IMG/VR virus record: IMGVR_UViG_3300021963_008670
Coordinates: 1 to 36,409 of that record
From: a virus
Length of the DNA stretch: 36,409 nt
Strand: one strand, 5' to 3'
Below, piece by piece: positions 1 through 36,409 of the stretch. The notes under the pieces are model-generated. The model saw only the letters and a list, made by a program, of their open reading frames with translations, was not told the origin of the DNA and made no database searches. A program made the translations under genes and the position numbers. Numbering within the stretch: the first letter of the stretch is position 1; each line of letters starts with the position of its first letter.

Positions 1-1612
1 CGACATGGATCAGGTTGCGGACATTGGTTTAATTAAATTAGATGCACTAGGGCTTAAAACTCTTTCAGTGATTTCAGATACATTAAAGTCAATTAAAGAA
101 AGAACTGGAAAATCTATCAACCTATCCTCACTTTCCTTGGATGACCCTAAAGTCTATAAGATGCTAAATGATGGATATACAAAAGGAGTGTTTCAAGCTG
201 AAGCAACTCCATACACCAATCTTCTTATTAAGATGGGCATAGATAAGTTTGAAGACTTGGTAGCATCAAATGCTTTAGTTAGACCAGGTGCCATGAACAC
301 AGTAGGAGCCGCCTATATTAATAGAAAGCAGGGCAGAGAAGCTGTTGACTATAGCCATGTTCTAATGAAGGATTTTACAGAGAACACATATGGTGTTATT
401 ATATATCAAGAGCAAGTTATGCAAGCGTGTGTTCACTTAGGTGGAATGTCTTGGTCAGAGGCTGATAAGGTCCGCAAGATTATTGGAAAGAAAAAAGATG
501 CAAAAGAATTCGACCAGTTCAAGGATCAATTTGTTGATGGGGCTTCAAAACACATTTCTAAGAAAAAAGCAGAATCCCTTTGGCATGACTTTGAGGCTCA
601 TGCTGGTTATTCTTTCAACCGCTCCCATGCTGTTGCTTACTCTATGCTTAGTTATTATACTGCTTGGCTTAAGTCCAATTATCCTATTGAGTTCATGTTT
701 TCAATTCTTAAAAACGAAAATGACAAGGACGCAAGAACAGAATATCTAATTGAAGCAAAAAGACTAGGTATTAAAATAAAGTTGCCGCATGTAAATGAAT
801 CAGATATTTACTTTTCTTTAAAGAATGATTCTATTATATTCGGATTAGCAGAAATCAAATTTATTTCTGACAACATTGCAAACAAAATACTAGAAAAGAG
901 GCCATTTACTAATTATGCTGAACTTATTGAAAAAGCATCCGAAAAAGGCAGTGGTATTAATAGCAGGGCTATCTCTGCTCTTAATGCCATCGGTGGTGCG
1001 GCGTTTCCTGATAATCCGAGAGACGGTAACGAAAAAGACAACTACTACGAATACTTAGGCATACCAACATTTAACTTAGAGGGCATACCTCCAAGAATCA
1101 AAGCTCAGGCAAGACCGATTGAAGAGTTTGATGATCTAGGCTCTTTCATTATGTTTGGTATGGTTAAGTCCATTAAAAGAGGAACTGGATGGGCAAGAGT
1201 TGAGTTAGTAGATGAGACTGGGTCTATTGGTTTATTCCATAATGAACAAACACAAATTGAAACTGGTCAGATGTACTTCATTCTTGTTGGAGATAATAGA
1301 ATTGCTAGGTACATTAAGGTTAGCGATATAGATCCTAAGCTTGACGATCTGTTTGTGGATTACCTATACAGAAAAGAATATGATTTAGAAGAAGATGAAT
1401 ATATTGTAGTTAATTTTACTCCTTATAAAACTAAGGCTGGGAAAATGATGAGCCATATTGTTTTATCAAACAAAGCAAAGGAATTAACAAGAGTAATTGT
1501 TTTCCCCACTATGTATAAAATGTCTATAGCAAAAATGCGAGAAGGAATGAAATGTAAATTAGTTCTATCAAAACTAGATGATGGAACTTTAAATGTTAAG
1601 GAAATATTATGA
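1..1612 (+). CDS. dnaE: DNA polymerase III alpha subunit (DnaE-type), C-terminal part
   Basis: Partial replicative polymerase cut by the left window edge. The frame is open before the first ATG at 5, so that ATG is internal. Visible: the segment around LIKLDALGL, whose Asp (residue 13 counted from that ATG) matches the third catalytic Asp of C-family polymerases; GVFQAEA; ALVRPGAMN; YGVIIYQEQVMQ; the KIIGKKK helix; and FNRSHAVAYS in the tau/fingers region. About residues 370-460 resemble an OB-fold (SFIMFGMVKSI ... ARVELVDETGSIGLF). The first two catalytic Asp residues would lie upstream of the window. The gene overlaps the next by 4 nt. A phage-encoded C-family polymerase implies at least partly self-sufficient replication. 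Identification is secure; completeness cannot be judged. Confidence 0.95.
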   Translation, partial: DMDQVADIGLIKLDALGLKTLSVISDTLKSIKERTGKSINLSSLSLDDPKVYKMLNDGYTKGVFQAEATPYTNLLIKMGIDKFEDLVASNALVRPGAMNTVGAAYINRKQGREAVDYSHVLMKDFTENTYGVIIYQEQVMQACVHLGGMSWSEADKVRKIIGKKKDAKEFDQFKDQFVDGASKHISKKKAESLWHDFEAHAGYSFNRSHAVAYSMLSYYTAWLKSNYPIEFMFSILKNENDKDARTEYLIEAKRLGIKIKLPHVNESDIYFSLKNDSIIFGLAEIKFISDNIANKILEKRPFTNYAELIEKASEKGSGINSRAISALNAIGGAAFPDNPRDGNEKDNYYEYLGIPTFNLEGIPPRIKAQARPIEEFDDLGSFIMFGMVKSIKRGTGWARVELVDETGSIGLFHNEQTQIETGQMYFILVGDNRIARYIKVSDIDPKLDDLFVDYLYRKEYDLEEDEYIVVNFTPYKTKAGKMMSHIVLSNKAKELTRVIVFPTMYKMSIAKMREGMKCKLVLSKLDDGTLNVKEIL

Positions 1613-1818
1613 CAGAAGATATAACTAGCCTAGTTGCTTCAATAAACATTAATCAAGTTTTGGTTGCAGCCCTAGAAGAATATGGTAAACTTACGGTTCC
1701 AACATTAAAGTTTTTAGAAGTTAAGACCAACAACAAAGAATTAGTTATTGATTATGATGATACAACTTCATCATTTACATTTAGCTTAAGAGAGATAGAA
1801 GTTAATGAACAGCAATGA
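1609..1818 (+). CDS. small conserved-looking phage protein, unknown function
   Basis: A 69-residue acidic protein starting at an ATG that overlaps the dnaE stop (ATGA). The N-terminal half is predicted helical (INQVLVAALEEYGKLTVPTLKFLE), followed by a beta-like DYDDTTSSFTFSLREIEV tail. No motif is recognised. Tight coupling between the polymerase and the MazG-like gene suggests an accessory role in nucleotide or DNA metabolism, but this is position-based inference only. Confidence 0.7.
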   Translation: MTEDITSLVASININQVLVAALEEYGKLTVPTLKFLEVKTNNKELVIDYDDTTSSFTFSLREIEVNEQQ

Positions 1819-2152
1819 TATGCCTACAGAATACGGACTAGATGCCTTAGCAGCAATACTACATGAGACAGCAATTGAAAAAGGGTTCTGGGATAGCCCA
1901 AAAAACTTTGATGTTCTTGGAAACAAGCTAGCGCTGGTCCATTCAGAAGTTACAGAAGTCTTAGAAGCAATAAGAAAAAATAAAGGTTCAGAAGAAATTG
2001 TAGAAGAAATGGCAGACATATTAATTAGAACTTTAGATATTTATGCTTCAATGCGTAACGCAGGATTTGTAGAGCACAGCTTAGATGAATGTTTATTTAA
2101 AAAAATGGAAAAGAATAAGGCCCGTCCAAAGCTTCACGGAAACTTATTTTAA
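1805..2152 (+). CDS. MazG-like nucleotide pyrophosphohydrolase
   Basis: A 115-residue all-alpha protein with the MazG/dUTPase-like signature: an E-x-x-E helix (HSEVTEVLEAI) and a downstream E-x-x-D helix (EEMADILIRTLDIY), which in the family coordinate Mg2+ for hydrolysis of (d)NTPs or ppGpp-like nucleotides to monophosphates. The C-terminal KMEKNKARPKLHGN is also typical of phage MazG-like proteins. It overlaps the upstream gene by 14 nt. Phages often carry such enzymes for nucleotide pool control or to blunt alarmone signalling; the substrate here is not predictable. Confidence 0.85.
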   Translation: MNSNDMPTEYGLDALAAILHETAIEKGFWDSPKNFDVLGNKLALVHSEVTEVLEAIRKNKGSEEIVEEMADILIRTLDIYASMRNAGFVEHSLDECLFKKMEKNKARPKLHGNLF

Positions 2153-2153
2153 A

Positions 2154-2162
2154 TGGTATACT
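2154..2162 (+). promoter_or_regulatory. extended -10 promoter for recA-like gene
   Basis: ATGGTATACT contains an extended -10 (TGG followed by TATACT at 2157-2162). It lies 20 nt before the recA-like ATG, leaving room for a short leader with a purine-rich ribosome binding site (GAAAGAG). No clear -35 is seen. Confidence 0.5.
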
Positions 2163-2182
2163 ATAGAAAAGAAAGAGTATAA

Positions 2183-3187
2183 ATGACAATAGATATCGAT
2201 AGCATACTATCAAAACTAGATCCAAAAACAAGACAACGAGTTCAATCAGCACAAAATGTTAAAGTAGATAGACAAAGAACCCCAAGCATAGGATTAAATA
2301 TGGCACTGAGGGGTGGGCTTGGCTACGGAAGACAAACTCTGGTATGGGGAAATAAGTCTGCTGGAAAGTCTTCATTCTGTTTACAGATGATAGCGCTTGC
2401 ACAAAAAGATGGTAAGACATGTGCGTGGATTGACTCTGAAGATTCTTATGATCCAGACTGGGCAGAATCACTAGGGGTAGACTCGTCTTCTTTGATACAC
2501 TCACCAGCAAAAACAGTTAATGACATGGTGGACGTTGCAACAAAGCTTATGGATGCAGGTGTTGATATTATTGTAGTAGATTCTATCTCAGCACTTCTAC
2601 CAGCAATTTATTTTGAAAAAGATGGAAATGAAATGAAGGATTTGCAAGACACAAAGCAAATCGGCGCAGAAGCAAAGGATATGACCCACGCAGTCAAGAT
2701 GTTAAACTATGCAAACAAAAACACATTACTTATTCTCATCTCACAACAACGAAATCAGTTTGGATCTATGCATGCTAGTCACATCCCAACAGGTGGCATG
2801 GCAGTCAAGTTCTTTTCTTCCACTGTCATTAAACTCTGGTCGTCTGAAGCTGAGGCGAATGCTATTAAAGCTGGGGTTAAAGTTGGCGACAAGATCATTG
2901 AACAAAGAGTTGGAAGGCCAGTTAACTGGATTATTGATTACAACAAACTCGGTCCCCCAAATTTATCGGGACAATACGACTTTTACTACCAAGGGGAAAC
3001 TCTTGGTGTAGATGCAGTTGGAGAAACCTTAGATGTTGCCGAGATGGTTGGAGCAATTGAAAAAGGCGGAGCTTGGTATACGGTTAACGGCGAAAGAATT
3101 CAAGGCAGAGCTAAAGCAGTACAATATCTTAGAGATAATAAAGATGTAGTTGAGTCTTTAGTTAAGAGTATAAATGCCAAATCTTGA
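2183..3187 (+). CDS. recA: RecA-like recombinase
   Basis: A 334-residue RecA/RAD51-type ATPase for strand exchange in phage recombination and replication restart. Walker A is GNKSAGKS at residues 56-63, the probable catalytic Glu sits in DSEDSYD (residue 86), and Walker B is VDIIVVDS ending at Asp133. ISQQRNQFG matches the Gln-containing switch segment and GGMAVKFFSS the region following loop 2. It ends in a short tail without the acidic C-terminus of cellular RecA. Its own extended -10 promoter and RBS precede it. The end overlaps the next gene by 14 nt. It is more divergent than host RecA, as is usual for actinophage RecA-like proteins. Confidence 0.93.
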   Translation: MTIDIDSILSKLDPKTRQRVQSAQNVKVDRQRTPSIGLNMALRGGLGYGRQTLVWGNKSAGKSSFCLQMIALAQKDGKTCAWIDSEDSYDPDWAESLGVDSSSLIHSPAKTVNDMVDVATKLMDAGVDIIVVDSISALLPAIYFEKDGNEMKDLQDTKQIGAEAKDMTHAVKMLNYANKNTLLILISQQRNQFGSMHASHIPTGGMAVKFFSSTVIKLWSSEAEANAIKAGVKVGDKIIEQRVGRPVNWIIDYNKLGPPNLSGQYDFYYQGETLGVDAVGETLDVAEMVGAIEKGGAWYTVNGERIQGRAKAVQYLRDNKDVVESLVKSINAKS

Positions 3188-3362
3188 TGAGTTTTTAAAA
3201 CCAAAGCCTGAACTCAAAGAATACAATTTAGAAAAGCTTTCTGGACTAAGAGCATGCAGCACTTGCGATGAAGATGTCAACGGAGCTTTTTGGGATCCAG
3301 TAGAGCTGGTTATGTCATGGAGATGCTCTAACGGCCATGAAACAATATTTAAGGTTCAGTAA
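3174..3362 (+). CDS. small zinc-ribbon protein
   Basis: A 62-residue protein overlapping the recA-like end by 14 nt. CSTC near residue 28 pairs with a C-terminal CSNGH, giving a C-x2-C ... C-x3-H potential zinc site around a Trp-rich strand (SWRC). The N-terminus is Lys/Glu-rich. Location between RecA and a nuclease suggests a DNA-binding accessory role, but no specific family is recognised. Confidence 0.7.
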   Translation: MPNLDEFLKPKPELKEYNLEKLSGLRACSTCDEDVNGAFWDPVELVMSWRCSNGHETIFKVQ

Positions 3363-3667
3363 TGTCAGAAAGAGCTGAAGTAAAAAGAGATGGCGCTAAA
3401 GCACAAAAAAATAGTGGTCGTGGTGAATATCAAAAAGGTGATGCTAAATGGAAGATGTTCCTTGTAGATTATAAAGAAGCTTCAAAATCTTTTACGCTAA
3501 ACAAACCAGTTTGGTCAAAGATATGCACTGATACATTTAAAGTAAGCAGAGAGATGCATCCAGCATTAAAGATTATTATAGGTGAAGATTCCAAGGTACG
3601 ACTTGGAATTATTGAATGGACTGTATTAGAAGAACTAATGCAATTCTGGGAGGACAATCATGATTAG
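3362..3667 (+). CDS. putative Hjc-like/PD-(D/E)XK nuclease
   Basis: A 101-residue basic protein. An early Glu (E5), GRGEYQKGDA and FLVDYKEASKSF resemble the E ... GD ... (D/E)XK ... S arrangement of archaeal-type Holliday junction resolvases. The size also fits, and a PALKIIIGED strand follows as in that fold. It sits between the RecA-like gene and a Cas4/RecB-like nuclease, consistent with recombination. The match is by motif order only; a non-catalytic DNA-binding protein is the alternative. Confidence 0.5.
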   Translation: MSERAEVKRDGAKAQKNSGRGEYQKGDAKWKMFLVDYKEASKSFTLNKPVWSKICTDTFKVSREMHPALKIIIGEDSKVRLGIIEWTVLEELMQFWEDNHD

Positions 3668-3818
3668 AGAAATTTTTTTAACAACATTAACTGGCACTGC
3701 AGTAGGTGCAATATTTAGTATTCTTAAACTACCAATTCCAGCACCTCCTGTATTCGCAGGACTGATGGGAATAGTTGGTCTTTGGATTGGTTTCGGAATA
3801 GTTCAGAGGTTCATCTAA
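3660..3818 (+). CDS. XapX-domain small membrane protein
   Basis: A 52-residue hydrophobic protein. Two membrane segments (about residues 6-22 and 33-49) flank KLPIPAPPVFAGLMGI. This Pro-rich turn is the hallmark of the XapX family, found in small bacterial membrane proteins of unknown role, sometimes near xanthosine transport genes. It starts inside the upstream gene's end (8 nt overlap) and its stop overlaps the next ATG (TAATG). The family call is good; the phage function is unknown. Confidence 0.75.
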   Translation: MIREIFLTTLTGTAVGAIFSILKLPIPAPPVFAGLMGIVGLWIGFGIVQRFI

Positions 3819-3919
3819 TGGAAATGTTTTTCCTTTGCGGGATTGCAGTAGGATTTTTAATTGGATACCCTATTGGGTTGTTCATAGACAAATTAGATAA
3901 GAGGATTAAAAATGGCTGA
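3818..3919 (+). CDS. 33-residue single-span membrane peptide
   Basis: MEMFFLCGIAVGFLIGYPIG forms one hydrophobic span, followed by a charged cytoplasmic-looking tail (DKLDKRIKNG). It is embedded in a continuous overlapping operon (TAATG at the start, 8 nt overlap at the end), which supports translation. It may act with the XapX protein just upstream; no known family is recognised. Confidence 0.6.
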   Translation: MEMFFLCGIAVGFLIGYPIGLFIDKLDKRIKNG

Positions 3920-4250
3920 GGATAAAAATACATTAGAGCTTATTAGTGACATTACAGAATTTAATGATCTTCATGAGTTTATGAAAGATGAGCACCTGGA
4001 CAAGGCATTGGCAATTGTAGTTAAGTTGTTAATGAATCCAGACGTGCCTTCTGCAAAAGCACCTCATTTGATTATGGAGCTTCAAGCTATGTCTACAAAG
4101 TTTGCTGTTATGGCCTCAGTTTATTCCACTATTGCTAAGGATAAAGCGGGTACAGTAAATAATAATAAAAAGAATGTTTACTATTCAGTAAAGGAGTCCA
4201 TAGACAAACTTGTAGATGCACTTAAGTATGTCGTTAGGTATAATTCATAA
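3912..4250 (+). CDS. hypothetical helical phage protein
   Basis: A 112-residue, mostly helical acidic protein (SDITEFNDLHEFMKDEHLDK ... LIMELQAMSTKFAVMASVYSTIAKDK). No enzymatic motif is visible. Its stop overlaps the start of the Cas4/RecB-like nuclease by one base (TAATG), so it could be a partner subunit of that nuclease. This is inferred from position only. Confidence 0.75.
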   Translation: MAEDKNTLELISDITEFNDLHEFMKDEHLDKALAIVVKLLMNPDVPSAKAPHLIMELQAMSTKFAVMASVYSTIAKDKAGTVNNNKKNVYYSVKESIDKLVDALKYVVRYNS

Positions 4251-5035
4251 TGGGTAGAGATATTGTAAAGAACCTTAAGTTTAAAAAGCATACTGGTAAG
4301 TTTTTCGACCCAGAACTTTTTGCACAACTTTTAGATGACGCATACAAAAATACTAAACGTGCTGATGGAGAGATGACAAAGAAATCATTTAGCCCAAGTT
4401 CTTTAGGATATGGACACGGAACTTGTCCTAGATATTGGTACATGGCTTTTTCTGGAGCAGTGTTTATTGATGATAATGATGCTGTAGCTGTAGCAAACAT
4501 GGCACAAGGAACTCAAGCGCATGAAAGATTACAGAATTTAATTAAGACTATGCCAGAGTGGAGAGCAGAAGAAGAAGAAATTGTTAATGAGTATCCTCCA
4601 ATTCGTGGATTTATTGACTTAATTATGGAGTATGATGGCGAAACAGTAATTGGTGAAATTAAAACTGCTAAGCAGGAAGTATGGGATACAAGACAATCTG
4701 AAATGAAATCTTCGGCTAACCACATGCTTCAGCTTCTTACCTACATGAAGCTAAAGAATGCTAAAGAAGGATTCTTCCTATATGAAAATAAAAATACTCA
4801 AGAAATATTAATTATTCCAGTATCAATGAATGAAAAGAATACTAAGATAATTGAAGATACATTTACTTGGATGTGTGAAGTTTGGGATAACTTTAAAAAT
4901 GGAGACCTTCCAATGCGTCCAGCAGGTGCCTCAAAATCAAAGATGCCTTGCACATATTGCCCAGTCAAAAAAGAATGTTACTCTGGATTAACTGGCACAG
5001 TTCAAATAGAAAAGTTTGAGATTCCAAAGATATGA
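4250..5035 (+). CDS. Cas4/RecB-like PD-(D/E)XK exonuclease with predicted Fe-S cluster
   Basis: A 261-residue RecB-family nuclease. Motifs: GTCPRYWY (Cys59), HERL (His91), GFIDLIMEY (Asp123), GEIKTAK (Glu136-x-Lys138) and the Q-x3-Y motif QLLTY (161-165). Cys59 with Cys234, Cys237 and Cys243 (CTYCPVKKEC) form the four-cysteine cage that binds a 4Fe-4S cluster in Cas4 and AddB-type nucleases. Predicted 5'-3' single-strand exonuclease or end-processing role with the RecA-like protein. No Cas1/Cas2 or CRISPR array is nearby, so a CRISPR adaptation role is not supported. Confidence 0.9.
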   Translation: MGRDIVKNLKFKKHTGKFFDPELFAQLLDDAYKNTKRADGEMTKKSFSPSSLGYGHGTCPRYWYMAFSGAVFIDDNDAVAVANMAQGTQAHERLQNLIKTMPEWRAEEEEIVNEYPPIRGFIDLIMEYDGETVIGEIKTAKQEVWDTRQSEMKSSANHMLQLLTYMKLKNAKEGFFLYENKNTQEILIIPVSMNEKNTKIIEDTFTWMCEVWDNFKNGDLPMRPAGASKSKMPCTYCPVKKECYSGLTGTVQIEKFEIPKI

Positions 5036-5313
5036 TTTGCTCCAATAAAGATTGTCAAAAAGAATTTGATGCTAAGACTCATAATCAAAAGTATTGCTGT
5101 GACGAATGCTGTAGAGTTGCAACCAATAAAAGAATCATGGAAAAGTATTATGAAAAAAAGGCAATTAGGAATGGAACAGTAATAAGAAAATGTAAAAAGT
5201 GTAAGACACAATTAAGCGTATATCATAATCAAGATATGTGTGCAGTATGCGAAAAGCGGAAAAACTCTGATCAAAGAGATAGTTTATTAAGGATGATTGA
5301 TGACATTAGCTAG
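5032..5313 (+). CDS. double zinc-finger small protein
   Basis: A 93-residue protein with two Cys clusters. The first is CSNKDCQKEF ... YCCDECC, a MYM/FCS-like or HNH-like knuckle; the second is CKKCKTQLSVYHNQDMCAVC, a CxxC-x(14)-CxxC zinc ribbon. A basic helix lies between them. It overlaps the nuclease by 4 nt and the resolvase by 14 nt. Probably binds nucleic acid; the exact role is unknown. Confidence 0.75.
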   Translation: MICSNKDCQKEFDAKTHNQKYCCDECCRVATNKRIMEKYYEKKAIRNGTVIRKCKKCKTQLSVYHNQDMCAVCEKRKNSDQRDSLLRMIDDIS

Positions 5314-5866
5314 CCTAGTAAAAACAAAAGCCCACAGGGTTTTGGGCATAGACGCATCTACAAATTCAATTGCCTTTTGCCTTATGGAAAATGATAAGCC
5401 ATTAAAGTGGGGGAAGATAGACCTTAAAGGCATTGACATTTTTGAAAAGATCTATGACGCTAAAGTTAAAACTCATGCAATGCTAGAAGAATTAAAGAGT
5501 GATTATATTGTTGTAGAGGGCGCAATACTTGTCAGATCACCCGATGCTGTGATAAAATTGTCTTATGTCTATGGAGTTGTTATTGCTGAGCTTATGTCTA
5601 CTGGTGCTAAGGTTATTACTATTGGCCCATCCTCGTGGCAGGCGTACATTGGCAACAAGAATCCGACAAAAGATGAGAAGTCTGCAATAAGATTAGCAAA
5701 CCCAGGATATGCGGAATCTTGGTATAAGAATCAATTGCGTAATATGCGTAAGCAAAGAACCGTCGATTACTTTAATAGTAAGTATAGTTTAGAATTAAAT
5801 GATTTTGATGTTGCAGATGCATTCGGCATTGCACACTATTCAAACCAAGTTTTAACGGAAAGATAA
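5300..5866 (+). CDS. RuvC-like Holliday junction resolvase (RNase H fold)
   Basis: A 188-residue protein with the acidic residues of RuvC-type resolvases in order: GIDAST (Asp18), VVEGA (Glu73), and NDFDVADAFGIA near the C-terminus (Asp170 and Asp173). KVITIGPSSWQAYIG resembles the RuvC P-x-x-W-K segment. The ATG at 5300 has AAGGA about 6 nt upstream and is preferred to the TTG one codon earlier. Would resolve branched replication or recombination intermediates before packaging. An Hjc-like candidate is also present upstream, so two resolvases may coexist. Confidence 0.85.
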   Translation: MTLASLVKTKAHRVLGIDASTNSIAFCLMENDKPLKWGKIDLKGIDIFEKIYDAKVKTHAMLEELKSDYIVVEGAILVRSPDAVIKLSYVYGVVIAELMSTGAKVITIGPSSWQAYIGNKNPTKDEKSAIRLANPGYAESWYKNQLRNMRKQRTVDYFNSKYSLELNDFDVADAFGIAHYSNQVLTER

Positions 5867-6717
5867 TGATACCTAAAATAATTTTTCAGACATATGGATG
5901 CGACTATTCAGAGCTACCCTCATACATTAAAAATTGTACTGAAACTTGGAAAGAAAAAAATCCAGAATTTGAATATGTTTATATGAGTGAAAAACAATGT
6001 AGTGATTTTATTTTAGAAAACTATGGTCAAAGGCATGCAGATATATACAATGGGCTAAAGCACAAGGCAATGAAGGGTGACTGGTGGAGATATCTAATAG
6101 TAAATAAACTTGGCGGGGTTTATATGGATATAGACACGGTATGCAGGAAACCAATCCTAAGCGAGCTAGATCTGGAATATGATTTCTTAACTTGCCTAGA
6201 TTTTGTTTCTGATGCATTATTTACTCAATGGGGCTTTGCTTCATCTGCAAATAGTCCTATATTAAATCATCTTATTGATCATGTTTTAGAAAATTATGAA
6301 AACTTCCCATCTAATAAAAGCATCATTAAGACAGATTTAACTGGTCCAACTGCTTTTCATAACTCTATAAAGTCGTTATTGGGAGATCCTGTTTTTCAAT
6401 TATCTAAAGTTGTAGAGCCAAAAACAATTGAAGACAAAGACTTTGCAATAACAAACCAGACGTCGCTTGAAGATTCAATACTAATTTTTAATCAAAGTGA
6501 CTCTGTTACAAAAAATAAATTTAAATTGTATTTTTGGACATTTAATAATGCAGCAAGACATTTTACTGCATCCTGGAGATGGTCAGACAATACAATTAAT
6601 CAAAGTATGCTTAATGAAACAATAGGACATAATTGTAAAAATATAAGTTATGAGTATGCAGATATAAAAATTAAATTAAAAAACAAATCTTACAGCTCTT
6701 TCGGGGGGGATAAATAA
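5866..6717 (+). CDS. glycosyltransferase, OCH1/GT32-like (DXD sugar-binding)
   Basis: A 283-residue glycosyltransferase. It opens with IPKIIFQTYG, the usual start of the DXD sugar-binding family, then KGDWWRYLIVNKLGGVYMDIDT, where the DID is the metal/nucleotide-sugar DXD motif. The C-terminal part includes WTFNNAARHFTASWRW, with a conserved-looking His and Trp. It overlaps both neighbours by one base (TAATG). It sits apart from the later sugar cassette, inside the recombination operon. The acceptor (virion protein, host glycan or modified DNA) is unknown. Confidence 0.85.
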   Translation: MIPKIIFQTYGCDYSELPSYIKNCTETWKEKNPEFEYVYMSEKQCSDFILENYGQRHADIYNGLKHKAMKGDWWRYLIVNKLGGVYMDIDTVCRKPILSELDLEYDFLTCLDFVSDALFTQWGFASSANSPILNHLIDHVLENYENFPSNKSIIKTDLTGPTAFHNSIKSLLGDPVFQLSKVVEPKTIEDKDFAITNQTSLEDSILIFNQSDSVTKNKFKLYFWTFNNAARHFTASWRWSDNTINQSMLNETIGHNCKNISYEYADIKIKLKNKSYSSFGGDK

Positions 6718-7061
6718 TGGCTATGGATTTAATTGGCTTAATGCCTACAGAAATAGAAGGAAGACATTTTAGAAGAAATATTGTTTCGTGGCATAGAATG
6801 TGGGATGCAATAGCAGAAGTGTATCCAGATATTGCCCAACAAGTTGAATATCCTTATTCAAATGATGAGGATGGCCTAGATGTAGAAGCATGCTTAATTT
6901 TAGCAGAGTATATTGCTTTAGATTTAGACCAATCTTCAGATAAATTAATGAACTATGTTCATAAAGAATTTTCTTTAAATGGAATTGCAGTTCCAGATAT
7001 TACAGATTTTAATGACTTTAGAATATTTTTAGATTCTTGCGGAGGGTTTAAGATATGTTAA
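6717..7061 (+). CDS. hypothetical phage protein
   Basis: A 114-residue protein of unknown function rich in aromatic and acidic residues (HFRRNIVSWHRMWDAIAEVYPD ... LAEYIALDLDQSSDKLMNYV). Probably all-alpha with one compact domain. It overlaps the previous gene by one base and the next by 7 nt, so it is co-transcribed with the glycosyltransferase. No family recognised. Confidence 0.75.
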   Translation: MAMDLIGLMPTEIEGRHFRRNIVSWHRMWDAIAEVYPDIAQQVEYPYSNDEDGLDVEACLILAEYIALDLDQSSDKLMNYVHKEFSLNGIAVPDITDFNDFRIFLDSCGGFKIC

Positions 7062-7204
7062 AGATGTATCAAAGTAAAGATTGGCTTTATAGAAGGTACG
7101 TTGTTCAAAAGAAAACAGTTACAGAAATAGGTAAAGAGTGCGGAGTCTCTGCTATGACTATACAGAGATACTTAGACCAGTTTGGATTAATTAAAAAAAG
7201 ATGA
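7055..7204 (+). CDS. 49-residue helix-turn-helix protein
   Basis: A very small protein consisting of a single helix-turn-helix: TVTEIGKECGVSAMTIQRYL, followed by DQFGLIKKR. This matches the recognition-helix pattern of transposase/HTH_23-like or sigma-70 region-4-like domains. It overlaps its neighbours (7 nt upstream, ATGA downstream). Candidate DNA-binding regulator; too small for anything catalytic. Confidence 0.75.
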   Translation: MLKMYQSKDWLYRRYVVQKKTVTEIGKECGVSAMTIQRYLDQFGLIKKR

Positions 7205-7542
7205 GCGAATACCCTAATAAGTCTGGCGGATATCAGGCATGGATTACAGACCTTCAATTAATTGCAACAGATGCCCCATCGGGTCCTAAAATTATAAGAG
7301 AGTGCCTTGAGATAGCAGAGATGTTAATTAAAAAGAATATATCTTACGGTAATTCTGCATTAAACCCAATTCGTATATTTTCAAAGGCGGATTCAAAAGA
7401 ACAGATTAGGGTTCGTATTGATGATAAGCTAAATAGAATTCAAAACGATCAAGCCTTCCCTGGAGACAATGATATTGATGACTTAATTGGATACCTAATA
7501 TTGCTTAAAATAGCCAACAAGGTTGCAATTTCAGTCAACTAG
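7201..7542 (+). CDS. nucleotide-modification-associated/DUF1599-like protein
   Basis: A 113-residue protein with LIKKNISYGNSALNPIRIFS and RVRIDDKLNRI. The Y-G-N-S ... R-I-D-D-K pattern is common in phage proteins of the DUF1599 (nucleotide modification associated) family, which is distantly MazG-like. It may act on modified nucleotides or nucleotide pools. The final helix is IDDLIGYLILLKIA. Family assignment rests on the motif alone. Confidence 0.65.
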   Translation: MSEYPNKSGGYQAWITDLQLIATDAPSGPKIIRECLEIAEMLIKKNISYGNSALNPIRIFSKADSKEQIRVRIDDKLNRIQNDQAFPGDNDIDDLIGYLILLKIANKVAISVN

Positions 7543-7551
7543 AAGTATAAT
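7523..7551 (+). promoter_or_regulatory. promoter of terminase genes, predicted leaderless
   Basis: TTGCAA (7523-7528), 17-nt spacer, TATAAT (7546-7551), then exactly 6 nt to the ATG of the small terminase. The transcript should begin at or next to the ATG; no Shine-Dalgarno sequence fits between. Confidence 0.7.
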
Positions 7552-7557
7552 CATTAT

Positions 7558-8094
7558 ATGAATGAAATAGAGCCAGCAGTACATTTTGACCGCATGAATA
7601 AGGTGGTTGAAGAACTGCTTAAGGGCAATAGCCCAACACAAATAGCAAACTCCACTGGATTTAAAAGGGCAGAGGTTGTAGAGCTTATTGATGAATGGAA
7701 AGAAGTAGTCCATAACGATGTAAGCCTTAGGGGTAGAGCTAAAGAGGCTATATCAGGTGCAGATCAACACTACGCAATGCTTATTAAAGAGGCATGGAAA
7801 ACCGTAGAAGATGCAGATACCCAAGGACAACTTAATGTAAAAGCGGGTGCATTAAAATTAATTGCAGATATTGAGACTAAAAGAATAACAATGTTGCAAG
7901 CAGTTGGTGTTTTAGAAAGCAACGAGATAGCATCTCAAATTGCAGAGACCGAAAGAAAGCAAGAAATTTTAGTTGGAATTTTAAAAGAAGTGACAGCTGG
8001 ATGCCCAAAATGTAAACTAGATGTTGCTAAAAGGCTTTCTCAAATAACAGGAATTGTTGAGTCCGTAGTTATAGAGGATGCCGATGTCGTTTGA
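7558..8094 (+). CDS. terS: small terminase subunit (putative)
   Basis: A 178-residue protein immediately before the large terminase and overlapping it by 17 nt. The N-terminus holds a helix-turn-helix (SPTQIANSTGFKRAEVVELI), as expected for a DNA-recognising small terminase. A long helical middle (QLNVKAGALKLIADIETKRITMLQAVG) resembles the oligomerisation core, and GCPKCKLDVAKRL near the C-terminus may bind metal. The call comes from gene order and architecture, since small terminases diverge quickly. First gene of a new transcription unit. Confidence 0.75.
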   Translation: MNEIEPAVHFDRMNKVVEELLKGNSPTQIANSTGFKRAEVVELIDEWKEVVHNDVSLRGRAKEAISGADQHYAMLIKEAWKTVEDADTQGQLNVKAGALKLIADIETKRITMLQAVGVLESNEIASQIAETERKQEILVGILKEVTAGCPKCKLDVAKRLSQITGIVESVVIEDADVV

Positions 8095-9883
8095 GTTTGG
8101 AGATCTCATCGATCTTCTTGACGGAGAAGAGTTTGATGAGAAGCCAGTACAGTTAGAAGAGTTTGTTACTAGCCCAAGGTACCTTGCATTGCCTCCATTA
8201 TCAGAACTTCAATATTTATTAATTGAAAAAAGTTCACAAATATATAAAGAAACAACTCTTATAAAATTATTTGGAGAAGAACGTGGTAAAGAAATTGCTA
8301 AACAAACTGCTACTGAAGTTATAGCCCAACTAGGTAAGGGTTCTGGAAAAGATTATTGCTCTACTATTGCAGTTGCCTATATAGTGTATTTACTATTATG
8401 CTTAAAGGATCCAGCAACATATTATGGCAAGCCTCCTGGAGATGCAATAGATATTATTAATATTGCAATTAACTCTCAGCAGGCAAATAACGTTTTCTTC
8501 AAGGGATTTAAAACAAGAATCGATAAGTCTCCTTGGTTCGCAGGAAAGTATGAAGCCAAGGCTTCTGAAATGAAATTTGATAAAGCTATTACAGTGCACT
8601 CTGGTCACTCAGAACGTGAAGCATGGGAAGGATATAACGTTATTGTTGTTATCCTAGATGAGATATCAGGATTCGCAATTGAAAATACAACTGGCCACGA
8701 TCAAGCAAAGACTGCTGATGCCATATACGACATGTACCGTGCATCTGTAGACTCACGATTCCCAGACTTTGGTAAAGTAATTCTTCTTTCTTTCCCACGA
8801 TTTAAAAACGACCCGATACAAAAATTTTATGAGTCCGTAATTGCAGAAAAAGAAATAATAATTAGATCAGAAACTTTAAAGATGGATGAGGATTTACCAG
8901 ACGGAACAGAAGGCAATGAAGTTACTGTTGAATGGGAAGAGGACCACATCAAATCTTACTTAATACCGAAGGTCTTTGCCTTAAAGAGACCAACCTGGGA
9001 AGTAAATCCTACAAGAAGCATTGAGGATTTTAAAACAGCCTTCTACAAAAATAGCATGGACGCACTAGGAAGATTTGCCTGCATGCCACCAGAAATGATT
9101 GATGCATTTTTTAAGTCCAGAGAAAAAGTTGAAAAAGCTTTTAACAATACTGGAATAGCAGTTGATAAATTTGGAAGACTTGAAGAGTGGTTTAAACCAG
9201 ATCCAGAAAAAAAATATTTTATTCACGTTGACTTAGCACAAAAACATGACCACTGTGCAGTTGCAATGGCACATGTAAACAAGTGGGTTAACGTAAGGGT
9301 AACAGACAACTACTCACAGCTAGCGCCTATCGTAGAGGTTGATGCAGTAAGATATTGGACACCAACTGCAGACAAGTCTGTTGACTTTACTGAAGTAAAA
9401 GATTATATTTTATTGTTAAAAACACGAGGATTTAATATAAGCGTGTGTACTTTTGACAGATGGAATTCTCATGATATGATGCAACAACTAAAACAATATG
9501 GCATCAATACAGAAATTCTATCTGTCGCCAAAAAACATTATGACGATATGGCTATGGTTGTTCTAGAAGAAAGACTTTCTGGACCGCACATACCGTTGCT
9601 TATTGATGAATTATTACAGCTTAAAATAATGAGAGATAAGGTTGATCACCCAAGAAAGGGGTCAAAGGATTTAGCAGACGCAGTTTGCGGTTCTATATTT
9701 AATTCTATTAGTAGAACTAGGCCAGATAATAATTCTGAAATAAATATTCATACTTATGAATCAATGAGTTATGATAATGATTTTTCTAAAGATAGCACAG
9801 ACGTTTCTGCTATGAATATGATTAGACCCCCAAGAATGCCAGATAGGTTGTCGGAAGCAATAGAAAATATGGAGATAATATGA
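8078..9883 (+). CDS. terL: terminase large subunit
   Basis: A 601-residue DNA packaging motor. The ATPase part has Walker A as GKGSGKD (residues 86-92, with Asp in place of Ser/Thr, as in a number of phage terminases) and Walker B VIVVILDE (Asp194-Glu195). The RNase H-like nuclease part has YFIHVDLAQKHD (Asp385), a CTFDRW strand near residue 460 and KDLADAV near 545, giving the acidic cluster. Length is normal for the family. A second ATG two codons downstream is an equally possible start. Confidence 0.93.
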   Translation: MPMSFEFGDLIDLLDGEEFDEKPVQLEEFVTSPRYLALPPLSELQYLLIEKSSQIYKETTLIKLFGEERGKEIAKQTATEVIAQLGKGSGKDYCSTIAVAYIVYLLLCLKDPATYYGKPPGDAIDIINIAINSQQANNVFFKGFKTRIDKSPWFAGKYEAKASEMKFDKAITVHSGHSEREAWEGYNVIVVILDEISGFAIENTTGHDQAKTADAIYDMYRASVDSRFPDFGKVILLSFPRFKNDPIQKFYESVIAEKEIIIRSETLKMDEDLPDGTEGNEVTVEWEEDHIKSYLIPKVFALKRPTWEVNPTRSIEDFKTAFYKNSMDALGRFACMPPEMIDAFFKSREKVEKAFNNTGIAVDKFGRLEEWFKPDPEKKYFIHVDLAQKHDHCAVAMAHVNKWVNVRVTDNYSQLAPIVEVDAVRYWTPTADKSVDFTEVKDYILLLKTRGFNISVCTFDRWNSHDMMQQLKQYGINTEILSVAKKHYDDMAMVVLEERLSGPHIPLLIDELLQLKIMRDKVDHPRKGSKDLADAVCGSIFNSISRTRPDNNSEINIHTYESMSYDNDFSKDSTDVSAMNMIRPPRMPDRLSEAIENMEII

Positions 9884-10119
9884 GCGAGTACCAAGAAAAA
9901 GCAAAAGAGTGTAAGTGCTGCGGAAAGCATGTTCCTCTACCAACTGTAATGAAAGAGCTAAATGGCACCGTGCTTTGCCCGACCACATTTGCAAATGTAA
10001 TGGAGTATAAAAGAATATGGTCTGTTATTGGGAAACGCCCATCTGGATCTATTAGAAAACATTTTTCTGAATACGTTCAGTCTATAGTAGAAGATGAAAA
10101 CCAAATTGGAAATAAATAG
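9880..10119 (+). CDS. small Cys-containing phage protein
   Basis: A 79-residue protein overlapping terL by 4 nt (ATGA). CKCCGKHVPLP forms a C-x-C-C-x2-H knuckle, with a single later Cys (TVLCPTTF) that could complete a metal site. The rest is basic and probably helical. Unknown function; its place after terL suggests a packaging or early head role. Confidence 0.65.
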   Translation: MSEYQEKAKECKCCGKHVPLPTVMKELNGTVLCPTTFANVMEYKRIWSVIGKRPSGSIRKHFSEYVQSIVEDENQIGNK

Positions 10120-11098
10120 ACATTTATTTTTTAACGACCTTAGTAAAGAAAATTACGGATTCACACATACGCTTGGGAAATCGGGACACCCAAATGATTA
10201 TATAAGTTATAAATTTAATTCTCTCGGATATAGGTGTAAAGAATTTAAAACAAATGAGGAAATGCTTATTGCTGGCTGCTCACAAACTTTTGGAATGGGA
10301 ATAGAAAAAGAATACATATGGGGAAATTCTGTAGGCAGATACTTTAATTTAAACCCAGCTAACCTATCAGTTCCAGGATCTTCTACTTCATCAATAATAA
10401 ATAACCTGTTTGCCTACTTTAAAAGATTTGGAAACCCTAAGGTCCTTATTTGCCTATTCCCAGAAATGACAAGGTTTCAAATACCAGTAAATCAAAAATA
10501 TGTGTCTTCAGATCAAATTGATAGATCTTTAAAAAATAGCAATAGCTTTCCATTTCTAAGCTACCTTTATATAAAAAATTATTTAAATGACGACAGGCCC
10601 TCTTATCAAAAAGCTCCGTTTCGTTTGGAAGAGATATTGACAGAAGATGTTCCATTTTTTCACAACATGAAAAGCATAATGATGCTAGATCAATATTGCA
10701 ATTCTAATAATATTAAATTTTATTGGTCTGTATGGGATACAAACCTAGACTATGAGCTAACAAAATTTGCAAAGAGCGGAGACGATCAATATTTAAACTA
10801 CGTACCATTTGAAGGATTTAGATGGTCTGTTACACAAAATTTTGAGGAAGACCCATTTGGAGTAAAAGCAAATATAATAAAATCTCAAAACTACCATAAT
10901 GGATACGGGGTAGCTTGTAGTAATTGTATGAATAGCAAACCGTGTGAAGAAATTATATTATGCCATAAAGAATTAGAGCAGGAGTGTCCAAAATTTTTTG
11001 AAATTGGAAATGATAAAGTCCATTTAGGGGCACACCAACACCAACACTTTGCAGAAATTATTATTGAAAGGATGTTGTTAGATGAAGTTACTTTTTAA
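10094..11098 (+). CDS. SGNH/GDSL-like protein, copy 1
   Basis: A 334-residue protein resembling SGNH hydrolases: AGCSQTFGMGI puts Ser63 in the block I position, VPGSSTSSI fits block II, and a D-x-x-H (Asp307, His310) opens the His-rich block HLGAHQHQHFAE. The middle CLFPEMTRF is shared with the second copy at 12736 (FAYFK-[RE]-FG, FPE). Family members remove or transfer acyl groups on glycans or lipids. With the adjacent carbamoyltransferase it may decorate a sugar polymer. CNSNNI and Cys-rich SNCMNSKPC are extras missing from the paralogue. It overlaps the upstream gene by 26 nt. Confidence 0.6.
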   Translation: MKTKLEINRHLFFNDLSKENYGFTHTLGKSGHPNDYISYKFNSLGYRCKEFKTNEEMLIAGCSQTFGMGIEKEYIWGNSVGRYFNLNPANLSVPGSSTSSIINNLFAYFKRFGNPKVLICLFPEMTRFQIPVNQKYVSSDQIDRSLKNSNSFPFLSYLYIKNYLNDDRPSYQKAPFRLEEILTEDVPFFHNMKSIMMLDQYCNSNNIKFYWSVWDTNLDYELTKFAKSGDDQYLNYVPFEGFRWSVTQNFEEDPFGVKANIIKSQNYHNGYGVACSNCMNSKPCEEIILCHKELEQECPKFFEIGNDKVHLGAHQHQHFAEIIIERMLLDEVTF

Positions 11099-11180
11099 TA
11101 TATTGTATATTATAGAAAAAATAAAAAGAAAAATTAATTCAAAAAAATATAAAGGAAGAGACAATAGGTTTATATACTAA
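11082..11180 (+). CDS. 32-residue basic peptide
   Basis: A small ORF beginning with KLLFNILYII and continuing into a lysine/arginine-rich tail (EKIKRKINSKKYKGRDNRF). It overlaps the preceding gene by 17 nt and shares the A of TAATG with the carbamoyltransferase start, so it fills an otherwise empty 80-nt gap with coupled reading frames. It may serve mainly for translational coupling. No function recognised. Confidence 0.45.
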   Translation: MKLLFNILYIIEKIKRKINSKKYKGRDNRFIY

Positions 11181-12673
11181 TGATTATATTAGGAGTAAAT
11201 GAGACATCTCACGATGCATCCGTTTCTTTAATTAAAGACGGAGAGATATTGTTTGCGGGACATTCTGAAAGATATAGTAAGATAAAGAATGATTGGTATA
11301 TCAATGATAGTTTAGTTAATGATGCTTTACAATACGGTGCACCTGATGCTATAGCCTACTACGAGAAACCCTCTCTAAAGGCCTCTAGACTGCTTTTAAA
11401 GGGTGGTCTAGGAGACTGGAAGCCTAGGTTCGAGATACAAGGCATACCAAGAAAATCATTTAAGCACCACTATTCTCATGCCTGTGCTGGATATTATACT
11501 AGCCCATTTACAGATGCCGCAATTGTTGTTTTGGATTCAATTGGAGAATATAATACATCCACTGTCTGGATCGGTGAAGGGGAAAAAATAAAATTAAAAT
11601 ACAAACAAAACTACCCAGTCAGCTTTGGACTATTCTATTCTGCTTTTACAGAACTTATAGGGCTTAAACCAAACGAAGAAGAATATATCCTAATGGGAAT
11701 GGCTGGGTACGGAGATTGGACTAGATACTACAAAGAAGTAGATAAATATTTCCCAAATTATTACACTCAGTTATATAATTTTCATAAAGGGATAACAGAT
11801 TTTAATTGGGGTCAGGTGCCATGTTTTGCTGGTCAAGAAGGAACTGGATACATAGGGGAATGGCTTGATCAAAGGAAGTATGATCTTGCAGCAGCAGTTC
11901 AGTTTGTTTATGAACAAAGGTTGCTTGAGTTTATGCAGATGGCAAAGCTAACTACAGGCAAAAGCAACCTTGTATTTATGGGAGGCTGTGCATTAAATAG
12001 CAAGGCCAACACATTACTTTGGAAAGTATTTAAAGATATTTGGATTATGCCAAACCCAGGCGACGCTGGAAGTTCTTTGGGTGCAGCAGCTGCATTATAC
12101 GGTAAACATATTGAGTGGAAAAATCCTTACTTAGGCTATAATCTTGGAGGAGAATACCCCGTAAGTCAAATCGTTACTGGTCTAATTAGAGACAAAATTG
12201 TTGCCGTTGCAAGTGGCAGGGCTGAATACGGTCCAAGGGCTTTAGGTAACAGATCAATTCTGGCAGACCCAAGAGATCCTAATATTAAGGATAAAGTTAA
12301 CTTGATTAAGAAGCGTGAACTGTTTAGACCGTTTGCTCCTGTAGTTTTAGAAGAACATGCACACAAATGGTTTAAGATGGACTTTGCAAGTCCTTACATG
12401 CAATACACTGTTGAGTGCTTGCAACCAGACAAGATTCCTGCTGTGGTTCATGCAGACGGTACTTCAAGGGTACAGACTGTAAATAAAGAACAGCACCCAG
12501 GACTATATGAAGTACTATCAAACTGGTATGCCATGACAGGTGTGCCAATCCTATTAAATACAAGTTTAAATATAAAAGGACAACCATTAATAAATGATGA
12601 GCAGGATGTCCTTGACTGGCAGGCTCATTATAGTTATAATATACTAACTGGCAACAATAGCTTAGTTGGTTAA
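11180..12673 (+). CDS. carbamoyltransferase, NodU/CmcH family
   Basis: A 497-residue enzyme expected to transfer carbamoyl from carbamoyl phosphate, through carbamoyl-adenylate, to a hydroxyl. The N-terminal Kae1-like part has LGVNETSHDASVSLI (His11, Asp12), HHYSHACAGYYTSPF and IVVLDSIGEY; MGGCALNSKANT marks the nucleotide site. The C-terminal domain has GRAEYGPRALGNRSILADPR and LNTSLNIKGQP, both diagnostic. It is slightly shorter than typical members (about 550-600). The last eight codons and the stop lie inside a tRNA gene. The target could be a surface sugar, an antibiotic-like molecule or a DNA base; the surrounding sugar genes favour a glycan. Confidence 0.92.
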   Translation: MIILGVNETSHDASVSLIKDGEILFAGHSERYSKIKNDWYINDSLVNDALQYGAPDAIAYYEKPSLKASRLLLKGGLGDWKPRFEIQGIPRKSFKHHYSHACAGYYTSPFTDAAIVVLDSIGEYNTSTVWIGEGEKIKLKYKQNYPVSFGLFYSAFTELIGLKPNEEEYILMGMAGYGDWTRYYKEVDKYFPNYYTQLYNFHKGITDFNWGQVPCFAGQEGTGYIGEWLDQRKYDLAAAVQFVYEQRLLEFMQMAKLTTGKSNLVFMGGCALNSKANTLLWKVFKDIWIMPNPGDAGSSLGAAAALYGKHIEWKNPYLGYNLGGEYPVSQIVTGLIRDKIVAVASGRAEYGPRALGNRSILADPRDPNIKDKVNLIKKRELFRPFAPVVLEEHAHKWFKMDFASPYMQYTVECLQPDKIPAVVHADGTSRVQTVNKEQHPGLYEVLSNWYAMTGVPILLNTSLNIKGQPLINDEQDVLDWQAHYSYNILTGNNSLVG

Positions 12674-12724
12674 AGCCCCGAACTCATAATTCGGTAATCG
12701 TAGGTTCAAGTCCTACTTGTTGCA
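12651..12724 (+). tRNA. tRNA with CAT anticodon (elongator Met or Ile2)
   Basis: A complete cloverleaf. Acceptor GCAACAA/TTGTTGC, D-stem GCTT/AAGC, anticodon stem CCGAA/TTCGG with loop CTCATAA, T-stem GTAGG/CCTAC with loop TTCAAGT, discriminator A. The G1-C72 pair argues against an initiator tRNA. CAT could also be a lysidine-modified Ile2. CCA is not encoded. The first 23 bases overlap the end of the carbamoyltransferase gene. Confidence 0.92.
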
Positions 12725-12735
12725 CTGGAGGTAAT

Positions 12736-13701
12736 ATGTTTAACTTACACATGAATAACAATGAGAGTTTTTTAGACTCATTTTTATATGGGCCTAGCAA
12801 ATATTTTAACCTTTCAGAATACAATAAGCATTTGATATACACAAATAATTTAATTGAAGATTCTTCAGTCGATCACTCATTTGCAGATAATGGAATAGAA
12901 TATACTTTAAATAAAAAAAACTATAGGTCTCCAGAATTTGTTAAGGGCACCGACATACTTTTTGCTGGGTGCTCTTTAACATGGGGAGCAGGAGTTCCAG
13001 AAAAAAATATTTGGTCTAGCGTTGTTGCAAAAAATTTAAACTTTTCGTATGCCAATGTTGCTTTATCTGGAGACTCTGTATATGGTCAAGTAAAAAGAAT
13101 ATTTGCTTATTTTAAAGAGTTTGGACACCCTAAATATTTATACGCATTATTTCCAGAATTTTATAGAATGCCTATTATAGTTAATAAAAAGCTTTTTATA
13201 ACAAGTGCTAAAATAGATCCCTCTGATCCAAACCTAATGCAAAATGGATTTATACCAGGAAATATTGAAAAAGATTTTAAGGTAGCAATAAGGCCATTTA
13301 TTGCAGAACAGGTTTTAAGTCCAGAATTTCCACACTTCCTTTCTGCACAAAGCCTCAACATGCTTGAGGCTTATTGCGAGGTAGCTGGAATTAAATTTGC
13401 ATGGTCTACCTGGGATCAAAAACAATTTTTAGTTCTAAAACAATTAAAGGGAGAAAATTATAAAACTTTAGTTGATATAGAAATGCAAAATTGGTCTATA
13501 GATTATGATACTATTGAAGATAGCTATCTAAAGGATGGGCAAAGGGTGTTATGCCACGAAGAGCTTAGGTCTTCTGGACCTAAATATTTTGATCTTGGAA
13601 GCGATAGCAACTACGGAATTAGAAATGCACACTGGGGTTCACATAGACATCAACATGTTGCAGAAATTGCAACATCTTATTTAAAGGATTGGATTAAATA
13701 A
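12736..13701 (+). CDS. SGNH/GDSL-like protein, copy 2
   Basis: A 321-residue paralogue of the protein at 10094. Shared segments: FAGCSLTWGAGVPEKNIW (Ser80 as putative nucleophile), RIFAYFKEFGHPKYL, LFPEFYRMPI and the C-terminal HWGSHRHQHVAE. The residue that would be Asp in a canonical D-x-x-H is Arg here (RNAH), so either the His-rich block differs in function or this copy is altered catalytically. GGAGG lies 5 nt before the ATG, an ideal ribosome binding site just after the tRNA. Probably acts on the same glycan as copy 1. Confidence 0.6.
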   Translation: MFNLHMNNNESFLDSFLYGPSKYFNLSEYNKHLIYTNNLIEDSSVDHSFADNGIEYTLNKKNYRSPEFVKGTDILFAGCSLTWGAGVPEKNIWSSVVAKNLNFSYANVALSGDSVYGQVKRIFAYFKEFGHPKYLYALFPEFYRMPIIVNKKLFITSAKIDPSDPNLMQNGFIPGNIEKDFKVAIRPFIAEQVLSPEFPHFLSAQSLNMLEAYCEVAGIKFAWSTWDQKQFLVLKQLKGENYKTLVDIEMQNWSIDYDTIEDSYLKDGQRVLCHEELRSSGPKYFDLGSDSNYGIRNAHWGSHRHQHVAEIATSYLKDWIK

Positions 13702-13982
13702 TGGACGAAGTGTTTGAATACTATCTTGAAATAGGAGCTATTGAAATTTCTGGAGTAGATAAAGACGGAGAAATTTTATTTTCTGTTACTGAAAAAGCAA
13801 AAGATCTTGCCCCAGAGTTGTGGCAATCTCATCAAGAGCATGTTGATACTACACTATTAGATCTTTATGAAAAGGGTCTTATAGAAGTAGAGTATAATGA
13901 AAACCTAGAGGCAGAAATAAAATTAAGTGAGGCTGGAATTGAAGCTTCAAAAGAATATGGCTTAAGGTTTTTAGGAGAATAG
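13701..13982 (+). CDS. small protein, possible winged-helix fold
   Basis: A 93-residue acidic protein. The pattern GEILFSVTEKAKDLAPELWQSHQEHVDTTLLDLYEKGLIEVEYNENLEAEIKLSEAGIEAS resembles a short winged helix (helices followed by a beta hairpin and LSEAG helix), a layout common in phage proteins of unknown role. It overlaps the SGNH copy 2 stop by one base (TAATG). Not clearly part of the sugar pathway. Confidence 0.65.
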   Translation: MDEVFEYYLEIGAIEISGVDKDGEILFSVTEKAKDLAPELWQSHQEHVDTTLLDLYEKGLIEVEYNENLEAEIKLSEAGIEASKEYGLRFLGE

Positions 13983-13988
13983 ATATAG

Positions 13989-13994
13989 TATAAT
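13989..13994 (+). promoter_or_regulatory. -10 box upstream of the nucleotidyltransferase gene
   Basis: A perfect TATAAT within GATATAGTATAATGAG, just after the stop of the preceding gene. It lies 4 nt before an 11-codon mini-ORF and 32 nt before the nucleotidyltransferase ATG. No convincing -35 is present. Confidence 0.5.
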
Positions 13995-13998
13995 GAGT

Positions 13999-14034
13999 AT
14001 GAGTAAATTAAAAGAATTGGTAAATAATGATTAA
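13999..14034 (+). CDS. possible 11-codon leader mini-ORF
   Basis: ATG followed by SKLKELVNND and a stop that overlaps the downstream ATG at 14027. It lies 4 nt after a TATAAT box, so it would be the first codon of a near-leaderless transcript and could couple translation to the next gene. Short enough to be chance. Confidence 0.3.
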   Translation: MSKLKELVNND

Positions 14035-15121
14035 TATAGTTATACCATTAGCTGGTGAAGGAACTAGATTTCTTTCTACTGGAATTAAAACCCCTAAGCC
14101 ATTAATTGTTGTTAACGGAAAAACAATGATCGAGCACTCCGTGGAGACGCTTGGAATTAAAGGCCAGTATATTTTTATTACAAAAGAATACAAAAATGAT
14201 GCATATAATGTTGAGCTGTCTTCTATTATTAAAAGAATTCAACCCGATGCAATCGAAATAAAAGTAGATAAAAAACAACGTGGTGCTGCAGATGCAGTAA
14301 TGTATGCAAAAAAATATATAAACAATAAAGACCCTCTTATTACAATTAATTGTGATCAAATATTAAACTGGGATCATGAAGAATTTATTGATTATATTAA
14401 AGAAACAAATTGCGACGGCTCAGTAGTTCTATTTAATGCCAACGATCCAAAGCATAGCTATGCTGAAGTTGTTGATAATAAGATAATCAAAATTGTAGAA
14501 AAAGAAGTTATATCTAATGATGCACTCATAGGAGTACATTATTGGAAACACGGGTCAGACTTTGTTGATTCTGCAGAAGAGCTTTTAAATACAGATAGCA
14601 CAAGCGAGGTTTATATTTCTCAAACGTACTCCTATATGCTAAAAAACAATAAGCAAATATCTCCATTTTATATACCAAACAACAACTATATTAATTTAGG
14701 AACCCCTGAAGATGTTGCTATTTATTTAGGTAAGGTTAAAGAATTTTATACCGACAAGCCTAAGACTATATTTTGCGATATTGATGGAACAATAATAAAG
14801 CACCTTCATAAATTCAGCGACCTTGGTAAATTTGAAGTAGAGATTTTGCCAGGAGTAATTAATAAATTTAATGAATGGGATTCTAAAGGATATAAAATAA
14901 TTTTAACTACTGCTAGAAAAGAATCGGCTAGAGGCATAACAGAAAAACATTTAAACGGACTTGGGCTTTGCTGGGACCTTTTAATAATGGGGGTTACAAG
15001 TGGGCAAAGAGTCCTTATTAATGATAAATTAAACGATAAGGATCCAGATAGAGCTACTGCTATTAACTTAATTACTAATGATGGATTTAATTCAACGTAC
15101 TGGGAAGAGCACGGACTATGA
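14027..15121 (+). CDS. sugar nucleotidyltransferase fused to HAD phosphatase
   Basis: A 364-residue two-domain protein. Residues about 1-235 are a nucleotidyltransferase of the GT-A type: PLAGEGTRF (G-x-G-T-R NTP loop), TPKPLIVVNGKTMIEHS, and INCDQILNW with the metal Asp. From about 243, IFCDIDGTII is the D-x-D-G-T motif I of HAD phosphatases, followed by ILTTARKES (motif II) and VLINDKLNDKDPDRA (motif IV region). Such pairs make and process activated sugars (a sugar phosphate is dephosphorylated or an NDP-sugar formed) for surface polysaccharides. It overlaps the cupin gene by 4 nt. The actual sugar is not predictable. Confidence 0.88.
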   Translation: MINIVIPLAGEGTRFLSTGIKTPKPLIVVNGKTMIEHSVETLGIKGQYIFITKEYKNDAYNVELSSIIKRIQPDAIEIKVDKKQRGAADAVMYAKKYINNKDPLITINCDQILNWDHEEFIDYIKETNCDGSVVLFNANDPKHSYAEVVDNKIIKIVEKEVISNDALIGVHYWKHGSDFVDSAEELLNTDSTSEVYISQTYSYMLKNNKQISPFYIPNNNYINLGTPEDVAIYLGKVKEFYTDKPKTIFCDIDGTIIKHLHKFSDLGKFEVEILPGVINKFNEWDSKGYKIILTTARKESARGITEKHLNGLGLCWDLLIMGVTSGQRVLINDKLNDKDPDRATAINLITNDGFNSTYWEEHGL

Positions 15122-15447
15122 AGCTTTCAAGAATAGAAGATACAATCGGAGGCTGGTTTGTAGGAAATTTTGATAAGGCGGCTTACAGAACAGATGCATG
15201 CGAAGTTTCTTATAAATATCATCATAAGGGAGAACATTGGCCAACACACTATCAAGAAAAAATTATAGAGATTAATCTAATGGTGCGAGGACAAATGAAA
15301 ATGCAGGACAAGATACTTCTGTCTGGAGATATTTTTATAATCTATCCATATGAAATAGCAGATCCAGAATTCCTTACCGATTGCGAAGTTGTTTGTGTTA
15401 AGGTTCCTGGAATTACAAACGACAAGGTTACGGTACAAAAAATATGA
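15118..15447 (+). CDS. cupin-fold small protein
   Basis: A 109-residue single-domain beta-barrel. HWPTHYQEKIIEINLMVRGQMKM corresponds to cupin motif 1 (His residues and a Glu before the G-x-M turn), and LLSGDIFIIYPYEIADPEF to motif 2, with the usual P but Glu in place of the final His. It overlaps both neighbours by 4 nt. Could be a sugar isomerase/epimerase-like or sugar-binding factor acting with the nucleotidyltransferase. Confidence 0.7.
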   Translation: MKLSRIEDTIGGWFVGNFDKAAYRTDACEVSYKYHHKGEHWPTHYQEKIIEINLMVRGQMKMQDKILLSGDIFIIYPYEIADPEFLTDCEVVCVKVPGITNDKVTVQKI

Positions 15448-15905
15448 AAATGATAGCGCATAGAGGTAATACAGATGGGCCTAATCCGCAAATGGAAAAC
15501 GATCCAGAGTATGTTATGGATGCAATAAACAATGGCTACGATGTAGAAGTAGACTTATGGTCAACAGACACAGAACTTTTTTTAGGACATGACGAACCAA
15601 AGTATAAAATAGATAAAGAGTTTTTAGAAACATATAAAGACAAATTATGGATACACTGTAAAAACTTAGAGGCCCTTTACGTTTGTGAATTTATATTAAA
15701 CGAAGTTCATTATTTTTGGCACCAATCAGATGATTTTACATTAACAAGCAACAATATTTTTTGGACATTTCCAGGCAAAGGCTTGACCCCTAATTCTGTT
15801 TTAGTGATGCCAGAGATTGAAAATTTTATTCATGTAGGTCCAGATATATATGGAATATGCACAGATGAAATTGAAAAGGTTAAGGATATGCTAAATGGAA
15901 TTTAA
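15444..15905 (+). CDS. minimal GDPD-like phosphodiesterase
   Basis: A 153-residue protein with the landmarks of glycerophosphodiester phosphodiesterases in a shortened barrel: IAHRGN (catalytic His), PQMENDPE (the E-N-T/D metal residue), YDVEVDLW (E-x-D metal pair) and FLGHDEP (second catalytic His). Typical GDPDs have 240 or more residues, so the later beta/alpha units are reduced. Small GDPD-like proteins are known in polysaccharide loci and may act on phosphodiester-linked substituents. It overlaps the next gene by 11 nt. Confidence 0.7.
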   Translation: MKMIAHRGNTDGPNPQMENDPEYVMDAINNGYDVEVDLWSTDTELFLGHDEPKYKIDKEFLETYKDKLWIHCKNLEALYVCEFILNEVHYFWHQSDDFTLTSNNIFWTFPGKGLTPNSVLVMPEIENFIHVGPDIYGICTDEIEKVKDMLNGI

Positions 15906-17016
15906 AAAAGGTTCGTGGTCTGTTGAAAAAATAGAAGAAATTGACGCTACAGACTCAATTGGGAAAATATTTAAGCTTTCTGGCGTAAAGTACACAAATA
16001 ACCCAAATGAGGAAACCATTCATTATCCTGGTAAAACGTTTATGGGGACAGCAACTCTTTATATTTGGCATTATCTTTATGAAACTATAGCTCAATTTGA
16101 ATATTTAAAGACACAGATACCTGACCTTAACATGGTAATGTTTTCAGAAACAGGACATACCGATATAACAATAGAAGAATTTTTAAATGCAATGAAAGAA
16201 CAAAACTTTTATAATAAAAAGGGAGTAAATTATTTCCCAGAACCACATAAGTATTTTGAAGACACATTTAAAGTTTATGTAAATCAAAAGTATATTAATA
16301 ACTTTAGAACAACAAACGTTTCGTTTGATGAAATATATTTTACCTTTGATCAAAAAAAAGCATTTGTTGATATAATGCAAAAAGGGATAGGAAAGTTTTG
16401 GTTTGGATTACCACACGCATATTGGATAAAGCCCAACTTCGAAACTTTTACAAAAAACACTAGAGATTATTTTTACGAAATATGGTGGAGAGATTTAGGC
16501 CTAATGTGTATGAGAAACACCTGGCTTAAAGAACTTAAAAATGATGAGTCTACAACCCCTAAAAAAATCCTTATATCTAGAAAAGATGCAAACCTGAGGT
16601 ATAAAGAAAATACAATTGATGCAATTCTCCCATTGCACGATAGGCTAATTGATGAAGACCTAAACAATATGGTGGAGGATTATTTCGTAGCTAATGGCTA
16701 CACCTCAATAACATTAGAAGGAATGGGATACCTGGAGCAGCTTAGATACTTCAAGAATGCAGAGAGTATAGTTGCAATTATAGGATCTGGACTCTGCCAA
16801 ACTTTTATTTGCGATCATGATGTTAATGTTACAGAAATTTTATTAAATAAAAGGTATAACTTTTCATACGAGTTTATTGCAGAAAACGTAGGGTTTAAGC
16901 TTTGCAGATTAGACTTAAGAAAATTTTCAGAAGATAAAGAAAAAGTTCAAAATTCTTTAGAAGCACACCTGGGGTATTTAAAAAGCTTAGAGGCTTTAAA
17001 AAATGATAAATTTTAA
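15895..17016 (+). CDS. GT61-family glycosyltransferase, copy 1
   Basis: A 373-residue protein with the C-terminal signature of DUF563/GT61: KKILISRKDANLRYKEN, VEDYFVANGYTSITLEGMGYLEQLRYFKNAESIVAIIGSGLCQTFIC. The G-S-G-L and the E-Q helix are typical. The N-terminal half contains a family-like HYLYETIAQFEYL segment. The second GT61 gene follows with a 14-nt overlap, so the two probably build sequential linkages on the same glycan. Acceptor and donor are not predictable. Confidence 0.85.
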   Translation: MEFKKGSWSVEKIEEIDATDSIGKIFKLSGVKYTNNPNEETIHYPGKTFMGTATLYIWHYLYETIAQFEYLKTQIPDLNMVMFSETGHTDITIEEFLNAMKEQNFYNKKGVNYFPEPHKYFEDTFKVYVNQKYINNFRTTNVSFDEIYFTFDQKKAFVDIMQKGIGKFWFGLPHAYWIKPNFETFTKNTRDYFYEIWWRDLGLMCMRNTWLKELKNDESTTPKKILISRKDANLRYKENTIDAILPLHDRLIDEDLNNMVEDYFVANGYTSITLEGMGYLEQLRYFKNAESIVAIIGSGLCQTFICDHDVNVTEILLNKRYNFSYEFIAENVGFKLCRLDLRKFSEDKEKVQNSLEAHLGYLKSLEALKNDKF

Positions 17017-18022
17017 CAACATCAATGCTATAGATATTTTCCCAGTAAACTCCTCCTCTTTTTGCATGCGTGTTCCAAATGCTAAATTTAAATCAATTTC
17101 CGTTACAATGAGAGATCAAACCTCATACTGCAATGTTTATCCAGAAGAATATAAAGAAGGACTAGAGCCAAATATGCACAGAGATGTTTTTGTTGTACCT
17201 TACATTGAAAAATACTACCATAACTTTTTAGAGATATTCCCTAAAATATTATTTTTAAAAACAGTTAATCCATTTTTTAAATTAATAATTGTAACAAGTA
17301 AAGAGCAAGACATCAACCCGCTAACAAAAATATTTTATTCCTGGGAAAAAGATTTTACAGATTTAGATCATAATTTAAGTAACGTAAAAGATTTCTTAGA
17401 AATGTCCGAAATAGATTATCTTTGCACATCGACAGATTCAGTATTTTTAAAAGAAATGATTGCTCAGTCAGCCTACATATTCTTTGATTTTAAAAAATAC
17501 ATTGGGGACAAGAGGCCTAATTCCTACCCAAAAAACTATAACTTTCCAAACTCATATCCATTTCATCCAACAACTGCCCAAACGGCAGAGTCTTTGTTCC
17601 CATATTTAGATATAATGAGAGGAATACATAGAGATGAATTACATGGAGATAAAAAAATATACGTTTCCAGAAAAAATTTTCCAGAAAGAAAACTTGAAAA
17701 CGAAGAAAACCTAGAAAAGTTTTTATTGGATAGCGGCTATGAAATAGTATATTTTGAAAACATGTCTATCCTTGATCAAATAAAGATTGTTAAAGAGTCT
17801 AAAGAAATAATATTATTAAACGGATCTTCTGGAGTTAATTGCATGTTAGCTAACCCAGGTACAAAGGTGTGGGTTTTTAATAATAATGCAGACATTGTAG
17901 GTATTTACGAAAAGGCATCTTTAGAGTATAATATAGAATACAACTTTATAGAAATGCCAAACAATGATGCAGAGTGGGTCATTGATTATATAAAATCAAA
18001 TAATATAGTTAAGCCTTTGTAG
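17003..18022 (+). CDS. GT61-family glycosyltransferase, copy 2
   Basis: A 339-residue paralogue of the preceding gene: KKIYVSRKNFPERKLENEE, LLDSGYEIVYFENMSILDQIKIVKESKEIILLNGSSGVNCML. The N-terminal YIEKYYHNFLEIFPKILFL matches the acceptor-side H-N/H-W motif of GT61. Its TAG stop at 18020-18022 lies inside the acceptor and position-8 bases of the following Arg tRNA, a 10-nt overlap. Last gene of the sugar cassette. Confidence 0.85.
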   Translation: MINFNNINAIDIFPVNSSSFCMRVPNAKFKSISVTMRDQTSYCNVYPEEYKEGLEPNMHRDVFVVPYIEKYYHNFLEIFPKILFLKTVNPFFKLIIVTSKEQDINPLTKIFYSWEKDFTDLDHNLSNVKDFLEMSEIDYLCTSTDSVFLKEMIAQSAYIFFDFKKYIGDKRPNSYPKNYNFPNSYPFHPTTAQTAESLFPYLDIMRGIHRDELHGDKKIYVSRKNFPERKLENEENLEKFLLDSGYEIVYFENMSILDQIKIVKESKEIILLNGSSGVNCMLANPGTKVWVFNNNADIVGIYEKASLEYNIEYNFIEMPNNDAEWVIDYIKSNNIVKPL

Positions 18023-18085
18023 CTCAGAGGACAGAGCAGGACTCTTCTAAGGTCTTGGTCGCAGGTTCGACTCCTGCCAAGGGCA
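18013..18085 (+). tRNA. tRNA-Arg (TCT anticodon)
   Basis: Acceptor GCCTTTG/CAAGGGC (one G-U), D-stem GCTC/GAGC, anticodon stem GGACT/GGTCT with loop CTTCTAA, T-stem GCAGG/CCTGC with loop TTCGACT, discriminator A. It reads AGA, a dominant Arg codon of these genes and likely rare in many actinobacteria. It overlaps the stop of the upstream GT61 gene. CCA not encoded. Confidence 0.93.
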
Positions 18086-18089
18086 CAAA

Positions 18090-18162
18090 GCCCTTATAGC
18101 CCAGTGGTAGAGGCACACGACTTAAAATTGTGAAAGCGTTGGTTCGAATCCAACTAGGGGTA
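18090..18162 (+). tRNA. tRNA with TAA anticodon (Leu) but short variable loop
   Basis: Acceptor GCCCTTA/TAGGGGT (first pair G-U), D-stem GCC/GGC, anticodon stem CACGA/TTGTG with loop CTTAAAA, T-stem GTTGG/CCAAC with loop TTCGAAT, discriminator A. The anticodon reads UUA (Leu), very frequent in this genome. The variable region is only AAAGC (5 nt), whereas bacterial tRNA-Leu normally has a long class II variable arm. Confidence 0.85.
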
Positions 18163-18166
18163 CTAA

Positions 18167-18239
18167 TGGAGATTAGCTCAGCAGGCAGAGCGGGAAGCTG
18201 TTAACTTCTAGGTCATAGGTTCGAATCCTATATCTCCAG
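18167..18239 (+). tRNA. tRNA-Asn (GTT anticodon)
   Basis: Acceptor TGGAGAT/ATCTCCA, D-stem GCTC/GAGC, anticodon stem GGAAG/CTTCT with loop CTGTTAA, T-stem ATAGG/CCTAT with loop TTCGAAT, discriminator G, as usual for Asn tRNAs. It ends a three-tRNA cluster spaced by 4 nt each. CCA not encoded. Confidence 0.93.
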
Positions 18240-18245
18240 CAAATG

Positions 18246-18818
18246 TTAGGGCATAAAATAGCCAGGATGCGGTATTAAGCAATCCATATAGGCGTATCTT
18301 GTACCAGAAGTAACTTCAAGTGTCTCATGAGAATATTGTTTGTCTACTTTAAATATTAATAGATCGTTTTCTTCAGGCTTAAATTTAAAATTAAGTTCTG
18401 GGAAATTGATTTCCCCACCTTTAAAGTCACCAATATATAAAGCAATTTTGTAATATGCAATTGGATTTTCATTTATATACAACGACATATTGTTATCTAT
18501 AGAAGATGATTGCCCAGCCTTTAATCTAACAAAGTTTGCATGCTGGTACATCCAATAGTTAGGCGCAAAAAAATTAAAAATAGGGTCGTGAAGAGTGTTG
18601 TCTATTACATCTAGACTACATTTATCCCCCCAAAAGCTTTCTTCGTGATCCCCTATTTCAAAATTGCCGTGTTGATGCCAATCTTCTTCTATAAAACCAT
18701 TCAATTTTGTTTTGTAAATTTCTAATAAATCAAGATCTAAAAAATTTTTGTATAAAAATATATCATCGTGTATTTCAATAACCTTAGGATCTTCTTTAAA
18801 TCTAATTGGTAGTATCAT
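18246..18818 (-). CDS. 2OG-Fe(II) oxygenase-fold protein lacking the first iron His
   Basis: A 190-residue prolyl-4-hydroxylase-like double-stranded beta-helix protein. DFKGGEINFPELNFKFKP, YSHETLEV (distal His164) and SGTRYAY (Arg174, 2-oxoglutarate anchor) are all present. Where the H-x-D motif should be, the sequence is SIDNN: Ser106 replaces the His and Asp108 remains. The other three oxygenases in this window keep HCD, HHD or HMD at that place. It may bind metal weakly or be a non-catalytic partner of the neighbouring oxygenase. It has its own RBS (AAGGAAT) and is co-transcribed with the gene at 18831-19559. Confidence 0.8.
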   Translation of the reverse strand: MILPIRFKEDPKVIEIHDDIFLYKNFLDLDLLEIYKTKLNGFIEEDWHQHGNFEIGDHEESFWGDKCSLDVIDNTLHDPIFNFFAPNYWMYQHANFVRLKAGQSSSIDNNMSLYINENPIAYYKIALYIGDFKGGEINFPELNFKFKPEENDLLIFKVDKQYSHETLEVTSGTRYAYMDCLIPHPGYFMP

Positions 18819-18830
18819 TTTTATTCCTTA

Positions 18831-19559
18831 TTACTGTGGAGTCCAGGAGGGGCCCTGGAGCCATTTATCTACAGACTCTTCAGATCTATCTACAACATTT
18901 TCAACGTACTCTTTGCTCTTATAATTATAAAATGTTCCAGGGGCGTCCGAAGTTTTTGTTGCAAAACAAGAAAAAGCATATCTTACTCCAGAAGTTACTG
19001 GTTTAGTTGCGTGATAATAGGGAGCCTCTGACCCATGAATTACTACATCTCCAGGCTCTGGCTTATACACTAATTCTCCAGGAGCGCCTTCAATATCAGC
19101 ATTAGGCTTTAAGGTTCCATCTTCAAAAAATGCTGGATAATATACTTCTCCGCCTTCAAATTCTGATAAATATGTAACAACACCAAAATCAATTAGGCTA
19201 CATGTTCCGTAGGTGTCTTCTTGTGTAAGCATATGAGCCATGTCTTTTCCTGGGCTGTCACAATGTAAAAACATTCCTTCATGCCCAACTCTAGAAGTGA
19301 TTACCTGTGATTGAGGGTTAATAACATAGTCTGGATATAGCAACTCTGAAACATGCTCCCAAAGGTCTATAATTCCAGGGACGGGTGGACTCATTTTGTC
19401 ATCATACCAAGCTATCGCATTACCTTCTTCTTGGAAAGAGTCTTTATCGAATGTGTCTAATATACTTGAAAATCTATCACACATTTCTCTAGGAACATAG
19501 CCTTTAAATACGTATATCTTATCGGCTAGCTGAATACAATCGGGTCTATTATAGAACAT
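18831..19559 (-). CDS. 2OG-Fe(II) oxygenase (P4H-like)
   Basis: A 242-residue Fe(II)/2-oxoglutarate-dependent hydroxylase. Iron ligands His99-Cys-Asp101 (FLHCDSPG) and His183 (YYHATKP); Arg193 (SGVRYAF) binds 2-oxoglutarate. EFEGGEVYYP is the family strand pair. It is the first gene of a minus-strand two-gene unit with a -10 box 6 nt before its ATG, so probably leaderless. Family members hydroxylate Pro, Lys or small molecules. The target is unknown; the phage secreted and structural proteins are possible substrates. Confidence 0.9.
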   Translation of the reverse strand: MFYNRPDCIQLADKIYVFKGYVPREMCDRFSSILDTFDKDSFQEEGNAIAWYDDKMSPPVPGIIDLWEHVSELLYPDYVINPQSQVITSRVGHEGMFLHCDSPGKDMAHMLTQEDTYGTCSLIDFGVVTYLSEFEGGEVYYPAFFEDGTLKPNADIEGAPGELVYKPEPGDVVIHGSEAPYYHATKPVTSGVRYAFSCFATKTSDAPGTFYNYKSKEYVENVVDRSEESVDKWLQGPSWTPQ

Positions 19560-19565
19560 ATTGCA

Positions 19566-19571
19566 ATTATA
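19566..19571 (-). promoter_or_regulatory. -10 box of minus-strand oxygenase unit, predicted leaderless
   Basis: On the minus strand the order is TATAAT, then TGCAAT, then the ATG at 19559. The 6-nt gap equals that of nine plus-strand genes. No clear -35 box at the usual distance. Confidence 0.65.
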
Positions 19572-19607
19572 GCATATTTAAATTAGCAGGATCCTAGGTG
19601 ACTATTC

Positions 19608-19654
19608 TATAATAAAATGCTATAATGTGTTTAACCATCAAATAAAATGGCTAA
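19608..19654 (+). promoter_or_regulatory. tandem -10 boxes and 5' hairpin upstream of endolysin
   Basis: Two TATAAT hexamers (19608-19613 and 19621-19626) precede the endolysin. An inverted repeat TTAACCAT ... ATGGCTAA (19631-19654, one mismatch) begins where the downstream promoter's transcript should start. The leader continues to a strong AAGGAGA ribosome binding site before 19681. Confidence 0.55.
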
Positions 19655-19680
19655 TATACCTAAATATTAAGGAGACAATA

Positions 19681-20202
19681 ATGTCAAGCAATGTACACCC
19701 AAATGCAGCAAAAGTAGTAGCGGCGGCAAAGAGATATGCAGACGAAAAGTATGCTGAAGGAAAGAACAACGACACAATTTTTGGCAAATGGTACGGAATG
19801 AATAATCAACCATGGTGTGCTATGTTTGTTTCAGGATGTTTTAATGATGCGGGACTAGTTCATCTAGTTGCTGCCTCAACAAAGAAGGGCTTTGCGTCAT
19901 GCGATGCAGGAGCACAATGGTTTGCCAAGAACAAGAGAATTGTTCCAATTGGCCAAGCGCAAGCTGGAGACATAGTGTTCTTTAACTTTGATAAAAAGCC
20001 GACAGACACAGAGCACGTAGGAATTGTTGTAAAGAATGACGGAAAGAATTTGCACTGCTACGAAGGAAACACTTCAGGAGATTCTAAGGGATCACAAGCA
20101 AACGGAGACGGCGTATTTCTTAAGAAGAGAGCCTATAGCCTAGTGATGTCAGTTGCCCGCCCAGATTGGGATGCTGCACCAAGTGCAAAATCTAAAAAAT
20201 AA
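19681..20202 (+). CDS. CHAP-type endolysin
   Basis: A 173-residue NlpC/P60-CHAP superfamily peptidoglycan hydrolase. NNQPWCAMFVSGCF supplies the catalytic Cys (Cys46), AGDIVFFNF is the following strand, TEHVGIVVKND the catalytic His (His112), and CYEGNTSG (Glu128/Asn130) the polar third residue. The ATG at 19681 is chosen because AAGGAGA stands at the right distance; an in-frame earlier ATG at 19627 has none. There is no signal peptide, so release would depend on a holin. No separate wall-binding domain is present, only a short Lys-rich tail. Confidence 0.9.
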   Translation: MSSNVHPNAAKVVAAAKRYADEKYAEGKNNDTIFGKWYGMNNQPWCAMFVSGCFNDAGLVHLVAASTKKGFASCDAGAQWFAKNKRIVPIGQAQAGDIVFFNFDKKPTDTEHVGIVVKNDGKNLHCYEGNTSGDSKGSQANGDGVFLKKRAYSLVMSVARPDWDAAPSAKSKK

Positions 20203-20455
20203 TTTTAATAGTAATCATAAATGGATTTTAAAACAAGACGGTTCAGTAAATTATAATTATTTAAATTATGAAGATCACAACGGACCATTTTGTAAAGACT
20301 GTAGAAGATTCTTTTGCATGGTTTGCGATGATATTTCTTCATTGCAATGCCCTGCTATTGATGACACTAATTTAAAAAAGAACATTGAAAGTTGGTCTCC
20401 AATCGGTGGAGAGCTAGCAAATAAAATAATCAACAGAAAAGGCCATGATGAATAA
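20171..20455 (+). CDS. small zinc-ribbon protein
   Basis: About 94 residues; the start is uncertain (ATG 20171 or GTG 20183, both inside the endolysin end). FCKDCRRFFCMVCDD contains two CxxC pairs, with a later Cys (LQCPAID), so a zinc site is likely. It overlaps the next gene by 11 nt. No known family recognised; it might regulate the lysis genes or bind nucleic acid. Confidence 0.6.
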   Translation: MLHQVQNLKNNFNSNHKWILKQDGSVNYNYLNYEDHNGPFCKDCRRFFCMVCDDISSLQCPAIDDTNLKKNIESWSPIGGELANKIINRKGHDE

Positions 20456-21056
20456 AAAGGAATTTGGACCAGATATTTGGGGGATTGAAGACTTCTTGTC
20501 TAAAGAAGAATTAGATAAGCTTGTAGAGTTAGCTGAATCAAAAACTCAAGAAGATTGGGAGTTTCAGTATAGCTTTGACATCGAGGAACATGCATCCCAA
20601 GATCATAAATTTAAAGCTGGCGACCCAGAATTTGATGAGGCTGTAAAGAAAAAGAATGTTTTTTGGAACGATAAGATGCTTGCAATACCATTTATGGATA
20701 TGAGGACATCTTTGACAAAAAGAACGTTAGACGCATTTGATAATCAATATAGAATAAATGAAATTGCAAGAATTCAAAGACAGTATCCTGGAACAGAGCT
20801 TAAGGTGCATCATGATCAGGGTTACGACATGACATTATTAAGGGCTGTTATTATTTATCTAAACGATGATTACGAAGGCGGGGAGTTATACTTTACCCAA
20901 CATGATTTAAAGTTGAAGCCTAAAGCTGGAACGCTGGTTAGTTTTCCTGGAACAGATAAATACTTACATGGAGTAGCAAACGTACTTCCTGGTAAAACAA
21001 GATACGTAATTAGCACATTCGCATTTGAAAAAGAAAGCGGATGGACGCAAAATTAA
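20445..21056 (+). CDS. 2OG-Fe(II) oxygenase (P4H-like)
   Basis: A 203-residue hydroxylase. Iron ligands His122-His-Asp124 (KVHHDQG) and His175 (YLHGV), 2-oxoglutarate Arg186 (KTRYVIST). DYEGGELYFTQHDLKLKPKAG is very like the strand at 31308-32027, which suggests duplication within this phage lineage. It sits between an endolysin-linked zinc protein and a homoserine-dehydrogenase-like protein. Substrate unknown. Confidence 0.9.
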   Translation: MMNKKEFGPDIWGIEDFLSKEELDKLVELAESKTQEDWEFQYSFDIEEHASQDHKFKAGDPEFDEAVKKKNVFWNDKMLAIPFMDMRTSLTKRTLDAFDNQYRINEIARIQRQYPGTELKVHHDQGYDMTLLRAVIIYLNDDYEGGELYFTQHDLKLKPKAGTLVSFPGTDKYLHGVANVLPGKTRYVISTFAFEKESGWTQN

Positions 21057-21552
21057 CATATCTATTATAGGTTACGGTCACATTGGGAAAGAAGTTGTGT
21101 CTGGAATAACAACATATAATCAAAGGAACAATGACAATAAGATTAATGTTGTAAATATTTTAGTTAAAGATAAACAAAAATATGGAGAAGTAGATCAGTC
21201 TTTTACAGAAAACCCAGATGATTTAATTAATAACATAAGTGATTTAGTTGTAGATTTATCTGGAGATACCACTAATTCTTTAGTTTATTTGCCCAGACTT
21301 ATGGAGTATAAAAAATCAATATTAATAGCTGACAAAATTCTTTTATCAGATTACGCAGAATTAATTTTTAGCAAGGCTAGAGAAAATAATGTTAGGGTAT
21401 TAATTGGATCATGCGTTTCTTCTAGTCTTCCAATTAATATATCAAAGAATAGTCCTTATTATGATGGAAGTGATTGTAAGGAAGTTCGGGGAAACGGATC
21501 AGCAGAAGTATCCTCTGCAATATTAGAAGATATATTTTATTTTTATTCATAA
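21025..21552 (+). CDS. homoserine-dehydrogenase-like Rossmann protein lacking the substrate domain
   Basis: A 175-residue protein. ISIIGYGHIGKEVV is the NAD(P)-binding G-x-G-x2-G loop; DLVVDLSGDTTNSLVYLPRLMEYKKSILIADKILLSDYAELIFSKARENNVRVLIGSCVSSSLPI follows homoserine dehydrogenase order (adenine-side strand, GK-x-VVTANK-like segment, E-A-S-V-x-x-x-x-P). It then jumps to EVRGNGSAEVSSAILEDI, which resembles the R-G-x-G-A-G-x-x-TA-x-AV-x-D segment near the end of the full enzyme. The catalytic domain usually inserted between them (about 150-200 residues) is absent. The start is probably TTG at 21025 (overlap 32 nt); no ATG fits. Confidence 0.7.
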   Translation: MKKKADGRKINISIIGYGHIGKEVVSGITTYNQRNNDNKINVVNILVKDKQKYGEVDQSFTENPDDLINNISDLVVDLSGDTTNSLVYLPRLMEYKKSILIADKILLSDYAELIFSKARENNVRVLIGSCVSSSLPINISKNSPYYDGSDCKEVRGNGSAEVSSAILEDIFYFYS

Positions 21553-21555
21553 TAT

Positions 21556-21590
21556 GGTATAATAATTAAGTGCCTGCCGATAGGGGGCAC
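21556..21590 (+). promoter_or_regulatory. extended -10 promoter with +1 hairpin for hsp20
   Basis: TGGTATAAT (TATAAT at 21558-21563). Seven bases later GTGCC (21570-21574) pairs with GGCAC (21586-21590), with extra inner C-G pairs and a GATA loop, so the RNA would begin with a stem-loop. The leader runs about 54 nt to the hsp20 ATG at 21624, with AAGGGGA as RBS. Confidence 0.6.
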
Positions 21591-21623
21591 TAATTTAACT
21601 TATTCGCTTGAAAGGGGAATAAA

Positions 21624-22040
21624 ATGGTAACACAATTCGCAATGGATCTATTCAATGATCCTTTTTTTATTGGCTTTAACAGAGACCTAGCCCGTCTAAA
21701 TACTGCACACAAAATCAACTCTCAATCATATCCTCCGTATGATCTTCTTAAATTAGATGAAGACACATACAGGCTTTCGCTTGCTATTGCAGGGTTTACC
21801 AAGGAAGATATTAATGTTTCGGTAGACAATGGAACACTTATTATTAAGGGTGAAATTGTAGAAGTTACAGATGCAGAAATTGTTCACAAGGGTATTGCTG
21901 GTAGAAAGTTTGTCAGATCTTTTGCCTTAGGTGAGTATATGGAAGTATCTGGTGCAGAGCTAAAGGACGGCATGCTGCACATTAATGTGGATCGCATTGT
22001 TCCAGAAGAAAAAAAGCCTAAAACAATTAAAATCAAGTAA
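21624..22040 (+). CDS. Hsp20/alpha-crystallin small heat shock protein
   Basis: A 138-residue IbpA-like chaperone. The alpha-crystallin domain spans about residues 38-125: YPPYDLLKLDEDTYRLSLAIAGF (typical IbpA opening), KEDINVSVDNGTLIIKGE, and GIAGRKFVRSFALGEYMEVSGAELKDGMLHINVDR. The C-terminal anchor is reduced (KPKTIKIK contains an I-x-I-like I-K-I). Holds unfolding proteins; phage versions occur in several phage groups and may assist virion assembly. Controlled by its own promoter with a structured leader. Confidence 0.93.
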   Translation: MVTQFAMDLFNDPFFIGFNRDLARLNTAHKINSQSYPPYDLLKLDEDTYRLSLAIAGFTKEDINVSVDNGTLIIKGEIVEVTDAEIVHKGIAGRKFVRSFALGEYMEVSGAELKDGMLHINVDRIVPEEKKPKTIKIK

Positions 22041-22042
22041 GG

Positions 22043-22072
22043 TATAATAGTACTGTCCCATCGGATGGGACA
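22043..22072 (+). promoter_or_regulatory. promoter with perfect +1 hairpin for nuclease gene
   Basis: TATAAT at 22043-22048, immediately after the hsp20 stop. TGTCCCATC (22054-22062) and GATGGGACA (22064-22072) are perfect inverted repeats starting 5 nt after the -10, i.e. at about +1. The leader then runs to ATG 22145. Confidence 0.6.
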
Positions 22073-22104
22073 TCGGGCTAATAGTTACGCCTTAGGATGG
22101 ACCT

Positions 22105-22134
22105 GAGCAAGTCCTCAAACTGCTCTTTTATTTT
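22105..22134 (+). terminator. terminator-like stem in the nuclease 5' leader
   Basis: GAGC-A-AGT (22105-22112) pairs with ACTGCTC (22119-22125) around loop CCTCAA, followed by TTTTATTTT to 22134. This is a short intrinsic-terminator shape placed just before the RBS (AAGGGG, 22135-22140) and ATG 22145. It may end hsp20 readthrough or act as an attenuator for the nuclease. The stem has only seven pairs with one bulge. Confidence 0.4.
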
Positions 22135-22144
22135 AAGGGGAATT

Positions 22145-22552
22145 ATGTTTGAATATAGAATTAAGCAAGTATCAAAAGTAGTAGATGGTGACACTATCGA
22201 TGTAGATATCGATCTTGGATTCAATATTTCATACTCCCAAAGACTTAGACTTGCAGGAATTGATACGCCAGAGTCTAGAACAAAAGATAAGTTAGAAAAA
22301 ACTTTAGGTGTAGAATCTAAAGAATACCTTAAGTCCAAATTTAAAGATGCTATTGATATAGTAGTAAAAACAGAAAAGCCAGACAGCTCTGAAAAGTATG
22401 GTCGTATTTTAGGGTGGGTTTATATAGATGGAAACACTAAGTCTGTTAATGAACAAATGATTGAAGATGGTTATGCATGGTCATACATGGGAGAAACTAA
22501 GGTCAAAGATTTTGTTGCCTTAGCGGAGAAGAGAAAAAAGAGCGGTAAGTAA
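22145..22552 (+). CDS. staphylococcal-type nuclease (SNase/thermonuclease)
   Basis: A 135-residue OB-fold nuclease. Active residues appear at the same numbers as in the classical enzyme: Asp21 and Asp40 (calcium), Arg35, Glu43 (RLRLAGIDTPES) and Arg87 (EKYGRILGW). VVDGDTIDVDID is the conserved opening strand. The ATG at 22145 has AAGGGG close upstream, preferred to earlier in-frame codons. No signal peptide, so it should act inside the cell, perhaps in host DNA breakdown. It overlaps fmdB-like by one base. Confidence 0.93.
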   Translation: MFEYRIKQVSKVVDGDTIDVDIDLGFNISYSQRLRLAGIDTPESRTKDKLEKTLGVESKEYLKSKFKDAIDIVVKTEKPDSSEKYGRILGWVYIDGNTKSVNEQMIEDGYAWSYMGETKVKDFVALAEKRKKSGK

Positions 22553-22740
22553 TGCCAGTATATGAATACAAGTGTAGGTTAGATGATGCACATGCACAAC
22601 TTTCAGTAACACGTTCAATATCAGAATCAGATCCAGGTTACAGATGTGAAGAGTGTAACTCAGAAATGACTAGAAGTTTTACTCCATTTGGTATTCAGTT
22701 TAAAGGCAATGGCTTTTATAAAACAGATAATCCTAACTAG
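22552..22740 (+). CDS. FmdB-family zinc-ribbon protein
   Basis: A 62-residue protein beginning MPVYEYKC and ending FKGNGFYKTD, both diagnostic of the FmdB/CxxC_CxxC_SSSS family. The second knuckle CEEC is intact; the first is degenerate (C-R-L-D-D-A-H instead of CxxC), so zinc may be bound with His. Regulatory role in the family is presumed, not established. Confidence 0.88.
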   Translation: MPVYEYKCRLDDAHAQLSVTRSISESDPGYRCEECNSEMTRSFTPFGIQFKGNGFYKTDNPN

Positions 22741-22755
22741 TTTTAACTAACATTC

Positions 22756-22801
22756 TGGTATAATTACTAAGTAAGCAAAAATATTGCATTACTTAGGAGA
22801 T
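22756..22801 (+). promoter_or_regulatory. extended -10 promoter and leader stem-loop for the 901-aa gene
   Basis: CTGGTATAAT gives an extended -10 (TATAAT 22759-22764). CTAAGTAA (22767-22774) pairs with TTACTTAG (22789-22796), with an inner GCAA/TTGC continuation after a one-base bulge. The stem ends right at the ribosome binding site AGGAGA (22796-22801) for the TTG start at 22808, so folding could influence initiation. Confidence 0.6.
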
Positions 22802-22807
22802 ACCTAG

Positions 22808-25513
22808 TTGACTAGAAAGTTAAAGTATTTTTTAACCAGCCTTTTTATAATTGGCTGGCTTTTCCTTTTTAGCCCTAACTTTGCTAATGCTAATGAGCCT
22901 CCAGCGCCTTCAGAGCAGGTTGTTGTAAGCCCTGCACAGCAGGCAGTAAATACAGCCATTGCAACTGCAACAACAGAAGTAGCACAAGCAGCACAAGCCT
23001 CAGATACAGCAACAGTAACTATTGCGACTGCAGTACAGGCAGTAACAACATCTAACACGGCGGTAGCAGCAGTAACTACTGCAGTCACAGCAGCCACCAC
23101 TGCCGTAGCAGAAGTATCAAATGTTTCCACAGTTGTAGCAACAGCAGCAACAGTAACGCAAGACGTTACTACCGCAGTAACTGCCGTAACCACAGCAATT
23201 GCAACAATACCTGTAACCGCAACAACACAGACTCCAGAAGTTGCTGTAGCACAAACTGCTGTCACGGCAGCGACCTCCGTCGTTGAGTCTGCAACTGCAA
23301 CAGTTATAGCAACAGCAACCCCCTTAATGACAGAAGCTCCAACTACCGTTACTCAAGTAGCCACCGCAATTACAACAGAAGTAGCACAGGCTGCAACAGC
23401 CTCTACTGCAATACAGGCAGCACAGGCGACAATAGATACCGCAACTGCCACAGTTGCAACTGCAACCACGGCGGTAGCAGCAGTAACACCTGCACGGACA
23501 GAGGCTCAAACACAATTAACTCAAGCAAATGTTGCAATTAATAATGCTCAGGATGCAGTCAATGCCCTTGCAGCAACTATTGGTACAACCACAAATGTTT
23601 TATCTAATGTAGACGATGCTGGTGTTCGCATGAACCTTCCATTTAATTTACAGATGGGCGGAGTCACATATAATAATGTTTTTGTAGGATCTAATGCGAC
23701 AATCACCTTTGGAGTAAACGAGGGTGCAAATTATTATTCTACGCCTAATGCACCTTCCATTTCTATAGCAGGGTATGACTGGACTACTTGGAGTAATGGA
23801 TCTGGAATTACATACTCAACAACTACCAATACACTTAGCGTTGCCTGGGATCTTAGAGTTTATCCTTTGCAAACAGCAGAAACACAAATGACTCAAGTTA
23901 GATTTAATGCGGATGTTAATCCTTCAGATGGTGCCTGGCAGGCAGATGTAAGCGTGACTGGACCAATCCCAAATGGTGCTAGATTTAACGTAAGAGAGAC
24001 TACAAATGGTCCCGTAACAAATATTAGTAATACAAGCACTACTACGGGATTTACTGGAACAATTAGTCAAGGCGCTGCATTTACTCCCACCCCTAATCCA
24101 GACAATGCAACAGTATTGGCAGCAATTGATACAGCAAATGCACAAATTGCTACATTAAACTCAGCAGTTACGGCAATTGTTGCAACAAATACAACAAATA
24201 CAAATACAGTAATTGCTCCTATTGCAACAGTTTCACAAAATACTGTAACGGCACTAGCAGCAGCAAGCACAACATTAACTGAAAAGGTGGCAGACCTTGC
24301 AATTGTTTCTACAGCCGTAGAAAAAGTAACTACCGCACCTACAATAGTAGCAGCAGCACAAACAGTAATTGATGCAGTTCCTGCTCCAGCACCTTTGCCA
24401 GCCCCTGCTCCACCTGCACCAGTTGAGCCACCAGTAGTCGTGCCACCTGTAGACACTACACCCGTCGTCGTGCCACCTGTAGACACTACACCAGTAACTA
24501 CTACTCCTGTAGATACAACACCTGTTGAAACAGAACCTATAGATACAGAGCCAGTAGATACAGAACCCGTGGATACCACACCAGTGGAAACAGAACCTGT
24601 AGACACTACTCCTGTAGAAACAGAGCCTATAGACACAGAGCCTGTTGAAACAGAGCCTGTAGACACTACTCCTGTAGAAACAGAGCCTATAGACACAGAG
24701 CCTGTTGAAACAGAACATGTGGATCCAGAACCAGTAGACGTTGAACCAGTTGATACAGAACCAGTGACGGGATCCGAAGAAGATGTAACCAATACAGTTG
24801 ATGATGCACTGTCAGATGGTAAATTAGATAGTGAAGAGGTTGATGCAATTGCAGAGTCAATGGCAGCAGATGGAGAAATTGATGCAGAAGAAACAGATCA
24901 ATTAATTGAAGCATTAGCAGAAGATGGAAAAGTTTCTGTAGCAGATCAAGAAGCAGTTCTGGAAGCACTTGCGTCAGACGGCGAAGTTTCAAAAGAGGAT
25001 GTTGCAGCCATTGTTGAATTAGCTAACTCAGATGGTAAATTATCTGAAGCAGAAAAAGATATTGTTGCCGATGCATTAATTCAATCTGTTCCAGAAGGTG
25101 AAAATCTTACTAAAGAACAGGTAGCGGAAGCTGGAATTAAGTTATCAGATTTGCCACCAAGCACACCAGTTGATGTTAGAACATCTGAGAATGGTGACTC
25201 AGTTGTAATTACTGCAGAAGTTGCAGTACAAGTAGAATTAATATCTGATCCAGCAGCCTTTGCACAAGAGTTATTTAATGACCCAGGGGCAGCACTACAG
25301 GCCCTTGGAAGCATAGGTGCAGATATGACAGAGGGCGAAAGAGAAGAAGCAACTGAAATGGTTGTAGCAACAGTTGTAGCAGCAGGAGCGGCAATTAACG
25401 CCGCAGCAGTTGCCACAGGAGGAGCCACTGGAGGTGGCACAGGGGGCGGAGGAAGTTCTGGTGGAGGCTCAGGAGCAAATTCACCAGGTCGAGGAGGCAG
25501 AAGAAAATGGTAA
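22808..25513 (+). CDS. 901-residue secreted repeat protein
   Basis: Starts at TTG with AGGAGA 6 nt before. Signal peptide: basic KLK, hydrophobic FLTSLFIIGWLFLF, cleavage after FANANA at about residue 28. Then: about 40-260 Ala/Thr/Val-rich low-complexity segment; 265-422 a beta-rich globular domain with NLPFNLQMGGVTYNNVFVG and SVAWDLRVYP; 422-530 a second Ala/Thr/Val-rich segment; 535-660 Pro/Glu/Thr repeats of the P-V-D-T-x type; 669-758 five 18-residue repeats of the S-D-G-K-L-x-x-E-E type; about 770-860 a compact segment; 870-901 a Gly/Ser-rich tail ending GRGGRRKW. No LPXTG or clear transmembrane C-terminus. The following two genes are membrane proteins, so it may be an envelope-spanning or adhesion protein, or a virion fibre. 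Function unrecognised. Confidence 0.85.
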   Translation: MTRKLKYFLTSLFIIGWLFLFSPNFANANEPPAPSEQVVVSPAQQAVNTAIATATTEVAQAAQASDTATVTIATAVQAVTTSNTAVAAVTTAVTAATTAVAEVSNVSTVVATAATVTQDVTTAVTAVTTAIATIPVTATTQTPEVAVAQTAVTAATSVVESATATVIATATPLMTEAPTTVTQVATAITTEVAQAATASTAIQAAQATIDTATATVATATTAVAAVTPARTEAQTQLTQANVAINNAQDAVNALAATIGTTTNVLSNVDDAGVRMNLPFNLQMGGVTYNNVFVGSNATITFGVNEGANYYSTPNAPSISIAGYDWTTWSNGSGITYSTTTNTLSVAWDLRVYPLQTAETQMTQVRFNADVNPSDGAWQADVSVTGPIPNGARFNVRETTNGPVTNISNTSTTTGFTGTISQGAAFTPTPNPDNATVLAAIDTANAQIATLNSAVTAIVATNTTNTNTVIAPIATVSQNTVTALAAASTTLTEKVADLAIVSTAVEKVTTAPTIVAAAQTVIDAVPAPAPLPAPAPPAPVEPPVVVPPVDTTPVVVPPVDTTPVTTTPVDTTPVETEPIDTEPVDTEPVDTTPVETEPVDTTPVETEPIDTEPVETEPVDTTPVETEPIDTEPVETEHVDPEPVDVEPVDTEPVTGSEEDVTNTVDDALSDGKLDSEEVDAIAESMAADGEIDAEETDQLIEALAEDGKVSVADQEAVLEALASDGEVSKEDVAAIVELANSDGKLSEAEKDIVADALIQSVPEGENLTKEQVAEAGIKLSDLPPSTPVDVRTSENGDSVVITAEVAVQVELISDPAAFAQELFNDPGAALQALGSIGADMTEGEREEATEMVVATVVAAGAAINAAAVATGGATGGGTGGGGSSGGGSGANSPGRGGRRKW
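24596..24714 (+). repeat. 60-bp tandem duplication in the Pro/Glu/Thr repeat region
   Basis: Two successive 60-bp units (24596-24655 and 24656-24715) are identical except for the last base, coding for P-V-D-T-T-P-V-E-T-E-P-I-D-T-E-P-V-E-T-E. Shorter degenerate units extend on both sides (about 24430-24760). Identity at the DNA level shows recent expansion and probable length variation. Confidence 0.85.
24812..25081 (+). repeat. five 18-residue D-G-K-[LIV] repeats inside the 901-aa protein
   Basis: Residues 669-758 fall into five units of exactly 18 residues, each opening S/A/E-D-G-[KE]-[LIV] and continuing x-x-E-x-x-x-x-I-x-E-x-x. The units are diverged at DNA level. The pattern recalls the second half of an EF-hand loop (D-G-x-I-x-x-x-E) but lacks the first D-x-D, so calcium binding is uncertain. 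Confidence 0.85.
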
Positions 25514-25689
25514 GAATAATAAAGAATATCCTAAAAGATATGATTGACCAAGCATGGACCCTTCTTGGTATGTTTATTGCTTGGGTAGTTTTGGACGGAA
25601 GTGCAAAAACAATTGTTGGTTATGGAATCATAGCAACAACTGCTCTTTGGATAATTACAAGTCCAATTAGAAATAGAAATGAGGAATAA
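25507..25689 (+). CDS. small membrane protein, holin candidate
   Basis: A 60-residue protein with two hydrophobic stretches (WTLLGMFIAWVVL and TIVGYGIIATTALWII) and charged ends (RIIKNILKD ... RNRNEE). It overlaps the 901-aa gene by 7 nt (ATGGTAA). Size and topology suit a small holin or an anchor for the upstream secreted protein. The call rests on topology alone. Confidence 0.55.
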   Translation: MVRIIKNILKDMIDQAWTLLGMFIAWVVLDGSAKTIVGYGIIATTALWIITSPIRNRNEE

Positions 25690-25691
25690 AA

Positions 25692-25982
25692 ATGGCAAAA
25701 GCATATATTGAAGAACCAACACAAGTAGGATCAGGAGCAATTGCAAGCATAAATAATATTTTTATGAGAATAATTGCAGTATTTGCAGCATCAGGATTGT
25801 CCGTAATTGGAGCTGGAGCAGTAGTTGGTATTGAAACATATAAGGCTATTATATTGGCTGGAACCCTAGGAGTTGCTACAGTAGTTGAAAAACTTGCTCG
25901 TGGATTCCTAGATGATGGTAAATTAACTGTATCAGAAATTAATGCAGCATTTTCAGCAGTCGATAAAAAAGCTGCTAAATAA
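25692..25982 (+). CDS. two-span membrane protein with D-G-K-L tail, holin candidate
   Basis: A 96-residue protein. Two hydrophobic segments (about residues 24-45 and 50-66) are followed by LDDGKLTVSEINAAFSAVDKKAAK. The tail is one 18-residue unit of the same type as the five repeats in the 901-aa protein. The position after that gene and near a lysis region suggests a holin or a membrane partner. It starts 3 nt after the previous stop. Confidence 0.55.
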   Translation: MAKAYIEEPTQVGSGAIASINNIFMRIIAVFAASGLSVIGAGAVVGIETYKAIILAGTLGVATVVEKLARGFLDDGKLTVSEINAAFSAVDKKAAK

Positions 25983-25985
25983 TGA

Positions 25986-25991
25986 TATAAT
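25986..25991 (+). promoter_or_regulatory. -10 box, predicted leaderless 47-aa gene
   Basis: TATAAT, six bases (AGTATT), then the ATG at 25998. No useful -35 and no ribosome binding site. Confidence 0.6.
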
Positions 25992-25997
25992 AGTATT

Positions 25998-26141
25998 ATG
26001 AAAACCTATTTAATTAAGTTATCTGTTGATATTGAAATAGAAGCTTTTAATGAAGATGACGCAAAAGAATATCTATTGGATATATTTAATGTCGATGATG
26101 AAATTAAAAAGGTTGGCATAGTAAAGATTATTGAAAAATAA
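25998..26141 (+). CDS. 47-residue hypothetical protein
   Basis: A small acidic protein: KTYLIKLSVDIEIEAFNEDDAKEYLLDIF ... KKVGIVKIIEK. The alternation of beta strands around one helix suggests a tiny ferredoxin-like or beta-alpha-beta fold. Expression is supported by a -10 box at the fixed 6-nt distance and by its position just before a strong promoter. No family recognised. Confidence 0.6.
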   Translation: MKTYLIKLSVDIEIEAFNEDDAKEYLLDIFNVDDEIKKVGIVKIIEK

Positions 26142-26144
26142 TCA

Positions 26145-26174
26145 TTGACAAACCTCATCAAAACAATGTATAAT
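26145..26174 (+). promoter_or_regulatory. strong sigma70-type promoter upstream of whiB unit
   Basis: Consensus TTGACA (26145-26150), 18-nt spacer, consensus TATAAT (26169-26174). It drives the 77-aa gene, WhiB and followers. The leader is about 29 nt with a weak AGGA. Confidence 0.75.
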
Positions 26175-26209
26175 AGTTATACCAGGCGGACTGAGTGATA
26201 GGAAAATAA

Positions 26210-26443
26210 GTGCTTAATCTCACCGAAAAAGGTGTTGATGTATTTATGAAAAGATACAGAAGCAATTTGCAAGAGTCTTTCTGGGACAATTACGACCTAG
26301 TTATCTGGAATAAAAATAACAATGGTTTTACCAACATCAAAGGACTTTTCAGAAATAATTCATGGGGCTTAATGGATAAGATATCCATTAATGATCAGGG
26401 AATCTGGAAGTTGTCAAAAAAGTATGTCAAGTATTTTAGATAA
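26210..26443 (+). CDS. 77-residue hypothetical protein
   Basis: Begins at GTG 26210 downstream of a strong promoter. Basic and aromatic (FMKRYRSNLQESFWDNYDLVIW ... GLFRNNSWGLMDKISIND). The N-terminal TEKGVDVFMKRY could be helical. It overlaps the WhiB start by 20 nt. No known family; weaker evidence for translation than its neighbours. Confidence 0.5.
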   Translation: MLNLTEKGVDVFMKRYRSNLQESFWDNYDLVIWNKNNNGFTNIKGLFRNNSWGLMDKISINDQGIWKLSKKYVKYFR

Positions 26444-26732
26444 TCTGGGAGTCGATAAAGATGACTTTCAATGGTTCCATCTAGCTTTATGCAATGGGAT
26501 GGATACAAATCTATTCTATGATAAATATGAAGCCGATGTAAATATAGCAAAAAATATAGACGAAGCATGTATGGGATGCCCAGTTATAAAAATGTGCTAT
26601 GAATCTGGAACAGAAAATAATGAGCATGGAATTTGGGGCGGGGTTTATTTAAACTCTGGCTCTGTAGATAAAACTAGAAACACACACAAGACAAAAGAAG
26701 TCTGGAAAAGACTAAAGGTGCTGCATGGCTAA
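26424..26732 (+). CDS. WhiB-family iron-sulfur transcription factor
   Basis: A 102-residue WhiB-like protein. Cysteines 23, 49, 52 and 58 (C-x25-C-x2-C-x5-C) bind a 4Fe-4S cluster in the family, and GIWGG (69-73) is the diagnostic turn before a basic C-terminal segment (KTRNTHKTKEVWKRLK). FYDKYEADVNIAKNIDEACMGCP follows the standard order. The ATG at 26424 is chosen because the earlier one (26391) adds a segment unlike the family. In actinobacteria WhiB proteins bind the main sigma factor; phage copies can block host WhiB genes or superinfection. Confidence 0.92.
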   Translation: MSSILDNLGVDKDDFQWFHLALCNGMDTNLFYDKYEADVNIAKNIDEACMGCPVIKMCYESGTENNEHGIWGGVYLNSGSVDKTRNTHKTKEVWKRLKVLHG

Positions 26733-27060
26733 CTATCTAGACAAAGACAAAGACCATTTTAAGCATGGCATAAACCACTGGACTGGAGAGCCTAATAAGC
26801 CAGTATTTTACAATAAAGAGATGGCTCTTGCTGTAAGAGGTATAAAGAAGCCAGTAGGAAATTTACAAATGGATATTATAAAGTATCCAGAATTTCTTTG
26901 TTTAAGGTTATATGAAGACAACTTTATTCAGTTTACTGGAAATAAAAAAGAAATGGTTATTGACTATCTTCAAAAAGTTAAAAAGGTAATTGAATCTTAC
27001 GGAGTAAGATGTGAACTAGAAGGCGTACCAAGCCAAAACGTACTGGGAAAAGGAATATAA
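26725..27060 (+). CDS. hypothetical phage protein
   Basis: A 111-residue protein overlapping whiB by 8 nt. Notable stretch: IIKYPEFLCLRLYEDNFIQFTGNKKEMVIDYLQKVKKVIESYGVRCELEGV, a likely alpha/beta domain with a final strand. The N-terminus has DHFKHGINHWTGEP. No motif allows a function. Translation is supported by tight packing with neighbours. Confidence 0.7.
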   Translation: MANYLDKDKDHFKHGINHWTGEPNKPVFYNKEMALAVRGIKKPVGNLQMDIIKYPEFLCLRLYEDNFIQFTGNKKEMVIDYLQKVKKVIESYGVRCELEGVPSQNVLGKGI

Positions 27061-27061
27061 A

Positions 27062-27298
27062 TTGGAAAAAATATTATGTTACTGTTGCAACAAATCGAAG
27101 AATAAATTAAATTTAAAGCCTTCTGCTTTATTATCAATTAATTTATTAATGTGCGAGACATGCATTTCTTCTAAAATTGAGCCTAGGTGGGTTGTTATTT
27201 TGGCTGGAAGAGCTAATGGGCCAGACCACGTAAGAGACTTTATATTAAAAAGACGCTATTTAGGTGATGAAATTACGGCTTCCGAGCTAATAATTTAA
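27062..27298 (+). CDS. small zinc-ribbon protein
   Basis: A 78-residue protein from a TTG codon one base after the upstream stop. CYCCNKSKNKLNLKPS and MCETCISSKIEPRW make a CxxC ... CxxC site, followed by helix-forming VVILAGRANGPDHVRDFILKRRYLGDEITASELI. Similar architecture is common in actinophage small proteins. Role unknown. Confidence 0.7.
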   Translation: MEKILCYCCNKSKNKLNLKPSALLSINLLMCETCISSKIEPRWVVILAGRANGPDHVRDFILKRRYLGDEITASELII

Positions 27299-27304
27299 AA
27301 ATAG

Positions 27305-27310
27305 TATACT
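27305..27310 (+). promoter_or_regulatory. -10 box, predicted leaderless Ntn hydrolase
   Basis: TATACT, then six bases (AGTAAT), then ATG 27317. It begins 7 nt after the previous stop. No -35 recognised. Confidence 0.6.
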
Positions 27311-27316
27311 AGTAAT

Positions 27317-27874
27317 ATGACATGTATAGTAGCCATCGCCCAAAACGGAACCGTATATATGGGTTCCGATCACGCCGCATCAGATGAGAAAACTGGCTGG
27401 ATACTTTCAAGAAAAGAGCCTAAAGTTTTTAAAGTTGGGCAGTATGGCATTGCATTTACTGATTCTTTTAGAATGGGTCAGATTCTTCAATACTCATGGA
27501 CTCCACCAAAATATACTCCGACAAAAACTAATTCTGGATTAGATAAGTTTATGAGAACTAAGTTTATTGATTCTGTTAAAGTTGCATTTAAAGATGGTGG
27601 ATACGGAAGTATTGGATCTTCTTCTGAAGAAGACACTGGCGGTATTTTTATAGTTGGGGTTTGCGGAAGACTTTTTACCATAGATGAAGACTTTCATGTT
27701 GGAGAGAATGTTGTGAATTATATGGCGGAAGGCAGTGGTGGAATGATAGCGCTTGGAGCCTTGCATGCAACAAAGAAGCAAAGAAACCCTAGACTTAGAC
27801 TAAAAGCAGCATTAGAAGCGGCAACTGAGTTTAATATGAGCGTAGCGGCACCCTATACTTACATACAAGTTTAG
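27317..27874 (+). CDS. Ntn-hydrolase, proteasome-beta/HslV-like
   Basis: A 185-residue protein. After Met removal the chain starts T-C-I-V-A, with Thr1 as nucleophile; Asp17 (GSDHAAS) and a Lys near 33 (RKEPKVFKVG) fall at the canonical catalytic spacing. GIAFTDSFRMGQIL, GGIFIVGVCGRLFTID and the late GSGGMIALGAL (Ser129 equivalent, S-G-G) follow the proteasome order. There is no obvious propeptide, so processing needs only Met removal, as in HslV. Actinobacteria are unusual among bacteria in having 20S proteasomes, so this could be a decoy, a replacement subunit or an independent peptidase. It ends one base into the next region (TAG). Confidence 0.88.
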   Translation: MTCIVAIAQNGTVYMGSDHAASDEKTGWILSRKEPKVFKVGQYGIAFTDSFRMGQILQYSWTPPKYTPTKTNSGLDKFMRTKFIDSVKVAFKDGGYGSIGSSSEEDTGGIFIVGVCGRLFTIDEDFHVGENVVNYMAEGSGGMIALGALHATKKQRNPRLRLKAALEAATEFNMSVAAPYTYIQV

Positions 27875-27876
27875 TG

Positions 27877-27882
27877 TATAAT
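27877..27882 (+). promoter_or_regulatory. -10 box, predicted leaderless membrane/zinc protein
   Basis: TATAAT, six bases (TGTGTT), then ATG 27889. The box starts 3 nt after the Ntn-hydrolase stop. Confidence 0.6.
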
Positions 27883-27888
27883 TGTGTT

Positions 27889-28206
27889 ATGAAACTTATA
27901 ACCTTGAGCTTTGGCGCAATACTTGCATTTCTTGGATTTAAAGCTGCTCAAGAGTTTTTTAGTAAAAATATAATTTTGATAGCAGACAAAGAAGATATTA
28001 TCGATGAGGAATCTCAGCCAGTAGATAACTCAATGGACCTAAGAGGAACCCCAACACATGTTTGTGTATGCGGGTCTCAAATTTGGAATGTTAAAGCAGT
28101 GTTTGATAATTTTGAGATCGCACAGTATTTTATAGACATGGAGTGTGCAAGCTGCGGAAGCTATGCAACTGCCCCAACCCCAATAGACAGAGAGATAACA
28201 GAATGA
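27889..28206 (+). CDS. membrane-anchored zinc-ribbon protein
   Basis: A 105-residue protein. An N-terminal hydrophobic segment (LITLSFGAILAFLGFKAA) is probably an anchor, and a C-terminal ribbon HVCVCGSQIWNVKAVF ... MECASCGSYA holds CxC ... CxxC. The linker is acidic. The ATG at 27889 is chosen over an earlier in-frame ATG because a -10 lies exactly 6 nt upstream. Role unknown. It overlaps the next gene by 4 nt. Confidence 0.7.
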   Translation: MKLITLSFGAILAFLGFKAAQEFFSKNIILIADKEDIIDEESQPVDNSMDLRGTPTHVCVCGSQIWNVKAVFDNFEIAQYFIDMECASCGSYATAPTPIDREITE

Positions 28207-28364
28207 GAAAGTCAGACAGAATAAGAATACTAGAAATAGAGGTTGCTGGACTTAAAGGGCACCTAGAGGTTTTATCAGAAACACTACTAACTTTAATAGA
28301 CATCAGGAAGATTGAGAATGAGTCTTTAGATGCTGGCAAGTGGTATAACAAGACCAAAGAATAG
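28203..28364 (+). CDS. 53-residue coiled-coil peptide
   Basis: Starts in an ATGA overlap. RILEIEVAGLKGHLEVLSETLLTLIDI has heptad-like leucines, suggesting a short coiled coil, with a charged tail. Its stop codon is the first part of the following terminator stem. No function assigned. Confidence 0.6.
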   Translation: MRKSDRIRILEIEVAGLKGHLEVLSETLLTLIDIRKIENESLDAGKWYNKTKE

Positions 28365-28382
28365 CCTATTGACAGGCTTTTT
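28363..28382 (+). terminator. short intrinsic terminator overlapping a promoter
   Basis: AGCCT (28363-28367), loop ATTGAC, AGGCT (28374-28378), with a T-run to 28382. Only five base pairs. The loop and stem contain the -35 box of the next promoter. Confidence 0.5.
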
Positions 28383-28397
28383 ACAATTTAGTAGAAT
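28369..28397 (+). promoter_or_regulatory. promoter of secreted subtilase, predicted leaderless
   Basis: TTGACA (28369-28374), 17-nt spacer, TAGAAT (28392-28397), then exactly six bases to the ATG at 28404. A consensus -35 supports real activity. Confidence 0.75.
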
Positions 28398-28403
28398 GAG
28401 TCT

Positions 28404-29351
28404 ATGAATAAAAAAATAATGGCAGTAGCCATAGCATTACTAATAGCAATTCCACAGTCCGCCGAGGCTTCAAGAAATTCCTCAATTAAAAATAACACGG
28501 ACAGTATACCTACATTAGCTATCCTAGATACAGGATTAGACACATCTCTACCAATTTTTAGCGGTAAAATTGTACACGAAGTTTGTATGATTGGTTGGAG
28601 TACATGCCCTAACGGATCTGGCTTTCAAGAGGGAGTCGGTTCTGCTGTAATAGATCCAAAGTTTATTACGTCCAACGGATTTGAGCATGGAACACAAATG
28701 ACATCAATTGCTGTACAAAGAAATCCTAATATGAATATTGTATTTATTAGAATTGTTGGACACACTAGTGATGGAAGACGACAGATTATTCCAGACAGCA
28801 CAATTTCAAGTGCCCTAGACTGGGTATTAAAAAACAAAGAAAAATACAATATTAAGGCTGTTTCTATGGCTCAAGGATCCATGTCTAGAAATACAAAATT
28901 GTCTGATTACTGTGTAAAGATTCCTACAGTAACGGCATCAATTAACGCACTTTCTTCAAGCGGAGTGCCAGTATTCCTTTCAGCGGGTAACGATAGAGAG
29001 GCTAATAGAATCAACTGGCCTGCCTGTATCCCATCAGCCATTGCTGTCTCTGCAACAGATCAACGTGGAGAAGTAACTTTGTATACAAACTATGACCCAT
29101 TGCTAACAGATTTTTTCTCTCAAGGAAATATAACTGCAATGCTTCCTGGTGGTAAGGTTGTAAACGTTGCTGGAACATCAGCCTCAGTTCAGACTGCAGC
29201 AGCAGACTGGATATCACTTAAGTCAGCAAAACCTGCCCTTTCTTACGCAGAACTTTATAATTTAATTATAAAGACATCTAAGTTGGCACCTGGAGCAAAA
29301 ATTAAGGGTGCAAGGTTGTTTGATTTGGCTGGTGCCATTAATGGACAGTAA
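28404..29351 (+). CDS. secreted subtilisin-like serine protease (S8)
   Basis: A 315-residue protease. Signal peptide KKIMAVAIALLIAIPQSAEA with cleavage after about residue 22. The catalytic triad is in S8 order: Asp42 (LAILDTGLD), His95 (FEHGTQMTSIA), Ser259 (NVAGTSASVQTAA), plus the oxyanion Asn196 (FLSAGNDREAN). The mature chain starts close to the catalytic Asp, so there is no large propeptide; a compact secreted form is predicted. It could process an exported phage or host surface protein, including the 901-aa or Ala-rich protein. Confidence 0.92.
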   Translation: MNKKIMAVAIALLIAIPQSAEASRNSSIKNNTDSIPTLAILDTGLDTSLPIFSGKIVHEVCMIGWSTCPNGSGFQEGVGSAVIDPKFITSNGFEHGTQMTSIAVQRNPNMNIVFIRIVGHTSDGRRQIIPDSTISSALDWVLKNKEKYNIKAVSMAQGSMSRNTKLSDYCVKIPTVTASINALSSSGVPVFLSAGNDREANRINWPACIPSAIAVSATDQRGEVTLYTNYDPLLTDFFSQGNITAMLPGGKVVNVAGTSASVQTAAADWISLKSAKPALSYAELYNLIIKTSKLAPGAKIKGARLFDLAGAINGQ

Positions 29352-29550
29352 ACAAACTGTTCTAGAAGGAATTATTGAGGAAGTTGCAACAGACCTATAT
29401 AATAAATGGTCTGCTGCTCTTCCTGAGAATGAAAGAAATCAAGACGCATTCTCAGCTTTATCTTCAAATGCTCATGAGACAACATTCTTTGTGATCCAAA
29501 ATTTTATGGATCGCTTTAATCAAGCAGCGGAGGAATTAAAAGATAAATGA
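29341..29550 (+). CDS. 69-residue helical hypothetical protein
   Basis: The ATG at 29341 overlaps the protease end by 11 nt. Predicted helices: TVLEGIIEEVATDLYNKWSAAL and SALSSNAHETTFFVIQNFMDRFNQAAEEL. Similar short acidic proteins sit near thioredoxin-like genes in phages, but no function can be assigned. It overlaps thioredoxin by 4 nt. Confidence 0.65.
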   Translation: MDSKQTVLEGIIEEVATDLYNKWSAALPENERNQDAFSALSSNAHETTFFVIQNFMDRFNQAAEELKDK

Positions 29551-29852
29551 TGGTCACAGATAATTCTTTTGACAGCGTATTGTCAGAAAATGATTTAGTC
29601 CTGATTGATTTTTGGGCTGAATGGTGTGGGCCGTGCAGAATGCTTTCACCAATCTTAGATGAAATATCTAAAGAATCTGGGCTACTCGTCGGTAAGTTAA
29701 ATATTGATGAGAATCCTAACAAAACATCAGAATACTCTATCTCTTCTATACCAAGTATGGTATTATTTAAGTCTGGTCTACCAGTAAAGACTATTGTAGG
29801 AGCAAAGCCTAAGCACCTTTTATTAAAGGAGCTATCAGAATGGATGAATTAG
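29547..29852 (+). CDS. thioredoxin
   Basis: A 101-residue protein with the canonical active site FWAEWCGPCRML, the cis-Pro segment SIPSMVLFKSG, and a normal length for thioredoxin. No signal peptide, so cytoplasmic. In phages thioredoxins support ribonucleotide reductase, polymerase processivity (as in T7, with host protein) or folding of disulfide proteins; which applies here is unknown. It overlaps the next gene by 13 nt. Confidence 0.95.
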   Translation: MMVTDNSFDSVLSENDLVLIDFWAEWCGPCRMLSPILDEISKESGLLVGKLNIDENPNKTSEYSISSIPSMVLFKSGLPVKTIVGAKPKHLLLKELSEWMN

Positions 29853-30043
29853 AAACTGACGAAGGATACATTAACCACGTAGAGTTTGAAATATGGCTTA
29901 AGAATGGTTATGATCGAGGTTGGATATCAGATGTATTTTGTGAAACACATGACGGTGCACCAATGTCTGACGAAGAAATGCAAGAGTGGGAAGAAGGCGG
30001 AGATCCCTGTTCGTTTCATGTAAAATTACATGAATTACATTAA
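29840..30043 (+). CDS. small acidic actinophage-type protein
   Basis: A 67-residue protein of a layout often seen in actinophages: YDRGWISDVFCETHDGAPMSDEEMQEWEEGGDPC. The Cys-x2-H and final D-P-C with His residues could form a metal site. No known function. Very acidic (many Asp/Glu). It overlaps thioredoxin by 13 nt. Confidence 0.7.
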   Translation: MDELETDEGYINHVEFEIWLKNGYDRGWISDVFCETHDGAPMSDEEMQEWEEGGDPCSFHVKLHELH

Positions 30044-30069
30044 CTTTCTGTTTCATATAAGAAGCAGAA
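30018..30069 (+). promoter_or_regulatory. palindrome and leader hairpin upstream of the Ala-rich secreted gene
   Basis: CATGTAAAATTACATG (30018-30033) is a perfect palindrome (CATGTAA/TTACATG) containing TGTAAAAT, a candidate extended -10. TTCTGTTTC (30046-30054) then pairs with GAAGCAGAA (30061-30069), one G-U, around ATATAA. AAGGAG follows as RBS for 30091. The element may include an operator. Confidence 0.45.
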
Positions 30070-30090
30070 GAAATAAGGAGAATAAATTAA

Positions 30091-31125
30091 ATGAACTCAT
30101 TTAAGAAAGTAACGCTAATCATCGCTGCAGCCCTGACTAGCACAATGCTTGTAACGCCAGCAGCTAACGCTAACGCTGGAACTGTCACCCTAACGGTGGC
30201 GGGAACTGCAGCAACAGGTGGAACAGTAGTAACAACTCCTGTATCACTACCAGTACCAGCAGATAACAGTGTAGATGCAGCAGATGCATTAAAGATTGCC
30301 GTAACAGGCGTAGACACTGGAACAGCAGTAACAGCAGTTGCAGTAAATGCAACACTTGTTCCTGCACTATCAGCAACTGGTGCAGCAGTAACAGCATCAT
30401 CTGGAACCTCAACGCTATCAATTGCAACAGGAACTGGAACATCAGCAGACTTTTATGTATATACTAAAAGTACAGCAGTAGGATCAGTATCGATTACTCG
30501 TGCTGGAACTACAACAGTTTATTATGTACAAGGTACCGCAGGTGCTTTGAACTCAATTACACTAACCGCTCCTGCATCAGCAGCAGCAGGTACATCGCAG
30601 GTCCTTAAGGTATCTGGATTTGACGTGTTTGGTAATCCAAAGGGTGGAGCCACAATTAATACTTTGGTTTCAAGTTCTGGAGTAGCACTAGCAACAGCGC
30701 TAACAACTGACACAGCATCAGCAACACTAGGAACAAAAGAGCAAACTCTAGCAATTCCTGCAACTGGTTCAGTAACAGTAGTTGCGTATGCAACAGTAGC
30801 AGCAGCCGTAACAGGTCTATCAGCACCAGTTGGTTCTGTAAGCGCTACAATTGTAGTTCGTGACATTGCAGCAGAACTTGCAGCAAAGAATGCGGAGCTA
30901 GCAACAGCTAATGCAGCACTTAAGGCAGCACAAGACGCTCTAGCAGCAGAACGTGCTGGACGTGCAGCAGATAAGGTTGCAGCAGATTCAGCAACAGTTA
31001 CCGCTAAGGTAGCATCTGATCTAGCAGCAGCAACTACAGCAGCAAAGTACAAGGCAGAATACAATGCCTTGGCAACAAAGTGGAACAAGAAGTTCCCTAA
31101 GTTGAAGGTTGCACTAAAGAAGTAG
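30091..31125 (+). CDS. Ala-rich secreted protein
   Basis: A 344-residue protein with signal peptide KKVTLIIAAALTSTMLVTPAANA (cleavage about residue 29). Residues about 30-250 are Ala/Thr/Val/Gly-rich beta-like, including NSITLTAPASAAAGTSQVLKVSGFDVFGNPKGGATI, which resembles an Ig-like bacterial surface domain. From about 257, ELAAKNAELATANAALKAAQDALAAE is a helical coiled coil, and the end is basic (KYKAEYNALATKWNKKFPKLKV). Strong RBS and its own terminator suggest high expression. It looks like a bacterial surface-layer or adhesion-type protein; whether virion or infected-cell protein is unknown. Confidence 0.85.
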   Translation: MNSFKKVTLIIAAALTSTMLVTPAANANAGTVTLTVAGTAATGGTVVTTPVSLPVPADNSVDAADALKIAVTGVDTGTAVTAVAVNATLVPALSATGAAVTASSGTSTLSIATGTGTSADFYVYTKSTAVGSVSITRAGTTTVYYVQGTAGALNSITLTAPASAAAGTSQVLKVSGFDVFGNPKGGATINTLVSSSGVALATALTTDTASATLGTKEQTLAIPATGSVTVVAYATVAAAVTGLSAPVGSVSATIVVRDIAAELAAKNAELATANAALKAAQDALAAERAGRAADKVAADSATVTAKVASDLAAATTAAKYKAEYNALATKWNKKFPKLKVALKK

Positions 31126-31131
31126 TTTATT

Positions 31132-31165
31132 AAAGGCTGGGGGTAATTCCCCAGCCTTTATTCTA
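31132..31165 (+). terminator. strong intrinsic terminator after the Ala-rich gene
   Basis: AAAGGCTGGGG (31132-31142) pairs perfectly over 11 bp with CCCCAGCCTTT (31149-31159) around GTAATT, then TTATTCT. The best terminator in the window. Confidence 0.9.
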
Positions 31166-31179
31166 ATAGAAGGAATTAA

Positions 31180-31311
31180 ATGACAAAAGAAGAAGAGCAG
31201 CAGGTGCGTGATAAGATAATTCAAAGTCTTTTAGCGCTTACTATACCTCCTACATGGACTCCTGAAGTAACACTAAGGTATATCATTAGCTATATTGGAA
31301 AAGAAAATTGA
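31180..31311 (+). CDS. 43-residue hypothetical protein
   Basis: Good RBS (AAGGAATTAA) and ATG. Sequence contains QQVRDKIIQSLLALTIPPTWTPEVTL and a final RYIISYIGKEN, probably helical. It overlaps the following oxygenase start (TTGA). May serve as translational lead-in; function unknown. Confidence 0.6.
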   Translation: MTKEEEQQVRDKIIQSLLALTIPPTWTPEVTLRYIISYIGKEN

Positions 31312-32027
31312 TCAAAACAATAGAAAATAAGATTTTTATCATAGAAGACTACATAAGCAGAGACACTTGTGATTTTTTATCAACATGTTTTGACTCTAAT
31401 ACGTCTCCTACAGATATAAGTGGCATAACTGGTGGTCCATCTTTTAGCAAAAAACTAATGGATTCTGGATCATCTGACGGACAAAATTATTTTAATTACT
31501 ATGAATCATCCACATATAATGTTGGTGTAGACATAATGGCGGGCCTTGCAGAAAGAACACAAGCAACAATATCAAATCATTATGAAAACGGATACTATTT
31601 AAAAAGTATGTTTTGGAGTAAAATGACTGAAGGCGGAAAAAATACTCTACACATGGACAATTGGTATGAAAACTTTAATAAAGAATTAAAGCCAAGACCC
31701 TACAACATGTATGATAGATCGGGTTTACTTTATTTAACAGATAACTATGAAGGCGGAGAAATATATTTTCCAGAACAAGACTTTAAAATAAAGCCAAAAG
31801 CTGGAACCTTTATATTTTTTGAAGGTAATATAGATGTGCCTCATGAAGTTTTAGAAGTAAAAAGTGGAATAAGATGCAATATTATATCTTTTTATGGGGA
31901 CTATAATTCCTTTACATTAGATACCAATAGTTCACAAGAAAACTATCCAATTCAAGAAGTTCAAAGCACAGTTGATAGCTTAAAAAATATAAAGGAGATA
32001 ATAGAAGAATATGACAGATTCGAATAA
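31308..32027 (+). CDS. 2OG-Fe(II) oxygenase (P4H-like)
   Basis: A 239-residue hydroxylase starting at TTG 31308. Iron ligands His115-Met-Asp117 (LHMDNW) and His179 (VPHEVLEV), Arg189 (SGIRCNI) for 2-oxoglutarate. NYEGGEIYFPEQDFKIKPKAG closely matches the oxygenase at 20445. The N-terminal IENKIFIIEDYISRDTCDFL is the usual P4H-like lead. It overlaps the DUF2061 gene by 17 nt. Substrate unknown. Confidence 0.9.
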   Translation: MIKTIENKIFIIEDYISRDTCDFLSTCFDSNTSPTDISGITGGPSFSKKLMDSGSSDGQNYFNYYESSTYNVGVDIMAGLAERTQATISNHYENGYYLKSMFWSKMTEGGKNTLHMDNWYENFNKELKPRPYNMYDRSGLLYLTDNYEGGEIYFPEQDFKIKPKAGTFIFFEGNIDVPHEVLEVKSGIRCNIISFYGDYNSFTLDTNSSQENYPIQEVQSTVDSLKNIKEIIEEYDRFE

Positions 32028-32214
32028 AAAAACACTAATCAAAACAATTAGCTGGGAAACATTTCATTTAGTTGGTGTTGCTGGCGTTATATATTTATTT
32101 ACTAGGGAGTGGGAGTACGCAAGCCTTGGAGCCCTTATCTACATAGGCTGGGAAGCAATTGGGTACTACATTCATGAAAGAGTGTGGGTTAAGTTTGGAA
32201 AGAAGATTAAGTAA
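32011..32214 (+). CDS. DUF2061 small membrane protein
   Basis: A 67-residue protein matching DUF2061: KTISWETFHLVGVAGVIYLFT, second span ASLGALIYIGWEAIGYY, and the diagnostic YYIHERVW near the C-terminus. Two transmembrane helices. Members are widespread in marine bacteria and phages, function unknown. One-base overlap with the next gene. Confidence 0.85.
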   Translation: MTDSNKKTLIKTISWETFHLVGVAGVIYLFTREWEYASLGALIYIGWEAIGYYIHERVWVKFGKKIK

Positions 32215-32360
32215 TGAGTAAACACTTAGACAAAATTAAAAAGGCTTTGGAGCAAAGAATTGCCGCAACGCCAAATGGTGCTGGATTTAAAAAGCCAGGA
32301 TCTATGAATAAAAAGAAAACAGGATATCGTGGTCAAAAGGCTAGAGGCCCATCTAAATAA
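32214..32360 (+). CDS. 48-residue basic protein
   Basis: Very basic (Lys/Arg-rich): HLDKIKKALEQRIAATPNG and MNKKKTGYRGQKARGPSK. Probably partly disordered, with possible nucleic-acid binding. Coupled to both neighbours by TAATG overlaps, which supports translation. No family recognised. Confidence 0.65.
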   Translation: MSKHLDKIKKALEQRIAATPNGAGFKKPGSMNKKKTGYRGQKARGPSK

Positions 32361-32482
32361 TGCTTAGCGACATATGTGAATGGAACGGCTGTGGGAAAAA
32401 GGCAACTAGGATTGCTGCTAAGCCTGAAGGAATGATTATAGATATTTGTGATGAATGCTGGCATCAGCATTATAGGTCTTAA
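32360..32482 (+). CDS. 40-residue zinc-ribbon microprotein
   Basis: ICEWNGCGKKA and IDICDECWHQHY give C-x4-C ... C-x2-C-x-x-H, enough for one zinc site in a 40-residue chain. Starts in a TAATG overlap. A candidate regulator or RNA-binding microprotein. Confidence 0.6.
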   Translation: MLSDICEWNGCGKKATRIAAKPEGMIIDICDECWHQHYRS

Positions 32483-32494
32483 TCAACTAAATGC

Positions 32495-32529
32495 TATAAT
32501 AGGTGGATGGATGGATTTCTAGACCCATC
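32495..32529 (+). promoter_or_regulatory. promoter and leader stem of the microprotein unit
   Basis: TATAAT (32495-32500) after the stop of the previous gene. GATGG (32510-32514) can pair with CCATC (32525-32529) near the predicted transcript start. TATAGGAGAA forms the RBS before ATG 32559. Confidence 0.5.
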
Positions 32530-32558
32530 TAAATACAATAACCTATAGGAGAAATAAA

Positions 32559-32705
32559 ATGTCAGACGGATTAAATTTAGACGGCTTCAACACAGTTAAG
32601 CCAGGAGCAACAAACAACTTAGGAGAGCAGTACGCTGCAGATCCAAAGGCTGCATTCCCATCAACAGATGTATCAAATCAAGCTTCAGCACAGGGCCCAA
32701 AGTAA
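32559..32705 (+). CDS. 48-residue Ala/Pro/Asn-rich protein
   Basis: Starts after TATAGGAGAAATAAA. Sequence contains LDGFNTVKPGATNNLGEQYAADPKAAFPSTDVSN and ends QASAQGPK. Low hydrophobicity, probably disordered. First of a run of microproteins from a dedicated promoter. Function unknown. Confidence 0.6.
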   Translation: MSDGLNLDGFNTVKPGATNNLGEQYAADPKAAFPSTDVSNQASAQGPK

Positions 32706-32707
32706 AA

Positions 32708-32866
32708 ATGGATCTTGACAATAAGGAAGAATCTGCTGCTCCAGTAGTAGCAGAACCTATCAAGCCAGCAGCGCCAAAAGCTTCAGTTAAATCTGGATCT
32801 GAGTGCACAAGAGACACAAGAGGCGAAGATGCTTGTGCAGTAAAAGATTGTGAGAACTGCAACTAA
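32708..32866 (+). CDS. 52-residue Cys-rich microprotein
   Basis: An acidic/Ala-Pro-rich N-terminal half (EESAAPVVAEPIKPAAPKA) and a Cys cluster SECTRDTRGEDACAVKDCENCN with four Cys (C-x9-C-x4-C-x2-C), a possible metal or disulfide site. Its TAA overlaps the next ATG. Confidence 0.6.
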   Translation: MDLDNKEESAAPVVAEPIKPAAPKASVKSGSECTRDTRGEDACAVKDCENCN

Positions 32867-33015
32867 TGTGTTACGAATGCGGATGTGAAACTGTAGGAAG
32901 CACACTTGGAGCTACTCCAATTGCAATGACAGATGTATCAAGAGATGGTGAAGCAGGCTTAAATTTAAGCATGACTTCAACACCAGAGCAGACAAGACAA
33001 TTCATTAATGAGTAA
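32866..33015 (+). CDS. 49-residue Cys-rich microprotein
   Basis: Begins MCYECGCET with three Cys in seven residues (C-x2-C-x-C), then a polar tail (SRDGEAGLNLSMTSTPEQT). The N-terminal position of the Cys cluster recalls the small protein at 33264 (MCKSCGNC). Possibly a metal- or Fe-S-binding peptide. Overlaps the next gene by 8 nt. Confidence 0.6.
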   Translation: MCYECGCETVGSTLGATPIAMTDVSRDGEAGLNLSMTSTPEQTRQFINE

Positions 33016-33208
33016 TTTTAAAAAAGATGATGGAACTGGAATGTCTCCTCCACCAAATTCTACTCCTTCGGGAGCAGTAACAAGTAGAGAAGCTACTAGA
33101 AAACAACCAAGACAAGGTTTAAAAGTAGATACAAACAGACACGGTATACGTAGAGAAACTTCTTTAGTACCAAAAGAGCCAAGAAAAACTCGGCCTAAAA
33201 AAGTATAA
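33008..33208 (+). CDS. 66-residue basic disordered protein
   Basis: Pro/Ser/Thr and Lys/Arg-rich (GMSPPPNSTPSGAVTSREATRKQPRQG, ending RKTRPKKV) with no hydrophobic core. Likely nucleic-acid binding or a structural linker. Ends just before a strong terminator. Confidence 0.6.
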   Translation: MSNFKKDDGTGMSPPPNSTPSGAVTSREATRKQPRQGLKVDTNRHGIRRETSLVPKEPRKTRPKKV

Positions 33209-33219
33209 TACATAAAGTT

Positions 33220-33252
33220 ATTCCCCCCTACAAACTAGGGGGGAATTTCATA
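33220..33252 (+). terminator. intrinsic terminator
   Basis: ATTCCCCCCTA (33220-33230) and TAGGGGGGAAT (33236-33246) pair perfectly over 11 bp around loop CAAAC, followed by TTTCATATT. Ends the microprotein unit. Confidence 0.85.
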
Positions 33253-33263
33253 TTAAGGTAATT

Positions 33264-33356
33264 ATGTGTAAAAGTTGTGGTAATTGTTCTAAGGAACATA
33301 ACGGAAGAACAATAGATGACTCTATAGATGAGTCAGAAGACAGTATATTTATTTAA
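33264..33356 (+). CDS. 30-residue CxxCxxC microprotein
   Basis: MCKSCGNCSKEHNG then an acidic tail (DDSIDESEDS). Three Cys and one His near the start may bind metal. RBS TAAGG lies upstream. Its stop overlaps the end of the convergent minus-strand gene. Confidence 0.5.
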   Translation: MCKSCGNCSKEHNGRTIDDSIDESEDSIFI

Positions 33357-33649
33357 TCTTTTTTAGTAACTGCTTGTTCAATTCTATCAATTGAATCACG
33401 AAGCGATGATCCGCCGTTATTAAATAGCTCAGCTTTTATTGTTGCAAGCTCGATATCTATTTTATTAAAATGTGCTTGGCCCTCATTAAGTCTTTGAGTT
33501 ATTCCTGGCTTATCTTCTGATCCATACCAGTCTTCTATGAACTTAAACCATGTCCCAAAAAGCTTAAAAACCTTAGTAAACAGATATCCCATTGCAGAAG
33601 CGGCTGCACCGATCAAAACAATCCATTGCAAAGGGTTAAGGTTATTCAT
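33353..33649 (-). CDS. membrane-anchored coiled-coil protein (actinophage DUF2746-like)
   Basis: A 98-residue minus-strand protein. N-terminal hydrophobic span WIVLIGAAASAMGYLF, then a helical region with KFIEDWYG, RLNEGQAHFNKIDIELATIKAEL and the C-terminal NNGGSSLRDSIDRIEQAV. The last motif (N-G-G-S-S-L-R-D) is typical of small actinophage membrane proteins sometimes called DUF2746 or holin-like. The ATG at 33649 is preferred to the in-frame TTG at 33667. Confidence 0.75.
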   Translation of the reverse strand: MNNLNPLQWIVLIGAAASAMGYLFTKVFKLFGTWFKFIEDWYGSEDKPGITQRLNEGQAHFNKIDIELATIKAELFNNGGSSLRDSIDRIEQAVTKKD

Positions 33650-33658
33650 AATAAATCT

Positions 33659-33687
33659 ATTATACAATCGTAGTTTACTAAATGCAA
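33659..33687 (-). promoter_or_regulatory. minus-strand promoter of membrane protein
   Basis: On the minus strand: TTGCAT (33687-33682), 17-nt spacer, TATAAT (33664-33659), then 9 nt to the ATG at 33649. The leader would be only two or three bases. Confidence 0.6.
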
Positions 33688-33717
33688 TTGACTAAGCCAA
33701 GTTAATCAGAATTATGG

Positions 33718-33746
33718 TTGACAGGAACTACAATAAATTATATACT
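33718..33746 (+). promoter_or_regulatory. promoter of SpeD unit, predicted leaderless
   Basis: Consensus TTGACA (33718-33723), 17-nt spacer, TATACT (33741-33746), then six bases (TAAGAC) to ATG 33753. Confidence 0.75.
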
Positions 33747-33752
33747 TAAGAC

Positions 33753-33926
33753 ATGATAAGAATAGTTGAGAGAGTTGTGTGTTTATTTAAAGGGCACAAT
33801 ATTAAGTTTGCTGGATCCTGCCCATACACACAGGCTTCATATAACATCTGTTTAAGATGCACTAAGATGTTTCCCAAGATTCAAGACTTTGATCTTGTAG
33901 AAGATATAGATAAGGAAGACCTGTGA
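33753..33926 (+). CDS. 57-residue zinc-ribbon protein
   Basis: GHNIKFAGSCPYTQASYNICLRCTKMF offers His and C ... CxxC ligands, and the C-terminal tail is acidic (LVEDIDKEDL). First gene of the SpeD-CDGSH unit, from a consensus promoter. Coupled to the next start by GTGA. Role unknown. Confidence 0.65.
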   Translation: MIRIVERVVCLFKGHNIKFAGSCPYTQASYNICLRCTKMFPKIQDFDLVEDIDKEDL

Positions 33927-34309
33927 TATATCATAAGCATTTATTAATAAACGCTAAAGTTAACTCACCAATTAGAACAGAAGAAGAAGGCGTGGCATTC
34001 CTACAGAATTTGGTAGAAAGAATTGATATGAAAATTATCAAAGGACCGTTTGCCAAGTTTGTAGATAATGACTCAGAGGGAAACTCTGGGTTAACAGCAA
34101 TAGTCATGATAGAGACAAGCCACATTGCTTTTCACATATGGGATCAAGTAAACCCAGGATTGTTGCAGTTTGACCTATACACATGCGGTAAGCTAGAGTT
34201 AGAAAAGGTTATAGGATTAATTAAAGAAAGATTTGATATTGTTTCTATGGACTATGTATTGTTTGATAGAGAAAACGGGTTTGTTGTAGAAAAGCAGGGA
34301 GCCCTATAA
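33923..34309 (+). CDS. SpeD-like pyruvoyl-dependent decarboxylase (AdoMetDC family)
   Basis: A 128-residue protein starting at GTG. IETSHIAFHIWDQ carries the cleavage-site Ser (Ser66) and His71 of bacterial S-adenosylmethionine decarboxylase, and DLYTCGK has the catalytic Cys (Cys88). Length agrees with class 1B proenzymes that self-cleave to make the pyruvoyl group. The usual E-S-H is T-S-H here. AdoMetDC supplies aminopropyl donor for spermidine; some phage SpeD relatives have been reported to act on arginine or ornithine instead. No spermidine synthase lies in the window. Confidence 0.85.
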   Translation: MIYHKHLLINAKVNSPIRTEEEGVAFLQNLVERIDMKIIKGPFAKFVDNDSEGNSGLTAIVMIETSHIAFHIWDQVNPGLLQFDLYTCGKLELEKVIGLIKERFDIVSMDYVLFDRENGFVVEKQGAL

Positions 34310-34446
34310 TGCCAGCCATGTGCCACTGTAATATGTCTAGGAATTACCCATTTTGTGATAGCAGTCACAAAAAGATACGTTCTGCTGGAACAGTAGATCC
34401 AAAGCAGGCAGATAGTTTTGATAAGCCTGAAGAAACAGTAGACTAA
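34309..34446 (+). CDS. 45-residue CDGSH-type iron-sulfur protein
   Basis: The N-terminal segment CHCNMSRNYPFCDSSH matches the CDGSH pattern C-x-C-x2-S-x3-P-x-C-D-x-S-H with Gly replaced by Ser. Cys5, Cys7, Cys16 and His20 would bind a labile 2Fe-2S cluster. CDGSH proteins transfer clusters or sense redox state. Only one motif, so a dimer would be needed for the usual fold. Coupled to speD by TAATG. Confidence 0.85.
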   Translation: MPAMCHCNMSRNYPFCDSSHKKIRSAGTVDPKQADSFDKPEETVD

Positions 34447-34461
34447 AAGCTTTAGATGCTG

Positions 34462-34487
34462 TATAATGATATTGTGCCGACGGGTAC
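34462..34487 (+). promoter_or_regulatory. promoter with +1 hairpin for the 62-aa gene
   Basis: TATAAT (34462-34467), with a weak -35 TAGACT (34439-34444) at 17 nt. GTGCC (34474-34478) pairs with GGTAC (34483-34487; one G-U) around GACG, beginning at about +1. RBS AAGGAGA precedes ATG 34517. Confidence 0.6.
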
Positions 34488-34516
34488 AAAATCCAATTAC
34501 GTAATAAGGAGATACA

Positions 34517-34705
34517 ATGAGCGTTGCAGATACATTTGAAGACAACCTAGGAACCTGGGAAGTAGACTCATCTAATGAAAGATTTGTTAGAAAAGATTCA
34601 GAAGGAACACAAAATGGAGAAGCTCCATTTGAGTGGGTTGAACAAGACACACAGGGAGCACCTGAGTGGTTTAAGGATAAGTTAGCTGAGCTAAACGCAG
34701 AATAA
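34517..34705 (+). CDS. 62-residue acidic protein
   Basis: An acidic, Trp-containing protein (DTFEDNLGTWEVDSSNERFV ... PFEWVEQDTQGAPEWFKDKL) with strong RBS and its own promoter and terminator. A single-gene unit, so possibly highly expressed. No family recognised. Confidence 0.7.
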   Translation: MSVADTFEDNLGTWEVDSSNERFVRKDSEGTQNGEAPFEWVEQDTQGAPEWFKDKLAELNAE

Positions 34706-34716
34706 CTATTTACAAT

Positions 34717-34760
34717 AAGCGCCCTATATAGTATTATATACTTATAGGGCGCTTTACTTT
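34717..34760 (+). terminator. strong intrinsic terminator
   Basis: AAGCGCCCTATA (34717-34728) pairs with TATAGGGCGCTT (34743-34754), 12 bp, with a self-complementary loop TAGTATTATATACT, followed by TACTTT. Confidence 0.9.
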
Positions 34761-34773
34761 ATACAGGAGAAGA

Positions 34774-35220
34774 ATGAATAAAACACCATCAGTTCATAAA
34801 GAAATGATCTTTAAGTTATACGATCAAGGCATGTCATATAGTGAGATTCAAGAACAATTAGGGTGTGCTAAAAGCACAATATCTTATCATATTGGTAAAG
34901 GTCAAAAAGAGAAAACCCACAACAGAAAAAAGCAGAGCAGGCACCGTGTTGCAGCATATGTAAGAAAAGCTAAGCAAGGAAAGAAATGTGTTGTTTGTAG
35001 AGAAGATTATCCTTATTGGAAGATGGAGTTTGACCATTTGCCTCAATATAAAAAGTTGTTTACAATTGGTGGCAACGGCGCCAGAGATAAGTCCTTGGAG
35101 CAGATCCAGGCAGAAATGGATAAGTGTGAAATAGTTTGCAGAAATTGTCATGCTGATCGCACATATTGGAGACAACTTAAAAATGGAGAGTATGATGATA
35201 CTATATCTTATTATGAATAA
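34774..35220 (+). CDS. HNH endonuclease with N-terminal helix-turn-helix
   Basis: A 148-residue protein. N-terminal HTH (GMSYSEIQEQLGCAKSTISYHI). HNH core: CVVCREDY, FDHLPQYKK (H of the first HNH motif), and CEIVCRNCHADRT with Cys pair and final His. Zinc is probably held by CVVC and CRNC. Typical of free-standing phage homing-type endonucleases; it could also nick host DNA. RBS AGGAGAAG upstream. Confidence 0.88.
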   Translation: MNKTPSVHKEMIFKLYDQGMSYSEIQEQLGCAKSTISYHIGKGQKEKTHNRKKQSRHRVAAYVRKAKQGKKCVVCREDYPYWKMEFDHLPQYKKLFTIGGNGARDKSLEQIQAEMDKCEIVCRNCHADRTYWRQLKNGEYDDTISYYE

Positions 35221-35287
35221 TATTGGTCGCAATTAGTGCGGCGAAAAGTAGAAGCCCATTGACGGTCCCCGTCAGATATAGTATACT
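35216..35287 (+). promoter_or_regulatory. duplicated promoter with palindrome in spacer, copy 1
   Basis: AATATTGGTCGCAATTAGTG, then CGGCG, GTAGAAGCCCATTGACGG, with -35 TTGACG (35259-35264) and -10 TATACT (35282-35287), 17-nt spacer, and ATG 6 nt after. TGACGG-TCC-CCGTCA is an inverted repeat overlapping the -35. Strongly similar to the region at 36134. Confidence 0.7.
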
Positions 35288-35293
35288 AACTAT

Positions 35294-35572
35294 ATGCTAT
35301 ATGAATTAGTAGAAAGATACATTATGCGTCCTAAGCGCCTTAGAGAAGCAATTCAAGCGGTTGTTCATGATAACGATGAATTACTACGAATTCTTAAACA
35401 ACATGAAGAAGAAGGACCAACTAATCTAACATGGTCTGAAGGCGATACTTGGTATGGCTGGACATATAATAGTAACGCCAAGCGTTACTACTTTGATGAT
35501 ATTGGAAACAAATCTTTAATGGGCTTATGGGAAGATCAATGGCTCAGAGAAGCAGATGACAATAACGGTTAG
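35294..35572 (+). CDS. 92-residue hypothetical protein
   Basis: Acidic/Trp-rich; contains LRILKQHEEEGPTNLTWSEGDTWYGWTYNS and YYFDDIGNKSLMGLWEDQWLREAD. Leaderless from the duplicated promoter. Predicted helical N-terminus and beta C-terminal half. A perfect 8-bp inverted repeat in the DNA (35471-35489) lies within the coding region. No family recognised. Confidence 0.65.
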   Translation: MLYELVERYIMRPKRLREAIQAVVHDNDELLRILKQHEEEGPTNLTWSEGDTWYGWTYNSNAKRYYFDDIGNKSLMGLWEDQWLREADDNNG

Positions 35573-35714
35573 CGCTTATTGCATTTTATGCCAAAAAAAT
35601 GTGGTGGGGAAGCTAAATGAGATAGTAGTCCTTGAGTCAGGTAAATGGCTCCATATAGGAGAATGCCCTGATTGTTGCTATCAGATCAAAAGGATCATGA
35701 AACAAGAAAATTAA
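35556..35714 (+). CDS. 52-residue zinc-ribbon protein
   Basis: AYCILCQKN and GECPDCCYQIK form CxxC ... CxxC with a beta segment between (NEIVVLESGKWLHI). Overlaps the upstream gene by 17 nt. Classic rubredoxin-like zinc-ribbon layout; likely nucleic-acid or protein binding. Confidence 0.65.
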   Translation: MTITVSAYCILCQKNVVGKLNEIVVLESGKWLHIGECPDCCYQIKRIMKQEN

Positions 35715-35722
35715 AGAAATGC

Positions 35723-35728
35723 TATAAT
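35723..35728 (+). promoter_or_regulatory. -10 box, predicted leaderless
   Basis: TATAAT, six bases (CAGATT), then ATG 35735. Starts 8 nt after the previous stop. No clear -35. Confidence 0.6.
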
Positions 35729-35734
35729 CAGATT

Positions 35735-35965
35735 ATGGATAATAACGAGAATATTGAATTAACTGATGAAGAGATCACCAAGTCATATCACTCAGAAAAT
35801 GAGGATGAAGACAAATGGGACAATTTAGAGAAGGCCTGCTGGTCTGGATATAAGCAGGTAGGAATGAAGGATAAAGGCGGAAGAAAAGTTCCTAACTGCG
35901 TTCCTATAAAGAAGTCCATGTTTGGTACTGAAGGGCCTCAATCAATCATACCTAGGAATAAGTAA
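35735..35965 (+). CDS. small phage protein with C-W-x-G-Y-K-Q-V-G-M-K motif
   Basis: A 76-residue protein. Its core CWSGYKQVGMKDKGG and RKVPNCVPIK is a motif seen in many phage and viral small proteins and structural-protein tails, function unclear. Preceded by an acidic helix (DEEITKSYHSENEDEDKWDNLEKA). The start is chosen at the leaderless ATG 35735 over an earlier in-frame ATG. Confidence 0.7.
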   Translation: MDNNENIELTDEEITKSYHSENEDEDKWDNLEKACWSGYKQVGMKDKGGRKVPNCVPIKKSMFGTEGPQSIIPRNK

Positions 35966-35966
35966 T

Positions 35967-36134
35967 ATGGGTATATTAGATAACCTTGAAGCTTATTGGG
36001 AAAAGGCAGACAAAGTAGAGTCATGCTATTTTTGCCAGAACATGGCTAAGTATAACGATGTAGCTAAAATTGAACAATCATATCAAATGGTAGGCGTATG
36101 TGAACGTCATGCATTTAAAGGATTATCATCCTAA
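35967..36134 (+). CDS. 55-residue zinc-finger protein
   Basis: Sequence MGILDNLEAYWEKADKVES then CYFCQNMAKYND and VCERHAF: C-x2-C ... C-x2-H zinc site. The ATG at 35967 is one base after the previous stop. Ends immediately before the second copy of the duplicated promoter region. Confidence 0.65.
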   Translation: MGILDNLEAYWEKADKVESCYFCQNMAKYNDVAKIEQSYQMVGVCERHAFKGLSS

Positions 36135-36204
36135 TATAGGCCCCAATTAGTGAAATCGGCGGCGGTAGAGACCTATTGTCAGTACCTGACTTAAATGCTA
36201 TAAT
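36131..36204 (+). promoter_or_regulatory. duplicated promoter with palindrome in spacer, copy 2
   Basis: TAATATAGGCCCCAATTAGTG, then CGGCG, GTAGAGACCTATTGTCA, with -35 TTGTCA (36176-36181) and -10 TATAAT (36199-36204), 17-nt spacer, ATG at +6. GTCAG-TAC-CTGAC is an inverted repeat just downstream of the -35. Aligns with the 35216 region over most of its length. Confidence 0.7.
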
Positions 36205-36210
36205 AAACAT

Positions 36211-36409
36211 ATGTTACAGAGCTTAGAGATACCTGATCCATTTGCTACATTTGTGGCACACAAGTATGCCAATTTTAAGGGAGCTAAATATGACTTCTTT
36301 AGCGGTGAATGGGATATGAAATGTGGATGCTGCTCAGAGCCATTAAACGCTCCAACTAAGAAGATATTAACTAAGATCAGACTTTATCATACTCGCAATG
36401 AATGTCTGG
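36211..36409 (+). CDS. zinc-ribbon protein, partial (window end)
   Basis: Open to the right edge. MLQSLEIPDPFATFVAHKYAN, then DMKCGCCSEPLNAPTKK with three Cys, and HTRNEC at the edge could complete a metal site. Leaderless from the duplicated promoter (6-nt gap to -10). Identity unknown. Confidence 0.6.
   Translation, partial: MLQSLEIPDPFATFVAHKYANFKGAKYDFFSGEWDMKCGCCSEPLNAPTKKILTKIRLYHTRNECL

Follow-up and report, generated by a model that had tools for sequence, protein, structure and literature searches.

Phage gene sets of the glycan kind are already known, among them the LPS islands of cyanophages, and so are phage carbamoyltransferases. Cyanophage LPS clusters were described in 2010 and carbamoyltransferases occur in several cyanophages; the function of the LPS-like islands was called unknown, possibly that of stuffer DNA (PMC3037559). 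The islands of S-SM2, Bellamy, S-CAM9, and DSL-LC03 (Kyanoviridae) carry nucleotidyltransferase and GDPD relatives, those of S-SM2 and Bellamy also contain cupin and GT61 relatives, and the islands lie close to tRNAs; all of these features are found in the locus that we describe here. However, the cyanophage islands are far larger, contain epimerases, aldolases, and heptose genes, and belong to T4-like phages of cyanobacteria, and in the islands examined the carbamoyltransferase is not paired with an SGNH gene as it is in our locus. Among actinophages, glycans on the capsid proteins of Che8 and Rita have been reported together with phage-encoded glycosyltransferases (cited in PMC11256854, which also cites Freeman et al. 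2023 as a study of virion glycosylation). The passages cited from PMC11256854 mention neither a carbamoyltransferase nor a nucleotidyltransferase-HAD (NT-HAD) module.

In Sulfuricurvum and other Campylobacterota, O-antigen- or LPS-type loci hold genes for a GDPD, a HAD phosphatase, a nucleotidyltransferase, a cupin, and a nucleotidyltransferase in one run, which stands between glycosyltransferases and dTDP-sugar genes. In these loci the nucleotidyltransferase and HAD genes are unfused and the GDPD is longer than in the phage, and neither a carbamoyltransferase nor an SGNH or GT61 gene was seen in the run. Because the bacterial counterparts neighbor one another in O-antigen-type loci, the phage gene set can be tied to surface-glycan synthesis, as the original prediction had proposed when it likened the genes to a sugar and decoration pathway of surface-polysaccharide loci. 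The phage carbamoyltransferase has the same two Pfam domains as TobZ, NovN, and GdmN and shares the GRxExGPRAL motif with them.

What is new here is the compact arrangement, the fused NT-HAD gene and the SGNH-carbamoyltransferase pair, and a sharply bordered site in an actinophage. The literature searched contains no description of the exact eight-gene set, and megablast of the cassette region matched none of the annotated phages. The earlier view that this is not a described system holds for the exact combination in that literature; annotated glycan islands of cyanophages do contain these families.

A bordered insertion site next to the terminase

The window, by which we mean the whole stretch analyzed, is the virus record IMGVR_UViG_3300021963_008670, a genome fragment of 36,409 bases. 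It encodes DNA polymerase III alpha, RecA, a Cas4-like exonuclease, RuvC, and the terminase large subunit (TerL; 8078 to 9883, on the + strand like every feature named below). TerL is 60 to 62% identical to the terminases of Streptomyces phages; these have genomes of about 128 kb and include Gilson, a phage placed in Stanwilliamsviridae. The window also encodes a WhiB protein (8.7e-11), as do 13 of 18 related records, and WhiB serves as an actinophage marker in freshwater surveys (PMC6802176). Since WhiB is present and TerL resembles that of Streptomyces phages, the sequence indicates that the host is very probably an actinobacterium. Two 2OG oxygenase genes sit after the cassette, and signal-like segments occur in other proteins of the phage.

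The eight predicted genes are real in the sense that all are open reading frames without internal stops, located on the + strand between positions 10094 and 18022. They are not one uninterrupted operon, because a tRNA-Met (12651 to 12725) and a conserved backbone gene for 93 amino acids (13701 to 13982), both overlooked in the original prediction, break the run, and tRNA-Arg, tRNA-Leu, and tRNA-Asn (18013 to 18240) end it. Scans for promoters and terminators found sites no more numerous than in shuffled sequence.

Related contigs show the same site without cargo. The order there is TerL, a small conserved gene (9880 to 10119 in the window, right after TerL, and found in empty and filled sites alike), tRNA-Met, the 93-amino-acid gene, and tRNA-Arg, usually followed by a CHAP lysin. 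The product of the 93-amino-acid gene has neither a Pfam nor an NCBIfam match. In empty sites the distance is about 260 bases from TerL to tRNA-Met, about 100 from there to the 93-amino-acid gene, and about 40 from there to tRNA-Arg; the same three distances in the window are 2771, 1050, and 4034 bases. Empty-site distances were found in about 30 of the 66 related contigs in which the spacing was measurable, a number that, like the other slot and occupancy counts, overstates independent events because many contigs are near-duplicates. The claim that the genes were inserted next to the terminase is borne out by these empty sites.

The borders define three slots between the conserved left border, TerL, and the right border, the tRNA-Arg group. 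Slot A, from TerL to tRNA-Met, is filled in the window by SGNH1 (10094 to 11098) and the carbamoyltransferase (11180 to 12673). Slot M, between tRNA-Met, which marks the divide from slot A, and the 93-amino-acid gene, contains SGNH2 (12736 to 13701). Slot B, from the 93-amino-acid gene to tRNA-Arg, holds the NT-HAD fusion (14027 to 15121), the cupin (15118 to 15447), the GDPD (15444 to 15905), and the two GT61 genes (GT61a, 15895 to 17016; GT61b, 17003 to 18022). Some relatives carry SGNH-SGNH-carbamoyltransferase in slot A and have an empty slot B, slot B of others is occupied by GT61 genes or by SGNH-SGNH-carbamoyltransferase, and still others carry GT61-NT-HAD-cupin-GDPD-GT61 alone. Hence, the eight genes are not the single cassette or pathway unit originally envisaged; they are two modules, lodged in three slots bounded by tRNAs and genes and exchanged independently. 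Among the contigs retrieved by terminase alone, 15 of the 33 with enough flanking sequence carry at least one cassette family, and 13 of the 33 carry the carbamoyltransferase.

Enzymes of the two modules

The carbamoyltransferase of module 1 belongs to the NodU/TobZ family of O-carbamoyltransferases. Both the N- and C-terminal Carbam_trans domains are present (PF02543, 1.4e-39; PF16861, 8e-56), and its solved relatives in the PDB (to 1e-54) are NovN type, GdmN, and TobZ; the protein is NodU-like, yet scores far under the NCBIfam cutoff. Its gene is directly flanked by an SGNH gene in 72 of 88 loci, and a profile search found two SGNH copies adjoining the carbamoyltransferase in the marine single-cell virus AG-345-D19 (SGNH-SGNH-carbamoyltransferase).

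Neither SGNH1 nor SGNH2, which share 33% identity (alignment A5), has a Pfam match, and a tblastn search with SGNH1 against annotated phages found no match. The structures of SGNH1 and the GDPD were predicted with AlphaFold from alignments of their own relatives. The SGNH1 model (pLDDT, 84.9) matches GDSL/SGNH hydrolases (Foldseek probability, 1.0), with Z scores of 11 to 14 over about 160 to 213 residues (VIA Z, up to 13.9). The family conserves the GCSxT serine of block I and an Asp and a His ahead of the last helix; no conserved block III Asn was present near LFPxxxR in alignment A5. We are therefore confident that SGNH1, as modeled, has the fold of the SGNH/GDSL superfamily with the block I Ser, Asp, and His. 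Its top structural match, with other GDSL enzymes no more than about 1 Z unit behind, is CgnD, a hydrolase encoded in the crocagin peptide cluster.

In module 2, the fusion protein combines a sugar-phosphate nucleotidyltransferase (PF00483, 4e-13, with the nucleotidyltransferase signature present) and a HAD phosphatase, which has HAD matches and an intact DxDGT motif. It resembles several nucleotidyltransferases moderately and heptose phosphatases weakly, similarities that point to no one sugar as its product. The small cupin (phrog_24762, 6e-30) was identified by homology, in that its family matches a bacterial protein with a weak Cupin_2 hit. The GDPD, a protein of 153 amino acids, has no Pfam match; its model (pLDDT, 95.7) matches GDPD barrels over the full length (Z, about 11), and the HR, ExD, and GHD motifs are invariant or nearly so across 34 sequences. 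In its predicted structure, it is a compact TIM barrel with very short helices and the HRG/ExD/HD catalytic residues. GT61a and GT61b both match PF04577 above the cutoff (4.8e-7 and 4.8e-19, respectively). The family assignments made from the sequence alone are supported by Pfam for the carbamoyltransferase, NT-HAD, and GT61 proteins, by the models for SGNH1 and the GDPD, and by homology for the cupin.

Co-inheritance and selection

Among the viral contigs retrieved via NT-HAD, the cupin and the GDPD are encoded within 5 kb of NT-HAD in all 46 loci with testable flanks, and a GT61 gene is present in 37 or 38 of these. SGNH and carbamoyltransferase genes are near NT-HAD in only 12 of the 46 loci; 34 have no carbamoyltransferase nearby. 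The gene order of the window is repeated in about 10 other contigs, so the arrangement is not due to chance. Co-occurrence of the eight families in other phages, which had been suggested as a check, is thus found in the same order in these contigs but does not extend to most NT-HAD loci. The counts indicate that each module behaves as a unit and that the window and about 10 relatives combine the two.

The genes do not have the appearance of silent DNA. Every cassette gene is under purifying selection in the informative pairs, with dN/dS values of 0.01 to 0.19 (unsaturated pairs L002/L003 and L182/L185); the values for the window and L002 are 0.025 to 0.28, at a dS near or beyond saturation. 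The window and L002 share 87% identity in NT-HAD, 94% in the cupin, and 91% in TerL, compared with 46% in GT61a, 50% in SGNH1, 60% in SGNH2, and 63% in GT61b. This is a pattern of apparently shared precursor enzymes and fast-changing transferases, as in surface-glycan loci. In contig L007, the carbamoyltransferase has a dS of 0.32 to that of the window while the dS of TerL is 0, which points to a recent exchange of carbamoyltransferase alleles.

Possible products and targets of the modules

We hypothesize that the modules carry out glycan decoration in the cytoplasm, most likely of a phage structural protein, and that the virions would have a variable, carbamoylated coat; we consider the chance that this reading is correct to be about even. 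In the cytoplasm, NT-HAD, the cupin, and the GDPD would supply a nucleotide-activated sugar or polyol phosphate for transfer by the GT61 enzymes to the acceptor protein. The carbamoyltransferase would O-carbamoylate a free hydroxyl, most likely on the glycan of module 2, and the SGNH proteins may attach an acyl or carbamoyl ester, transfer it, or cleave it off. We infer the identity of the donor, the order of the steps, the acceptor, and the action of both modules on one glycan from the enzyme families; as the modules are usually apart, they need not share one target molecule. All of the cassette proteins lack membrane segments, and in the 114-kb relative G001, judged by hydropathy only, no protein has three or more of them and no flippase, polymerase, or transporter is encoded. 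These findings favor cytoplasmic modification over polymer export, and the lack of a polytopic membrane protein in G001 makes a capsule or other exported polysaccharide made by the phage itself unlikely.

The modules could instead alter surface glycans or lipid-linked precursors of the host cell and thereby block superinfection or the resorption of progeny. We regard this as possible, if on the unlikely side. The O-antigen-type loci of the bacterial relatives would fit such a role, as would the signal-like segments on other proteins of the phage, and phage glycosyltransferases have been proposed to change host wall glycans (PMC10202952). However, the 114-kb relative also lacks a ligase and an initiating transferase (again by hydropathy only for polytopic proteins), so the phage would have to borrow host machinery; the flippases and ligases of the host could take on this part for cytoplasmic glycosyltransferases. 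The resemblance of SGNH1 to CgnD raises the option that the product is a small modified molecule or peptide and not a glycan coat, since a carbamoyltransferase and a dioxygenase are likewise encoded in the crocagin cluster, and two 2OG oxygenases follow the cassette. This seems improbable, because the near tie of CgnD with other GDSL enzymes weakens the link, neither a precursor peptide nor a peptide-binding protein was seen, and GT61 and NT-HAD suit glycan work better. About as improbable is the reading in which the SGNH, carbamoyltransferase, and GT61 proteins and the adjacent 2OG oxygenases jointly modify a phage protein, either of the virion or secreted: its side chains would first be hydroxylated and would then receive O-carbamoyl groups and glycans, and the swapping of modules by slot between phages would change surface identity.

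DNA modification, which the original prediction had also considered, is very unlikely. A phage carbamoyltransferase of the same enzyme superfamily, recovered from phage contigs by MetaGPA, does make 5-carbamoyloxymethylcytosine, but its substrate is 5-hydroxymethylcytosine (5hmC) and it co-occurs with a thymidylate-synthase-family gene; carbamoyltransferases of unmodified contigs were found next to glycosyltransferases (PMC8670742). No gene of the dCMP-hydroxymethylase/thymidylate-synthase family (PF00303) was found in the WhiB-bearing records searched, including those of 109 to 118 kb, in a search that detected T4 gp42 (gene 42) as a control; this argument rests on relatives because the window record is a fragment. 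The motif of the window enzyme reads GRAEYGPRALGNRS, like that of sugar and antibiotic carbamoyltransferases, and that of the 5hmC enzyme reads GNMEFGPRALCNTT. At the positions of TobZ G421 and R423, matched by motif and compared with one characterized 5hmC sequence, the window enzyme has G-N-R, as do TobZ and the novobiocin-type enzymes, and not the C-N-T of the 5hmC enzyme. Hypermodification of DNA by these carbamoyl- and glycosyltransferases is thus opposed by both the missing partner gene in relatives and a TobZ/NovN-type motif. We give as little credit to the idea that the genes lack a function and are passive cargo or stuffer DNA, a role once suggested as possible for the large-cyanophage islands. 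The slots are frequently empty, but frames are intact, catalytic motifs are preserved, and gene order recurs, and the purifying selection on the cassette genes makes this explanation very unlikely.

In summary, a widespread group of freshwater actinophages has a defined cargo site by the terminase, precisely delimited by tRNAs and genes, where modules of surface chemistry replace one another. If, as we favor, the products of these modules decorate virions, the site would provide a testable genetic basis for variable coats of abundant freshwater phages and a case of phage use of O-carbamoylated glycans.

Carbamoyltransferase alleles and large phages

The O-carbamoyltransferase of the cassette (11180-12673) is only 93% identical between the window and two other viral contigs, L007 and L008, whereas the neighbouring TerL is near-identical in the same comparisons, which points to a recent replacement of the carbamoyltransferase allele. 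The longer loci of L218 and L221, large phages (records of 133 and 253 kb) without the actinophage marker WhiB, contain the NT-HAD, cupin and GDPD genes, and thymidylate-synthase-family genes are also present in both.

Genes surrounding the cassette

A DXD sugar-transferase gene (5866-6717, +; PF04488, 5.5e-15) lies between RuvC and the terminase genes and is not part of the cassette; the related viral record L002 has a methyltransferase-like gene immediately 5' of its terminase genes. Four 2OG-Fe(II) oxygenases (PF13640) are encoded in the window, two of them (18246-18818 and 18831-19559, both -) adjoining the cassette end on the opposite strand and two (20445-21056 and 31308-32027) on the + strand. 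Further host-like genes encode a stand-alone homoserine-dehydrogenase-type NAD-binding domain (21025-21552), HSP20 (21624-22040), thioredoxin (29547-29852) and AdoMet decarboxylase (33923-34309).

Proteins with signal-peptide-like starts

Signal-peptide-like starts are found in a 901-aa Pro/Thr/Glu-repeat protein (22808-25513), a subtilase (28404-29351) and a 344-aa protein (30091-31125), all encoded on the + strand and all with homologues in the 114-kb relative. Several predicted exported proteins in one phage are unusual, and these three could be acceptors of the glycan.
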